NCBI RefSeq assembly: GCF_000516985.1
Contig: NW_006917098.1
Location: 1,984,001-2,048,000, forward strand
DNA length: 64,000 nucleotides
Direction of reading: 5' to 3'
From: Pestalotiopsis fici W106-1
Lineage: Eukaryota; Ascomycota; Sordariomycetes; Amphisphaeriales; Sporocadaceae
Below are positions 1-64,000 of the stretch, piece by piece; the stretch's first letter is position 1, and each line of letters opens with the position of its first letter. Position numbers and translations under genes: made by a program. A model generated the notes under the pieces. That model ran no database searches, had not been told where the DNA came from, and was given only the letters and a program-made list of their open reading frames with translations.

Positions 1-200
1 CCCTCCCCCATGGGGTATTTTAGTTTTGGACCAGCATCACTGGCGTTGTTTTGCCGAATCAGGCTCAAGCGGCCCCCTGAAATGGCCACCATCTGTGGGT
101 AGTCTCCGCGATTGCGCTGGTAAGCGGCCAGAATTTCCGTTTGCAGATCATCAAGCGTCGCGCCCTTTTCCAGAGACAGGATACCATGGTCGCCTCTCAT
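1..200 (-). CDS. Possible 5' part of an unidentified gene, running off the left edge
   Basis: On the minus strand an ATG at 200-198 opens a frame that stays open for 66 codons to the window edge. It begins MRGDHGILSLEKG and continues with a stretch reading TLDDLQTEILAAYQ and later MVAISGG. The composition is protein-like rather than random (balanced charge, good codon mix), which is the only support for it. I do not recognise the family. It would be transcribed divergently from the sugar transporter that starts at 394, with 193 nt between the two ATGs. A catabolic enzyme sharing the promoter with the transporter would be a natural guess, but nothing visible in the fragment proves it. Confidence 0.4.
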   Translation of the reverse strand, partial: MRGDHGILSLEKGATLDDLQTEILAAYQRNRGDYPQMVAISGGRLSLIRQNNASDAGPKLKYPMGE

Positions 201-393
201 GTACCAAGTTCATTGATCTTATCTGATTTTGTGGGGTTAAGAGGGTAGGATGGCTGTCACAACCAGTATTTAAGATCAAGCATCAGACGCATCTTAATTG
301 CCTCATCCTCGCCAACCTCCGAGCATACCTGATTCCGCTTCCGTGGTGTGGGACCAACAAGCATTCAATATCCATCCGCCACATCCAATCATC
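201..393. promoter_or_regulatory. Putative divergent promoter of transporter and left-edge ORF
   Basis: This 193-nt gap separates the minus-strand start at 200 from the transporter start at 394. It must hold the transporter's leader and probably both promoters. No clear TATA box or recognised regulator site stands out. The call rests on position only. Confidence 0.3.
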
Positions 394-2308
394 ATGGACG
401 CCTACAAGGACAAATCCCAACCCGACTGCCAAGTCGAACACAATGAGGCACCCACTCATACAAAGGCCCACACCGACTTGGATGTCCTCGCACAGGATAT
501 ACCGTACGGACCAAGTGGCGTAAAGGGCATCCTCTCTTCCGGACCATACATACTCTCTGCCGCGTTCCTGGCGTCTCTGGGCGGCTTCTCCTTTGGCTAT
601 GACCAGGGCGTCATGGGCATTGTCAATGTGCTCCCGCAGTTCCACGCCGTCATCCCGCAAGCGGAGACGGCATTCGGCAAGGGCTTCATGACGGGCATGC
701 TCCTGCTCGGTGCCTTTGTCGGCTGCTGGTTCTACCCTTACATCTCGGATCGCTGGTCGAGAAAAAAAGCTCTCTTGTTGAGCTCCGTCATTTTTGTTAT
801 TGGTGGAGTCATACAGACGGCTGCGTACGATTACGCTACGCTCGTTGTCGGACGGACCATTGGAGGAATTGGGACGGGAACACTGGCTTTAGGTGCCCCC
901 GTGGTAAGTCATATCCATATACACGTCCGTCACCAGCTCTTTCATTGATATCAAGTCAGTACATCTCTGAAGTATCCCCGCCCCATCTCCGCGGAACTCT
1001 CCTAGTCTTGGAGTCCGTCTCGATCGTTTCCGGCGTCACGATTGCGTACTGGATCGCCTACGCGTGCAAGAACATTCCCAGCGACGCCTCGTGGCGCGTG
1101 CCCTTTGCCCTGCAGATCATTTCGGCCCTCATCCTGGGCGGCATGATTCAGCTGTTCCCTTACTCGCCCCGCTGGCTCGCCATGCAGGACCGACACGAGG
1201 AATGCTTGCAGAGTCTGTGTCAACTGCGGAAACTCCCGGATACCGACGACCGCGTCCAGGCAGAGTACCGGGGTATCCTTGCCGAAGTCAAGTTCCAGGT
1301 CGTCATGTTGGAGCGTCGCCATCCCGGTGTGCGCGGGCTCAAGTTGGAGATTGTGCAGTGGCTCGACTTGTTTGCGATCAAGCGGTGGAGGCGCACTGCT
1401 GTCGGCGTGGGTGTCTGCTTCTTTCAACAATTCCAAGGTATCAATGTGAGTTAAACCCGGTCTGAAAAGTGCAAATATGGAGAATAAGAGAGATAATAGA
1501 GAGAGAGAGAGAGACAACACTCGTATTATGGCACTGACAAGTCTAGGCATTCATCTACTACGCTCCAACGCTCTTTAGAAGCATTGGTCAATCCGATGAC
1601 ATGTCGCTCATTCTTTCCGGAATCTTCAATGCGCTGCAAATAGTCGGTGTGTGCATTGCCTTTGTGCTGATTGACAAGATCGGCCGGAGACCGCTCGCGA
1701 TCGGGGGCGGCCTCGGCAACATGACTTGCTTTGTGGTGATTGCGGCGCTCGTCGGCACGTACGAAGGCATCTGGGCTGACCACACCAGCGCCGGTTGGGC
1801 GTGCGTCGTCATGGCCTTTTTGTTCATCATTGTCTTTGGCGCTTCCTACTCCTCCCTCGGCTGGGCTCTCCCACCCGAGGTGTTCCCGGTCGGCATTCGC
1901 TCCAAGGGTGTTGCGTTTGCCGTTGCCATTAATTGGATTTCAAACTTTACAGTGTAAGTCCCGACAGCTACGAGAACAAGTATTGGTCGACCCCATTGAC
2001 TAAGAAACAATGACAGCGGGGTGGTGACTCCGCCCATGATTGAAAGTATCGGATACGGTACCTACATCTTCTTTGCCTGTTTCTGCGGGTTGGCTGCAAT
2101 TTGGGCTTACCTGCTTGTCCCAGAGGTAATAAAATCAACTAATTACTCGAAACAAGAACATAATACTAACACTGTTTTGAAGACTATGAACAAGACCCTT
2201 GAACAAATGGATGAAGCATTTGGAGATCTTAGTGGCCACGAAGAACAAGAGGTCATGAGAGAGATTATGGAGGATAATAATATTATCGGTGTGCAAAGAA
2301 CTGTGTAG
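394..2308 (+). CDS. MFS sugar (hexose-type) transporter
   Basis: Five exons: 394-903, 960-1445, 1547-1953, 2017-2125 and 2183-2308, giving 545 aa, the usual size for a fungal sugar porter. The start is the ATG of MDAYKDK; the frame upstream of it has no ATG. Family marks are visible: GGFSFGYDQGVMG in the first membrane helix, YISEVSPPHLRG after exon joining, FQQFQGIN joined to AFIYYAPTLF across the second intron, and VPE joined to TMNKTLEQMDEAFGD across the last one. About twelve membrane helices are expected in the plasma membrane, importing a hexose or related sugar by proton symport. The substrate cannot be told from the sequence. Intron 2 carries a GA-dinucleotide run near 1489-1513. A possible partial gene is transcribed divergently on its left. 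Confidence 0.93.
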
Positions 2309-2529
2309 AAGCATTTCAAAGATTTTACACTTATCCAAAGAAAATTACAAATGAAGAACGAGTTTGTATGAAGTTCTTAGCTACCCGCGAACACAAAAGC
2401 CATGAAATTCCATCCTCACACAGAGAGTAATGTCCTCCACCTGAATGTAGAACATTCCTGGCTGTCATGGTCGATTTCAAAAATGTGCCTACCATCACTT
2501 CCAACCGTGACTCCAGCTTCCCTCAGACA

Positions 2530-5500
2530 TTATCGCCCACCATCTTCGGCTCTATAAGGGCTGAACAGCCTATTTCTCGTTTGATTTAGTGTGTTGTTGA
2601 CACCAAACAAGTTGGGGTTTGCCTCTTGTTGTAGTGGAGGTGTTGAATGATCTGCATTGTAAGGACGGATCTGTTGTTGTCGTTCTTGTTGTGACGGTGG
2701 TGGTGGTGGTGGTAAATAGGCGGGAGAGCTGTAAGCCTGCGTCAGCGGTGGCTTTTGAGGGTGGCGGCTGTTTCCCGGCGGAAATTGGTTCGAGGGTGGC
2801 GACGCATGTACTGAACCATGATGAGCTGGCTGATAGTGGCTTTGCGTGTCTATTTGACTCGAGTAGCTCGTTTGCGACGAAAGTGGCGGTAAACGCGGCG
2901 GTAAACGCGGCGGTAAACGCGGCGGTAAACGTGGAGGTAAACGTGGCGGTGATTGGGGCGGCGAGCTCAGCTTTGTATTGTCGTTACCTGGGTTGTATGG
3001 AACATAATCTTTCGGTTGTTGAAGAAGCATAATCCTTTCTTGGCTACTCTGCGGCTCGCTGTAGACCGACCCTTGAGAGTGATTCTGCGTCCCATATGTA
3101 AAGGGAGCTGGTTTCCTTTGCACTGGGGCCGTAGTGTTTCTCTGTGGCAATTCATCATAATTGCGGCCAGCTTCGGTAGCTTGGTGATGATCACTCCATA
3201 TCGGCAGAGGATGGTTGTCAAGTGTGGTTTCTGCTTGTTGCTCCCAAGTCTCACGCCGCTGAGTTGGCTCATGGGTTGGAAATTGGTATAGCTCGTCGGC
3301 CGGGATCATGCCAACGGCAGAGTACAAATGAATGTTTTCGTTTCTGGGCATGGTGTACAAACCGAGTTTCTCTTGATCTTGCTGAGGCATGTTTGATGTT
3401 TCAATCTCATGGCGAATGTTGTCGACTGGCCATAAATTCTCTTCAAAGATCGTCTGATTGGTGGGTATCAGCGGATCAGTGGTGTTTGCAGATAGGGACA
3501 TGGGGAATTCATCTTCTGGTTTGGACCCATTCTCTTTGGTATCGGACAATTTCAGATCAGTCTCGGGCTCCTTTTGTTCACGACTTGATTCCACTCGTGA
3601 ATTGTGGTCTCTCATATTGTCCTGCTGAGCCACAGCCCTAGCTTCATTAACGACACTGATGATCCTATGGTGGCCATCGCCCATTTCCTTCCTGATGCCC
3701 GACAGTATGGTGGATGTATGCTTGATCAGAACGCTCAAAGTGTCCTCGGGGTCGTCCTTTTTTGAGGCTATCTGCAGAGCATTCAGCCCATCATTGTTTG
3801 TATGCATAACATCAGCGCCCTTGGCTAGCAAGAAGTTGACAAACTCGTCATCGGTTGAGGCCGCAGCTGCAATAAGAGCCGTGTCGCCATTGTTATTCGT
3901 GGCATCGATTTCTGCACCAGCTTCAAGGAGTTGTTCCAGAGGCTCTAGGCTCGCAATTCCTTTTGCGGTAATGATTAGGGCGGTATCTCCATCCTTGCCG
4001 CGAACGACGTTGACATTGGCGTTGGCAGAAATGAGCTTGCCAATGATCTCAATCTCGCAGTTGTCTGCCGCTGCGATGATAGGATAACAATCTTCTCCCC
4101 CTCCCAGGTTCGGGTCGGCGCCGTGCTCTAGTAAAATGTCGACTATCTCTGTGTGCCCATACTCACACGCTCCTTGGAGGGCCGTCTGTTGCGGAAATCC
4201 TGGGTTTTCTGTTCTCGCATCGACCTTGGCACCTCGGGACAATAGTTCATTTACAATCTTAATATGCCCCTCTGTTGCGGCTGCTTGCAATGCCCAGCCT
4301 TTATCGGAATTGACATCTGCGCCGTGATCAAGCAATAATTTCAGAATATCAAGCGTTCCGTCATATGCTGAAGCGGTGAGAGCATTGCCATATCTATTTT
4401 GAGTTAGCCTTAAGTTGTACGCACTGATGAGATACTCACCGATCACCCTGGGCATTAGCGTCGGCACCGAACCTATCCAACAATAGCCGGACTCTGTCAA
4501 TTTTCTTGTTGTCCGTGACCTTGTACAGAGACTGATCGATTTTTTCAGCAGAGATGTTACCGCTTGTGTATTCCCAAAGAGCTTCCAGAACCTCCAAGTC
4601 CTTTGTCCTCGTGACAGCTTTGTAAAAGACTTCGTCGCAGTTGAGATTTCTCCTCTTCTCAAGGAGAATCTTTGTGATTTCCCAGTAACCCTTTTTTGCA
4701 GCCATGTCTAGGGCGGCTTGATAGTCATCGTCGCCATGTTCGAAAGGCAGGAGCTTGTTCAATACTTCGAGGCTTCCCACTTTAGCGGCAGCAACCAATG
4801 CTCTGCTGTATTCTTCAGGCGCAAGCTGGTCTGCATATTCTTTCATCAGGTACTCCAGCATGGACACATCTGATAGGGAAGCAGCTTGTGCAAGTGGTGT
4901 CTCGATACCATCGCGGTCAATTGACAACTTGACACCGTGATGCACTAGAAGCTCTATGGTGGCTAGATTTCCTGAGGAGATTGCCGAGTTGAGCACAAGT
5001 CCTGAATATTCGCTGAATGCGTTTAGGCTCGCGCCCTGGAGAATGAGCTTTTTCATAACTCCGATATGACCATTCTCCGCAGCCAAATGGAGAGGCGTAT
5101 CAGCCATCTCTTTCTCGTTAGCGTTGATCTCTGCTTTCCTATGGAGCAACTCTTCAACCATATCTGCATGGCCAAACATGCAGGCTAAACAAAGCTTGTC
5201 AAGGATTCCGGAGTTAGTTGAATTCCATGGAACCATAAATTACAAGTGCTAACTTACTGGAGTGAAAGACCATTTGTCGGGAACATCCAATTCGTCTTGG
5301 TGTCCATTCTCAATAAGTACCGTGAGCAAGCGTCGAAATCCTATTGCTGCAACGACATGGAGTGCATTCATACTCCTAGTATCGTTGTACTTGAAATCTG
5401 TCGTGTGCCTATCGTATTCTGCCATCCACCGGCGTCTCACGAGTGACCCGACTTTCCAAAATTCATCGTCAAGGCCGAGATCGTCGGCAAATCCAATGGT

Positions 5501-8311
5501 TGCTCTACTGCCATGATGTAGCCAATTCCTGACCATGTATGGTAGTGCTCCCTTTTCTTTGAGATGCTGAGCTTCTGGGTCTGAATCAGAATCTGATTCA
5601 TATTCCTCTGAATCCTCATTGTCTTCGGTTGAGGTATCTTCATTATCATAGCCTTGACTATCCGCCTCAGACTCTGTTCCATCGTCCGAATCATTGTCGT
5701 CATCACTGTCGGTATTACTTGCAATGCCAGCTTCTGAGCCTTGATCTTCCGCATCAAGATCTTCGGAAGGAAGTGGATGCTCTGTTTCTGGAAAGCCGAA
5801 CTTGTCTTTCAAGTACGCCAATGATCTTAATGACAGGAGACCATGTTGTCTCGCTGTTTCCTGAGCTGATAGTCCAAGCAACTCTTCACAACTGTCGACG
5901 AGGTGTTGCTTCACTGCACTATTCATGAAGCCCACCTTGTCTTTCATGAGTACAAGTGGCCTGCACATTTCAATCAACTCCCTGATTTCTTGGTCATGGT
6001 ATTCAGATCCATAGCACAAGACAGCAAGTTCAGCTAGGGTCGGCTCCTCGATGGTAAGTATGAGAGCTCGAAGCATCTCCTCGATATTTTCCCTCTGCTC
6101 TCCTGACAATCTAAAAATTCGAAGCCACGCGTTCTTGAGTAAAGCACTGAGCTCATTTGGCGTCTCTTCGAGAACTCTCCGCACTCGGACATCACTTTCA
6201 GCCTCGGGTAGCTCTTCGAGTTGGAGACAGGCAATGTCTATCCAGGATATGTTCTGCGCCCTTTCACCGATCAGGCTATGAGCAAACCAAGCAAGAGCGT
6301 TGTTGTACTTCTTGGTGTCTTTCAGCTGGCCCACCTTACTTCTGGCGTGTATCTGCAGTGATTTTGCGAATTGGCTGCCAAACCTTTGGTCTTCTAGGTT
6401 GATGACTCGAAGGCGCTCGAGACTTAGGGCTTTTTGGATTGCGTATGTTGGACGGCTTGTAATGAGCCATTTTGCCATGATCCGGCCAGGTACCATGATT
6501 TGACCGTCATCAAGCTCAAGACTCAATAAGTTCAATAGCTTGAGTGTGGAATCAGAGTCCTCTGGAAGCAGGTGCAGGTTGCTCAAGACAATGTAGACAC
6601 GGTTGCCTGTAAACTCATCGGCAAGAATGCCTTGTAATGCCTTCCACAGGTTCTCCACACTAGGCGTCGCGCGTGACTTGGGCGCCCCTCCATTCTTGAC
6701 CTTCTCCTTGACAAAGTCTTTGGCGTGGGTCGCCAGGACTTTTTGCTGATCAATGAGTTGCCAAATTATGGATTTGAGACAATCCTCGGCGGAGCAGTAG
6801 TCCGTTCCTGCGACGCACAAGAAGTACGCAAACAGAACTGGTTCACCGTCCTCTTGTTTCTCAACAAGATTCTCCACGTCAGACAGAGCGGCGAGCATAG
6901 CACCTGTCTTGCCCCTGCCCTCTGGGGCCCGGATCCAGAGCCCGTCGACCTTTGCGGCTTCACTTTCGTCCGTCTCCGTCTTCTCAACATTTGCGAGCCA
7001 TTCGACATAGTCAGGCTCCTGAGAAATAAGAGCCGATTCCTTGAGCCTCTTGGTCAGCCCTTTTCGGATGCTGTCAGGCTGTAGTCGTGTACCATCAAGC
7101 GCACCCCTTACACTCTTGAAAGCAGGCCAATCTATACCGCGTGCGGAACCCAATCGATTTTTCGCTGTCTTCTTGGCACCGTGAATTATCCGTTTCAAAC
7201 GACCTTCGACCATGTTCCACCGTAGATCTTTGGCGCTATCAAACTTGACAAGGTTTCTGTGGTTGCTTGCTAGACCTTGATTTGGCACGTCACCCTCAAA
7301 TATTGCAGAGTCCCGACTGACAAACTCTGCAATGTCCTTGGGTGTGTAGCGCTTGGCGAGACCAAAGGGATCGGGTAGGCGGGCCATTTCGGCCAAGTCT
7401 GTAGTCTGCTCTTCCCAAAAGCACAAGAGTTCGATTCTATACTCTGTCTTGGCAGCAACTCGTCTGAACTCGTCTCTTAATTCTTGAAGTGCGCTGTTAC
7501 CGGGTTTCAACATGTCCATTAATTGTGATTGGTGGGCCTTGTTGAACTTTTCTGCATAGTAGGCAAACACTACAACGCTCTGAGTTAGTGATCATTCCAC
7601 GTGTACACCAAAGTACAGCGCATTTTTGAGTTCAAGGTGATGCTAAGGATGCACCTTCACTACAAGAAGATGAACATCCACTAAACGGGGTAGGCAAGTC
7701 GAGACACGTGGATTAACTCACTGGATCCCCAAGCGGCGGCCGGAGCTCCTTTGAAAGGCGTGCCAAAGAACACTGCGGCCGAGGTGGCCTCCAACATGAC
7801 TGGGAAGTTCTCTTGCTGCGCGTTCATCATTGTGATGGCTTTAGCAATCACCAAGCCACCCATGCTATGGCCAATGAAGACAATCGGTCTCTGTTTACAC
7901 TTTTCTCGTTTGGCTTTGAGAGCACAGAGAAGCGTCATGGATATATTTTCCATGGATTGAAATGGAATTTTGAGTCGACCTTGCCATGCAGACTCGTACA
8001 TGAACAAGAGAATTCGTGCTTTTGGGAAATTTGCACGAATTCCGTCTGGACTTTCCATCCAATTCCAGTCACCTTTGGTTGCTTTCCAACTTTCTAACGG
8101 ATGAGCTGCCAGTCCAGGGACAAAGACAATACTGACAGCATTAGCCAATATGCTTTCGATTGAGGCCGTAATCATACTCAATGCTTGATTTTTGGTTATC
8201 ATTTTCAGCCGGATATACCACTTTCAGGCCTTGCTGAACATCGTCATATTTTCTGACTCGATCGCTCGCGCCGACTGGCCGCTTTTGGGTGCTTTCACGT
8301 CGCAAGGACAT
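2530..8311 (-). CDS. NLR-type receptor: alpha/beta-hydrolase, NACHT-like, ankyrin repeats, proline-rich tail
   Basis: Five exons on the minus strand (8311-8178, 8131-7722, 7569-5258, 5194-4440, 4393-2530) give 1824 aa. The ATG at 8311 starts MSLRRESTQKRP; splicing the 46-nt first intron joins SSI to DIVFVPGLAAHP, the usual opening of fungal lipase-like NLR effector domains. The serine-hydrolase elbow GHSMGGLV places the nucleophile near Ser134. The nucleotide-binding region has a usable Walker A (APEGRGKTG, about residue 396-404), but the Walker B position reads VYIVLSNLHLL, without the acidic residues. A strongly acidic Asp/Glu/Ser linker (about residues 820-900) precedes at least ten ankyrin-type repeats, for example TPLHLAAENGHIGV and TALIAAAAS. 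The last 250 residues are rich in Pro, Gln and Ser, with tandem PPRL units. The inferred role is a self/non-self sensor whose hydrolase domain is the effector. Trigger and substrate are unknown. Confidence 0.88.
2884..2950. repeat. 12-bp tandem repeat encoding LPPR units
   Basis: About five copies of a 12-bp unit (plus-strand form gcggcggtaaac) sit in the last exon of the large receptor. The unit is a multiple of three, so gain or loss of copies keeps the frame and only changes the number of PPRL motifs in the proline-rich tail. Copies toward the right end carry single-base changes. Confidence 0.85.
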
Positions 8312-8866
8312 GATGTCTTTGTAGGAGCCGAGCTAGATAGTCCGTAATGAAATGAAGGAGAATTAGGCGGAGAAAAATTTGGCCACGGTGCAGTTTACAG
8401 ATACTTTGTGCCAATTGCAACAAATGATAAGTCTCTCATCATTTCCATATCAACTCTGGGGTAATTGGTTAGTATCACACTCATTGCTGTTTCTTTTCTT
8501 TTAATCAAATCTTGCTTGCTGATGGGAACACGTGATGTAAGCAACAAGTCTTACAATGTCCCCAGAGGTGGCCGGCATGGTGGGCTGAGCCATTGTGGCT
8601 CATGGATAAATGCACGATGTAACCCTGGAAGTATGCATTGGTAAATCCTTTTGAAAAGAGCTGACCCAAAGCGGATTCCCCTCAATGGAGGGCAAAAGGC
8701 TGCGACCAGGTATCACCATGCGAGTCCTGCATATGCACAGCTGACCGAGCTCCAGCAAACATGCAATCAAAGCAATTTTTCTATCCAGCTCATCAAATCT
8801 TTTCGTTTTTCACGTGCATGGAACTGTGCTACTTATCGCATTGATACCTCTTTCTCCCCCCACGCA
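8312..8866. other. Intergenic region between two divergent genes
   Basis: These 555 nt separate the divergent starts of the large receptor (8311, minus) and the DUF6601-type gene (8867, plus). Open frames here lack an ATG and resemble no family. I see no RNA gene or mobile element. Confidence 0.4.
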
Positions 8867-9957
8867 ATGGATGGGAGCTGGAGTCAGGTGGGTACAGAAT
8901 ACAAATCTTAGATTGATAAAAAGAATGTTTTCCACTAACGTGATGCAAGGCTTGCCCATTCAAGACGCGGCTATTGGAGGCGGCAAAAACCGACGCAGAC
9001 CACGATGACCTCGAAGTCCTTCTGCCTGCTTCACTTCGCATCCGTGATGAGATTACAATTCCCAGGCTGGAAGAGACGCGATGGATAAAAAAAGAACTCG
9101 ACTTGACGAGGCTCAACCAAATGTTTGGCTACTTGTGGTTGGCGGGTCGGCCCATGCCGCCCCGACCGCTTCATTATCAATTGTTGCTCGGGCGCGACAT
9201 CATGATCACGGAGCAGATGGACTTGCACCTGGTTTGGACAGGCAGTCGAATGTTTCTCAAGCCTCTTCCTCGATTCCTGCTCGAGCCACAGTTGTGGACC
9301 CAATTTCTGTGCTGTAAACAACAGTGCAACTGCAGGGGAACGAACAAGCAGTCAGCGGAGATTCAAGGAGCCGAGTGCAAGCGGTCGCTCTGGAGAGCCG
9401 CTAATGGTTTCCTCTTCTCTTATGCGGCGCTGATCAGCTACGAAAGTGATTTTCGCATCGCCCAGGAGAAGAACCTTATTCCGCCCGAGGTTTCCTGGCT
9501 TGCTTGGAGAGCCTTTGTGCGAGAGCTGAAAACAGAGGGTATCTACGGCAGGGTGGACCCCCGCTTTTTGTATGGAGAGCTGCGGCTGGGGCGACTGAGC
9601 AAAATCCATCGATTATCGCACTTGTCATTGCGGGGTTACTCTCAAGCCTGGAATCAGTACGCGTCCCTTTTCGAGACCAACTTTACTCTCATCGCCTCGG
9701 TCGTTGTATACGTCGCCTTCATCCTGGGGGCGATGCAGACTGGTCTTTCAACATCATACGCAGAAAACGATGCCTTTCAAGCCGCAAGCTGGGGATTCAC
9801 AGTCTTTTCTATATTAGGACTTGTCATTGTCACGGTCTTGGTATTCTTGTTGTTTTTGGCCATGTTTGCCAGCAATACAGTGGCAACATTGTCATACCGA
9901 AAGAAGAGGATGCGTGATATTTCTAATCATTCGCAAGGCGTATCTACAGAGCCTTGA
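8867..9957 (+). CDS. DUF6601-type fungal membrane protein
   Basis: Two exons, 8867-8887 and 8950-9957, giving 342 aa. The long second exon has no ATG before its first conserved block. A short first exon encoding MDGSWSQ, with a GTGGGT donor and a ctaac branch site before the acceptor at 8949, supplies one in phase. The product has an N-terminal soluble part (LPRFLLEPQLW, then a short cysteine-rich piece with CCKQQC), the family block GFLFSYAALISYESDF, then YGELRLGRLSKIHRL, and two hydrophobic helices near the C-terminus (SVVVYVAFILGAMQTGL, then FTVFSILGLVIVTVLVFLLF). This layout recalls the uncharacterised fungal DUF6601 family. It is probably anchored in a membrane; no activity is known or visible. 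Confidence 0.78.
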
Positions 9958-10369
9958 TATTTAATGCGAAGAGAATCAAGTCGTGACAGGGATAAAACGG
10001 TATCAGTGAAAACAAATCAAATGACGGAGAATGCGTAACCATTATTATGTAGAACACGGGTCTTAGCATGGCCTTTCCTTTTCAGGGCTCTACAATTAAT
10101 AGACAAGATCAAACATTTCGCAGCCCTCGCTTCAATAAAACTGTTCACATATGTCATTGGCTTTCATATGAGTGAGTGGAACGTGGTGAGAGAAAAGTTC
10201 CGATCACGTGCACTCTGTTTTTCCGCCAAATAGCGGCTCCGTGGATCCAGCCACAACCAGTTTTGCCTATAATTACGAGGCCTGTAGAAAGATGCATAAA
10301 ACTTCAAAGTTAATGACAATCGTGTCGACTACATGTCATCCATCCCCATCTTGACATCACAAAGTCACC
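9958..10369. other. Intergenic, promoter side of the oxidase gene
   Basis: 412 nt upstream of the amine oxidase gene. A CACGTG palindrome lies at about 10205-10210, a site type used by bHLH factors; its use here is unproven. Nothing else was identified. Confidence 0.3.
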
Positions 10370-11793
10370 ATGGATAAGAACAGTAGAGTTGTGATTATTG
10401 GGGCAGGCCTATTTGGTCTAAGTGCCGCCCACCAACTCGCATCGGAAGGATATCGCAATATCCTGGTTCTAGATAGACACATGCCACCAGTAAGCACATC
10501 CTGCTCTGATTGCGAATGCATTGCATGTTTTCACAAGTCTAACAATTCAAGGCTCCTGACGCCTCGAGCAATGACATTTCGCGCATTGTCCGATTCGATT
10601 ATGCCGACGAGGATTATTTGGACATTGCTCACGAAGCATACCAGAAATGGCGAGATAACCCCAAGTATAAAGGAATCTTTTATCCCACACCATACATTCT
10701 AGCCTGTAACCAGAGCGCCTATGGCCGAGCTTGGGTTGAGAAGACAACTGCGGCACTGAGCAAGCGTAACTTGCCGTTTCAAAATCTGCATGATGGAGAT
10801 GATGCGCGCAAAAGATACCCTGTCCTGACTGGACAACTGGCAAACCCTGGCTTTGTCGGCTACACTAACCATCAAGCTGGCTGGGCTGACGCCACAAAAG
10901 GAACGACCCAGCTCCGTGATGAATGCATCCAAGCGGGCGTCTCCTTCATCAGCGGTCGTGCTGGCACGGTTGTTGGATTTGAGATTGACTCAACCAACAA
11001 GATCACAGCAGTACAAACTATGGCTGCATCTACCTTGGAGGGCGACTTGTTTATTCTCACAGCTGGTGCCTGGGTCTCAAGCCTGGTCCCCATGTACGGG
11101 TCGGCGCTGGCCACAGCTCAGGCACTGGGCTACATTCGACTCACGGATGATGAGATGGAAAATTTCAAAGACCTTCCCATCTACGTCAATTGTGCAACCG
11201 GTTTCTTCAACTTTCCGCCCCACGAGGAGACCAAGATGCTAAAGGTGGCCGTGCATGGATGGGGCTATACCCGTAGTCCCGAGAACGGTGATCTTTACAA
11301 TACGGGCAAGGGTCAGGACCTCTCCATGCCGCCGTTGCCTCCACGTGCCCAACGCGCCAACTTTGTTCCCGGGGAAGCGGAAGCGCGACTGAGAGAAGGT
11401 CTGCGGGAGATTTTGCCCGAGCTAGGCGACCGGTCATTTGACAAATTGGCGCTTTGCTGGTACACGGACACGCCTACAGGCGATTTCATCATGGATTATC
11501 ACCCAGACTACAAGAATCTGTTCGTTGGAGGCGGCTGCAGTGGACAGTAAGAAATTCCGTATCTCATTTCAAAGGCGACGGCTAATTTTCAATGTTACAG
11601 TGCGTTCAAATTCATGCCAGTCCTTCCAAAGTACATTGGTCAAGCCATCCACAAGACACTACCAGATCAATTGTCAGCAAAGTGGCGTTTCCGCAAGGAG
11701 TTTCAAGGCAAAACTGATGCGTTCTTGGGCGACGGAAGTCGTGGAGGGCCATTACGAAGAGAGCTGACTCGCCATGAATCTGCCAAGTTATAA
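10370..11793 (+). CDS. Fructosyl-amine (Amadori product) oxidase, FAD-dependent, peroxisomal
   Basis: Three exons, 10370-10489, 10552-11546 and 11601-11793, giving 435 aa, matching fungal amadoriases (about 435-440 aa). The N-terminus has the FAD-binding beta-alpha-beta motif VIIGAGLFGLSAAHQL. The C-terminal third carries CWYTDTPTGDFIMDYHP and, across the last intron, GGCSGHAFKFMPVLPKYIG, the flavin-attachment region typical of the sarcosine oxidase/fructosyl amino acid oxidase group. The last three residues are AKL, a peroxisomal targeting signal type 1. The expected reaction is oxidative deglycation of fructosyl amino acids, giving the free amine, glucosone and hydrogen peroxide, which peroxisomal catalase could remove. 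A Zn2Cys6 regulator gene follows on the same strand and may control it, though that is only inferred from position. Sarcosine or pipecolate oxidase is the main alternative. Confidence 0.9.
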
Positions 11794-12181
11794 GCGGATG
11801 TCTAGACTGTAGTTCTTTGACAACCAAAATTGCATGCAGTCACTTCCCATTTTGTCACTATTCTGGCTTATGGTAACTGGCATCGCAAAATTAGGTAAAT
11901 GATATAAAGAACTAGTAGTGCACAGAAGGACGAGGAGAAAGTAAAATACTTGATTTCGGCAGCTAAATAAATTCCAACGCTAGGCATGATGTATACTACC
12001 TCCTCCTAGCGCGTGGAGTTGCGGTCACGTGGTCGGTGTTTAACCTAGGTTCAGATCCACCACTTCCGGAATTTCGATCAAACCTTGGAACTTGAAAGGA
12101 TTTACGGACATTTTTGCAAGACAATTGCCGCTCCTTCAATCCAACACATGCTCATTTTACCTGCCGGAGTCCAAGTGCACC
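11794..12181. other. Intergenic, oxidase to Zn2Cys6 gene
   Basis: 388 nt holding the 3' end of the oxidase transcript and the promoter of the transcription factor. It is AT-rich, and no motif could be assigned with confidence. Confidence 0.3.
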
Positions 12182-14619
12182 ATGGTCAATGCTCGATCCC
12201 TAGAGCCGCGAAATCGCCACGCGTGTGAGCGCTGTCGGTGGGTTCTGCCTCAACCTCTATAATCCGCGGAATAGTCGCATTACCTAATCCGGCTGATCTT
12301 GCCCACTCCATGCCAATCAAACAAACCAGATCTGCGCCGTTGCCATACTGACTAAATATTGCTTGACAGGCAGAAAAAAAGCAAATGTCCCGGGCAAAAA
12401 CCTACATGCTCGTTTTGTGAGCGAGCTAAACAAGAATGCATCTATCTGCCGAGGGGTCATCGTGGTTCAACTGTGATAGGCAATCATGTCGTGAAACAGT
12501 AAGGCCTTTTCCTATCGAGAGCATAGAAGTGACCATGATAAGTGCCAAATAGTCTTGACTCTAATTGAGACTACACAGAACCACAGACAAAGACAGGTTT
12601 CAAAGGCTTGAGGCCCAAGTAAGCCAACTTCAAAGTATATTACAGTGCGTATCCCACATTTCATTGATGAGTATGTGGGATCATTTACAAATCATCGACA
12701 ATAAAGTTCGCTTCCAAGAACTCCGACAGATCAGACGCACATAGAGAGCATTAGAGAAAGTAACCAGTCCGTACAATCTTCTCTCATTTCGCCACCGCAT
12801 CTTATCGCTGCAGTTTCACCAAGCAATCCGCCCACTTTCTCAAAATCCCAGTAAGTAGCCAGATTCCCCATTTCCTGAATTTGTCTTACATCAAAGTTTT
12901 TCCGATAGGCTGACACCTCCCGAAAACGTACTAAATCATCTCGTGCAAGTATATCGAGAGATGGTCCATCTTCAGCCACTGCCGTTGTTCGATTTCAATA
13001 AGCTGCAAACCTTGCTTCATTCTGCCCCATCGTATTTGCTTTGGAGCTTCTTGGCTTTGACCGTACACTTTAGCAGTCATGACTATTATCGTGATAAAAA
13101 CCTCGAGGCTACAGACTTTTACACTCGATCTGCAGAGCAGATCATCCCTACACTAGCCTTTGAAGGGATCCCCAAACTAGATGTACAGCAAAGTCTTTGT
13201 CTGTTAGCAATGAAGCACATCCTAGGTAAAAGCAATCACTGTCTCGAAATTCAATTGTAGAGTGACACTAATTTTGCATACAGCTCGTGATCCTGCTCGA
13301 GCATGGATGGCGATAGGAACAGCTTCAAAGTTGGAGATGCTACAAACAGCAACACAACGGGAGATTCACGACGATAAAGACCTCATTTCAAGATGCCACT
13401 GGAGTATATTCATCCTGGAACGACTGTTCTTCCCTCAGCTGGTACAGGGAGTCTCATCGGGTTCACCTTTCCAGTTTCCGCAGAGCGCCCATCGACCACC
13501 TCCTCTTTCACGCAATGTGGAAGACATTGCTCATCTCGATGGCTCGGCAACCGACGATTTCAAGCCCGACGATCTCGGAATCAATGCCTACTACATCAAC
13601 GGCTTGTCTGTATGGGCAGATATTTCGCTTTACCTGCACAAACTACGAACCGGGGCCATTGAGCTCGAGCAGCCGTGGTTGCCCAACTCGACATTTACCA
13701 AGCTCAGCATGAAGGTGTACGAATCCGAGTCGAGAATGTCGGACCTTCACTTACTTCGGTCCGTTCATTTCCACAAGCGATCGCCAGCCGAAGTTAAAGA
13801 ACAGCAAGAGTACTGGCGACCCTGGATCGTTATGCAGCTCATATTCCATGCTGCTCCTGCCCTCATTAACCATCCCTTTGTCCACCTCTCTGCCACGCGA
13901 CGAGCACGTTTACCGCAGTCTCGCCATTTCCTCCAGCAGACAGTTGACAATGCGCTTTTTCACTCAGGGTGGGTATTCCGCCTAATTGAGACGTGCGAGG
14001 ACCTTTTATTCGACCTTCACGATCCACTGATTGGGCATGTCGTAGCGGCGACAGCTACCATAGCATGGCTTTTTCAATTTGCTGCGGATTCTAATGTTTC
14101 TGCACGTGCGAAAAGGGGATTCATGCAGTGTGGGAAGCTGTTGAGGAGACTGGCGTTGTTATGGCCCCATATTGCACGAAAGGTTAGTTCCTGACTATAG
14201 CCTTGGGATTGATCCATGCATAGATCTAACTCATGTCTTGACAGGTCGAGATTATCGACGCTTTGCAGGCTATAGCCGATGCAGGAGTCCCCGACGGTGA
14301 AGACCAAAACAGACATGTCACTTTGCCACTCCCAGAGCTGTGGGAGTTGCTTGACCCCGATGCCTTTGAAATATCACATAGCAGCCGTATCAACTCCAAG
14401 AGTAGTGGTGCTAGAGGAGCCGGCGAGCCACGAGATGCCAGGATCCGAATGTCTACCCATTTTGTCCACCCCCTCGACGAAAACTCTGCAGGGCAACAGT
14501 CACGCTTAGATGGCGCGAGTTTACCGACAAATTTGTTCACGCCCAGCCAGGAACCATTCGAGCAGCTCTGCATGGATGACTTTTTCTTCCATTTGCAGCC
14601 CGACCAGTTTCAATGGTGA
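12182..14619 (+). CDS. Zn2Cys6 binuclear-cluster transcription factor
   Basis: Seven exons: 12182-12237, 12370-12498, 12579-12648, 12735-12850, 12909-13225, 13284-14182 and 14245-14619, together 653 aa. The zinc cluster is split by intron 1 (HACERCR, then QKKSKCPG) and has the exact spacing C15-x2-C18-x6-C25-x6-C32-x2-C35-x6-C42. A short coiled-coil linker follows (RFQRLEAQVSQLQSILQ). The middle region (LLWSFLALTVHFS, then DPARAWMAIGTASKLEML) looks like the fungal-specific regulatory domain found in many such factors. The protein is expected to bind CGG-containing sites in the nucleus as a dimer. The target genes are unknown; the adjacent oxidase is a candidate. The first four exons are short, so their boundaries are the least certain part. 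Confidence 0.88.
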
Positions 14620-15651
14620 TAATCATGAGAGATTTGCTCATCTAGACTTCACGGATGTTTGCGTCAAAGCGGGTGAGACAAGCTTGTGACACCAACGCCA
14701 GGATTTCTCAAGATTTTTTCAATATGATATCCTGTTTGGAGAAGGAAAATATCTTCTGATAATCAAATTCGAAAACTCCAGGATCACAAAACAATGCTTC
14801 AGGATAAGAGAGTCGCTTTTTTTCTCGATCAATGACGTGAAATCAAAGCTTGTCATATTGATGCACTCAATCAGGTGCATCTATTCCCCTTGAACGAAAT
14901 CTCGGATATGATCCTCACACCAGTCGAGATACTCGCTCGCTCTATTCGAACTACCCTCCTCGACAGATCTCAATGCCAGGATTATGTCTTGTCTCTGTCC
15001 CAGATGCTATCTGCCGTTACAAATGGCATAGCGACCCGTTATGCTATCTTTTATGGTGATAGCGTCGGAAAAGGCCATCCACAGGTACGTGTTGGCGCCG
15101 TGAACTGCATCTCTGTCAGGGCATGCTGCTACCACTGTACGGTAATGGCCAAAGAGCATGCTCGCAATCGTTGGGAAACGATCACGAACCAGGACCTATA
15201 TGCCTACGGAGGAGGACAGTCTGTACCATAATAATAATCAATACATTAATTTTAATAAAGAGCAAATTATATAATCATAATTATAGCCTTTTTAGGAGGG
15301 GGAAGGGGGGGGGGGGGGGGGGGGATAAATAACACTGCAAACCGTTAATTGAGATTTTAAATTCTTATTTTTTTGATTGGTTCATATATCGGGCTAACCA
15401 TTATTCCGCTCGTCGTAGCCGCGAGTGACATATTGTGAACTTGCAGTGCTTGCCATTAAATGAATGTGACCTGTAATGCTGTTGTACATGTCTCCACAAT
15501 TGCTAGTGATGTACCATCCAACAACATGCTGATTTGATAACCCCGCCTCTTGATGCTGTCAATCCTGCTAATCCTGCGCTAAAGACATTAAGCACAAACT
15601 ATAATCAAGAGCTACTCATGAGTTTTCACTGGATTTATAGGCGCCTCAACG
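14620..15651. other. Intergenic with degenerate ORF and long G tract
   Basis: About 1 kb before the PNP-NACHT-WD40 gene. A 118-codon frame at 14875-15231 has no ATG and no recognised domain; it could be a decayed gene fragment. The rest is AT-rich except for a 20-nt run of G. The promoter of the downstream receptor must lie here. Confidence 0.35.
15305..15324 (+). repeat. Homopolymer run of 20 G
   Basis: Twenty consecutive G residues, preceded by further short G runs from about 15295, sit in an AT-rich region about 330 nt upstream of the receptor start. The run could fold as a G-quadruplex. Its exact length is likely to be uncertain in any assembly. Confidence 0.9.
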
Positions 15652-18600
15652 ATGAGGCTTCGACTCGAGAGCCCAAACCTTTACACTATCGCATGGATAG
15701 CCGCTCTCCCCATCGAACGAGCGGCGGCAACGGCGTTACTCGACGATCGTCATGACGCGCCTGAAGGCTTCCACCAGCATTCATCCGACGAGAACTCCTA
15801 TACCTGGGGCCGAATAGGCGAGCATAACATCGTGATCGCCTCACTCCCCGCTGGAGTCTACGGACTTGCATCCGCTGCGACGACCGCACTGGACTTGATC
15901 CGTTCGTTACCCTATATCCGAATCGGTCTGCTAGTGGGCATTGGGGGAGGCATCGCTCGGCCTGATGCGGGACAGGACATCCGCCTTGGCGACGTCGTCG
16001 TCAGCCAGCCTGACGGTACGACCGGAGGGGTGGTACAGTATGACCTAGGAAAGGCGAAAGCGGGCGGCACGTGGGAGCGAAAGGGCTCTCTAGATAGACC
16101 ACCTCTCGTACTTCTCAATGCGCTGGCAAGTCTACAGGCGGAGCATGAGTTCGAACCGTCCAAGGTACCAGATCTGCTCCGAGCAATGTTGGAAGCCAAG
16201 CCTTCTATGAGACGGCCAAAAAGCGACTATACGTATCAGGGGGCTGAGAATGATCGACTTTTCGAATCGCAACACGACCATATTGGCGGCAGCAACTGTG
16301 ATAAGTGCGACCCGACCTGGGAGGTGAAGCGTGACCCGCGAGAGTCGACTGAACCAGAGATTCACTACGGGATCATTGCCTCTGGTAATAAACTCGTCAA
16401 AGATGCAGCTACTCGAGACGGTCTTTCGGGAGACACCGGACATCAATGTCTGTGTGTGGAGATGGAAGCAGCGGGCCTGATGAATCGGTTTCCATGCCTG
16501 GTGATACGTGGGATCTGTGACTACGCGGATTCTCACAAGAACGATCGGTGGCAGCGATATGCGGCTGCTGCGGCGGCAGCGTTTGCAGTAGAGCTGCTCG
16601 GGTTTGTCCCGGCTAGAGAGCTTGAAGCAACAGAAAAGGTCGCTAAGGCCATACAAGCACGTTAGTACCCACGATATCAAACACTTCAAAGATGTTCAGT
16701 CATTAACCATATTGTAGTGAAACAGAAAGTGGACACCGTTGGGTAAGCTTCAATTGATGCAACTTGGATACCATTATTTACGACTCCTCATAGCACCTTC
16801 ATTCGGAAAGTCGACCATGGCATTACTTTGGATCGTCTACCGGTTGTAGAAGAGGCCTCTTTCGACTCTCACGCTGAAGCACACAATCCAACATGCTTAC
16901 CAGGTACCCGGGTGCAGTTACTTGAAGACATTTCTCATTGGATCGACAGTCCCAACTCGAAGACGATATTTTGGCTTGATGGTATGGCAGGGACTGGGAA
17001 GTCAACTATATCGCGTACTGTTGCTCAGAGACGACACGAGCGTGGTGATCTGGGTGCCAGTTTCTTCTTCAAAAGAGGAGAGATCGATAGAGGGAACCTC
17101 ACTAAGCTGGTGCCTACTCTAGCTCGTCAATTAGCCTCGAGAATCTCGGCAGTTGAGTTTGCCGAAGCCGTTAAAAAAACACTCGTTACCGATCCAGAGA
17201 TTATCAGGAAAGCTGTCGCTCAGCAGTTCCAGGAATTGATCCAGGAACCTCTTTCAAAAGTGGAGCCAACAAACACGACACCATTATCATTGGTCATTGT
17301 CATCGATGCTCTGGACGAGTGCGAGGGCCAAGCCGACATAGAGCTGCTTATCGAACTCTTGTCTGGTGTACGCTCCACGTCCTCCTTATATGTTCGAGTC
17401 CTTGTTACTAGCAGGCCCGAGCTACCAGTGCGTCTTGGATTTCGTCATTTCAACGACGATAGTGACTATCGATACCTGCAGCTACAAAAAATCCCATCAT
17501 CGACTATCGAGCTCGACATCTCTGTATTTCTTGACTATGAATTTGCTAACATTTGCAAACGCTTTAACTCTTGGGCGAAAGAAGAGTTGCGATTGCCAGC
17601 AAATTGGCCTGGAGAAGCTGACTTGAAGACACTCACTATTGCGGCCTCGCCGCTCTTCATCTTTGCCGCAACGATTTGCCGTTTCGTAGAAGACTCGTAT
17701 CTCGGTGATCCGCGGGACCTACTTCAGAAAGTACTCGAAACTACGAGCAATTTACATACCTCGAGACTTGCCAAGACTTACTCGCCGGTTCTGGAACAAC
17801 AAATTATCAACAAGTCAGAACTTGAGAGACACGAAATTATCAAAAGCTTCCGCCTTGTAGTTGGCACCATCATCACGCTTGCAGACCCTCTATCTCAGCG
17901 GGTTTTAGCATTGCTTCTTGACGTCGATGTTCGGAAAGTAGCGGCAAGGCTCGAGGTTTTGCGTTCCGTTTTGGACGTTCCAGACAGTCTTGACTTGCCG
18001 GTACGCTTGTTGCATCTGTCATTCCGAGATTATCTGGTCACAGAAGAGAGTGAGTTTCGAGTGAACGAAGAACTCACCCACCAAAACTTGGCCATAAACT
18101 GCTTGCGTATCATGCATGGCAGTCTGAAGGAAAATATCTGTGATCTGCCATTTCCTGGTGCATGCCGATCCGAGTTGGACAGTCAACACATCAAGAGCTG
18201 CATACCCCCAGAGCTACAGTATGCTTGTCTTTACTGGGTGCATCACCAAATTGCTGCGAAGCATAATTCAGATAATTATCAACAGATTGATGACATTTTG
18301 AAAAACCATCTCCTCCATTGGCTTGAAGCGATGTGCTTGATTGGTCGCTCTGGAGATATTCTTGATATGTTTGGAAAGCTAGCGATCTGGCTAGAGGTAA
18401 AGACCGTCTGGGACCCTGGGAGCGGATCTGGCTGACCATGAATAGGAGAGAAACCGCCAGGAGCTTCTAGCCTTTGTCAATGATGCGATTCGATTTACCA
18501 GAACGACCGTTTTGGCGATAGACGAAGCACCGTTACAGATCTACTCGTCGGCCTTGGCCTTCGCACCTAGTAAGAGTCTCGTCCGGCAATCATATGACAA

Positions 18601-20635
18601 AAACGTGCCAAGCTGGCTCTCGGTATTGCCACAGGTCAAGGAAGATTGGGACGCGTGTCTTCTGGTGATAGGATGCCGGGAGAGAAACAGAACAATAGCG
18701 TTCTCAAACGATTCGACGATGATAGCATCGGTCCCTGATTCTCTTCCCGGCACGATAAAGATCTGGAATACGCAGACAGGGAAATGCCGGAAAGTGCTAG
18801 AAGGACACCGCGGCTTCGTGCATTCTGTGGTATTTTCGTATGATTCAACAACGGTGGCATCAACCTCCAACGACAAGACTGTACGAATCTGGAACACAAA
18901 AACAGGGGAATGCGAGCAAATCTTGGAAGGTCATAGTGATATCACCAACTCCGTGGTATTCTTGCATAATGTTCAAACGGTAGCATCAGCCTCCTGGGAC
19001 AAGACAATACGGATCTGGAATATACCAACAGGTGAGTGTAAGCAGGTGCTGGAAGGCCATACCAACATAATTATGTCGGTGATGTTCTCGCACAACTCGA
19101 ATAAGATTCTTTCGGCTTCTTATGATCATACCATACGGATCTGGAACGGACAAACAAGAGTCTGTGAGCGAGTGCTAAAGGGCTACAACAATTGGGCACA
19201 CCCAACAGTGTTTTCCTATGATTTGAAGATGGTGGCGTCAGCGTCAGCATCTCATGGCAGTATAGTGCAGATCTGGAATATGCAGACAGGGGAGTGTGAG
19301 CAAGCACTAGAGGGTCATAGTGGTCGAATCACCTCCGTGGCGTTCTCGCATAACTCGCGGATGGTAGTATCTGCTTCGTCGGATGACACGATTCGGATCT
19401 GGAACACACGGACATGGAAGTGTGAGCAGGTTCTCAAGGCCCACAGCTCTACTATCACATCCGTGGCATTCTCTCACGACTCGAGGATAGTGGCATCGGG
19501 CTCCTTCGACAACACCATCCGGATTTGGGATGTACAAATGGGGAAAAGCGAGCAAACACTGGTTGGCCATAAGCGCCCAGTTTGGTCGATAGCGATCTCG
19601 CCCAGCTCGGAGATGGCAGTATCCGCCTCATACGATGGAACTTTACGGATTTGGAACACGCAAACGGGGAAGTGTGAACAAGCACTAGACGGCCATAGTG
19701 AAATGGTCAAGTCAGTGGCATTCTCACATAATTCGATGATGGTAGTGTCGGCGTCTTCCGATCACACAGGACGGATCTGGAATACACAATCCGGGAAGTG
19801 TGAGCAAGTACTAGAGGGTCATACCAGCGAACTTGTGACAGCGGTTTTCTCACATAATTCTAAAATGGTGGCATCGGCTTCTTTCGATAAGTCAGCACGG
19901 ATCTGGAATACGCAAACGGGGAAATGTGAGCAAGTGCTTGGTCACAGCGAAGGGGTCAGATTAATTGTGTTCTCGCACGACTCAAAGATGCTGATTTCGG
20001 CTTCTGCTGATTATATGCTACGGGTCTGGTGTACGCAGACTGGAAAATGCGAGAAATTATTTCAAGGTCATACTAGCGATATCACATCGGTGGTGTGCTC
20101 GCATGACTTTCAGATTATGGCGTCTGGTTCTTATGATAAGACAATACGCATTTGGGACACACAGACGGGGGAGTGTAAGCAAACTCTCGAAGGTCATACC
20201 GGTAAAGTTATGTCAATAATATTATCGTACGACTCAGAGTTGGTAGCATCAGTCTCTCGAGATACAACGGCAAGAATCTGGAGCACGAAAACCGGGAGGT
20301 GTGAAGAGATTCGCTACGTGGATACCTGCTCAATTTCAGATGTCTTCGAGCCTTCTAGCTGGAACGTTGTCGTCGATGATATTTTGTCTTCCTCGACCAA
20401 CCGTCCTGCATTTTTCGAATCTAAGACACCTTCCCAACATGCAAAGGATCTGAAACTTGGTTTGCGTAATGGTACCTGGATTACGCTGGAGGGAAAAAAC
20501 TTGCTTTGGATTCCTGCAGATTTTCGCGAATTTCGCCAAAAGGTTGCTATCTATGCAAACACAGTTGCGATAGGTTATAGGTCAGGAAAAGTTTTGCTGT
20601 TAAGGTTCTCAGCGGCACAAATAGCAAAATTGTAG
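15652..20635 (+). CDS. NLR-type receptor: PNP_UDP, NACHT, 13 WD40 repeats
   Basis: Four exons, 15652-16660, 16718-16742, 16794-18396 and 18446-20635, giving 1608 aa. The N-terminal 330 residues are a nucleoside phosphorylase-like domain: YTIAWIAALPIERAAA, LVGIGGGIARP, VEMEAAGLMN and GICDYADSHKN are visible. A tiny 25-nt exon links it to a NACHT domain with an intact Walker A (GMAGTGKST, about residues 408-416) and Walker B (LVIVIDALDECEG). The C-terminal half holds 13 WD40 units of about 42 residues, most with the pattern SVAFSHNS, then S.D.TIRIWNTQTGKCEQ.LEGH. This is a known fungal NLR design in which WD repeats sense a ligand, NACHT oligomerises and the N-terminal domain is the effector. 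Pathway and ligand are unknown. The alternative of a plain WD scaffold is unlikely given the intact NTPase motifs. Confidence 0.93.
18690..20330 (+). repeat. Tandem array of about 13 WD40-coding units
   Basis: Units of about 126 nt, each coding one WD40 repeat, follow one another within the last exon. The protein pattern is strongly conserved (RIWNTQTGKCEQVLEGH in many copies), while DNA copies differ at scattered positions, so recent whole-unit homogenisation is partial at most. Confidence 0.8.
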
Positions 20636-22433
20636 CGTCGCATAGCGGATATGTAGCGAAAGCTCGTGCAACTGTTCTTTCAAAGAGTCAACTGCGGCGC
20701 TATTGAGGCGGTAGTGGTAATTATTCGACTTCCTCTCACAGACCCCGCCAGTAAAGATACATTTCCGTACGATCTTTCCACCATCGTCGTGCTGATACTA
20801 GACCCGAATGAGTTTGATTTACCGGGTATTCTAAAGCCGTTTGTCTCACTACTCATGATTGCCCCCAGTCTCAGGAGTGATGACTCGAGAGCCGAAGTAA
20901 CGGTTGCAAGCCTAAGGGCCTGTTTATCAAGCACTAAACCGAGCAGAGAAGTCTTGTTGACGACAAATAAATCGCTGCGGCACACAGCCATTAACCCTGA
21001 ATTAAAGTTGCTCGTGGATCACAACAGTCGGAATCTATTCAAAGAAAGCAGATGACCTACAAATTCTTAAGCTCTACCTTCTTTCCGATCACCCATCAAA
21101 TACGGCGGGCAAATATGTTTTGTTCTGATCTTTTTATTGACCAGTACAGGCGCTTTCCTAGGTGCCAGAGCGCTCGTCTCCGTTTACAGTACCTGGAACC
21201 AGGTTCCTGTCTCCAGCGTCCTGTCATTCTCCGTCTTGAACCTTCAGGACAGTCGCCATTACAATTGACCTAATTCTCGTTCTATTCTTAATTGTCCTGG
21301 ATATCATGTGATAAATACACACGCTATGAAGGAGCGATTGTTTCTTCCATCGGAGACTATAGCCAATAGATTAGTGATCCTTGGACTAGAGTCTCTTATT
21401 TGAGTATGCCTGGTTTCTCATTATCATCATCAAATGTTGATGCAGATTCTTTTCGGAAATCTTCCCCAGCCATAAGTAGAAGCCAGACAAGAACATCAGA
21501 AGCTGATGACAGCTTTGAAAAGGTCGCGGGAATAATATAATATTCACGTGGGAAGGCCATATATCTCTGTTACTCTGCTTGATTGTGTCACCATTGGAAA
21601 AGAGAGAGGACAAATCGCGCCCTTGCCCAGGCTGTCTGGAGAGTTTGGCTCAGAGCGGCCTCCACTACGGGTCCAGTGAGTGATTAGTGGGTATTCGGTC
21701 AGTCCCATCGTCACTCAGGTGCACTCCGCACAGGCTTCCTGGTAAGCCATAACAAGTCATCGATAGCTCGGTCTCTTTTCAAAGAAGAGAATGATTTGGT
21801 AGTGTAATCGAGGAGGGAAGAGAGACTGTCCATTTTCATTCAACGCCGTGAAGGTCAAGATAGCAACCGACCGGTGGGAAGATATAAGAAGAACGAGAGC
21901 CAGAATGCTCATAACCATGGACCAAGCAGTGGATTTGTCATATGGCCTGAGTGAAAAGAGCAGAGATGATAGATGAATTGACTGCTTATTGCCTATGAGA
22001 CCAAGATTTGGTGTCGGCGTGAGGATCGCAACTCCTAACCGTGATTATTTATTACAATACCCTCATGTCGAACGGCTTTGGCTGTATGCGTCAATGTGTC
22101 AGCGCAGGTCTGTATCGACCAATCTTCCTACCCCTATACCGCCCTCTGCCTTCTACCCTTCACACTATTGCAAAACAACTCTGACATATCTTCGTCCAGT
22201 TTCCGTGCACACCCGAACTTCAACTCCCGAGATCTTTCTTTATACGGTAGCCTTTATTGATACAACACCAACAACCAAATTAAACATGTGCCATGGCCAC
22301 CATGTTTAATAGTAAATGATCTCACTCAGTACTAGTCAAGAGGAAACACATTCAATCAAGTCCAGTTCAAGATAATTTGCTTTTCATGCTCTTATATACC
22401 TAGTTGCCCTTGGCCAGACAAACTAGGTATTTG
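20636..22433. other. Gene-poor gap between the WD40 receptor and the HET gene
   Basis: 1.8 kb between the ends of two convergent genes. Short frames occur on both strands near 20.67-21.05 kb, including a 103-codon minus-strand frame with an ATG at 20991, but none shows a recognisable domain. I see no inverted repeats or RNA gene. Confidence 0.35.
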
Positions 22434-24419
22434 TTATTGGATATCAAACCACTTGACCTCCAAGTTGTGACGCTGGATTATTTCCAATAAAGGTTCGTTG
22501 GAAATATTGTCAACATAACAACTTGCAAGATGAACCCAGTCGTCTATCTCTCTCCTCAAAAGGATAGGAGATCCACAGCCGTTCATTAGACATAGTGTGT
22601 CGCCGATTCGCGCGCCAACCCTGGTGATGCCGCCATACCCCATCGCCGTCTTGAACAAGCAACAGCCCTTTGTTTTGATCCTTAATTCCATTCTCAGCTG
22701 GTACATGATTGGTCCTATCATTTCTAGCGACTTTGATTGATTGCTATCAGCACCCAATAAACGCGAATCGGAGGAAAGAGCCGCTATAATGTCCTCATCA
22801 GACGAGTGTGCAGCCATGGATTTCACAAGGAGTAATAATTCTTCCAGGGGGAGCCCTGTACTCATGTAAGCACTCAGCTGTCCTGCAAACTGCAACCCGC
22901 CCCAGATCATGGTCGACAAAAATATAAGCTCAAAAGCGTGAGTAGGCCAAAGAGCAGGACTGAATTGGGACTTAAGATCGTGCATGGCTGGGCCTTTGAA
23001 GTATTCCAGAGGCGCACTATCGTCCAGGGTTAAGCATTGTGTAATAGTGTCACAGAGAGCCCCTCGGATCTTCAAGACGCCATTTTCGAAACATTGGTGC
23101 CTCGCGTCATCGAAATAGCAAGTGCGTTTTGGTAGGAAATCAACGGAAAACTGATCTTCAGAGGATGCATTGTTGAAATCAGGTAGCCAATACGGCAGCC
23201 TATGAGGATTGGTCTCTCTCGTTAGTGCCCCGGCATTGGCCAGCGTCGAACTCAGAAATTTATCTGAAGGCTCGTTCCGAGAAGCAGGATCCGTCTTAGA
23301 GAATACAGCGCTGTACCAATCCAGATATACTTGCCGAACTGACAATGTATAGTCCACTCTAATGTCCAGTGGAAGAATGCCTAGTGTGGCATACATCATA
23401 TCCCGAGGATCCGATGCTTTGCAGTCCATGTGCAGCAGAAATATCTGAGATGAACTCATACCTCCAGTTCCAGAGTGTCGATGCGAGATCATAATTTTCC
23501 GCAATTTTTGTATTTGTATTGCGAGTAATATATCGTTTTGCTTCAAGGTGGCCCAGACCTCGGGTGCTATTGCTGCTGGCTTCAAGTCGGTAACCTCCGA
23601 GTGACGCAGCATGGCCGTCGTCAAGCGGCAGAATGCATATAATGCTGTCGCCGTGACTGTCGAATATCCGCAGATGAACACATGGCAATCGATTCGATCG
23701 CTAGAAAGAATCATTTCTTGATACACCCATATGCGACTCCAGTACTCAAGTCTGTTGAGAGCGAATATCGCTGACCACGTTGGGTTGAGCTGGTGTATTG
23801 GAGTATTATTCCATTGTTCACACAGTTTTGGCGTCTCGCTGACTACGCGAGTGAATTTTGCGACCATTTGGGGACTCAAGTCAACACCAAGAGCCTGGTT
23901 TTGATGATACATTGTCTCGCCTTCTTCCGCATCCATCTTCGTCATGATTTCATTAATGATCGCAATCGCATGCGGCGTGGAAATATCCTTTGGTCCTGCC
24001 ACCCAGCTGTAAACAAAAGTGGCCTGACTGTACACGTCTCCCATCATGCCGACCTGGTGGCGCCTCTCGTCCAGATCTCTCTGGTTGATACAGAGCGCGT
24101 CCACCCAAATGCGCAGCTGCTTGCCGTTGCCACGGTTCATGTGATTCCCCCGAAAGTGCCACAGCGCCGAAGCGAGGTTGCGTGTGACGTCACGGACCTG
24201 GCCATTGATCACGACGCGATCGACACACTCGGCGTCGTAATCGCCCCAAACGTACGAAAGTGCAACGTATTCTGGTTCCTCCAGCAGTGAAACCGTCTCC
24301 AGCTGGCCGCGCACCACTTCGCTCGGATCGAAGGTTTGTAGCACCGTCAATAGTCGGATTTGCTTCCTGTCTCTGTCCAAACCTTCTCCGTACAAGGTTG
24401 TCTCGGCGGCGGATGTCAT
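22434..24419 (-). CDS. HET-domain (heterokaryon incompatibility) protein
   Basis: A single exon of 661 codons from the ATG at 24419. The HET domain lies in about residues 50-200: YVALSYVWGDYD, then VTRNLASALWHFR, then LRIWVDALCINQRDLDERRH and QATFVYSWVA. The rest is an alpha-rich region of unknown fold seen in many such proteins (a middle block MLRHSEVTDLK, then LHMDCKASDPRDMMYATLGI, and a C-terminal region beginning RIGDTLCLMNGCGSPILLR). HET domains are cytotoxic effector modules that trigger death of fused cells carrying different alleles. This copy has no NACHT or repeat domain of its own, so it may act downstream of another sensor or be an orphan. It is convergent with the WD40 receptor gene. 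Confidence 0.93.
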   Translation of the reverse strand: MTSAAETTLYGEGLDRDRKQIRLLTVLQTFDPSEVVRGQLETVSLLEEPEYVALSYVWGDYDAECVDRVVINGQVRDVTRNLASALWHFRGNHMNRGNGKQLRIWVDALCINQRDLDERRHQVGMMGDVYSQATFVYSWVAGPKDISTPHAIAIINEIMTKMDAEEGETMYHQNQALGVDLSPQMVAKFTRVVSETPKLCEQWNNTPIHQLNPTWSAIFALNRLEYWSRIWVYQEMILSSDRIDCHVFICGYSTVTATALYAFCRLTTAMLRHSEVTDLKPAAIAPEVWATLKQNDILLAIQIQKLRKIMISHRHSGTGGMSSSQIFLLHMDCKASDPRDMMYATLGILPLDIRVDYTLSVRQVYLDWYSAVFSKTDPASRNEPSDKFLSSTLANAGALTRETNPHRLPYWLPDFNNASSEDQFSVDFLPKRTCYFDDARHQCFENGVLKIRGALCDTITQCLTLDDSAPLEYFKGPAMHDLKSQFSPALWPTHAFELIFLSTMIWGGLQFAGQLSAYMSTGLPLEELLLLVKSMAAHSSDEDIIAALSSDSRLLGADSNQSKSLEMIGPIMYQLRMELRIKTKGCCLFKTAMGYGGITRVGARIGDTLCLMNGCGSPILLRREIDDWVHLASCYVDNISNEPLLEIIQRHNLEVKWFDIQ

Positions 24420-26327
24420 GATCAGAAAATATCAAGACAACGGTAAGATAAATTAATTCTAGGTGGTTGACTGTTCAAGGTCGGGTATGTAGTCGGCGAC
24501 GAAATCAAAAGTACAGTCTTTCATACAACAAAGTACACGAAGAAGGCGGGGTAGCAGAGCGCCCTAGTAGGCAGCCACCACAAGCCTTTAAACAAAAAGA
24601 GACAAGGCTGAAGCTGAAAATCACCACCATAACAGGGCGTAAGACTAGCAAATGGCAACCCACAAAGCTGCAATGCTTGGATGCGAGAAATTCACGAAAT
24701 GCTATCATCCTTTGCAGTGTGAACGATGATGAATCCCCGGTGCGGCCCAAGACTGATGAATGCCGACGACTTGACAAGTTGGAACCGTTTTTCACCATCA
24801 AACTCAGCTTCGCAGAGATCGATTTCTCCTGCCAGTACTTTTCTTGGCAAAAGCCTGGTCACGATCATTCTTGCGGCATCACTCCGCTCATCTGGTCCCA
24901 TGACTTTGAAGCCCAAGTCCGTACTGCTTAGAATGAGCAAAGAAATGTTTATTTACTAGAGTTCTCGAACCCTCTCGCAAATGGTTCTGGTGCCTCCCGA
25001 AACTAGATTGGCTTTGCCCAAAAAAAAGAAGAAGAAGAAGAAGAACAAGGGTTCCTTGGTGAGTCTCATGATCCCAACCTTATCTCTGTTTTCTGTGAGC
25101 AAGTCATATAGATCCACAACACGTGCTTCCTAGGTCTGAACTCCAGTGTTCGCTTCAGCTATATACCCTTTTTTCACAAATTTAAGACCATCTGTGATCA
25201 AAACCGTCCAAAAGGGATCGAAAGAGCAATTTTCAAACTTTACTTCTCGCCTCGGCGTATAAAACATCAATATGTGCTGTTATGATTCTTGAGAATCTAC
25301 CAACATTGTATGCTTAGTGATAAATTAATAAAGTGCATCTCCATCGATTATCTGATCCCATATGATTTCGCCGCCTTGCAAGTCGTCCTCGTTTAGAAAA
25401 GAAATCTTCTTCTGCTTGTTCATGACAGATGCCAGGATCGTGAGGCCTTTTGCATCTGGCTGCAGCTGTTCTCGTGACCCCTTTGCCAGCCCAATAATAA
25501 TAGATAACTGGACCCATGGCGGTCGTATTCACTATATTAGAGCTTCCAAAGTGGAACTCGCTAAATATGTGAATAACCTTAAAATAATTCTTAGCAGCTG
25601 CCTGCTCCGGTCTTAAATGGCTGCCTGGAATGTAATTAAGCTGGGACCATGTTAAAATGTGGATGTTAAGCCATTTTAACTTTGCACGGTTTTGAGATTC
25701 CCGTGGCATGATTTCCCTTGGCGACTTATATAGACGGAATAAATGTATAAAAGTGGAGTAGTTCACTAATAAGGTTTTTTTTAGAGATAATTCTAGCGTT
25801 TCACCCGCTGAAGTATTACCTGTCCTGTAATGGCAGTGCAAACATTTATATGCCTTAGCGTAAATTACTCTAGGCGGTGGATCAAGCTGTAGTCGGGAGT
25901 CACAAAACGAGCTGGGAAAGCAAAGGAAAATCCCCAAACGAAATCGTAGTAGAAGCAGTTAATTGAGTGGTTGAGTTATGTAGATAGGACTGTCCCGCCA
26001 AGTAGAGAGACACGAAAGCAGGTATTATAAACAGTGGCCCAGTGGCCGTGCCTTCCCGTATTTCCCCTACCAACGGCGCCAGTGCTAGAGTGATCGTCCA
26101 ATGTTATGATAATGAGTTACCTAATCAGATTCTCCAGTCCATAATCAATAACGGTCAGTCTCATCATTATAAGAGAGATGAGCTGGGATCGCATTTGCAT
26201 CGGCCAACAGTTAATACATAGCGCATGTCCAGTGAGTCGCTATTTTACTCGTTCTTGTTTGCATTTGGCCTTTCCAAGGTCACGACCTGTGTGATAGAGA
26301 AACGATTCTCGAGAAACCTCAACCAAT
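24420..26327. other. Intergenic, AT-rich, with a decayed coding remnant
   Basis: 1.9 kb between the HET gene start and the glycosyltransferase gene. Frames at 24.5-24.95 kb on both strands lack family signatures. The interval 25.33-25.53 kb holds a coding remnant that is repeated near 27.7 kb and is listed separately. Confidence 0.35.
25325..25528 (-). pseudogene. C-terminal remnant of an unidentified gene, repeat copy 1
   Basis: On the minus strand, 25528 to the TAA at 25325 stays open for 67 codons and reads like real protein, for example IIGLAKGSREQLQPDAKGLT, then FLNEDDLQGGEIIWDQII. A stop lies directly upstream and the sequence before it is AT-rich and broken in all frames. The interval 25344-25499 has a second, more damaged copy at 27696-27880 on the other side of the glycosyltransferase gene. 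Conservation of the protein-like frame between them suggests both come from one gene or element. The family is not recognised. A longer 207-codon frame overlaps here in another phase but does not match the shared reading frame. Confidence 0.5.
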
Positions 26328-27284
26328 ATGGGTTCTTTCATCCGCTGCACCTTTCGAAAATGCGCAATCTTTCTGACACTTATAACCATCGTTTCCACCA
26401 TTATCCATCAGTTAAGCTATCTGGAGCTGAATGATGTAACAGACACGATCAAACTCCTGGATAAATGCAATGCCAAAGGAGCTACCCAGCTTGATGATTA
26501 TCACACAATCATGAGCCGTAGCATCCCAGATACGATTCATCAAATTTGGAAGATCACCGACACTACTACGTACTCTTCGCAAGCGTCAAACACATTCTGG
26601 CAGGACAACTTCGGCCCCCTGAATTACACAGTAACACTGTGGACGGATCAAGAAATTCAGCACCTCATAGAATCCGAATACACTTGGTTATTATCGACGT
26701 ACAAGGGATACACACAAGACATTCAGAGAGCAGACCTTGGTAGACTTGTGGTAGTTCACGCTAAAGGAGGAATATACGCAGACCTGGACGTGTTCCCTAG
26801 GAATCCTACTGCGATCGACTGTCTTCGCCGGTCCGGGACACAAGCTATATTCAGCCCTACCTCCAGCAACTCAGGCTTTAGCAACCACTTTTTCATGGCC
26901 GAGAAAGGTTCGATGTTCCTGTATGAGACGCTACGCACAGCCAAACAGCGTGGTGGCTCACATCATAGGCGGATATTGCTCCCATACCTGCAGGTGTTCT
27001 GGTCGACCGGACCGATCATGGTGACGGCGGCGTTCCGGCAATACTGGATTTTACGTGATGCGCCAAGAGACGAGGTGGCACTGCTAGATCATGAGTTCAC
27101 GAAGAGGATGGTGGGACACGCCGCAGGAAGGTCATGGCACAGTGCAGATGGAGTCTTTCTCAATGAGTTTGCCGACCACATCAAGTTGATAGAAACATGG
27201 GTCATCTGGTCTGTCGCAACCATTACGCTGGGAATAGTGGTTGTGAAGACGTGTCGGCTTCTCAAAAGGGGCTTTCCATTATAA
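26328..27284 (+). CDS. Membrane-bound glycosyltransferase of the DXD (OCH1/SUR1-like) type
   Basis: A single exon of 318 codons. After a short basic N-terminus there is a signal-anchor helix (CAIFLTLITIVSTIIHQL, about residues 12-29). Then come IPDTIHQIWK, the entry motif of the Gly_transf_sug family, and DLGRLVVVHAKGGIYADLDV, with the metal-binding DXD as DLD. A second hydrophobic stretch near the C-terminus (WVIWSVATITLGIVVV) suggests two membrane passes. Family members transfer sugars, often mannose, to glycans or to inositol phosphoceramide in the Golgi. Acceptor and donor cannot be read from the sequence. The gene is flanked in direct orientation by two decayed repeat copies, so it may have been moved or duplicated with them. 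Confidence 0.85.
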   Translation: MGSFIRCTFRKCAIFLTLITIVSTIIHQLSYLELNDVTDTIKLLDKCNAKGATQLDDYHTIMSRSIPDTIHQIWKITDTTTYSSQASNTFWQDNFGPLNYTVTLWTDQEIQHLIESEYTWLLSTYKGYTQDIQRADLGRLVVVHAKGGIYADLDVFPRNPTAIDCLRRSGTQAIFSPTSSNSGFSNHFFMAEKGSMFLYETLRTAKQRGGSHHRRILLPYLQVFWSTGPIMVTAAFRQYWILRDAPRDEVALLDHEFTKRMVGHAAGRSWHSADGVFLNEFADHIKLIETWVIWSVATITLGIVVVKTCRLLKRGFPL

Positions 27285-28045
27285 GGCAAAAATCATTCGG
27301 TCAACCATTCGAATTGTTAATTGATTAATGTTACGCGCAAGTTTTAGTAGAAGATGCCCTTGACCCCTGCAATATAGCTGAGCCAGGAGTCGGGGATAGC
27401 TGTGAAGGTGCGGCACAGCGGTACCGCCGCCTATTTCCATCTTACCAGGAGGATGTTTGCTTAATTCAGTATAGTCGCATGTAGAGAATTGCTTTGGAAT
27501 CGCAAGCTCGTGCGATATCCGCACACTCGGGCAGATGATCATTGGAACGACAGTAAATAAAGTCCCATGATGGGGGCATTGTGAGTCGGACGGATAGTAT
27601 CGATGAATAGGTAACAAACGTTTTAGTACACTACAATCTATTTTAGGAGCAGTTAAACATTTATAATAAAGAATCATATATACCTATGCGTCTCAATCGA
27701 TTATCTAATCCCATGTGATTTTGCCGCCTTGCAAGTCTTCCTGGGTAAAAAAAAAAAAAAAAAAAAAAAAGGAAAAGGAAAGATTTTTTTCTGATTATTT
27801 ATGACAGATGTTAGGATCGTGAGCGCTTGTGCAGCTGACTGCAGCTGTCCTCGCGGCCCCTTTTCCAGCCCAATAGTACTTCATTCTTTTTACAAGGGTT
27901 CGTATCGGTAACAATTACCCCGCTCAGGTACAGTCAGAGTACGTGATTTGCATCTGAAGAAAGGTGTAAGGCTGTCTGTTGATTGACGCGGAGCTCGGTG
28001 ACGACTTCAGGCGCTGAGTGTGCTGGCAGCGGTGTCTGTTGAAAT
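27285..28045. other. Intergenic with repeat copy 2
   Basis: 761 nt between the glycosyltransferase gene and the S8 protease gene. It contains the second copy of the dispersed repeat, with an A-rich insertion. A 132-codon minus-strand frame at 27279-27677 has no clear domain and is probably not a gene. The promoter of the protease gene must lie in the right part. Confidence 0.4.
27696..27880 (-). pseudogene. Decayed repeat copy 2, related to 25344-25499
   Basis: This stretch aligns by eye with the minus-strand remnant at 25344-25499 (shared gattatct.atcccat.tgatt.., gccgccttgcaagtc, atgacagatg, aggatcgtgag, gcagctg, cagcccaata). It is broken by an insertion containing 24 consecutive A residues at 27747-27770 and by an in-frame stop where copy 1 reads tryptophan-aspartate. 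Substitutions include several C/T and G/A changes, as repeat-induced point mutation would leave, but other changes occur too. Confidence 0.65.
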
Positions 28046-30921
28046 ATGGCGACAATATCCTCCTTGCAGCTGGCCATTGACGTATCTAAAGTTCTTCAGC
28101 AGATTACACAGTATTTGCAGACAAACTCCCAGTTCGATCCGTTCTGCGCTAGACTTCAGATCATACTTGATCAGATTATCCCAAAGCTTGAGAATCTCCA
28201 GAGCAATGAGAATTATGAAGTTTCAGGACTACTCAGTGGGCTTGAAGCCCTTTGCGAGGTACCTTTCTTTGATAGCCCTTCTTCTAGGTCCGAAATACCA
28301 AATCCTTTGATACTAATTGTTCACCACTGTAGTTTGCTAGCATTTCAGAGAATTCCAGCGCCCAGTATCCGGCTCTGGAGCTTGTTCTGAAAGATCGTGA
28401 CTATGCCACCACTGCCTTTCGAAACTTGGCGCATAACAGACCACATAACAATCAGAGGACGAAGCTGGTGACTGAAGTCGAGTCTTTTCTGTCTCAATCT
28501 TCTGATGATGACAAAGCTGGAGCTATGCCGTCTCATGCCGACATACAAGAGGCCAGTGGAACTCTCTTGGGATGTGGCAAAGAGCTTGTGGTTTTGCACG
28601 GAATACTGTCCACCTATTGTCGATGCGCTCCGTCGGAGAATGGAGACAGCAAAATGGTTGCTCAGTTCAGGTTGCGCAATAAAAAGCAAGAGAATGATGA
28701 TACCAACGTATCCTTCGGCATGCTCTTCATGGCACATCCCCACCAAGACGAGAGTGCAGCTGGGCTTCAACCTTGCTGGCAAGATACGCATATTTGCATG
28801 CGACGAACTGTGTTTGTCCTCTGATGCCTCATGGGAAATCAGAAACATGCTAACAAAACTTGGAGAAAATTTTTAGGAAACAAGCATACCGATGGCATAG
28901 AGATTCAATCGGACTCGGTCGACTCCTTTTGCAACTACATCTCAGATCAACTTCAATCTGGTCCAACCTTGCTGCATCTATCGGTTGCGAACAAGAGGCT
29001 GTACTTTGAACAACACAGTGATCAGGAAACACAGTGGGTGATTAATCAACCCAGCGTTTCTTTGGGCCAATTGCTGGATATATCATCTCATTCCACAGAC
29101 GGGATAACCGGAAAGCAAAAGGAGGTCCTGTCTTGGCTGCTAGCCAAGGCAGTGTGGCAATATTACAACTCGCCTTGGATGGCTCAGCCTTGGACTAAAC
29201 AAGATGTGCATTTCCTCGGTGAACGACGGCCCAACCCCAATGACATCGCAAATGACATTGCGGGTATTTATGTCAATGAGCCCCTGCTCTCGGTTTCAAT
29301 CTCCGCAAGTACACTGAAAGGGAAAATGCCCAGCTTACCATCGTTGAGGTCACTGAGACACAAGATCCCCAAGATCCTTGGCCTTGGCATCATGCTTGTC
29401 GAAATCCAGCTTGGGCGTCCGATTGAAGATTTACATACAGAGGATGAATGGCTCAAGCACTGTCTTGGGGGGAGGCCACATCTCAACACCAATTACCTGA
29501 TTTGCAGAGATTTGATTGGGAAGCCAGGGTTCTTCCATGATATCGCGTACCCCTTAGAAGATCTTATCCGGCATTGTATCAACCCTCAAAAAGTCTTCCT
29601 TCCAGTTGCTCGCAATGATGAAGACGTCCAACAGGCCCTACATGATCTCGTAACCGCGCTTGAGGGCTACATTACCTATACGAAACCTGATAATGTCAAG
29701 CCCCTGAACTTGCCAATCTCGCCAATCTCAAGCAAGTCAAGCATTTTAGAGCCTCGTGATTCGAGGCAGTCCTTACTGCCAGTCGGGAATCATTTCTGTA
29801 CTGCACCGCTGCCAGCAAAGAGAACAGCGGAGTGGCCTCAGGGCCAAACGATGGCACAGACGTTAGTCACTGTTCAAACTCGTATCTCTGGCGCGCCAGA
29901 TGCTGACATGATATAGACATGGGGGCTCTTCAGGCTGGTTCGAGCGAATGAACAGCCTCAATTATATCCTTGGCCGCGCTCCTAACGAGTCTTATGAAAA
30001 GGTTCGCATTGCAGTCCTTGATACGGGCGTTGAACCACGCAATGCCGTGGCAGATTATCTTGCCGGGTATAAGGACTTTGTCTGTAAGGGCGACAAGAAG
30101 CAAGATGAGAGCGGGCATGGAACGACTACTCTTGAATTGATTTTCAACATGTGCGGACCTGCTGATGTGTACGCTCTGAGAGTCTTCAAAGCAGATGAGG
30201 CGGACAAGGGGACTCGAAAACTTACGATTGAGGTAAGTCGAACTAAGTTTGCAGCCCAAAGGGATATTGTCTTGGTACTTACACCGTTATCCCGCAGGCC
30301 ATTAAATGGTGCATAGACAACAATATTGATGTCATTTGCATGGCTTGTGGTTTCTATGGTTTTGACCAAGCCCTATACGACGTGATCAAAGAAGCGTCTC
30401 GCAAGCTACTTATTTTCGCTGCTCCCACGAATGTGGGCAACGCGGGTGAAATCACATATCCCGCCAAGCATCACCAAGACGTATTCTGCATGCTATCCAC
30501 AACGGCCGACGTCAGATTGTCCCAGCTCAATCCGACACCCTCCTCACTACGTGGTAGCTTTGCGATAATTGGCGAAAATATTAGGACGCCTGACGGCGGA
30601 GAGAACTCCGGCACGTCACTTTCGACGGCCATTGCCGCTGGACTTGCTGGGCGGCTGCTCGACTTCGCAAGACACCACGCCTGTCAAGGGGCAATTGGCG
30701 ATTTGATGCCTCGCATGCAACTCAAAGATGGTATGAGCAAGATATTTGAAGCAATGTCGATACGTGATGGGATATTTCTATGTCTGAAGCCCTGGCAACT
30801 CCTGCCAAAGACGATGAGAGACCAGGTTCCTTTCAAAAATGTGGATTTTTCCAGTGAAGAAATCAGGAAAGCGAGAAGCGAGATCTGTCGGGACATCTGC
30901 AAATGTCTGGAAGAACTGTAA
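28046..30921 (+). CDS. Subtilisin-like (S8) protease with DUF7580-like N-terminal region; HET-Q2-like partner of the gasdermin gene
   Basis: Five exons, 28046-28258, 28333-28811, 28866-29861, 29917-30232 and 30298-30921, giving 875 aa. In-frame stops at 28822 and 29914 fall inside introns with proper donors, branch sites and acceptors. The first 560 residues resemble fungal DUF7580 proteins: an alpha-helical start, then LVLKDRDYATTAF, FGMLFMAHPHQD with CWQDTHI, and KILGLGIMLVEIQLGRPIE. The C-terminal third is a peptidase S8 domain with all key residues: Asp598 in AVLDTGVEP, His630 in ESGHGTTT, Asn713 in AAPTNVGN and Ser775 in SGTSLSTAIAAG. There is no signal peptide, so it should act inside the cell. 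It lies tail to tail with the gasdermin-like gene. In Podospora the subtilisin-like HET-Q2 cleaves and activates the gasdermin-like HET-Q1; the same role is inferred here. The helical part would be the sensing or regulatory half. Confidence 0.88.
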
Positions 30922-30983
30922 GACAAGGTATCTGTCATGATATCAGTTCCTCATATATACACGCCCAAATATGAGAATAATGG

Positions 30984-31920
30984 TCAAAGTCCGTCTATTG
31001 TGACAAAGAACTGCTGTTCGGTGCCATTCCAAATCTCAAACATTTGTGCATCCTGGAGGCCTTCTTGGGCTAGAACAGATACGATATCCACATCGTCTGG
31101 CCGAGGCGCCATTACTGAACCCAATTTTCCTCGCGGTTTCACAGTCTTGACGGAGAGGTCGGAATCGAAGATTCCTGTGGACACTTCGCTCAGTCGATAT
31201 GCCCAGACAAAGTCTGTCTTGAATTGGCCGGTAATTGTGGCTTCTCTTTCGTCTTTAACTTTGGTCGTCACCTCTAATGTCGCTGAGGTTGGTACATCAC
31301 TGTTGAGGAGGAAAAATTGTCAGTAGAGCTCGGAAATCCTCGTCGATAACCAGATATGTGACTCACAGACCAGGGCCAGCTCCCTGTTGCGCTTTCGCAG
31401 TTGAATGTCTCTCACGCGTTGCGCCACGAGCAACCATCAATCCGCTAATCATATAAATTTTCCAGGCACCCAGTGTCTTGTTCTTGTCTATCCATGCTTT
31501 CAGCTCAGATGACTGCCGACACTGTTCAAGATAATGTATCGTCGGTTGTACAATGTATGTTTCCATATGGTCGACGGTCCACTCGCTGCCCATGATGCGT
31601 GTGAATGCCACACCTGCTTCAGCCTTGATGCTCATGCCAATAGCAGATGCAATAGGCACACTAGCATTGCCAGACAGTTCGAGGCCTTTTTCAGTCCTAT
31701 TGGAGAAGCAAAAGTCTGCGATTTCAGTACGAAGTATACGCATGTCGCGTGGGAATGGAAATACACCGCCTGTGTTGATCACATTGTCAATCTTCTTGGG
31801 TCCCGGGATGAAGTGACCCAATCGTACAGGGCCCTCAGCCTCACCGAAAGCCATGCTCTCATGCTTGTACTCGGGGGCAGGGTAGTGCGTCTGGCGCAGT
31901 ACAAACCAGCACTTCTCCAT
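30984..31920 (-). CDS. Gasdermin-like pore-forming protein (HET-Q1/RCD-1 type)
   Basis: Two exons on the minus strand, 31920-31367 and 31299-30984, giving 289 aa, close to the size of known fungal gasdermins. The start is MEKCWFVLRQTHYPAPEY, followed by RLGHFIPGPKKIDNVIN and an Ala/Gly/Ile-rich strand region (NASVPIASAIGMSIKAEAG). Then come a helical stretch (LEQCRQSSELKAWIDKNK), the strand KIYMISGLMVARGATRE, a strand after the intron (SATLEVTTKVKDE) and TDFVWAYRLSEVS. This order matches the pore-forming half of gasdermins as I know the family. About 60 residues follow the last conserved strand; in HET-Q1 a short C-terminal tail is removed by the partner protease. Regulated cell death by membrane permeabilisation is inferred. 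The reading frame shows no break. It is convergent with the S8 gene and divergent from the C2H2 gene. Confidence 0.8.
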
Positions 31921-32254
31921 TCCGGATTGTGACTAGAGGTTCTTATTCTGGATTTGGCTCAGAGTATGTCGAAATTAAAGTTTTGCCCTGATTTTTGGTC
32001 TGATGGCAGCTTATTCATTCTTGCATTCCATATGTGTTTATACAGCGATAGGACATGCAGGGTGGGGCTTACCCCGCCCGCCTGCCATATTACGGCTCAG
32101 GGCTGATCACACGTGAGATATTCGTTTCTTTTTGCGCCTTGTTTCCTTTCTACTGTTCTACTTCTCCTGAAGGGCCCAGCCCGGAATCATCAGAAGATTC
32201 TTGACATTATTTGTCCATGAAAGCACTCACGAGAAAGAGCGATCGACCTTCACC
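31921..32254. promoter_or_regulatory. Divergent promoter of the gasdermin-like and C2H2 genes
   Basis: 334 nt between the two start codons (31920 minus, 32255 plus), so both promoters must share or overlap this gap. A tcacacgtga stretch near 32107-32116 holds an ACGTG core. Co-regulation is inferred from spacing only. Confidence 0.45.
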
Positions 32255-35200
32255 ATGTCTCACTCAAAGGAAGGCGAGCTCGGGCCCCACTATAACGACA
32301 GCGGCTATACGCAGAATAACCACATTGCTCCGGCAGTCCATCAACAGTTGCTGACGCCAGATTCTCCTCTTATACTGAGCAATCATGCCTCTCCCAACAA
32401 CACCTCGCTCACCCCGGCTGACTCTACGACCAGCTTGTACCTCGTGCCGAGCGAGTTTGGTGAATATGACTGGAGCAACGACGACCCATTCTTTGGTGCC
32501 AACTTTGACATCGATCGTGATCGTGGGACACCATCTTTCCTGGAAGAGCAGTCCCCTTTCAATTCGGGATCTCAGACAAGCTGGAAAGCGCCGCCCACAA
32601 GCGATCCTTCTTATGGGCAGCCTGATGCTCCTTCACCACAGGGACAAAGTGCTCAACAGGTCGAGCTAGATGCCGAGACAGATCCGCAGTCTTCCAATCC
32701 CGACAAGGCTGACTCCAATGACATTCGTCATAGAACCGAGGCATGCAAACATTTATTTGAAAGTTGCCAGACACTATGTAACGATGAGCGGGTTGATAGA
32801 CTGTGCGCCAAATTCCACTGGTGGTCATTAGGTATCGGGGCATCGAAACACGGCCATTCCTCATTAGACTATCGTGTTCGAACCCGAGAGGATATTCGAG
32901 ACAGAATTGTGGATTTGCTCGACATGCTCGCTATCTCGCTACAAAGCTGCATTAGTATCAGTAAGTCGACACAACATGTGCCCCAGGTGATCTTTTTGTC
33001 CATATTTCTTTTCTTCCAGTTTCCTCCTATTTTGACTCTCTCGTCCATTGAGCACAAACCAGACTGACATCGGCCACAACAGCAGCAGCCAGCGGAAAGG
33101 AGCAGATAACAATTACTGCCGGCTCTGATACTGAGCCCGATCATGGCCACTCTCGCCTTGAAGAGACCATGGACTACATCCGCTCTAATATAGATTATCT
33201 TCTAAGACTCTCTGCTGCGATTCGAAAGTCGGGGACAAAGTTCAGACACAAACATGTCGATGAGCTTCTGGGTGATGGGAAAGTTGATCTCAGAGAATTT
33301 GGAGACTATCTTAGAAACCTAATTCTTTTCGTCCCAACCCAGTTTGCCGTCGGAAATGGTAAGACTCCATGCCTTAGACTGATATACTTACGTGTCGAAC
33401 TGGTCTAATAGAACTCATATAAAGCACACCAGGCGTATCTTGAATATCCGCGGCGTTTAGGCCCGATACAGGAGCGACTCATACAAGCGAATCTCGTGCG
33501 AAGAAACCGATTTGATCACTATTACAAGATGTCCCTTAAGGAAGATGCCATGTCACTGATAGCCGGAGATAGTAGGGATCAAGGCTCAAGTCCACCGCGA
33601 AAAGTGCAAAAGTCTATCGGGGCCTTCTCGGTTGATCGATCTGCCATATCCTCCCGGACAGCCACTGAAATCGGTACCTTTGTAATGCCAGAGAAACCAC
33701 GCAGCCATCAAACGAAGTCAAGCAGCTCTCGAGTCTCTCGGAGTGTGCTCAAGCAAGACTATCCAAGGTGTCCAGTTACGGGAAAAGACTTTTGGTGTCC
33801 ATTTTGTGCGCAGCCACTCGACAGTTCTTACTCCGATCCAAAGAAAAACATGAAATGGCGGTACGATCTCAAACTCAATCCTGATATATCATGTCTAACG
33901 ACTATTAGTGGTCATGTCTCGGAAGATCTGAGCCCTTACACCTGTATATATCCAGACTGTGACCAGGCAGATGCCATGTACGTCACCACAGATGAATGGA
34001 GAAAACATCTCAAAAGTTGCCACAGTATGTCGCGTTGGATATGCGACATTTGCTGGCTTGAATCCAGTAGCCCTGGCGACTTCGAGTTCGACGAGGAGGG
34101 AAAATGGCGTGAACACAGCTTATCATGTCATTCTGGGGAGATTTCCGTTCAGGATCTCGATGATATCGCCGAAGAAAGCAAACGGGCGGTGGTACCTTCT
34201 ATCGCATGCCCACTGTGTTACGACAGCACAGTTCTTCTTCAGCCAGATGCCGATAAACATATCGCCAATCATCTACATTCCTTTGCCTTACAGGCTTTGC
34301 CTTGGACTGCCACTGTCCCTGATGATGAAACGAGAGCTTCCGATGGATCGAACACCGGAAGGCCCTTGTATTTTGAGGGTAAAGATGATCTTGCAGAGAT
34401 AGACTGGAGTGCACCATATATTCTTCAAGACCTTGCGCCTCTCCTAGATGAGTCTATTTCTCGTTGTCAACACCTATCTCGATCTATAGATTTCGAAAAG
34501 TTGCGTGATACTTTGAATAGTGTACTCGAAACACTTCACAACTTGAAACAATCCCTCTCATCCTTGAGTATTGCACAAGTTGGTGAAGCAGCTGATCCCA
34601 TGATCAGATTGAATACGATTTTGTCAAGGCATGATGACAACGAGTTTATTACTTCCGATATGCCAACACTTGAAATTCTCGGGGTCGACCTCGAAGAAGC
34701 ACATGGTTCCTTGCAGGTAATAGTAACGAAATCGTCCATGAAAGCAGCTATTGAGACGGACGCCACTGAGACTACACCCCCTGGCAAATAGCGAGAACCA
34801 GACTTGCAGTCCACTCAGTACAATATAGGATGGAGCCAAAACACGGATACGGCTTCATACTCGGACGAATCAGCCGCAGTCATATTCAACGATGCCAGAC
34901 TTGAAGTTCCTTATCCTTCAGATTCGGGCTACATATCCAGCAGGGCATACAATTCAACAAATTCAGGCTCTGATCTTCCAGGGCCATCCTCCGGGTCAAG
35001 GTATGTTTTCTCTTTCAAAGTCTGGCTGTAGTAGATGAGACCCTGATATTTTCCAGGCCGGGTTTTCAGCAGCTTTTAGAACATTCCAATCGGAGATCGT
35101 TTCGCTGTAACTCATGCGAAAGGACGTTCCGGACTCGTATGGATCTCGAACGTCACAAGCCTACACATGATCAATGGCTCGAGGGTCAAAGGGTTGAAGA

Positions 35201-35432
35201 ACTATACCACTGTCGTTGCGGTGTACAAGGCCATCGTAAAGATAACTACAAACGCCATCAAAGATCTTGCGTCCCGAAGAACTTTATACGCGACACGTTC
35301 ATTTGTAAATGTTCTTTCGAGACTAGTGAACAAACCGAACATCTGCTCCATATCGAAGTATGTCGACACGGCACAAATCCTCGAGGGCGGCCTCCCCGTT
35401 CCAGGGCGGCAAGCGAGCTACTTGACGACTAG
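32255..35432 (+). CDS. Large fungal C2H2-type zinc-finger protein of unknown function
   Basis: Five exons, 32255-32960, 33083-33358, 33425-34716, 34792-35000 and 35057-35432, giving 952 aa. An in-frame TAG at 34789-34791 is removed as the end of intron 3 (donor GTAATA at 34717). The acceptor of exon 2 could also be 3 nt further right. The first 180 residues are disordered and rich in Ser, Pro and Asp. Middle fingers read CPFCAQPLDSS, then YTCIYPDCDQ with HLKSCH, then ICDICWLESS and CPLCYDSTVLL with HIANHLHSFALQALPW, a pattern common in fungal proteins found near NLR genes. The C-terminus has a standard finger, CNSCERTFRTRMDLERHKPTH, and two looser ones (YHCRCGVQGHRKDNYKRHQ and FICKCSFETSEQTEHLLHIE). 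Nuclear DNA binding is possible but unproven. It shares its promoter with the gasdermin-like gene. Confidence 0.82.
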
Positions 35433-38400
35433 ATTATATTGGCTAGGGATGGGAAATCTCGTTGATACAATTCTTCTCTTGAATACATTTTTCCCGGTAT
35501 CGATGATACTGACAGCCATTCAAGTCTGCTATGTAGAGAAAAGATCATTGGATAACACTTGGAAAGGACCATAATCTGTTTCTCTTCGTTTCCGTCCGAG
35601 ACCCAGAGACTCGTCTTCGGCTCGTTCTCTTGATCAAGGATATTGGAAATTGTATCTGAGCTCAATATACAGTTTCATCAAATTTAATCGCGCGAGTTGA
35701 GGTTGAGTACGGTGTCCCGATAATGCAAGCAATACCCACACATGCATAAAAGAGGGAGTATAAATCTAACGTCATGTCATGTCGCCTGAGTTCACGGAAA
35801 GCTGACCGTATAGCTGTTGTTATGGAGGTTGTCCAAGTTCGATGCCAATACCACAGGCATGACTTAGTTGTCTTTCTATGTTCTTGTCCCCCATCCTAAT
35901 CTTTATGAAGCCTACAATCCTTGCATATGGTATATATATGGTCTGTACCACGTCGGCTTCGTCGGAGAGGAGAAGAAAAAGAAGGTTTCGGCAGTTGGAT
36001 ATGTATGGACGGGGGTCTGTGTTCGAATTGTGAGGACCGAGCGCCCGACCTAGCCATTGGGTACATTCAACGAAGGCGCAGCTACAGACTGTGAGTCACT
36101 CTGATACCATTGAACGAGTTCTGTGAAATGACGACCATGATGGGCAAGCGACATGTACTTTAATCGGGGAATCCGGGGATCGGCGAGATTGTATTATTTT
36201 CGACGAGGAGCTCGGTAATGGGCGGCGGTCGACCAAGGCATCGGGTAGAATGTTCGAGAATGTGTCGACTACTGGGAACAAACAAACAAAGGGATGGGAG
36301 GGGGAGGCCTACCATCTCCAACATAACTGGCTCTCCCCCTCCCTTGCTTTTTTCGGACAATTGTGAAGGCATGTCCATCTTTTTATACAACTTTACCCGG
36401 GACCTTTTGTAGGTTTTTACTAAAGAGCGGAGACGGTCCCTTTAGGCAGCCATGGGCTCGGTTGCCTACCAAGAACCGTTGAAAAGATGGGAGGCATGAA
36501 CTACTTTCTCCTCCCGCTTACATAGCAACAGGCCCGTGATATAATTGGGCAGTCGACGCGGGTATATCACATCATTTCTCTGGGGGGGCGCGGTCCATGT
36601 CAAAATATTGCATGCGACTGGCTGCTTTCTTGAGTTTGAAATTTCTTGATTTTTCATTGCAGTTCCAAGCTGTTCAAGTGGATGTTCAGATTTCGTCCCA
36701 AGTATAATGCTTCAAGCATAAAAGAATTTTTATGCAGGCACTGCCCCCTTTGGAACTTGTCCCTTACTCCGGCTAGAATCGACGAATCCCGAATCACACA
36801 CACACACTCTTACGGAATGAAAATGCTGCCTTTGCAGGAAATGTGCCTACATCACATGCTCTCCCGGTGGACATTTCGGAAAGGCCGTCCAAAGAGAAGA
36901 CTTCATTGTGGCATCAGGTGTGCACCTATACACGCAGTGTTGAGGGGTTAATGTGTATCCGTACATGGATGGGCATGTCCGTAAGGTCTTTTCTTCACGT
37001 CAGTCGGGCGACAAAGAATGCAGGTAAGTTCCATTTATAGCATGGTCGACGGTCCAAGATAAGGCTGAAAAAGGCGGGGAGGGGGCCCAACCTCACACAA
37101 TATATATTAAAACCCTCTTCAGCTCCTGGAATCATCTCTTCTTTTTCAAGTTTTTAATGGACTGAATAGGAGGCATGGTGTTGGCAGCATGTGTTTGTTG
37201 CAATACAAGGGCATGTACCACTCGGACCAGCCACAACACCAGACTAGCATCGGCTTAAACGGGGATTGGCTGTACGACATCTCGCCACGACGAGGCGCAG
37301 CTCGCACACGAAGCAAACCTTTTAAACACGCACTCCCTTTCAATTCGCCTTCGGAGGCAAAGTGTGTCGCAATAGATACGAATGCCCATTTCCACTCAAT
37401 CATCTCTGTTGCTTTCATGGAATGACACGAGTCAGCTCGGTTAGGCGACCAACGAGGACCAGCACAGACACGTGGCGGCGGGCTCGGGCTATTAAGGGCG
37501 CATGTCACCGACCAAAACAAAGAACAAACGTTTCAAAGAGCAAATGAAAAATTCCGTGAGAGGAGACTGTTTCTATTCCTCATCTCATCTGAAGTCATCA
37601 TGTCAGCCCATTGACCCTTCTTCTGGATACAATCTTGGGGTCCCCGGAAATCTGTTCAATCCTCATGATAAAATCCTAACCCTCCCTTGCAGAACGCCCA
37701 ACAAGTCGGAAAGGCAAGAATAAACGAGTCAGTTGCTTTGAGCGCCTCCACCCAAAAATCTGCTTCCACCTTTCCCATCATTCCATACTCATAATACCGG
37801 CCCAGACCATTGTCTGATTGTGGCCGAGCCGTTTCCCTCATGCTCTGCTGGATCAATATGCGAGAGCGTGCAGGCCATATACGCCAACCCTTCGCTTTGA
37901 GCTGCAGAGTGTGATGGAAACCGCATTCCGGCATTCCAAGAGAACCAAAGCATCCATAGATGATCATTGTGGTTATCATGAGAAGAACGAAACAGCATCG
38001 CTAGGTACAGACCTCCTAGAGTGTGTCACACCTCGAGCTTGCATCCATGTTCCGGATATGCAGTCTGCATCAATCCGCCCCAACACCCACCATTGGTACC
38101 TGCCCGTGGCCGAGAAAACACATCGCTTGAGAATCCTAGGCCTGCCTACTCTCTTTGGGTATCATCATGCGTCGTCGCTAAAAACTCATGTAACAAAAAA
38201 GAGACAGGAGAAAAATCAGTGCGTCAAATCAAAACATATCCCCAACGAAAAAGAAGAAAAGAAAAAAAAAGAAAAGGGGGAAGAAATGGAAAAGGAAAAG
38301 AGGAAAAAATGACAGAGAAACCGATATAGCAGAAAACATTCCCGAAAAGACAACAAGAAAACATCATCTCTAACCACATCGGCATCAAGAAACAACCATG

Positions 38401-38554
38401 ACCCGAAGCTCCGAGAATGCACTACTCATGCACGCATGCGTTTGCCCTCCCTGACGAGGGCCAACACATACCGCTCTGTCTGGATGATCAGTTGTAGATC
38501 AAGCACCTAGCCTTGTCAAAAACCCGAGGATGTCCTTTATCTGGTACCATCGTT
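35433..38554. other. 3.1-kb gene-poor region at the right edge of the accessory block
   Basis: It lies between the 3' ends of two convergent C2H2-type genes. The frames in it are short, lack ATGs or change composition abruptly; none has a domain I recognise. Simple sequence includes an A/G-rich tract at about 38240-38310 and a CA run near 36800. No RNA gene or transposon end was seen. Confidence 0.4.
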
Positions 38555-39466
38555 TCAATGCTTGGGATGGTGTCTGCGCGATCCGTCTTCTCGACGTCCT
38601 TTGCGCTCCCGGTCTCTACGTGGCCTCCCTTCTCTGGAACTTGCGATTACCACGTCTTGGCGCTGTTCGTATTGCTGTTCGTACTGCTGTTGGCGCCCAG
38701 GGGGCATCCAATCGTGATCATAAATGTCCGATACACGAGCTCCAGGACCTTCTCTCCACGATCGAGCCTCATCAAAGACTGTCTGGTTGACTAAACCAAG
38801 TCTCTTGAGGTGTGCGAGAAAGGCGTAGTCGGGCCTTATTTGGGCAATGCCGTATCCGTCATAAAGGATGTGGTTGCGAATATGACGGAGACGCTCGCAA
38901 AAGTTGGTCGTTACGTCCAGGTGATTTTCAACGACATCAAAGACGTGGTCATCACAGTACCAGCAAGCACATCTGCTCGGTAGCCGGTACCCGAGATGAT
39001 CAATCATGATGTGGTTGATCCACTGGTCAGTATCGTCAAGTTGATACCTATTGTCACATCCATCGTACCCAATGAACTCGCAGGGCAGAATATTATCTCC
39101 CTCGCCCAATGGATCGGGACCCAACGAAGGAGCGGTCGACACGCTGTAATCGGATGTGGGGGATAGAGAGGCAGAGTATAGAGAGGAGTCGTCGTATGCA
39201 CTGCTCTGGCCGGTCGATGACGAGGTGGCAGTGGATGCCCGGCGAGGGTGTGCTTGTGCTGCTTTGTACTGTCCGGTCATCGTCACGACGGGGGCACGAG
39301 AGCGGGTGTGCTGGGTCGGCGGGGGTGGACTGAAGGACGATCCGTTCGGTACCAGATGACGATCCCGAGAAGAAGCTCGGTGCTGATGATGGGCTTTGAG
39401 GAACTGGTTTATACCGACGTCGTCGATTGTTGCCGAGTTTGATGATGATTGCTGCAGACGATACAT
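38555..39466 (-). CDS. Small C2H2-like conserved fungal protein
   Basis: A single exon from the ATG at 39466 (MYRLQQSSSN) gives 303 aa. The frame is open further upstream to 39934, but that part has no ATG and looks like 5' untranslated sequence. The first 130 residues are rich in Ser, Pro, His and Thr and probably disordered. The conserved part reads ILPCEFIGYDGCDNRY, DQWINHIMIDHLG and CACWYCDDHVFD, with cysteines and histidines spaced as in an atypical C2H2 finger, then NFCERLRHIRNHIL. The C-terminus has QQQYEQQYEQ and a basic Arg/Glu tail. This resembles many uncharacterised Pezizomycotina proteins. No function is known. Confidence 0.75.
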   Translation of the reverse strand: MYRLQQSSSNSATIDDVGINQFLKAHHQHRASSRDRHLVPNGSSFSPPPPTQHTRSRAPVVTMTGQYKAAQAHPRRASTATSSSTGQSSAYDDSSLYSASLSPTSDYSVSTAPSLGPDPLGEGDNILPCEFIGYDGCDNRYQLDDTDQWINHIMIDHLGYRLPSRCACWYCDDHVFDVVENHLDVTTNFCERLRHIRNHILYDGYGIAQIRPDYAFLAHLKRLGLVNQTVFDEARSWREGPGARVSDIYDHDWMPPGRQQQYEQQYEQRQDVVIASSREGRPRRDRERKGRREDGSRRHHPKH

Positions 39467-41995
39467 CGTTGAGGGGCGGGCACCTGCTGAGGGCCACGGC
39501 CTCTCGTCACAGTAGGATGGGGGTTTGCCCGGATCGGAAATCAGACTGATCAGCGCCCAATACGATGGGTAATAGGCGGCCGACAATCTGACCAACAACG
39601 GAAGATGATCAAGCAAAGGAAGCCAATGTTGGGAAATACGCAGACAACAGAGCAACAGATGAGGCCTGGGGATGATGTTCTGGGTCGTCTTTCCAAAAGC
39701 TGTCGACTTTGGGCAAGCAGCTTGTGACTTAGGGGACGCTGGTGGGGTAAGAAGGGAGGTAGGTACAGGCGAGCGGCAGGGGTTCTCAAGTTGGGGTTCA
39801 GAATTAATCGAGGCACAGCTAACGGATTGATGGAGAAGACGACCGAGTACTACCAAAGGAAAATCCGAATGCACAATGAGACTTGATAAAGGATTCAAGC
39901 TATTATATCGCAGACGGGGCACACGGCAAATCAATCAATCGACCCGGTAAATTGATCCGTCTACAACTCGGACGACGGCGGGAAGCCTGGAGGAATATAT
40001 ACACTAATTTCGACCCGCAGGAAATAGTCCAGCGGTTCGTTTAGTATCGCTTGGTTTCGGATACGCGTGGGTTTCGCAGCGTTGCGTGAATGGAGAGCGC
40101 GTAATGTATGCATGGGGATAACATGCCATACGCTGCAGTTGCACACGTATTCCATGGGGAATGATGCTGCTGCTACCTTACTTACCTTACCTTGGCCCTC
40201 TATACCGCCCATCATATCTAATCTATCCGAGCTGCATCCTTACCGGTAAGTAAGGTAGGTAAGCGGCAGGAGAACACTTTTTGCATTCACCCTATGTACA
40301 CACTAATAGCGGACCGCTACAACATTGCAGCCAACCCAACGAACCTCGGTCTGAACTACTTTGTGTAGCTCCCGTCAGTAGTGCGAGCTTACTTTTTTGC
40401 TTGATGGTTCACAAGAAGATGCTGTTGTTGTTGTTGTCGTCGTCGTCGTCATCATCATCAACAAGTCCCATCATTTGTATAAACGACTGCGATGATCAAG
40501 GAGAAATGACGCCGATGATCGACAGACGGTCACAGGGATACCTGAAACTTGACGGTTTCCTCGGCGCTGCCCGGCCGGAAACCCGTCAGCAAAAAAAGAC
40601 CCCCCGGTTCAGCGCGAAAGCGACTGGGCTTGATCAGCGCAGTATACCATTTTCTGCTAACAAGCTCAATTTGTGACATGGTTCAGCCCTACAGGTGACG
40701 CTACAGTTTGTGGAGCAGATTGCAACGTCTCACGTTTGTCCAAACACGGCCAACGTTGCACGATAATATGCTTAATTCCCTTAGCATACACTCGAGCCTT
40801 GACTTGCCAGAAGACTGGCTTTCTTTCAGACGGTCAGCGAAATTCGATCTTGTGTGGAAAGCTCAGAGAATCAGCAACCCCGCTAGCTTCCGGCTACGGC
40901 CGATGACTATTCCCTGGATGCAAGGTGCAGTATAGGCAATCGACGGTGCACATGGATACAATCGACAACTTGGGCTGCAGCGATCAATGCACTTACTCAA
41001 CCTTGTATAATGCATACAGCGTTACACCATTTTTGGCCACCCAATCAATCACGATGTTACGAATGTTTCGAGCTGAACGGATCTTCAACCCCAGTATTCC
41101 AGATGCTTGGCTTGACTCATTTCGGGTCGTCATCGGCACTCGCGTTGTGGAATGTACATCAAGTTAACTCGCCATTCACATCCTCCTCCTGCTGCTCTTC
41201 TCTAGGCGGTAATACTCGATTGAGATAAGTGTTTTTCGTATCCTCGTTGTTCTGAATATGGGTGCATCCAAGTCTACGGTGCTGCTCGGTAAGCAGAGCT
41301 ATTCGGGGCAAACGTCCGTATCCGCACTTGGAACAGCACAATACTATATCTGCTTCTATCAAGTGCATAAGTAGCATACAGAATTCAGAGAATACAATGA
41401 CCAAATAACCAAGACATTCCCGCAGTTCCCGACACCGCGAGCCGTGTTTGTCTTGCACATATCTTCTTCAGTAATTAGTCGGAGTTGCCTAAAATCTGAC
41501 AGGCCTAAGAAGGGACCAACATGCTGCTGCAGGCAAGGTACTGCCCAAATGGGTTGGGCTGTATGCGCTGGCCATCCGACATCCACTCTGTATAATTGGG
41601 CATTTGATGCGAGAAGAGGGGTTCAGTCGGAAGAATTCGATCCGCAGAGCCTCAATTCACATGGCAAGCGCCGACATCTTCACTGCTTTCCTGCTTTGCT
41701 TTTTCCAAACCCCGAGGATTCCGTGATGGCTGTTCCGGTTGGGCACTCTCTTCTAGGATTTCTCGCCACGTTGCGGAGCACGTCAACACGCACATGCTTG
41801 GGGAGAGCCAAGGGAGCGTTTCAGTGCCAGCTGTCAAATCAGCAGGTAGCTGTGGTGCGCAATGAAGCCCACCGCGGTACGACACACAAGATGGCGAGTG
41901 CTCACCTCGCCTGCTTGGGGAATGCTTGTTCAGCGGCATAAAATGTTAAGTCCACCGCTCTTCCGTCACATCTGGAAGCTGATTGGGTATACATG
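39467..41995. other. 2.5-kb intergenic region with simple repeats
   Basis: Promoter side of the small C2H2-like gene and 3' side of the coiled-coil gene. It contains a trinucleotide block (ttg, then tcg, then tca units) at about 40422-40461 and a run of short direct and inverted ttacc/ggtaa words near 40177-40264. Frames here have no recognisable domain. Confidence 0.4.
40422..40461. repeat. Compound trinucleotide microsatellite
   Basis: Five ttg-type units are followed by five tcg and four tca units without interruption. It is non-coding in my reading. Confidence 0.85.
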
Positions 41996-43573
41996 TTATT
42001 CGGGTCTACAAAGCACTCTGGCTTTGGACACTACATTGCGGAAATGGGCGTGAGAACCATGCTCGTCTCCGGACTTTGTGACGCTGGGGAACGTGACGCA
42101 GCATATCTCCCGGTCAATGAGGCTCTCTTCATCCTCGCCTCCAATATCTTCCATTTCGGAAGGGTCAAACAATGTCTTTTGATGTGGTAGAATTTGCGGC
42201 ATTGTCACTTTGAACGCAGCTTTCTGTACTGCCAGCCTTCTTGATAATTCAACAGAAGTTTGAACGAGACTGCGTAACGCTTGGTCGCGTGCTTCTGTTG
42301 TTTCGACATCCGTGATCGGTACCAAGATCCGGTTTACCCTCGATATGACATCCTCAACAACAACAGTTGTCTCTGCTTGTAACTTTTGGGCAGCTTCCTT
42401 CCGAACCATGGTCAGAGTTACGGCACGCCATTGATTGGACGACTCCTCGCCACCTATTTATACATTGTAAGCTGCAGACCGAGGTTGATCTTTCAATCTG
42501 GTTTACTCACTCAGAGATGCAAGACATTCCTCTGTTTGCTTTAAATTTCTCGCCTGATCTTTTGACAATCCGACAAAATAAGCACCAAATATCATCTCAA
42601 CTAATATCGTAGAGATGATGGATTGCAGTAGCGGAAGTTTGGCAGTTTTAGATAAGTCTGCGTACATGGGAACGAGTTGAGCAAGTTCATCTTGGACAGA
42701 CTCGCTCGCTTTTGATGCGACTGAGTAGGAGTCAGTACTCTTAGCAGTTGACTTGACCATCACTGCCCCGGAATCGGCTGGACGCTATTGATTCTGATCA
42801 AGAAAAATGCACTTACCAATCTTTGCCCGTCTGAAATGTTGAATTGCCCACTCCTGCAGACCGTTTCCTAACCTTGCCATGTCTCCAGCAAAGAGGTCAT
42901 CGCTTTCCTGCTCCTCGGTGCGCGTGCTTGTGCTCAGCCACTTCTTGAGGCCCATCAGATCGGTCCTCAATCTCCGGATCTCGTCGTCGCGGGCATTGAT
43001 CTCGCGCTTGAGTATCTCCCAGCCCTCCTTGAGCTCCTCGCGCTCGCCCTCGCGGACGTCAATCTCGGCGCGCAGCAAACGGAGCTCCGTATCGGTGCGC
43101 AGAAACTGCTGGTTCAGCGCCGAATGCTTGGCCTGCCAAAAGGCGGCCGTCTCGCTCTCGTTTTGGGACAGGCGCTCGACCTGGCGGGCAAATTCGGCCT
43201 CGATCTCGACCAGGCCGCGCTTGAGCTCGGCAATCTTCTCGTCCTTTTCCCGCAGCAGCGCAGCCGTTGAGCCGGAGCCCGAGCCCGAGCTCGACGAGTA
43301 GTCCTTGTCTTTGATGCTGCCCTCGCGCTGCTCTTTTATGCTCCCTTCGCGTTGCTCCCGGATGCTGCTCGCGTCGTCATTGTCCGCAGCCGACGAAGTG
43401 GAGGCAGACGAGCTGCCGAGCTGGGCCCGCGGAGGTGGCGCGATGATGCTGCTGCTTCGCGACGAGGCGGCAGAGCGGATCGTGTTGTGAGAGCTGTTGG
43501 CGGCGGCTGCGGCAGCACCCCGCCGCTTGTCGGAGCTGGTCATTTTCGAGGAGGAGGAAGGAGGAGAGGGCAT
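41996..43573 (-). CDS. Coiled-coil fungal protein of unknown function
   Basis: Three exons on the minus strand, 43573-42817, 42777-42511 and 42453-41996, giving 493 aa. The first 100 residues are low complexity (polyalanine, polyserine, and a near-duplicate IREQREGS/IKEQREGSIK). Residues of about 105-235 form a long coiled coil (LLREKDEKIAELKRGLVEIE, then LRAEIDVREGEREELKEGW). The remainder is alpha-helical and more conserved looking: LARLGNGLQEWAIQHFRRAK type sequence, then MYADLSKTAKLPLLQSIIS and VVEDVISRVNRILVPI. The last stretch, HAHFRNVVSKARVL, ends just before a TAA. The second acceptor (tccag at 42779-42778) is chosen because it alone keeps the frame. I do not recognise the family by name. 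A structural or scaffold role is plausible. Confidence 0.72.
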
Positions 43574-44303
43574 AAAAGGGAACTTTTTATCAAGTCAATT
43601 GGGGCTTCTACATGATCCAAAAAGGAATCCTTTTTGTTCTACTGCACAATGTCCGTTTTTGTGAGCATACGGCCACGGTGACAAGACGATTCGCATCTGC
43701 CTGAACAGGCTGATGTGTTTACGTTGCGATACAATCAAGACGAAAGTGAGAGTTGAACTATGTTGCCCGCCTAGCTAGATGGCAGCTAAGCACCAAGTGA
43801 TTGGATACAAGCGAGAGTCCTAGGCTGCCAATTGAACCCCTCAGTACAAAATACATTACGGAAGGGTCCTTGAGATAGGTCAAGTAAGCAGCTGCCTCCC
43901 TGCTCCGTCCCGTCTTTTAGGGTAACCGCACAATACCTTAACGAACCCCCAAGTGCAGCCCCTGTCAATTTGCATGTTAGTGGCCTTTTAGCGACTTCTC
44001 TGAATGCCTTGACTCTGGACGCATTTCGCTAGGGCTGAAACTCCAGGGGTTGCTTAATTAGGCCTCTCAAGTCCAATTTGATATTACAGCTCTTATTCGT
44101 TTTTAAAAGGCTCAGGCTTCAAGAGAGTCTACTGGGCTCGCGCCCTTTGACACACTCTAATAACCAAGGATTCTCTGATATCTAACCTATAGGATACATA
44201 TATAGTCGGGCTATATATCCCTTGATATATACGTATACATATATAAAACCACTTGCACTCTGTACATTGTTCAATGCCATGCCGTCACTTCATCGATGGA
44301 TGT
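43574..44303. other. Intergenic, no gene seen
   Basis: 730 nt upstream of the coiled-coil gene and downstream of the phosphoesterase-like gene. AT-rich with several TATA-like words near 44193-44245. Nothing else was identified. Confidence 0.35.
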
Positions 44304-45080
44304 TCACGTTGTTCCATCAACATCTATTTCAGCCTCAACCTCATAGGCCTGGTCCTGTCCGTCTTCTGTCTCCTTGGCCCCCATGCGGCAAATTGCAATC
44401 TTTTCAATGGGCACATTCTCCATCCAAACGTTGTCCTCATACCGATCTAAAATGCCCCGAGCATCGATTGTGATCTTTTCTCGCTTCTTGCCACCGCCCT
44501 GATGGCGGCGGCCTTTGATGTAAATGGTGTTTACTATCGTTGCGTGTAGCAAGAGCGGCCTCTTGTCGCTCATCATGAACCCAGCCTCTTCGAATGCCGC
44601 CTTGAGCTTTTCACAGAACCTCTGTAGGGCGCCGTCTGCGTCCACCGGTGACGAGTAGAGCGTCGAGGCCTTGGAGGCCGACTGCATCGAATGCAACCCC
44701 TTCAGTGTCACCGAGAGCAGAGGCTGGGCAGGAGAATCTTTTTGACCTCCGACTACCTTTCCCTGGCCCTTGATAGCAGCAGCAGCAGCAGCAGCATTAC
44801 TCATTGTAGCGGCTCGAGCCTCGGAGAGCATCTTTGCGGGAGTCAGTGTCTGGAGCAGCTCAACGGCCTTGTCGACACCCTCATTCCGGGGAAAGCTCAT
44901 AACGCCCAGCGTCAAATGAAGGGTGCCGACGGGTCTGATGGCCCCAGCGGGCACAGCAAAGCTGTCCGGACTCGTGACATCGGCGCTAAACGATGCCAGA
45001 CTGGCCGCCAGTTGGTGCCGCGAGGTCGCGGTAACGAGCGGGATGCACAGGAAATGGGTCGGAAATGGTTTTGGCGGCAT
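44304..45080 (-). CDS. ASCC1/AKAP7-like 2H phosphoesterase-domain protein
   Basis: A single exon. The ATG at 45080 (MPPKPFPTHFLCIPLV, in ATCACC context) gives 258 aa. An alternative ATG at 45104 would add MKKKKKIT, encoded by a 16-A run, and is less likely. The family hallmark is a pair of H-x-[ST] motifs: LHLTLGVMSFP near residue 65 and LHATIVNTIY near residue 175, in the 2H fold shared with the AKAP7 nuclear-localisation domain and the C-terminal half of ASCC1. KGLHSMQ and RGILDRYED further support it. The N-terminal KH domain of ASCC1 is absent. Members act on or bind RNA ends; the substrate here is unknown. A polyalanine run sits in the middle insertion. Confidence 0.85.
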   Translation of the reverse strand: MPPKPFPTHFLCIPLVTATSRHQLAASLASFSADVTSPDSFAVPAGAIRPVGTLHLTLGVMSFPRNEGVDKAVELLQTLTPAKMLSEARAATMSNAAAAAAAIKGQGKVVGGQKDSPAQPLLSVTLKGLHSMQSASKASTLYSSPVDADGALQRFCEKLKAAFEEAGFMMSDKRPLLLHATIVNTIYIKGRRHQGGGKKREKITIDARGILDRYEDNVWMENVPIEKIAICRMGAKETEDGQDQAYEVEAEIDVDGTT

Positions 45081-46601
45081 GGTGATTTTTTTTTTTTTTT
45101 TCATTTGAGGTTATTGGCAAGAATTAGGGCCGCAGAAAGGGCGGTTCTCCCTTGAGAAACAACCTGGTAATACTTTTATGGCAAAGTGACTATCGCTACG
45201 GTCAGTCAAGCTCGATATTCCTTTCTGAGATCAGATCATCAACCTGGGCCCACGGGGAAAGGCCGGTGAGTTTTCATCTATTTACCTGACCTCCAGGGTC
45301 TTGGAGTATATTCTCCCTCTTTTGCTATTGTGATCAAGTCCCTTTTTAGTGTGCGGTACGATCTGTCATGAGATCAAGCGTCGTGCTTTCAGTCAATTGA
45401 ATCCTGCCCTTCTGGGACTGTTGTCTCCAGGATTTACATCTGCATCCCCTTACACAATGGTGAATTTGGCATGTCCCCTAAAGGTCGGTGCGATGCGAGA
45501 TGCTCAGCCACAAACCCGTTTCTCATAAATGTAGCCTAAGAAAAAGAGAAGGAAAAAAAGATACCCAACCCCCCGCACTGAGCGGGCTGTATGTGGCTTG
45601 GGTTGAACGGTGACTGGGTTCTGTAAATCCGAATAGGTAATTTTTATCGTATCATGTATTTACGTAGTGCTTGGCAAAGGCGCAGCCCAAGTTAGGGAAA
45701 GAAATGCAACCCCTCACTTCATTTTTAGGCTCTTCAAGCATGGGATCCATAATCAGGGATCCGCAGTACCCAAACGGTATTGACAAAAAGTGCATATGTG
45801 CATCTCACGCATCTTTTGAATTTGTCGATACATCATGGCCATTTTTAAACATGCGCAATGCAAGTCCAATGCAAGCATGCGTTTTCAGGTCTTCTCTCTA
45901 TCTCGGCTCCTGTTGCTGAAGGATACAGGAAATTCTGCGCTTATTCTATGCTCCAACGGCTTATTACGTCATTGTCGCATCTGCAGATATGACGTAGAAG
46001 GGATCGAAGTATCTGCCGGCAAGCGATGTCGTCACGCACAAATCTAGTCGTCCATGTATGTATGTATGTGCCTTCAATCAGACGATCGATGCGACAAGGT
46101 GAAGAATTCGTGTAATGTCAAGATACATGCATGTGGAGATCCAAGTAGGTAGACCATAAGCGTAGAGTTGCGAGACAGAATAAAAGTCATAAAACAGCCT
46201 TGGCTGTGAACTTGCATTTAATGCCTTCTCCATAGCATGGCTGCTGCTGTCTGATACTACAAAACCGGACCAGAAGACCCTCCTCTTGCAATATTCCTGT
46301 CTGAATCCTCATGATACAAAACCCTCCCCTCGAATGCTCGAAAGACCGTCGAAAGGCTGTAGCAAACAAGCTATTATCCAGACCATCACGTCCGATCCAA
46401 TACACGTGAGCTGGAGGTCATGGTGGTGAAGTCCAGCACCAAGTCTGTCTCTGGCAAATGTCACTTGACCAGCAGACCGGCCCTCTCTATTGACCTCGGG
46501 AATGCCATCTGCGAGGGCTTGTCCCGTAGACTAAAGCCCCAACTTCGTCGCCATGCGCAGCTAGTGGCTGGCATCCAATTTTTTCTCTTGGCCTATGCGC
46601 A
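45081..46601. other. Intergenic, no gene seen
   Basis: 1.5 kb between the phosphoesterase-like gene start and the 3' end of the YPD1 gene. It contains a 16-T run at 45086-45101 and a short tatg repeat near 46055. Frames here are short and without domains. Confidence 0.4.
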
Positions 46602-47304
46602 TCACGACGAAGTTGTTGAGGGAGGTGAATTCTTGAAGAAGTTGTTCAAGACTGTCTCAGCTTCTTCATACTCCTCCTTCACCACCTTTAAGGTCTTTGT
46701 GATCTTCTCCAGGCAGACCTTTTCATCATCCAAGGGCGATCCATCCTCTTTCTCCTTCTTTCCATAACGTTGGATCTTCTCACAACTGTCCTTGATCTTG
46801 GTAAGGCCCAAAGTTGCTGAAGATCCCTTGAGAAAGTGTCCTAGTTTGGAAAGTTCTTCCAAGTTCTCTTCCTCCCTAGTACAAAAGACAAAAAGGGTCA
46901 GCGCAATCCCAGAAAAGAGAGGTGGATGATGAACGACTGCACACGAGTCGCAGCGCTCGGGACAGCTGGCGCATAGGGATCGGTGTTGCCAAGGTCGGGC
47001 GACTCACAAGGCCGTGTCCATCTTCTCAAAGGTCTCCTGAGCTTGCTCGAAGAAGCCTTCAACGATGGAAGTGCTGAACTCGCGGGTGGGATCATCCTCG
47101 TCCATTTCCAAAATCTGTGCAAAGGTCACCGCATCGATGGCGTCTCCGAGATCAGGGAGACTGGCATCTCCTCCGTCGTACTGTCAGGGCAAAGAATTGC
47201 GGTTAGCGGCAGTGCCAATAGCCGGCCTACAAGAAGCATAATGTTTCTTGGCCAGCTTGTTTTTTTGTTTTGTTTTCTTCTCGACTTACGCTGTCACTGC
47301 CCAT
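46602..47304 (-). CDS. ypd1: Histidine-containing phosphotransfer protein of the HOG phosphorelay
   Basis: Three exons on the minus strand, 47304-47290, 47180-47008 and 46875-46602, giving 153 aa. The five-codon first exon (MGSDS) is joined in phase to YDGGDASLPDLGDAIDAVTF. The HPt four-helix bundle is clear: FAQILEMDEDD, then STSIVEGFFEQAQETFEKMD, then the phospho-accepting histidine His76 in LGHFLKGSSATLGLTKIKD, and SCEKIQRYGKK. The protein carries phosphate from hybrid sensor kinases to the SSK1 and SKN7 response regulators, controlling osmotic and oxidative stress responses in cytoplasm and nucleus. Size and motif order fit fungal Ypd1 well; it is usually a single-copy, often essential gene. 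A 4.3-kb gap lies upstream. Confidence 0.95.
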
Positions 47305-50300
47305 TTTGCTATATTTTATTCTTGCCTGCTACGCAAGCACGATTTTAAATCTTTTGAGAGGACGCAACAAGGCTGGGCGCTATGACAAGTGTCAGAGGGG
47401 GGAAATTTTAAAAAAAGAGGCGGTAATGGACGCCGGTGTGCTTGGAGATGGACCCTAGAATTCAGAATGGAGCGGGAATGGGGGGGCTTTGATGGGTCGG
47501 GTCTAGGAGAGGGGTTGCCAGACGTTACTTGATTGTCAGAATCAAGCAGGCGTCGAAGCCGTGTGCGTAGTGAAGAGGGCAACGCGCGTGGAGGACCAGC
47601 ACCAGCTTTGCGGGCAAAGAGCCTGAAGGGCTTTGGCCTGGCCTGGGGGAGTGAGTGGGGTGTGAGCGAATAGAGTCAGAGTGAGCGAGCCGTAGGCCAC
47701 GCGGATGCGACAGTGTTGCGGCTGGCTTCTGGTTGGGCACTCAGACAGGCCGACGGCTGAGAGGTGCAGCGCCGTTCTTCCGCCCGTTCTGTCGGTTTCG
47801 AGCAGACAGACAACAAGGTTGTCTTGCACAAGTGGCTCAAGGGAGAGGAGGGGATATGTGTGCGCGCGTTCGTGCGGTGAGAGCACAACCAACGACGACA
47901 GCAGCAGCACGATTGGATGAGGTAAGACGAGGTCAGGTAACGATGAATGATGGGGAGTGTGGTGGCTTGTTTGTATCAGGTGAATGGTCCCAGGTGGTAA
48001 GTTTTGAAATGGTCGGTGGGCAAAGTGTTACTCACTACCTGTCAAAGAGAAGATGCGCTCCAGTCGTTTTGCAGGGCAAGGGGCCTTCAAGGTGGTGCTT
48101 TCAGTTGTTTCCGAGGCTCTCACGAGTCGCGGGCCTGAAGGAGGAGCTGGAGCCAAGTGGACGGGGATGATGAATCGAATGCACAAGCTTGTCGCCTGTC
48201 CTTCAACTCGATACTACTAGTCGCGAGACGAAGGACCCCCAAGTGGCACCCTGGCTGAAGGAATGGGCAGGCGAGAAAAAGACCCTTACTGGTCAGTAGG
48301 TAGGCAAGTTAGGTGATGATGGATGAGATTGATGGTGTGGGTTTTTTTGCGTTGCGCCCGGAGTCTTGGGAACTGATTGCGCGCCTATGACGGGCCCTGG
48401 AAGCACATGGGAGTCAAACTCAAAAAAAAGAAGAATCGCAGCCCCGCGTCGAGAAGCGAAAAAAAAAAAAGACAAGCGCCCGGCTGACGAAACTAGTAGT
48501 AGGTCTAGTTCACAAAATACACGAACCTCTTTTATTCTAATTTTCTCTTCTCCGTCCTCAACTTTTCTGTTTATCCCTTTCAAGCACAACAATGAGGCAC
48601 GGTTCAAGACAAGAATTTGACGAAGAAATGGAACCCAGCCTTCGATCAATGGGGCTCGGGCTCGGGGGACTTGGGTGGCCCTGGACTGACTTTTGACAGA
48701 GGCGAGAGAAGGAGTGAGAGTGAGAGCAGTACACGCTAATAGCTGTACTGCGGGGTGGCCCCTCGACCTAGGAGACATGTTGAGCCGGATCGACTTTTTG
48801 GTGCCTTTCGTTACCAAAAGAATCAACCATCAAATCAGCCAGCCAGCCAGCCTGTGACTCCCTCGTTGCTCTGAGATACCATGAGAGCCCAGTTACTGCA
48901 CCCCAGTATCATCAGGGTCGATCCGCCGAGGTTGTACACCGTGAGCAACTCTCCTGTCCCAGACTGTCTCGCCGGCAGAAACTCTCCTTATACACCCGCC
49001 TATTTTCCACGTCCGCCCCAACCAAGGACGCGGTGTCGACTTACACGGGATCAGCTCCATCCTGGCACACGTCAAGCGGCTGTAAACCGTTGTTGGTCTT
49101 GGTGGGATGTAGTGTTACTTGAACACCCATACCGGCTCTTCAGGTTCCATTTGTCTTCTGTTTCTCTTTCCCATGATACCTGCTCGGTCTTTTGCTCACT
49201 CTACGCCAACATTTTGGGTCTGCTTCTACAGTTTTTTTCCAACCTCTAGCCTTGCTCGTATGATCGATCGTCTCTCCAGGCTCCGGGGATTCGCAATCAT
49301 GGCACGCAACGCCAAGTGGGAATTTTGGGATGCGGTGCCATCGCCTTGCTCACAGAATATCTATATAACATCCTGCACGGCTCAGTGATCGGCACCCGAT
49401 GTCCTCCCTCTTTCCCGATTCTGCGCATAGAATCCTGTACGCCGCTGGTCCAGACCGACCCAAAATCACCACTGAGCATCTCTTGGTTACATCACATTGT
49501 TCTCCATTCTCCTGTCGAGGCAAGACAGCCGTGGATTATGATGAATAATGGCAATGTCAGTGCCATCCTGCCGACCACGCAGCGAGTCATGAATCATTCT
49601 TGACTTGGCTGCCTGCGGCCGTGTCTTGGGAATTTGATATTTGACAAGTTGACAACTAACACTTTAGAGCAAACGGCTTTAATTTTTAGCAGCTTCTCAA
49701 GCGTCAGATGGGCAATGCTCAATTCCAGTTGAGAGGTTTTCTCTTTAGCGCCGGATCCATCACAAAACGTCCAACAATTTTATTGCGGGCTCCTTGCAGG
49801 GAATGAAGGCGAAGCTGAATTTCTTGTCATCCGCCTGCCTGCCTAGATTTCTCGACAAGGAACCGCAGCGTAAGCATATACCAAACTTTGTTGTATCTGT
49901 GCAAGCCGAGTGTACTGGGATTGCCCGAGGATCAAAGAGCTCTTTGTTGTACAATGTATCACGGTATTGCGCAAGCCCTTTCTTTCAATTGTTATTACGA
50001 TGGCCTCCGAACCGCGGTCCACCCCACGTGGATACTCACAAGAAGCTACGCTACATGTGCATAGCTCCCGACTGTGGTGGATAGGTAAACAGCGAATACT
50101 TGAACATGTCCTGGTTAGCCAGATCACGCGGGCGTCTCTTAGTTACTAGTTCCGTTCATGGCGACAAAAACCAACGCCAGACTTCTTCTCGAAGCCTGTC
50201 AAGTCAACGAACAATGCCGCGGCCAGAGGCGAGGAGGACGGTTCAATCTCGAATCTGCAGGTGGGGTATATACCCAATTTGTAGGCACGCCGACGTCATA

Positions 50301-51646
50301 ACGCCCCGGAAATATTCGTCATAAGGTAACACCAACAGCAGCACGTCTCAATTCATCCTACCATAGTACACGCATGAACAGGGGGCCCAGTTACCCTGAC
50401 CAACAGTCAGATATTGTCTACAGTGCAAAATCGCACAGTACACTACAGATTAATGATAGCTCCACATTGATAGGTCACAATCAAATGGCCGATTGCATCG
50501 CGGCTATGAATATTCCAGTCATATCATCAACTGCTCTCCCTTTCGACGCCGAGCTTTCGTGATGAATAAGTCCTGTAATCATTGTGCACATTTTTTGTAT
50601 TCCAGCATCACTTCTTCCTAGGCAGCTAGTAGGACGCCAATTGCCAAAATATACTGGAACTTCTCAGCAATACTCCACTCCACGGCGATTCCCGACGGCC
50701 ATGGCATTGGGCTTCCGAGCAGTTATATCACGGTTCCATGTTGTATGTGCCCAATCATAAGTCTGTACAATATAGGTCGCGCGAGGACACGAATGGCGCA
50801 CAGCCCATATAAAAGAATACGAGAATCACGCCACAAAATGCATAAATTGATGGCTGTCTAGTTGTCAAAATAAAGGGTTCGATGTACTTTGCGACAAATT
50901 CCCCCCTGACGACCACCTTTCAAGCACGATCCTCCAGATCATCAGGGCAACAAAAGACTGTCAGCCAGCAGCATGGTTCTTTGCATACCCTAGAAAACAC
51001 CGACAGTTCTTGGACGACGACCGTCAGCTCGTCGGTAATAAGCCAAGCCGCGATAAATAGCCTTATTTCCGGACCGAACTCGCTCCCTTTTTGGTGCTTG
51101 CTCGTTCGGAAAAAAGAATTTGAGGACATATATCACAGCTATGCATTGCATAGATGCAAATCTGCAGCTCCAAAAACCTGTTTTCGTTCTTCCTGAACCA
51201 ACAGATGCCCAGTACCAGCATAACTCCACCTTGCTTCGCAGCTTGTATTGGCCTGTCGTATGTTTGATGTGTATAACATGACTTATGACAGTGGGCAAAA
51301 AAAGAAATACCGAGTGTATCATTCGCCGACTCCCAAGCCCGAGTTGCATTGTTGGCAGCACGCGTATGTAGCCAGCACAGAAAGCCTGCGTTTCCTACCG
51401 GCAATGCCACGTGCCGACTGCCCATTGCGATCCAGGCAATCCAATGACCATACAAAGATCAATCAGCACGGTCATATTCTTCCTGCTGATACGCCGCCTT
51501 TATCCCAATCCATGACTGATACACATACAATTTGCATATATTCTTCTATTCTGCGGAGGAGGAAAACAACGGAACAAATTTTTGTCCCCGTGAATGTTTT
51601 GAATCAAATCGTCGCAACAATGCTTTCAATTTGCGCTCATCATAGA
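47305..51646. other. 4.3-kb intergenic region upstream of ypd1
   Basis: The longest gap in the window. It holds the ypd1 promoter and the 3' end of the DUF3984 gene. The frames present (for example 48293-48826 minus and 47542-47910 minus) are low in complexity or lack ATGs and match nothing I know. Purine/pyrimidine-rich tracts occur at 48420-48480, and a cagc tandem near 48836-48853. An undetected non-coding RNA or a small spliced gene cannot be excluded. Confidence 0.4.
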
Positions 51647-52789
51647 TCATAGGAGCACCTTTGAGGCAACGCTTAACAACCAAGCAGCATCGTTCCAACC
51701 ACCTTCATCAGCCTTTGGAGGAGGTATTCGAGGTTCTGCGCCAGCCGCGACACCACCAAGCTGCCTGCTGCTTGACGTTCGAGAAATGAAAATCTCTCCC
51801 TCTTCTCCATCAGAATCTTCGCCTTCACCATTGTCAGACTCTTCTTGTTCCTCTACTGAGAAAAGAGACCAGCCAATCAAATTGCCCATCCAACCCGTGC
51901 CGGTGCTTTCACGCTTGACCAGCCTCCTGACGGTTGCCTCATCCGCCTGTGATGTATCTACTTCGATAGCTTCGAGTTTCTCGTCCAAGCCTACAAAGTC
52001 CGGGCCTTGAGTATATTCGTCGGAAATGAAAATCTCCTGGTTAAAGTAGCTTTCGTCTAATTGATCTCTGAGCGGCGACCGCGCAGTATTTCTGCTCCCT
52101 TTTCTGCTGTGCGAGCGGCTGCCCAGACGACTGCTGGGTTGTGTAGTAATTTCATCAATGGCCAGACTACCGCGACGGCTCTCACGTCGACTGGCCAGTT
52201 CTCTCTCTCGGGCCAGCTCCCGCGCATAGGCCTCTTCGTCGGCGTCCCGTAGTCCCGCGAGGCTGGTGGAGCTCTGGCGGGTGGCCAGCCAAGCCTGGCC
52301 CTTGGACTCGCGCATTTCCGTGCTGATCAGGGCCCCCGTCCGCAACATCCAGTCGCTGTCGTTGCGGTCCTCTATCGACAGTGATGTAGCTTCCTCTTTC
52401 CTCCGCCGCGATGTCGGAGTCAAGGCGCCCGTGCCTGAGCCTCTGTGATGATGCTGCTGTCCATGTCCTCCCGTGAAGCCCGCCAGATGCGAAGCCGATT
52501 TGCTCTTGCTCAGCACTTCGGGCTTGGGACCGTGCACCGAGGAACGGCGGCTACGGGAGCGTGCATCGATGGGAGAGCGAGACAACAACCTGGGCGTAGT
52601 GGGAGCAGATTTGCCCTGAAGGTAGGAGACATTGTACTCCAGTGGTGACGCAACGAACTCGGGCAGGGCGTCGGGATCTGTAAGGGGTAGCTTCGAGGTG
52701 AGGGGGGCCAAAGTCAAGTGGTTGAGATTGGTTGAGGAGCGGTTCTGTCTCCGAGCTTGGCTGGAATGCTGCTTATAGGCGACGTCCAT
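51647..52789 (-). CDS. DUF3984-type fungal protein
   Basis: A single exon. The chosen ATG at 52789 starts MDVAYKQHSSQARRQNRS, followed by STNLNHLTLAPLTSKLPL, the conserved opening of this family, giving 380 aa. The frame is open upstream to 52864 (MKFKPTVNF), which would add 25 residues that look like leader sequence. The middle is rich in Ser and Arg with SRSRRSS and RKGSRNTARS, likely phosphorylation targets. Conserved parts are SDWMLRTGALISTEMRESKG, FVGLDEKLEAIE, and GWMGNLIGWSLFSVEE followed by an acidic stretch. The protein ends WNDAAWLLSVASKVLL. Function is unknown. The gene shares a 650-nt divergent gap with ELP1. Confidence 0.83.
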   Translation of the reverse strand: MDVAYKQHSSQARRQNRSSTNLNHLTLAPLTSKLPLTDPDALPEFVASPLEYNVSYLQGKSAPTTPRLLSRSPIDARSRSRRSSVHGPKPEVLSKSKSASHLAGFTGGHGQQHHHRGSGTGALTPTSRRRKEEATSLSIEDRNDSDWMLRTGALISTEMRESKGQAWLATRQSSTSLAGLRDADEEAYARELARERELASRRESRRGSLAIDEITTQPSSRLGSRSHSRKGSRNTARSPLRDQLDESYFNQEIFISDEYTQGPDFVGLDEKLEAIEVDTSQADEATVRRLVKRESTGTGWMGNLIGWSLFSVEEQEESDNGEGEDSDGEEGEIFISRTSSSRQLGGVAAGAEPRIPPPKADEGGWNDAAWLLSVASKVLL

Positions 52790-53439
52790 GATGAAGTATT
52801 GTTTTTTTTCAGGCTGGGAATCTATTCCCAGACTATTAAAGTTGACAGTCGGTTTGAACTTCAATTGATGAAGAGATAAATTTGAATGCTGTTAGTAGTC
52901 AAAATAAATGGGACTTGTATTGAATTCCAAGACAAAGAAGAAGAAAACGATGGGGTCAAGCTCGAACGAGGTCGACAGATCTGGGGCAAGACGCCAATTT
53001 GATGGGGTGATGGGGAATTTTAGTGGCTGCAGATCGGTGACAGGGATAAAGGGAGAGGAGCTCTGGTCTGGGGCCGGGGAAGCTGAAAAGCTAAGGCCCT
53101 TTTCGGGCCCCTCGATGAGCTTCTGCCCAATGAGCATGGCGCCAACCACGTTGCTAAACTTTTTCGTGCTTCCGTCCTCCGCCGATGGAGGCCCTGGACT
53201 TTGCCTTGCCCAGGGTACATACCTAGGCCCGAAGAAAAAAACCACCTCGGACTGTGTGGGTACACCCCGTCATCGGCAATTCTCACAGTGCCAGGCCGCG
53301 CATCTCGCACCCGCAAAATTCTATCAGGCTTTTGCAGCCGCCAAGGCCAGTCAAGTGCTGTTTGTGCGGTATACTATCTGGGTATCACATGGTGGCCGCC
53401 ACCAGAATAAATAGATAGATACACTCAAGATCACCAAGG
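52790..53439. promoter_or_regulatory. Divergent promoter region of DUF3984 gene and ELP1
   Basis: 650 nt between the two start codons. A 168-codon plus-strand frame (52908-53414) overlaps the leaders but is not protein-like along its length. No specific regulator site was recognised. Confidence 0.35.
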
Positions 53440-56400
53440 ATGCGCAACTTGAGGAGTATTCACTATGATGCCTGGCGGCCCCCGACCGACCAAGTCGGCG
53501 CCGAGCCTCCCACGGCCTGCTGTTGGGACCCGGCCAAAGACGAGGTCCTGGCCGCCTTTGGCCCCTCTGAGAAGGATGGCTACATCCGGCTGGTCAGGCT
53601 CTCGGAGCATGTGACTAGCGCAAAGCAAGAACACTCCAAGATGTAAGTTTCACAATACTCTTGCTGTCAGCTGGGGATTCTAGACCTTTTCAATCACGCG
53701 AGTGCATTTGCTCACACGACTATACTCTAGCGAACACAATCAGATCGCATCATGGGAGGCCCTCAGTCCAAACCCAGACCTCGAAGTGGACCGCATCGTG
53801 AGTCTACATCACTTTAGTGACACTCTGTCGTCTGTCTTGGTCCTAGAAGGAGGCGACATCGTGCTCGTCAAGGAGTACGATAATCCTGAAGATGGCGTCC
53901 ATATTGAAATTATGGGCTCCATCGATGAGGGCATCACGGCCGCCAGCTGGTCTCCGGACGAAGAACTTCTGGCCATATCGACCAAGGCACAGACCGTGGT
54001 CTTCATGAGCAGGAGCTTTGAAGGCATTACGGATGCTACCATGACTGCGGAAGACCTCAAGTTGTCCAAGCAGGTATCCGTCGGCTGGGGTAAGAAGGAG
54101 ACTCAGTTTCAGGGCAGAGGCGCCAAGGCGCTCAGAGATCCTACCATTCCCGAGAAGGTCGATGAGGGAGTCCTCAGCTCACAGGACGATGGGCGCGTCA
54201 CAATCAGCTGGCGTGGTGACGGCGCATATGTGTCCATCAACACCACTGAACCCGGTAGCAGACGAGTTATCCGCGTTTATTCGAGGGACGGTGTCCTTGA
54301 CAGCGTCAGCGAGGCTGTGGATGGCATGGAAGGAGCTCTAAGCTGGCGTCCATCGGGCAATTTGATCGCAGGTGTTCAGAGGAAGGGCAATGGAATCGAC
54401 GTCATCTTCTTTGAGAGAAATGGACTCAGGCACGGCGAATTCCCGCTGCGGGCACTGGAGGGAAGAGATCTCTCAGTTGACCAAATTGGCCTCTCCTGGA
54501 ACTCTGACTCTACTGTGCTTGCCATTACATTTGACGACCGGATACAGTTCTGGACCACTGGCAACTACCATTGGTACCTCAAGCAGGAAATCATTACGGG
54601 GAGCAAGTCGAAAGGCTTCGAATGGCACCCGGAAAAGCCGCTGCGTTTTACTCTTGCATTGACAGGTAAGCAATCATATATCGACTCTCTTCTTCATTCT
54701 TCGCCTACATTGTTTGTCTGTTCCTAGCATGGGTTGAATTAACCGTATTATAGACAAAATAATACTGGGCGAATATGTCTTTACCATATCTAGGGGGTCT
54801 CTTGCGCCACCATATGATCATGGAGCCGTTGCAGTCATTGATGGTAGAAACTTGAAAATCACCGCATTCAAAACGGCAAATGTACCACCCCCAATGGCCT
54901 TGTTTGAATTGGAAGCAAAGACCGCCATTGTTGATGTCAGCTTCTCTCCCGATCACACTTACATGTCTGTTCTTCACCAGTCTGGTGTGGATTTATACCA
55001 GTGGCAATTAAAGGGCCAAAGATCGTTGCGCCCGGATCTCAAGGCCTCTGTAATCTTCGATGCGCCGTTGTACGACATGACAGCACTGGTCAGCGCCGTA
55101 GATGTCAATGGAAGCGTCACAGTTCTAGGACATGGCCTCCATCCGGAACTACAACATTTTGCGTTTGACGCCTCATCCGGACTATTCGCCGCCTTGAATC
55201 GGACAAAGGCAGACTCCATCATAGGATTCTCGAGCTATCATGAGAATGAGCAAGAGTCGGGGCTCATTTTCCAAGACTACCGGCGCCGCTTTCACATGCT
55301 CCATACCGACGGAACTCATTCTGAATTCCTGCTCAGCCCTACAACGCCCCATCTCTCGGTCCAACTCCCCTGGTTCACACCCGTTCGAACTGAATCCACC
55401 CTGGGAAAAATTGCAGTGTACGGGTTGTCGAGAAACGGGCATCTATATGCCAACAACCGATTGCTGGTGAAGAACTGCACTTCGTATCTCGTTACACCCG
55501 ACCATGTGATTTTCACAACGACCAATCATCTTCTAAAGTTCATCCACCGAACCGATGACATTGACGGTGAGCAATATGTTCTCCCTATGAGTACTAGGCC
55601 TGCTAACATAAACTCAGGCTTGGAAGTTCCCGCCGACGATCCTGAAAAGGATGAGAGATGCCGCAGTATGGAGCGTGGTGCCAGGCTAATAACAGCCATG
55701 CCTAGTAATATGAGTCTAGTCTTGCAGATGCCGAGAGGTAATCTAGAGACGATTTACCCCAGGGCTATGGTTGTTGCTGGAATCCGCCAATTGATTGATG
55801 AGAAGAACTATGGCCGAGCTTTCACCTACGCCAGAACTCAACGGGTCGATATGAACATTCTCTACGACCATCAACCACAGCAATTCCTCGAAAACGTGTC
55901 CCTTTTCCTAGAGCAATTGGATGATATCACATATGTCGACCTTTTCCTCTCTGCTCTCCGGGAAGAGGATGTTACACAAACCATGTACGTCAACACGAAG
56001 CCTACCAAGGGGCAAGAGAACTCGCTGCAGAATGGTATCGAGATGACTTCTACCACAACTCCGTCAACGTCATCCAAAGTCAACACCGTTTGCGATGCCG
56101 TTCTAGAAAGCTTGAGGGCTTGCAAGGCTATTGACAATGGTACACTGCAAAACATTATAACAGCAAATGTGTGCAAGAACCCGCCAGCCCTGGAGGACGG
56201 GTTGTTGGTGGTTGCTAAACTGATGCAAGAAGATGAGCAGCTGTCCGAGAAGGCAGTTGAGCACATTTGCTTCTTGGCTGATGTCAACACACTATACGAT
56301 GAGGCCCTTGGTTTATACGATCTGGATTTGGCACTGCTCGTGGCACAACAAGGACAAAGAGACCCCCGAGAGTACCTCCCCTTTATGCAAGATCTGCACC

Positions 56401-57680
56401 AGCTCCCTGATCTTCGCCGAAAGTTTGCCATTGACAACCACCTGGCGCGGTATTCCAAGGCACTGGTACACTTGCAGTCCCTCAACGCCCACGAAGAAGC
56501 ACATGAGTATACTGTCAAGCACTCGCTCTACGCTGACGCACTGAAGCTTTATCGATATGATGCTTCCAACCTGGCCATCATCACCCGTCTCTACGCCAAG
56601 TTTCTCGAGTCTCGCTCCCGCTTTCGTGAGGCCGGCCTCACATACGAGTCTCTGCAGGACTATGCTGCTGCGACGCGCTCTTACCGCGCGGCTGGCGTCT
56701 CGTGTTGGCGTGAGGCGTTGTTCACGGCTTCACTGCAGCAACCTGCACTCTCCACAGAGGCACAAGCAGACCTGGCCACGGCGCTCGCCGATGCGCTGTA
56801 TGAAGCCAAGGATTACGCAGGTGCTGCCACCATTCAGCTCGAGCATCTCGCAAGCATCGAGACGGCCATTCGGTTCCTCTGCAAGGGCTATCAATTCGCC
56901 GAGGCTCTGCGCCTGACGGCTCTGCACGGCCGCCAGGATCTCTTGGAGTCCACCGTCGATCCCGGCCTCGCCGATGCTCTGGGATCCTCGACCGAGTTCC
57001 TGGCCGACTGCAAGGCTCAGCTCCGCGCCCAGGTTCCCCGCATCCTGGAGCTCCGACGCAAGGCGGCCGAGGACCCCCTGGCCTTTTACGAGGGCGAGCG
57101 AGCCGGAGGTGCCGACATCCCCGACGACGTCTCGGTCGCGGCCAGCTCGCGCGTCAGCACGTCGGCGTCCCTGTTCACGAGGTACACGGGCAAGGCCGGG
57201 TCCGTGGGCACGGTCGGCACGGGCGTGTCGAGGGCCACGAGCAAGAACCGCAAGAGGGAGGAGAAGAAGCGGGCCCGCGGCCGCAAGGGCACCGTCTACG
57301 AGGAGGAGTACCTGGTCAACTCGGTGCGGCGGCTGGTGGAGCGCGTCGAGGCGACCAAGGCCGAGATCGAGCGCCTCGTGTTTGGCCTGGTCCGCCGCGG
57401 CATGTTTGAGCGCGCCCGCACCGTCGAGGCCCTCATGCTCGAGGTCCTCGAGGGCTGCAAAAAGGCTGTCGGCGAGGTCTTTCCGCAGGCGGCCCAGCAG
57501 CAGCAGGACAAGCAGGCGGGGGCCGAGGAGGCAGGCGATGCCGAGGGTGTTGTTCCTGGCGAGGAGTGGAGACCCATGGGTGCCGATGCCGTACTGGCTG
57601 GCAATCTCGAGCAGAAGTGGAGGACGCAGCCGCCGCCAGCGGTGACCGCCATGGAGAGATTGAGTCTACTAGGTAGTTGA
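53440..57680 (+). CDS. elp1: Elongator complex subunit 1 (ELP1/IKI3)
   Basis: Four exons, 53440-53642, 53731-54665, 54754-55566 and 55618-57680, giving 1337 aa, the normal size. The start MRNLRSIHYDAW is typical. The N-terminal half is two WD40 propellers (GITAASWSPDEELLAI, ISWRGDGAYVSI, KGFEWHPEKPLRFTL). The C-terminal half is a TPR-like helical region (YRYDASNLAIITRLYAKFL, ESLQDYAAATRSYRAAG, FLCKGYQFAEALRLTALHGR). Near the end comes the basic tRNA-binding loop (KNRKREEKKRARGRKG) and the dimerisation helices. The complex modifies wobble uridines of tRNAs in the cytoplasm; Elp1 is its scaffold. Intron 3 (51 nt, branch gctaac) is a multiple of three with no stop, so retention would insert 17 residues before DDPEKDERCRSMERGA; splicing is preferred because it joins DDID to GLEVPADD. 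Confidence 0.96.
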
Positions 57681-58214
57681 GAAGGTTTTTGATAATAGAC
57701 GAATTAAAAGAGCAAAATATGATTGAAATTCTTTGGTCAAAATTCATGCGTGACACCGTCTACAAGCAAACGGTATAAATGAACATGAATCGAGGAACAG
57801 CCACGATGAAACTCTTGAGTCTATGTTGCTGAACGATCCGATACGTATACTCGGACTTAATCCGGAGTCTACCAGTTAACCATTGCCAAGTCTCGCGAGT
57901 ATCAGTCTTCTCGTAGGGCTGAGATATTTGGCTACTATGTCTCGAGCGAGACCCTTCAAAAGACATCTGGAACAAGTCCCCCGTGTCTCATTCAATTTGA
58001 CACATTTTGGAGCAAGACAGATCTCGGGCTGTACTGGTGAGGATTGAAGTATGCTTTCTCATTATACAAGGTACCAGATTGGTCGTTTTGTCTCGTTTTA
58101 GGCGGGATCTCCGTCTTATTTACAAATATGGTACAATTCATGCCCACCACATCTCTACAGCCGGTTTACGATTTTCTTCTCATGATTCCTCCCCCTTCAC
58201 CTCGTCATCAACTT
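57681..58214. other. Intergenic between convergent ELP1 and uL24m genes
   Basis: 534 nt holding the two 3' untranslated regions. AT-rich; no hairpin terminator or gene was seen. Confidence 0.35.
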
Positions 58215-59446
58215 TTACGACGAAGGTGGTTGTGTAGGGGCTTCGGCACTTGACTCGGGCGGTATTGACGATGCCGAGGGAGCAGTAGCAGCAATATCGC
58301 TAACACCGGCTGCGTTGAGCGTCCTCTCCCGGTTCTTGGCAATAACCCTGCCAATCTGCTCGAGCATCTCGGCCGTCAACCTCGGCTTGCCCTTCTTCTT
58401 CTTGCTGTCGCGCGTGGCGCGGTGGAGCTCCTGCAGCGGCGTGCGCATCGAGTCCATGAGGTAGACGCGGTCCTTTTCGGCCTGCTCGGCCGCCTCGCGG
58501 GCCGCAATGTACTCGGGCTCGTGCCGGGTACGGAAGCGCGAGTACTTGTTGCGCAGCTCGTCGAGCACAACCTCGGGCATGGGCGGACGCAGCAGCGTGG
58601 GCACAAAGGTGCGCTCCTCGACGTCGATACGCAGCGTGTCGATCTTGTGGTCCACGGCCTCCTTCTCCTGCCGCTCCGGCCACGGGATCGTCACGTTGAG
58701 GCCGGGCACGACGCGATCCCACTGCGACATACCCGTCACCTTGTCGAGCATGAAGTTAGAGTGTCGCAGCTGGTTGATGATGACGTCTTTTGTCTCATTG
58801 GTTTTTGGATCGCGGATCGGGTGAACTAGCCGGACGGCCGAGATGGGGATTGGGAGCTCGATGTTGATGGCTGGGGGCTTTCCCTCGCCCAGTAGGGCTA
58901 TTGGCATCCGCACATTTGACTATCATTTTGTTGTCAGTCTCCTGGACCATGTAGCTAGCTAGTACCGAAACACCAAGGAGATGGAATTGGTTCGCCTACC
59001 TTGTTGAGACCCTCAACTATGACCTCCATCTTTTCCTTTTGCAAATTTGTGATCTTGCCAATCTGGCCCTTATCCGGTCCCTCGAGCAGCACGACCCGAT
59101 CGCCCTCGACGAGGTTCAAGTTCTTGGCGCCGCCCAGCCAGGCGCACCGGGCCTCCTTCTGGTAGTCCTTCAAGTTCATGGACGTCTGGTACCGGGCCTC
59201 GGAGATGGCGCCGTGGACGCCGCTGCGCTCGCCAATGTTGACATTGGGGGCATTGGCGCCGAGGTTCCAGTCGTCCTTGATCGCCTGCTTGGCCCGGCCA
59301 TAATCCTCAGCTAGTTGTGCCCTTTGGTATTTGACCTCGTCCCGCTCCGAGAAGCGCTCCTTGTTCCAAGCCTGTCGGTCCCGCCCGGCCTTGCGCTTGG
59401 CCACGACGCGCTCGGCCGTGGCCACACGCTTGAGAATCTTTTGCAT
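58215..59446 (-). CDS. mrpl40: Mitochondrial large-subunit ribosomal protein uL24m (yeast Mrpl40)
   Basis: Two exons on the minus strand, 59446-59000 and 58919-58215, giving 383 aa. The ATG at 59446 starts MQKILKRVATAERVVAKRK, a basic amphipathic stretch fit for mitochondrial import and usual for fungal members. The frame is open upstream to 59809 and includes MAVARLSDRAPNQVRF, so a longer targeting sequence is possible but less likely. The KOW domain is clear: LNLVEGDRVVLLEGPDKGQI, then GKITNLQKEKMEVIVEGLNK, with the intron right after it. The C-terminal extension (PISAVRLVHPIRDPKTNETK, TFVPTLLRPPMPEVVLDELR) is typical of fungal mitochondrial uL24. It assembles early in the mitoribosome large subunit. 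Confidence 0.92.
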
Positions 59447-62400
59447 GTTTCTTGTTCTTCTCTTGTCCCAGGGAAGAAGCCGCCTCTTGCTCCGGTCTCT
59501 GTATTGTGGGGTGTCCCGAGGGGGGTGAAGGCAGACGGGCCAAAGGCGATATCGAAAATGCTCGTCGGCTGCAATGCCCGTACGTTGCACCTGGGGCCAA
59601 AATTTTGGGAAGCTTGAAGCTAGATGCGCAGGGGCCCGGAACCTGACCTGATTAGGCGCTCTATCGGATAATCTTGCTACCGCCATTGGTTGTTTGCAGT
59701 ATTTGGTCCCACTATTTTCTGGTTGCTCCAATGGGGGAGATTCAATGCTATTGAGTACTGAGCAGCATTGATTGAATTCATTGGCATTATTGCATACATT
59801 AAACACCAAGTATGGTATTTGAATCTATCATACAAATATGAAATCAATCGCACGGCTAATTGACTACATTTTCAAGATTTGTTGTTGGAAAATTTTAGAG
59901 ACCTCCATTCATGTGACTTTTGCCCTGCAGTTATGCTGAATTCCCTGTATTCCGAAAGTACAGGTTGGAAGAGTGCGAAATGTTTGTGACACTTCAGTAC
60001 CTGCTCATGGCTAATCAATAAGATCTTCTGACGCAAGGCAGAGAGCAGTACCAAGACTCAGGTCGTCGGATAATTGAATTATATCGGCTAGGGTTGACAG
60101 GTGGAATGATTTAGAATGTAATCATATTCACTTGCAGACATGTTGAATATTTGACTTATTGTAGATAGAAGGCACGGTTCCGTCTAGTAGCTGGCAAGCG
60201 AATTCATGTCTGAAATCTGAGATCTGAAAACGCCGCTCGTAGTTCATTGAGCACTGCTCAGTCTCTTTGTTCTTGAGGCATTCCAGGAAGTTCCCAGTCC
60301 GTAGAAGCAGTTGAGACTTGACGATCATTTCAAGGACCCCCCGTTAGCTAATGTAGATGGTCGTCATTTAAAGGTCGGGGGTGCTAGCTTGATTATAGAT
60401 CGGTTTCAGAGGCTTGGCTTCCGCCCGTTTGAAGCCCTTTAGTAGGTGTAATACGCCGACTAAAGAGCGAAACCGAGGCAAAGAGACATCGAATGGGGGA
60501 AGAAAATGAAATGGTTCCCTCCTTCGCTCGTCAAGAAACCACGCGTCAATTCAACGTCAAAGAATGAATAGGGCTGCAGAAACTGTCACTGGTTGACGAC
60601 CGTCATACCGTCCATCTACACTAGATACGTTGACAAGTGGCTCAAGCGCCTAGCTCAGCCTCCACAACCGGACCTGATGTTATTAGACGTGGGGCCGTCG
60701 TAAATACAGTAGGAGCAGACCATGGTCAAGAAAGAGCCAAGAGACAAGACGTGCGAGCAATGAGAAATGACGGGTGACCCGACGTTGTGTGTTTTTTCAA
60801 CTCCTCTCCAACACTCTGGTCAAGCCAGTACTCCAGCACTAGAACAGCTGTGCCACCATCGCGTAGCTGGCTTGGCTGGAGAATGCCGCGATCAGCGTGA
60901 GGCTCGTGTAGCCGACCCTGGGCAATCGGGGCTCGGCGAGAGACTCAGCAGCAGCTCCCGGGCAGTGCTCAAGGTGCTTGCTGTGCTGTGCTGAGAGGGA
61001 GGATCGATTCTTCTGCACCCTCCACCCCCCCTTCCCCAACATTGATGCACTTGTACCCATCTACATAGTAGTTAATAGTTCATATCTTTTATGTCAGCGC
61101 GCCTCCAAGGTTGAAGCCTCAGGTGACTTTGACGAACCAACCAAAGAGGAGGGTCCTTCTCTGCTCTTTGTTTGTGCCGTAAATAAGGTGTTTCTGATCC
61201 ACCTAGAGACATGTCATATATGTAGGTACATATCCAACTATCTCCGGATGGGTGATTATGACCGGCTGATTTCCGTTACAGGTGGATCAGATATGCAGCG
61301 AGGGTCTTGGTGGTTGTCTTCTAGTCGTAGATGCCAGAAGACGCGTCCGGGAAGAATGGAGAAGAGATCCGCCAAACGGCCTCGGATGCGGGTATCGATT
61401 GGGTGTGTGTAGGCAGACATGTCTATGCTCCTATGCAACGGCCAGATAGGTGGTAGTATTGGCATATATGATGGGGTCAAGCTTGCTTGCACTTGCATGT
61501 GTATCACACACGTAGGTGACAACGCGGGATGCTCCGTATGCATCACCGAAAGAAAGCTGTAAGCATAATGAAGCATACATGGCACGAGTGTGAAAAGGTA
61601 TAAATGTACTCTGTAGCCAGCAACCACAAAGAAAGTTGTACATGACAGAGTGCGACCAGGGATGAGAAGATCATACCGTACGTGGTAGTTTAAGTCAGGC
61701 ACTCGGCAACACAGGCCAGGAGGCCAGACCTGTGGGCGGCTTTGGCAAAGAAAGCTTGACTTGCGTGGAGGCCGCCCCCTTTGTCTCGGACCAGAGACAG
61801 GAAAACCGGCAACTTTTGAGATGTGCTTTGTTCCGAAAAATAAAAATCCCAACGGTAGTAAAGGGTCAGGAAATGTCAATTTAGATTCATTAGTGGATGA
61901 AACCACCCGTAAGACGCGTGTCTTGCAGTGGATCATTGGCAGTACCAAGGGATTGGCAACGCCTATGTTTGTCAATGGTTGGTGACAACGGGACAAGGCA
62001 CTGTGTTCAGTTGAGTAGGAGTGCCAGTAGGTGACAGGGCAGGACAGGATAGGGCAATTCAGACGCGGGCAGTGCCAGCAGGTAGCTGCTGCTGCTGCTG
62101 CTCCTTGCGAAGGGGGAAATGACTGTTTTGGGCGGCCTGTTTACGGCCTCGGGCAATTGAATGACGGGGTGTCTTTACTGATCGCCAACTGGTGGTAGGA
62201 CGTTAGTTGATGCGTGCGTACCTAATTATGGTAGCTGGGTACTAGTTCTGGGAACCACGTTTGTAGGACTGGCGTTGTGACTGATCAGGACCATGAGACC
62301 GATTGTCACATTTTATGGGCCGCTAGACTAGCTATCATGTATGGGCTGTTCTGATAAAGAGAAAGAAGGATGTATGACAGACAAGAAATTGGTCAAGAGT

Positions 62401-63635
62401 GATAGGAATAGTAAAGTGACTACATTGCTTAGAAGTTTGACGCAACAATTGTGCTATTTCAGGGCCAGACAGACAACATGGAAAACAAGGTCGGTTCGTT
62501 TGTTGATATGATGAATCCAGTAAGTGTAGGTAATTCGTAGTTCAAGATAGGTTAGACGAATTAGAGGTACCTACGACCAGACCTAACTACTTGGTTGAGG
62601 CATGTACCTCGCCAACCAGATGCAGTAAACGGGGAACTTTTCAAGGCAGTCAATCAATCAATAGGACGCTCGTTTGTGTTGGTCGGCGTCCTGTTTTCAG
62701 TTTAGTCGTCGTCCCCCATGACAACAAAAACAACAACAGCGCCGTCTGTTTTTCGGGTTTGTACACCTCTGACGCAAGATAAGTGTTCATATGCGATTAA
62801 GAAGAAGAAGAAAAAAGAACACACCAAATGATGCAAGGAAATAGAGAGAAAGTGAACCCTCCCCCGGGAAAAGAATAGGGAAACTATGCCAGCCTCAATC
62901 CTGGGGCAATGCAAGCCAGCAGGCTCATTCGAAAATACCGTGTAGGTCAACAATGTTGGTACATTCAAACTTTGGTAGTGTAGGGGGCAGTAGGACGCTA
63001 CATTTTGAGTGCGTTGGCCTATTACGGGTGCTGTGTCTCTGCTCGTAACCTGGCTGTCCTGGTAGATTCCTGGCCAACTAATTTTTTTTTTAAGAGCTGC
63101 GAGTGCCTGACCAAAGACCCTCCCTCCCAGTCTTGTCAGTTCCCAGTCCGTTTTTCCCCCCAAATCTGATTTGATCCCTCCCACCCAAACGACGACTTGA
63201 ACCCCCCCGGTCCAACCTAAGGTAGCCAACCCAGTCCCAAGTCCCCATTCAATTCCCAGTCCATCCACGCTGCCTGCAGCCAGCCCAGCCCAAAAAGCAC
63301 TGACCTACCTGCTCTGCTTCCTTGCCTGGCCTGACCCGACATTTGCTCCTCTCCTTGTCGTCAATTGCAGCATCGCCCTGGAACCTTTCTTCTCTTCACA
63401 CTTTCTCCCATCTTTCTCCCCATCTCAACGACAACAACCAAACCATCTCTACTTCTCTCGTTTCCATCAGCGACACAGAGGAGTCTTATTATCACTCGCG
63501 ATCCCGACGGTACATACCTCTTTTACGAAGCCCCGTCGACTTGTTCTCTTTTTTGAATACTAATCTAATTGATTAGTATCTTGCAGCCTCGAGCTTCTGT
63601 TCCTTCTCTCCCCTTAATCGCACAACACATCCACA
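59447..63635. other. 4.2-kb intergenic region upstream of RHO1
   Basis: It holds the uL24m promoter at the left and the RHO1 promoter and leader at the right. A CTG repeat of about six units lies at 62086-62103. The last 350 nt before RHO1 are rich in C and T (for example 63340-63430 and 63594-63620), as in many strong fungal promoters. The frames here, including 62702-63268 minus, are compositionally biased and unlike known proteins. Confidence 0.4.
62086..62103. repeat. CTG trinucleotide repeat
   Basis: About six tandem ctg units in non-coding sequence upstream of RHO1. Confidence 0.8.
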
Positions 63636-64000
63636 ATGGCTGAGATCCGCCGAAAGTTGGTCATCGTCGGTGACGGTGCCTGCGGTAAAACTTGTTTGTT
63701 GATGTACGTCGTCTCGCGATCTCTTCTTGCAACGCAACGTTTATCCGTCTTCCCTCTCGACCGCTCTACTGACTCTCTCCAATAGTGTCTTCTCTAAGGG
63801 CACCTTCCCCGAGGTAAGATAACGAAGCTCAACCCTGAATGCCTGCCTGTCTGCCTGCCTGCCGCCTACGTCCTCCCGATCCTACCTGTTTATCTGGCCT
63901 GCCAAGCCCTCAACGCCCGCCTCATACTGCAACAGAGGCACAAACTCACCACGGCCATCAACTCTATCTGCTCTATTTACCGCGACGCCTTTCACAAAAT
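63636..64000 (+). CDS. rho1: Rho-type GTPase RHO1, 5' part, cut by the right edge
   Basis: Two exons are visible, 63636-63703 and 63786-63813; the third intron begins at 63814 and is still open at the window end. The protein starts [20 protein letters not shown] and continues [12 protein letters not shown] after splicing, the N-terminus of fungal Rho1. GDGACGKT is the P-loop and VFSKGTFPE leads into switch I. Rho1 is a prenylated GTPase at the plasma membrane that activates glucan synthase and protein kinase C, controlling cell-wall integrity and polarity. The open intron contains tandem tgcc/tgtc words at 63840-63865. Identity is firm among Rho-family members because Rac and Cdc42 begin differently (MQTIKCVVVGDGAVGKT-like). 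Confidence 0.95.

What the first reader, a model, noticed from the sequence alone, without database searches (positions are those of the whole stretch)
28046..31920. Tail-to-tail S8 protease and gasdermin-like gene: a het-Q-type cell-death pair
Seen: an S8 domain with Asp, His, Asn and Ser catalytic motifs complete, and 62 nt away on the opposite strand a 289-aa protein whose motif order fits fungal gasdermins. Known: in Podospora anserina the subtilisin-like HET-Q2 cleaves the gasdermin-like HET-Q1 to cause incompatibility death, and many fungal gasdermin genes sit beside protease genes. Inferred: this locus is a complete, intact allorecognition or immunity module of that type. Such pairs are described as a class; this instance and its control are what would be new.
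Basis: partly seen in the sequence, partly recalled or inferred. Interest (0 to 1): 0.93.

Follow-up and report, generated by a model that had tools for sequence, protein, structure and literature searches.

The report
Fungal gasdermin, protease and zinc-finger trio
A tea-endophyte fungus carries, side by side, a predicted pore-forming cell-death protein and the protease likely to switch it on, a known kind of fungal suicide module, and next to them a zinc-finger gene whose relatives keep turning up beside genes of the same kind.

Summary
The window is from Pestalotiopsis fici W106-1. 28046-30921 (+) encodes an 875-aa protein (PFICI_11319) with an S8 protease (D598, H630, N713, S775 intact); 62 nt on, 31920-30984 (-) encodes a 289-aa fungal gasdermin (PFICI_11320; RCD-1-1 E 2e-41). 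Such clusters are a described class (Q2-L), so the pair is a new member. It is not a het-Q locus: het-Q1 and het-Q2 are alternatives at one locus and HET-Q2 is 388 aa, whereas here both genes sit on one chromosome and the protease has a DUF7580 domain. Allorecognition is untested. Each of the 7 gasdermin loci found in this genome has an S8 gene within 4 kb; 6 of these proteases carry DUF7580, and all 6 have a zinc-finger relative within 6 kb. Genome-wide, 13 of 14 zinc-finger relatives lie within 6 kb of a DUF7580 hit (0.10 expected). Three consecutive locus tags repeat the trio in Apiospora. I propose a three-gene sensor-protease-pore module. Cleavage is inferred from a hydrophobic residue 41 residues from the gasdermin C-terminus (HET-Q1: 40).

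The parts
28046..30921 (+). Protease gene PFICI_11319, 875 aa; exons 28046-28258, 28333-28811, 28866-29861, 29917-30232, 30298-30921
   Evidence: Spliced translation identical to P0023; intron 2 (28812-28865) keeps the WQDT stretch that most aligned relatives share
28669..29448 (+). DUF7580 match (residues 184-425; interrupted by intron 28812-28865); possible inactive kinase-like fold
   Evidence: Pfam PF24476 E 8.8e-22; hhalign against kinases P 3.2e-5 and 6.2e-5; predicted order of strands and helices
29999..30663 (+). Peptidase S8 match (residues 591-790; interrupted by intron 30233-30297)
30616..30618 (+). Catalytic Ser775 codon (Asp598 30020-30022, His630 30116-30118, Asn713 30430-30432)
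   Evidence: Codons checked; conservation
30984..31920 (-). Gasdermin gene PFICI_11320, 289 aa; exons 31920-31367 and 31299-30984
   Evidence: Spliced translation identical to P0001; RCD-1-1 E 2.1e-41
31110..31112 (-). Met248 codon, predicted residue before the cut (P1); 41 residues follow, net charge -7
   Evidence: Alignment column: F in 12, Y in 1, M in 1 of 14 full-length sequences; codon checked
31921..32254 (.). 334-nt interval between the gasdermin and zinc-finger start codons (divergent genes)
32255..34791 (+). Zinc-finger gene PFICI_11321, 782 aa; exons 32255-32960, 33083-33358, 33425-34791
   Evidence: Model; spliced translation identical to P0080; association with DUF7580 hits

Best explanation
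This is a resident, intact cell-death module of a filamentous fungus. Shown by sequence: PFICI_11319 is an S8 protease with a predicted N-terminal helical region and a DUF7580 domain, PFICI_11320 is a fungal gasdermin with a short acidic tail, and PFICI_11321 is a C2H2-type protein whose relatives in this genome lie by DUF7580 genes. Inferred mechanism: the gasdermin is held inactive by its roughly 41-residue C-terminal tail. When the DUF7580 part of the protease, perhaps together with the zinc-finger protein, detects a cue such as non-self contents or a virus, the S8 domain cuts the gasdermin after Met248. The N-terminal 248 residues then assemble into plasma-membrane pores and kill the cell. 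The role of the zinc-finger protein (sensor, bait or regulator) is the least certain step.
For: Gasdermin homology and fold. S8 triad intact and conserved. Pair conserved elsewhere by consecutive locus tags, PG984_016383/016384 and ACMFMG_006025/006026, and by contigs of identical length, 68829 and 7502. Each of the 7 gasdermin loci found in this genome has an S8 gene within 4 kb. Protease and gasdermin identities covary over the 7 pairs (Mantel r 0.73; 9 of 5040 permutations reach it). Hydrophobic residue 41 from the end, against 40 residues removed from HET-Q1 (PMC10989679). Zinc-finger relatives within 6 kb of a DUF7580 hit in 13 of 14 loci; PG984_016382/016383/016384 is the trio in a row.
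Against: No expression, cleavage or pore data. The window protein has Met where 12 of 14 sequences have Phe, plus a 4-residue insertion just before it. The zinc-finger link to this pathway is genomic only: 6 of the 14 zinc-finger loci lie by DUF7580 hits with no S8 nearby (two of the six read as L055, L056), and one gasdermin pair (C3) has neither DUF7580 nor a detected zinc-finger gene. In Thozetella the only zinc-finger relative listed is on another contig than the pair. Outside P. fici, 7 of 21 gasdermin hits share a contig length with a zinc-finger hit and 14 do not, though several of the 14 are on contigs too short to tell.
Confidence: 0.72

Rival explanations
1. An allorecognition (heterokaryon incompatibility) locus of het-Q type: strains differ at it, and fusion of unlike strains brings a protease allele and a gasdermin allele together to kill the fusion cell.
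For: Same protein families as HET-Q1 and HET-Q2; a HET-domain gene lies at 22434-24419.
Against: Both genes occur together in one strain; het-Q1 and het-Q2 are idiomorphs and HET-Q2 is only 388 aa.
Confidence: 0.12
2. The zinc-finger gene is a transcription factor that only regulates the divergent gasdermin or protease promoter, not part of the death signal.
For: C2H2-type patterns at residues 501 and 589; divergent from the gasdermin or the protease in all 7 DUF7580-S8 loci by coordinates; 334 nt between start codons here.
Against: Some relatives are annotated with S8, NB-ARC, NACHT, HET or kinase domains; where scanned these lie downstream (S8 at 732-958 of P0105, NACHT-type at 627-798 of P0101, HET at 817-962 of P0116, NB-ARC at 795-989 of P0083), which fits a signalling protein better. 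Some may be gene-model fusions.
Confidence: 0.3
3. The neighbourhood reflects clustering of fast-evolving accessory genes, or duplication of one ancestral cluster, with no functional link between the zinc-finger gene and the pair.
For: HET and NACHT genes are mildly enriched around the 7 gasdermin loci (8 observed within 35 kb, 2.9 expected, p 0.018), so some general clustering exists.
Against: 13 of 14 zinc-finger relatives within 6 kb of a DUF7580 hit, 0.10 expected, and consecutive tags in other genera are too strong for general clustering. Duplication of one ancestral cluster was not modelled and would inflate this number.
Confidence: 0.12

Closest known systems
HET-Q1 / HET-Q2 of Podospora anserina (Clave et al. 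2022, PNAS; not held, known here through reviews PMC12881547, PMC10989679, PMC10197012)
   Same: Gasdermin of similar length (278 vs 289 aa) and an S8 protease; in HET-Q1 a cut 40 residues from the C-terminus, here a conserved hydrophobic position 41 residues from it.
   Different: het-Q1 and het-Q2 are idiomorphs and HET-Q2 is 388 aa; here both genes are linked in one genome, the protease is 875 aa with DUF7580, and a zinc-finger gene lies alongside.
Q2-L protease / fungal gasdermin gene clusters (the class of Clave et al., via PMC10197012 section 15)
   Same: S8 protease gene next to a gasdermin gene; multidomain protease. The reviews mention ANK, TPR, WD40, NLR and 'predicted kinase-like' partners.
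   Different: The word DUF7580 is in none of the held papers, though the same domain may be meant by 'kinase-like'. No held paper was found that describes the zinc-finger partner.
RCD-1-1 / RCD-1-2 of Neurospora crassa (PDB 8jyx, 8jyy, 8jyz)
   Same: Homologous over residues 1-239 (RCD-1-1 E 2.1e-41); same fold by Foldseek.
   Different: The RCD-1-1 alignment ends at residue 239, so the acidic tail of the window protein has no counterpart in it; RCD-1 needs two allelic variants, not a protease (PMC12881547, section 20).
Bacterial gasdermin/protease clusters
   Same: Protease gene linked to a gasdermin with a short inhibitory tail (reviews).
   Different: No significant Foldseek match of the window model to bacterial gasdermins (best E 0.3).

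Membership tests
Fungal gasdermin | Sequence homology to a characterised member over the pore-forming domain | tested here: met
   RCD-1-1 E 2.1e-41, RCD-1-2 E 8.3e-36
Fungal gasdermin | Gasdermin fold | tested here: met
   Top 14 Foldseek rows are all RCD-1 chains, E <= 1e-7; model confidence is low (mean pLDDT 48.9), so this rests mainly on sequence
Fungal gasdermin | Pore formation and killing | not testable with these tools
   Needs experiment
Q2-L protease/gasdermin cluster | Protease gene within 10 kb of a gasdermin gene | tested here: met
   62 nt between stops
Q2-L protease/gasdermin cluster | Intact S8 (or CHAT) protease domain | tested here: met
   D598 H630 N713 S775; Pfam S8 E 2.7e-11
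Q2-L protease/gasdermin cluster | Extra putative sensor domain beside the protease domain (often, not always) | tested here: met
   DUF7580, E 8.8e-22; that it senses anything is inference
Q2-L protease/gasdermin cluster | The protease cuts the gasdermin tail | not testable with these tools
   Only a conserved hydrophobic position was found
het-Q incompatibility locus | Protease and gasdermin are idiomorphs, one or the other per strain | tested here: not met
   Both adjacent on one contig; idiomorph statement from PMC12881547 section 20
het-Q incompatibility locus | Short protease, HET-Q2 388 aa | tested here: not met
   875 aa; 388 aa from PMC10989679
het-Q incompatibility locus | Allelic variation with incompatibility | not testable with these tools
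   One genome only
Protein kinase-like fold (DUF7580) | Profile similarity to kinases | tested here: inconclusive
   C-lobe only: Prob 72.6 and 64.7, P 3.2e-5 and 6.2e-5; best of 30 rearranged kinase profiles P 0.097
Protein kinase-like fold (DUF7580) | HRD and DFG catalytic motifs | tested here: not met
   H[RK]D[LIVM] in 0 of 31 (YRD occurs in 3 of 31); D[FLY]G, always DLG or DYG, in 6 of 31; none of these in the window protein. Places of these triplets were not checked.
Protein kinase-like fold (DUF7580) | Structural match to a kinase | tested here: inconclusive
   The S8 domain fills the PDB list; viral kinase rows at E 0.15 and 0.24 with rmsd near 28, not significant

The most novel reading that the evidence does not exclude
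DUF7580 (possibly an inactive kinase-like scaffold) and the C2H2-type zinc-finger protein form a general recognition core of fungal immunity. The core is reused with different outputs: S8 protease plus gasdermin in six or seven loci of this genome, a protein-kinase domain next to the fingers at C10, and NLR or HET domains in other fungi. The window would be one complete unit of that system.
Probability: 0.35. Interest if true: 0.82.

Novelty: new variant of a known kind. Interest (0 to 1): 0.55.

Why it matters
What activates the proteases that release fungal gasdermins is named as open in a review read here (PMC12881547, sections 20 and 21). A repeated third gene gives a concrete candidate for the missing input, and seven protease/gasdermin pairs in one genome would allow specificity tests (which protease cuts which gasdermin). 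A CRISPR/Cas9 system for P. fici has been published (PMC8539907, seen in the search listing with the start of its abstract), so single-gene removals look feasible.

Tried and rejected
My first protease model used a 123-nt intron (28754-28876); it was rejected because most relatives keep the WQDT stretch that it removes and the annotated protein uses 28812-28865.

het-Q-type idiomorph reading: rejected as filing. CHAT proteases: 4 hits in the genome, none near a gasdermin locus by coordinates.

C2 locus (L023): it has DUF7580, S8 and a zinc-finger relative, and a 299-aa ORF (5367-6266) in the gasdermin position, but this ORF did not match the gasdermin profile at E <= 1 nor any solved gasdermin. 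It is not counted as a gasdermin. The C9 gasdermin found no solved gasdermin by phmmer but scored 70 bits with a profile that did not include it and was matched by the C12 gasdermin at E 1.7e-27.

Kinase fold of DUF7580: the structure search of the whole protease was filled by subtilases; kinases were not among the 50 rows shown. In the viral library two of the first three rows after the seven proteases are kinases, at E 0.15 and 0.24, not significant.

Defence-island idea: HET and NACHT genes around the 7 gasdermin loci are enriched only mildly (8 vs 2.9 expected, p 0.018; 4 of 7 loci have any). All 150 HET rows and 133 of 150 NACHT rows were used (17 weak or fragment rows dropped); both lists are capped and so lower bounds (304 and 180 candidates); contig lengths of C4, C5, C7, C11, C13 and C14 were approximated there and small contigs left out of the null.

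Rows: 14 of 15 zinc-finger rows (one second exon dropped), 29 of 29 DUF7580 rows and 24 of 30 S8 rows (second-exon and other partial rows dropped). One of the 29 DUF7580 rows (C1:194926, 24.6 bits) is under Pfam's cut-off and is the partner of one zinc-finger locus; without it the count is 12 of 14. The weaker zinc-finger rows reach only E 5.1e-4 (C10). The chance model is uniform placement.

Sigma-70 and terminator scan: irrelevant to a fungus, not used. Annotated fusions of the zinc-finger protein to other domains may partly be gene models that merged neighbours; treated as leads.

Literature: Clave et al. 2022 is not held, so whether it describes DUF7580 or the zinc-finger neighbour could not be checked.
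Full report
Identity. The two proteins equal database entries PFICI_11319 and PFICI_11320 of Pestalotiopsis fici W106-1, a sordariomycete. The genome at hand has 51.7 Mb in 20 contigs; the window is C8:1984001-2048000.

Gasdermin. phmmer against solved structures gives RCD-1-1 at E 2.1e-41 over residues 1-239. The model is poor (mean pLDDT 48.9), yet its first 14 Foldseek rows are all RCD-1 chains and the next eight rows are bacterial and mammalian gasdermins without significance. All 22 proteins were aligned. In the 14 that reach the C-terminus, a position 41 residues from the end of the window protein is F in 12, Y in 1 and M (Met248) in the window protein. HET-Q1 loses 40 residues after F238 (PMC10989679, passages). 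The agreement in distance suggests the same cut, but the HET-Q1 sequence was not at hand. The 41-residue tail has net charge -7.

Is it het-Q? Reviews state that het-Q1 and het-Q2 are idiomorphs (PMC12881547, section 20), that HET-Q2 is 388 aa, and give the system as an example of a rearranged, constitutively active sensor (PMC10197012, passages). The window has both genes on one chromosome and a protease with room for a sensor. It therefore belongs to the Q2-L/gasdermin clusters, the class said to hold about 80% of fungal gasdermins. Allorecognition is not shown.

Paralogues. Searches of the own genome with three gasdermins find 7 loci: the window, C6, C3, C8 near 521 kb, C12, C1 and C9; the lists are lower bounds. 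Profiles of both families on fetched stretches show an S8 gene within 4 kb of each, the widest gap (3.8 kb, with the zinc-finger gene between) at C6, whose S8 was found by the profile and not by the Pfam search (C9 gasdermin confirmed at 70 bits by a profile that did not include it). Six of the 7 proteases have DUF7580 exons upstream on the same strand (these gene models were not checked further). C3 is a bare S8 with no DUF7580 detected, closer in layout to HET-Q2. Pairwise identities of the S8 exons and the gasdermins covary (Mantel r 0.73; 9 of 5040 permutations), as expected if pairs evolve as units. The catalytic Ser is kept in all 7.

Third gene. Next to the gasdermin, divergent from it with 334 nt between the start codons, is PFICI_11321 (782 aa). 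It has C2H2-type patterns at residues 501 and 589 but no Pfam match at E <= 0.01; some relatives carry PF26082 in the precomputed column. A search of the genome with most of its last exon gives 14 loci (15 rows, one a second exon; E for the 13 others 2.3e-32 to 5.1e-4). Thirteen of the 14 lie within 6 kb of one of the 29 DUF7580 hits; 0.10 is expected for uniform placement. One of those partners is under Pfam's cut-off; without it the count is 12 of 14. The exception, C9:1347745, is 18 kb away. All 6 DUF7580-S8 loci with a gasdermin have it, as does the C2 DUF7580-S8 locus, whose gasdermin is unconfirmed. By coordinates it is divergent from the gasdermin (window, C6, C8 near 521 kb) or from the protease (C1, C9, C12, C2). 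Six further zinc-finger loci lie at DUF7580 hits without a nearby S8 hit; two of the six were read: C6:1045000-1054900 (DUF7580 and zinc-finger gene divergent; no S8 noticed in the ORF list) and C10:2404500-2414400 (DUF7580, zinc-finger ORFs followed by a kinase domain, then a HET domain). The other four were not read.

Other fungi. Consecutive or near locus tags link the families: PG984_016382/016383/016384 (zinc finger, protease, gasdermin; Apiospora), PG990_013161/013162 (gasdermin, zinc finger), PG994_005194/005198 (zinc finger, gasdermin), ACMFMG_006025/006026 (gasdermin, protease; Clarireedia), RB595_010493/010495 (protease, zinc finger; Gaeumannomyces), CEP51_007264/007265 (DUF7580 without S8, zinc finger; Fusarium). 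Tags stand for position; the DNA was not seen. By equal contig length, 8 contigs, P. fici's included, hold a gasdermin and a zinc-finger hit (of 22 gasdermin hits), 8 hold a DUF7580 or DUF7580-S8 and a zinc-finger hit (of 52), and 4 a gasdermin and a DUF7580 or DUF7580-S8 hit; only the short ones (7502, 14048, 33677, 68829, 72981) speak for closeness by themselves. Against: in Thozetella the zinc-finger relative lies on another contig than the pair. Some zinc-finger relatives are annotated with S8, NB-ARC/TPR, NACHT or HET domains after the fingers; some may be merged gene models.

DUF7580. No held paper holds the word. Its predicted strands and helices follow the order of a kinase (my reading). 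hhalign against own-genome kinases gives P 3.2e-5 (9 sequences) and 6.2e-5 (11 sequences), C-lobe only, against P >= 0.087 for five other profile pairs and >= 0.097 for 30 rearranged kinase profiles. HRD followed by a hydrophobic residue occurs in 0 of 31 sequences, YRD in 3. Structure searches are inconclusive. I treat it as a plausible but unproven inactive kinase-like domain; a review already speaks of proteases fused to 'predicted kinase-like domains', so this part may be known.

Literature on the zinc-finger link. Searches 'gasdermin, zinc finger, C2H2, fungal, gene cluster, heterokaryon incompatibility' (at least 5 of 6, 14 papers), 'gasdermin, C2H2, ascomycete' (0 papers) and 'fungal, gasdermin, zinc finger, protease, cluster, allorecognition' (1 paper) listed no paper that, by title and start of abstract, describes it; none of these was opened. 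C2H2 fingers are reported in 34 Sordariales NLRs, and zinc fingers there are discussed as possible integrated decoys (PMC12258605, passages). The primary paper on Q2-L clusters is not held, so novelty of this part is provisional.

Verdict. The pair is real and ordinary for its class. The repeated third gene is the part worth following.

Noticed in passing
22434-24419 (-): 661-aa HET-domain protein gene (Pfam E 2.6e-27) about 3.6 kb before the protease gene.
   Followed up: partly
15652-20635 (+) and 2530-7570 (-): Two NLR-like stretches: PNP_UDP_1, NACHT-type and WD40 ORFs in a row; and ankyrin plus NACHT-type ORFs. With the HET gene and the trio, four immune-type loci within about 32 kb; enrichment over the genome is mild.
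   Followed up: partly
L017:3883-6036 (G000:C3:4207382-4209535): Bare S8 protease tail-to-tail with a gasdermin; no DUF7580 or zinc-finger gene detected; closer in layout to HET-Q2/HET-Q1 than the window.
   Followed up: partly
L023:5367-6266 (G000:C2): 299-aa ORF of unknown family in the gasdermin position beside a DUF7580-S8 gene; possibly a very diverged gasdermin or another output protein.
   Followed up: partly
L055:5186-8617 (G000:C10): Zinc-finger ORFs (weak match, E 5.1e-4) followed on the same strand by a protein-kinase domain (E 3.5e-18) with an HGDLKPEN stretch, beside a DUF7580 gene and a HET gene.
   Followed up: partly
26328-27284 (+): 318-aa DXD glycosyltransferase-like gene (PF04488, E 1e-10) just before the protease gene.
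   Followed up: no
27747-27770: Run of 24 A in the interval before the protease gene; could vary in length between strains.
   Followed up: no
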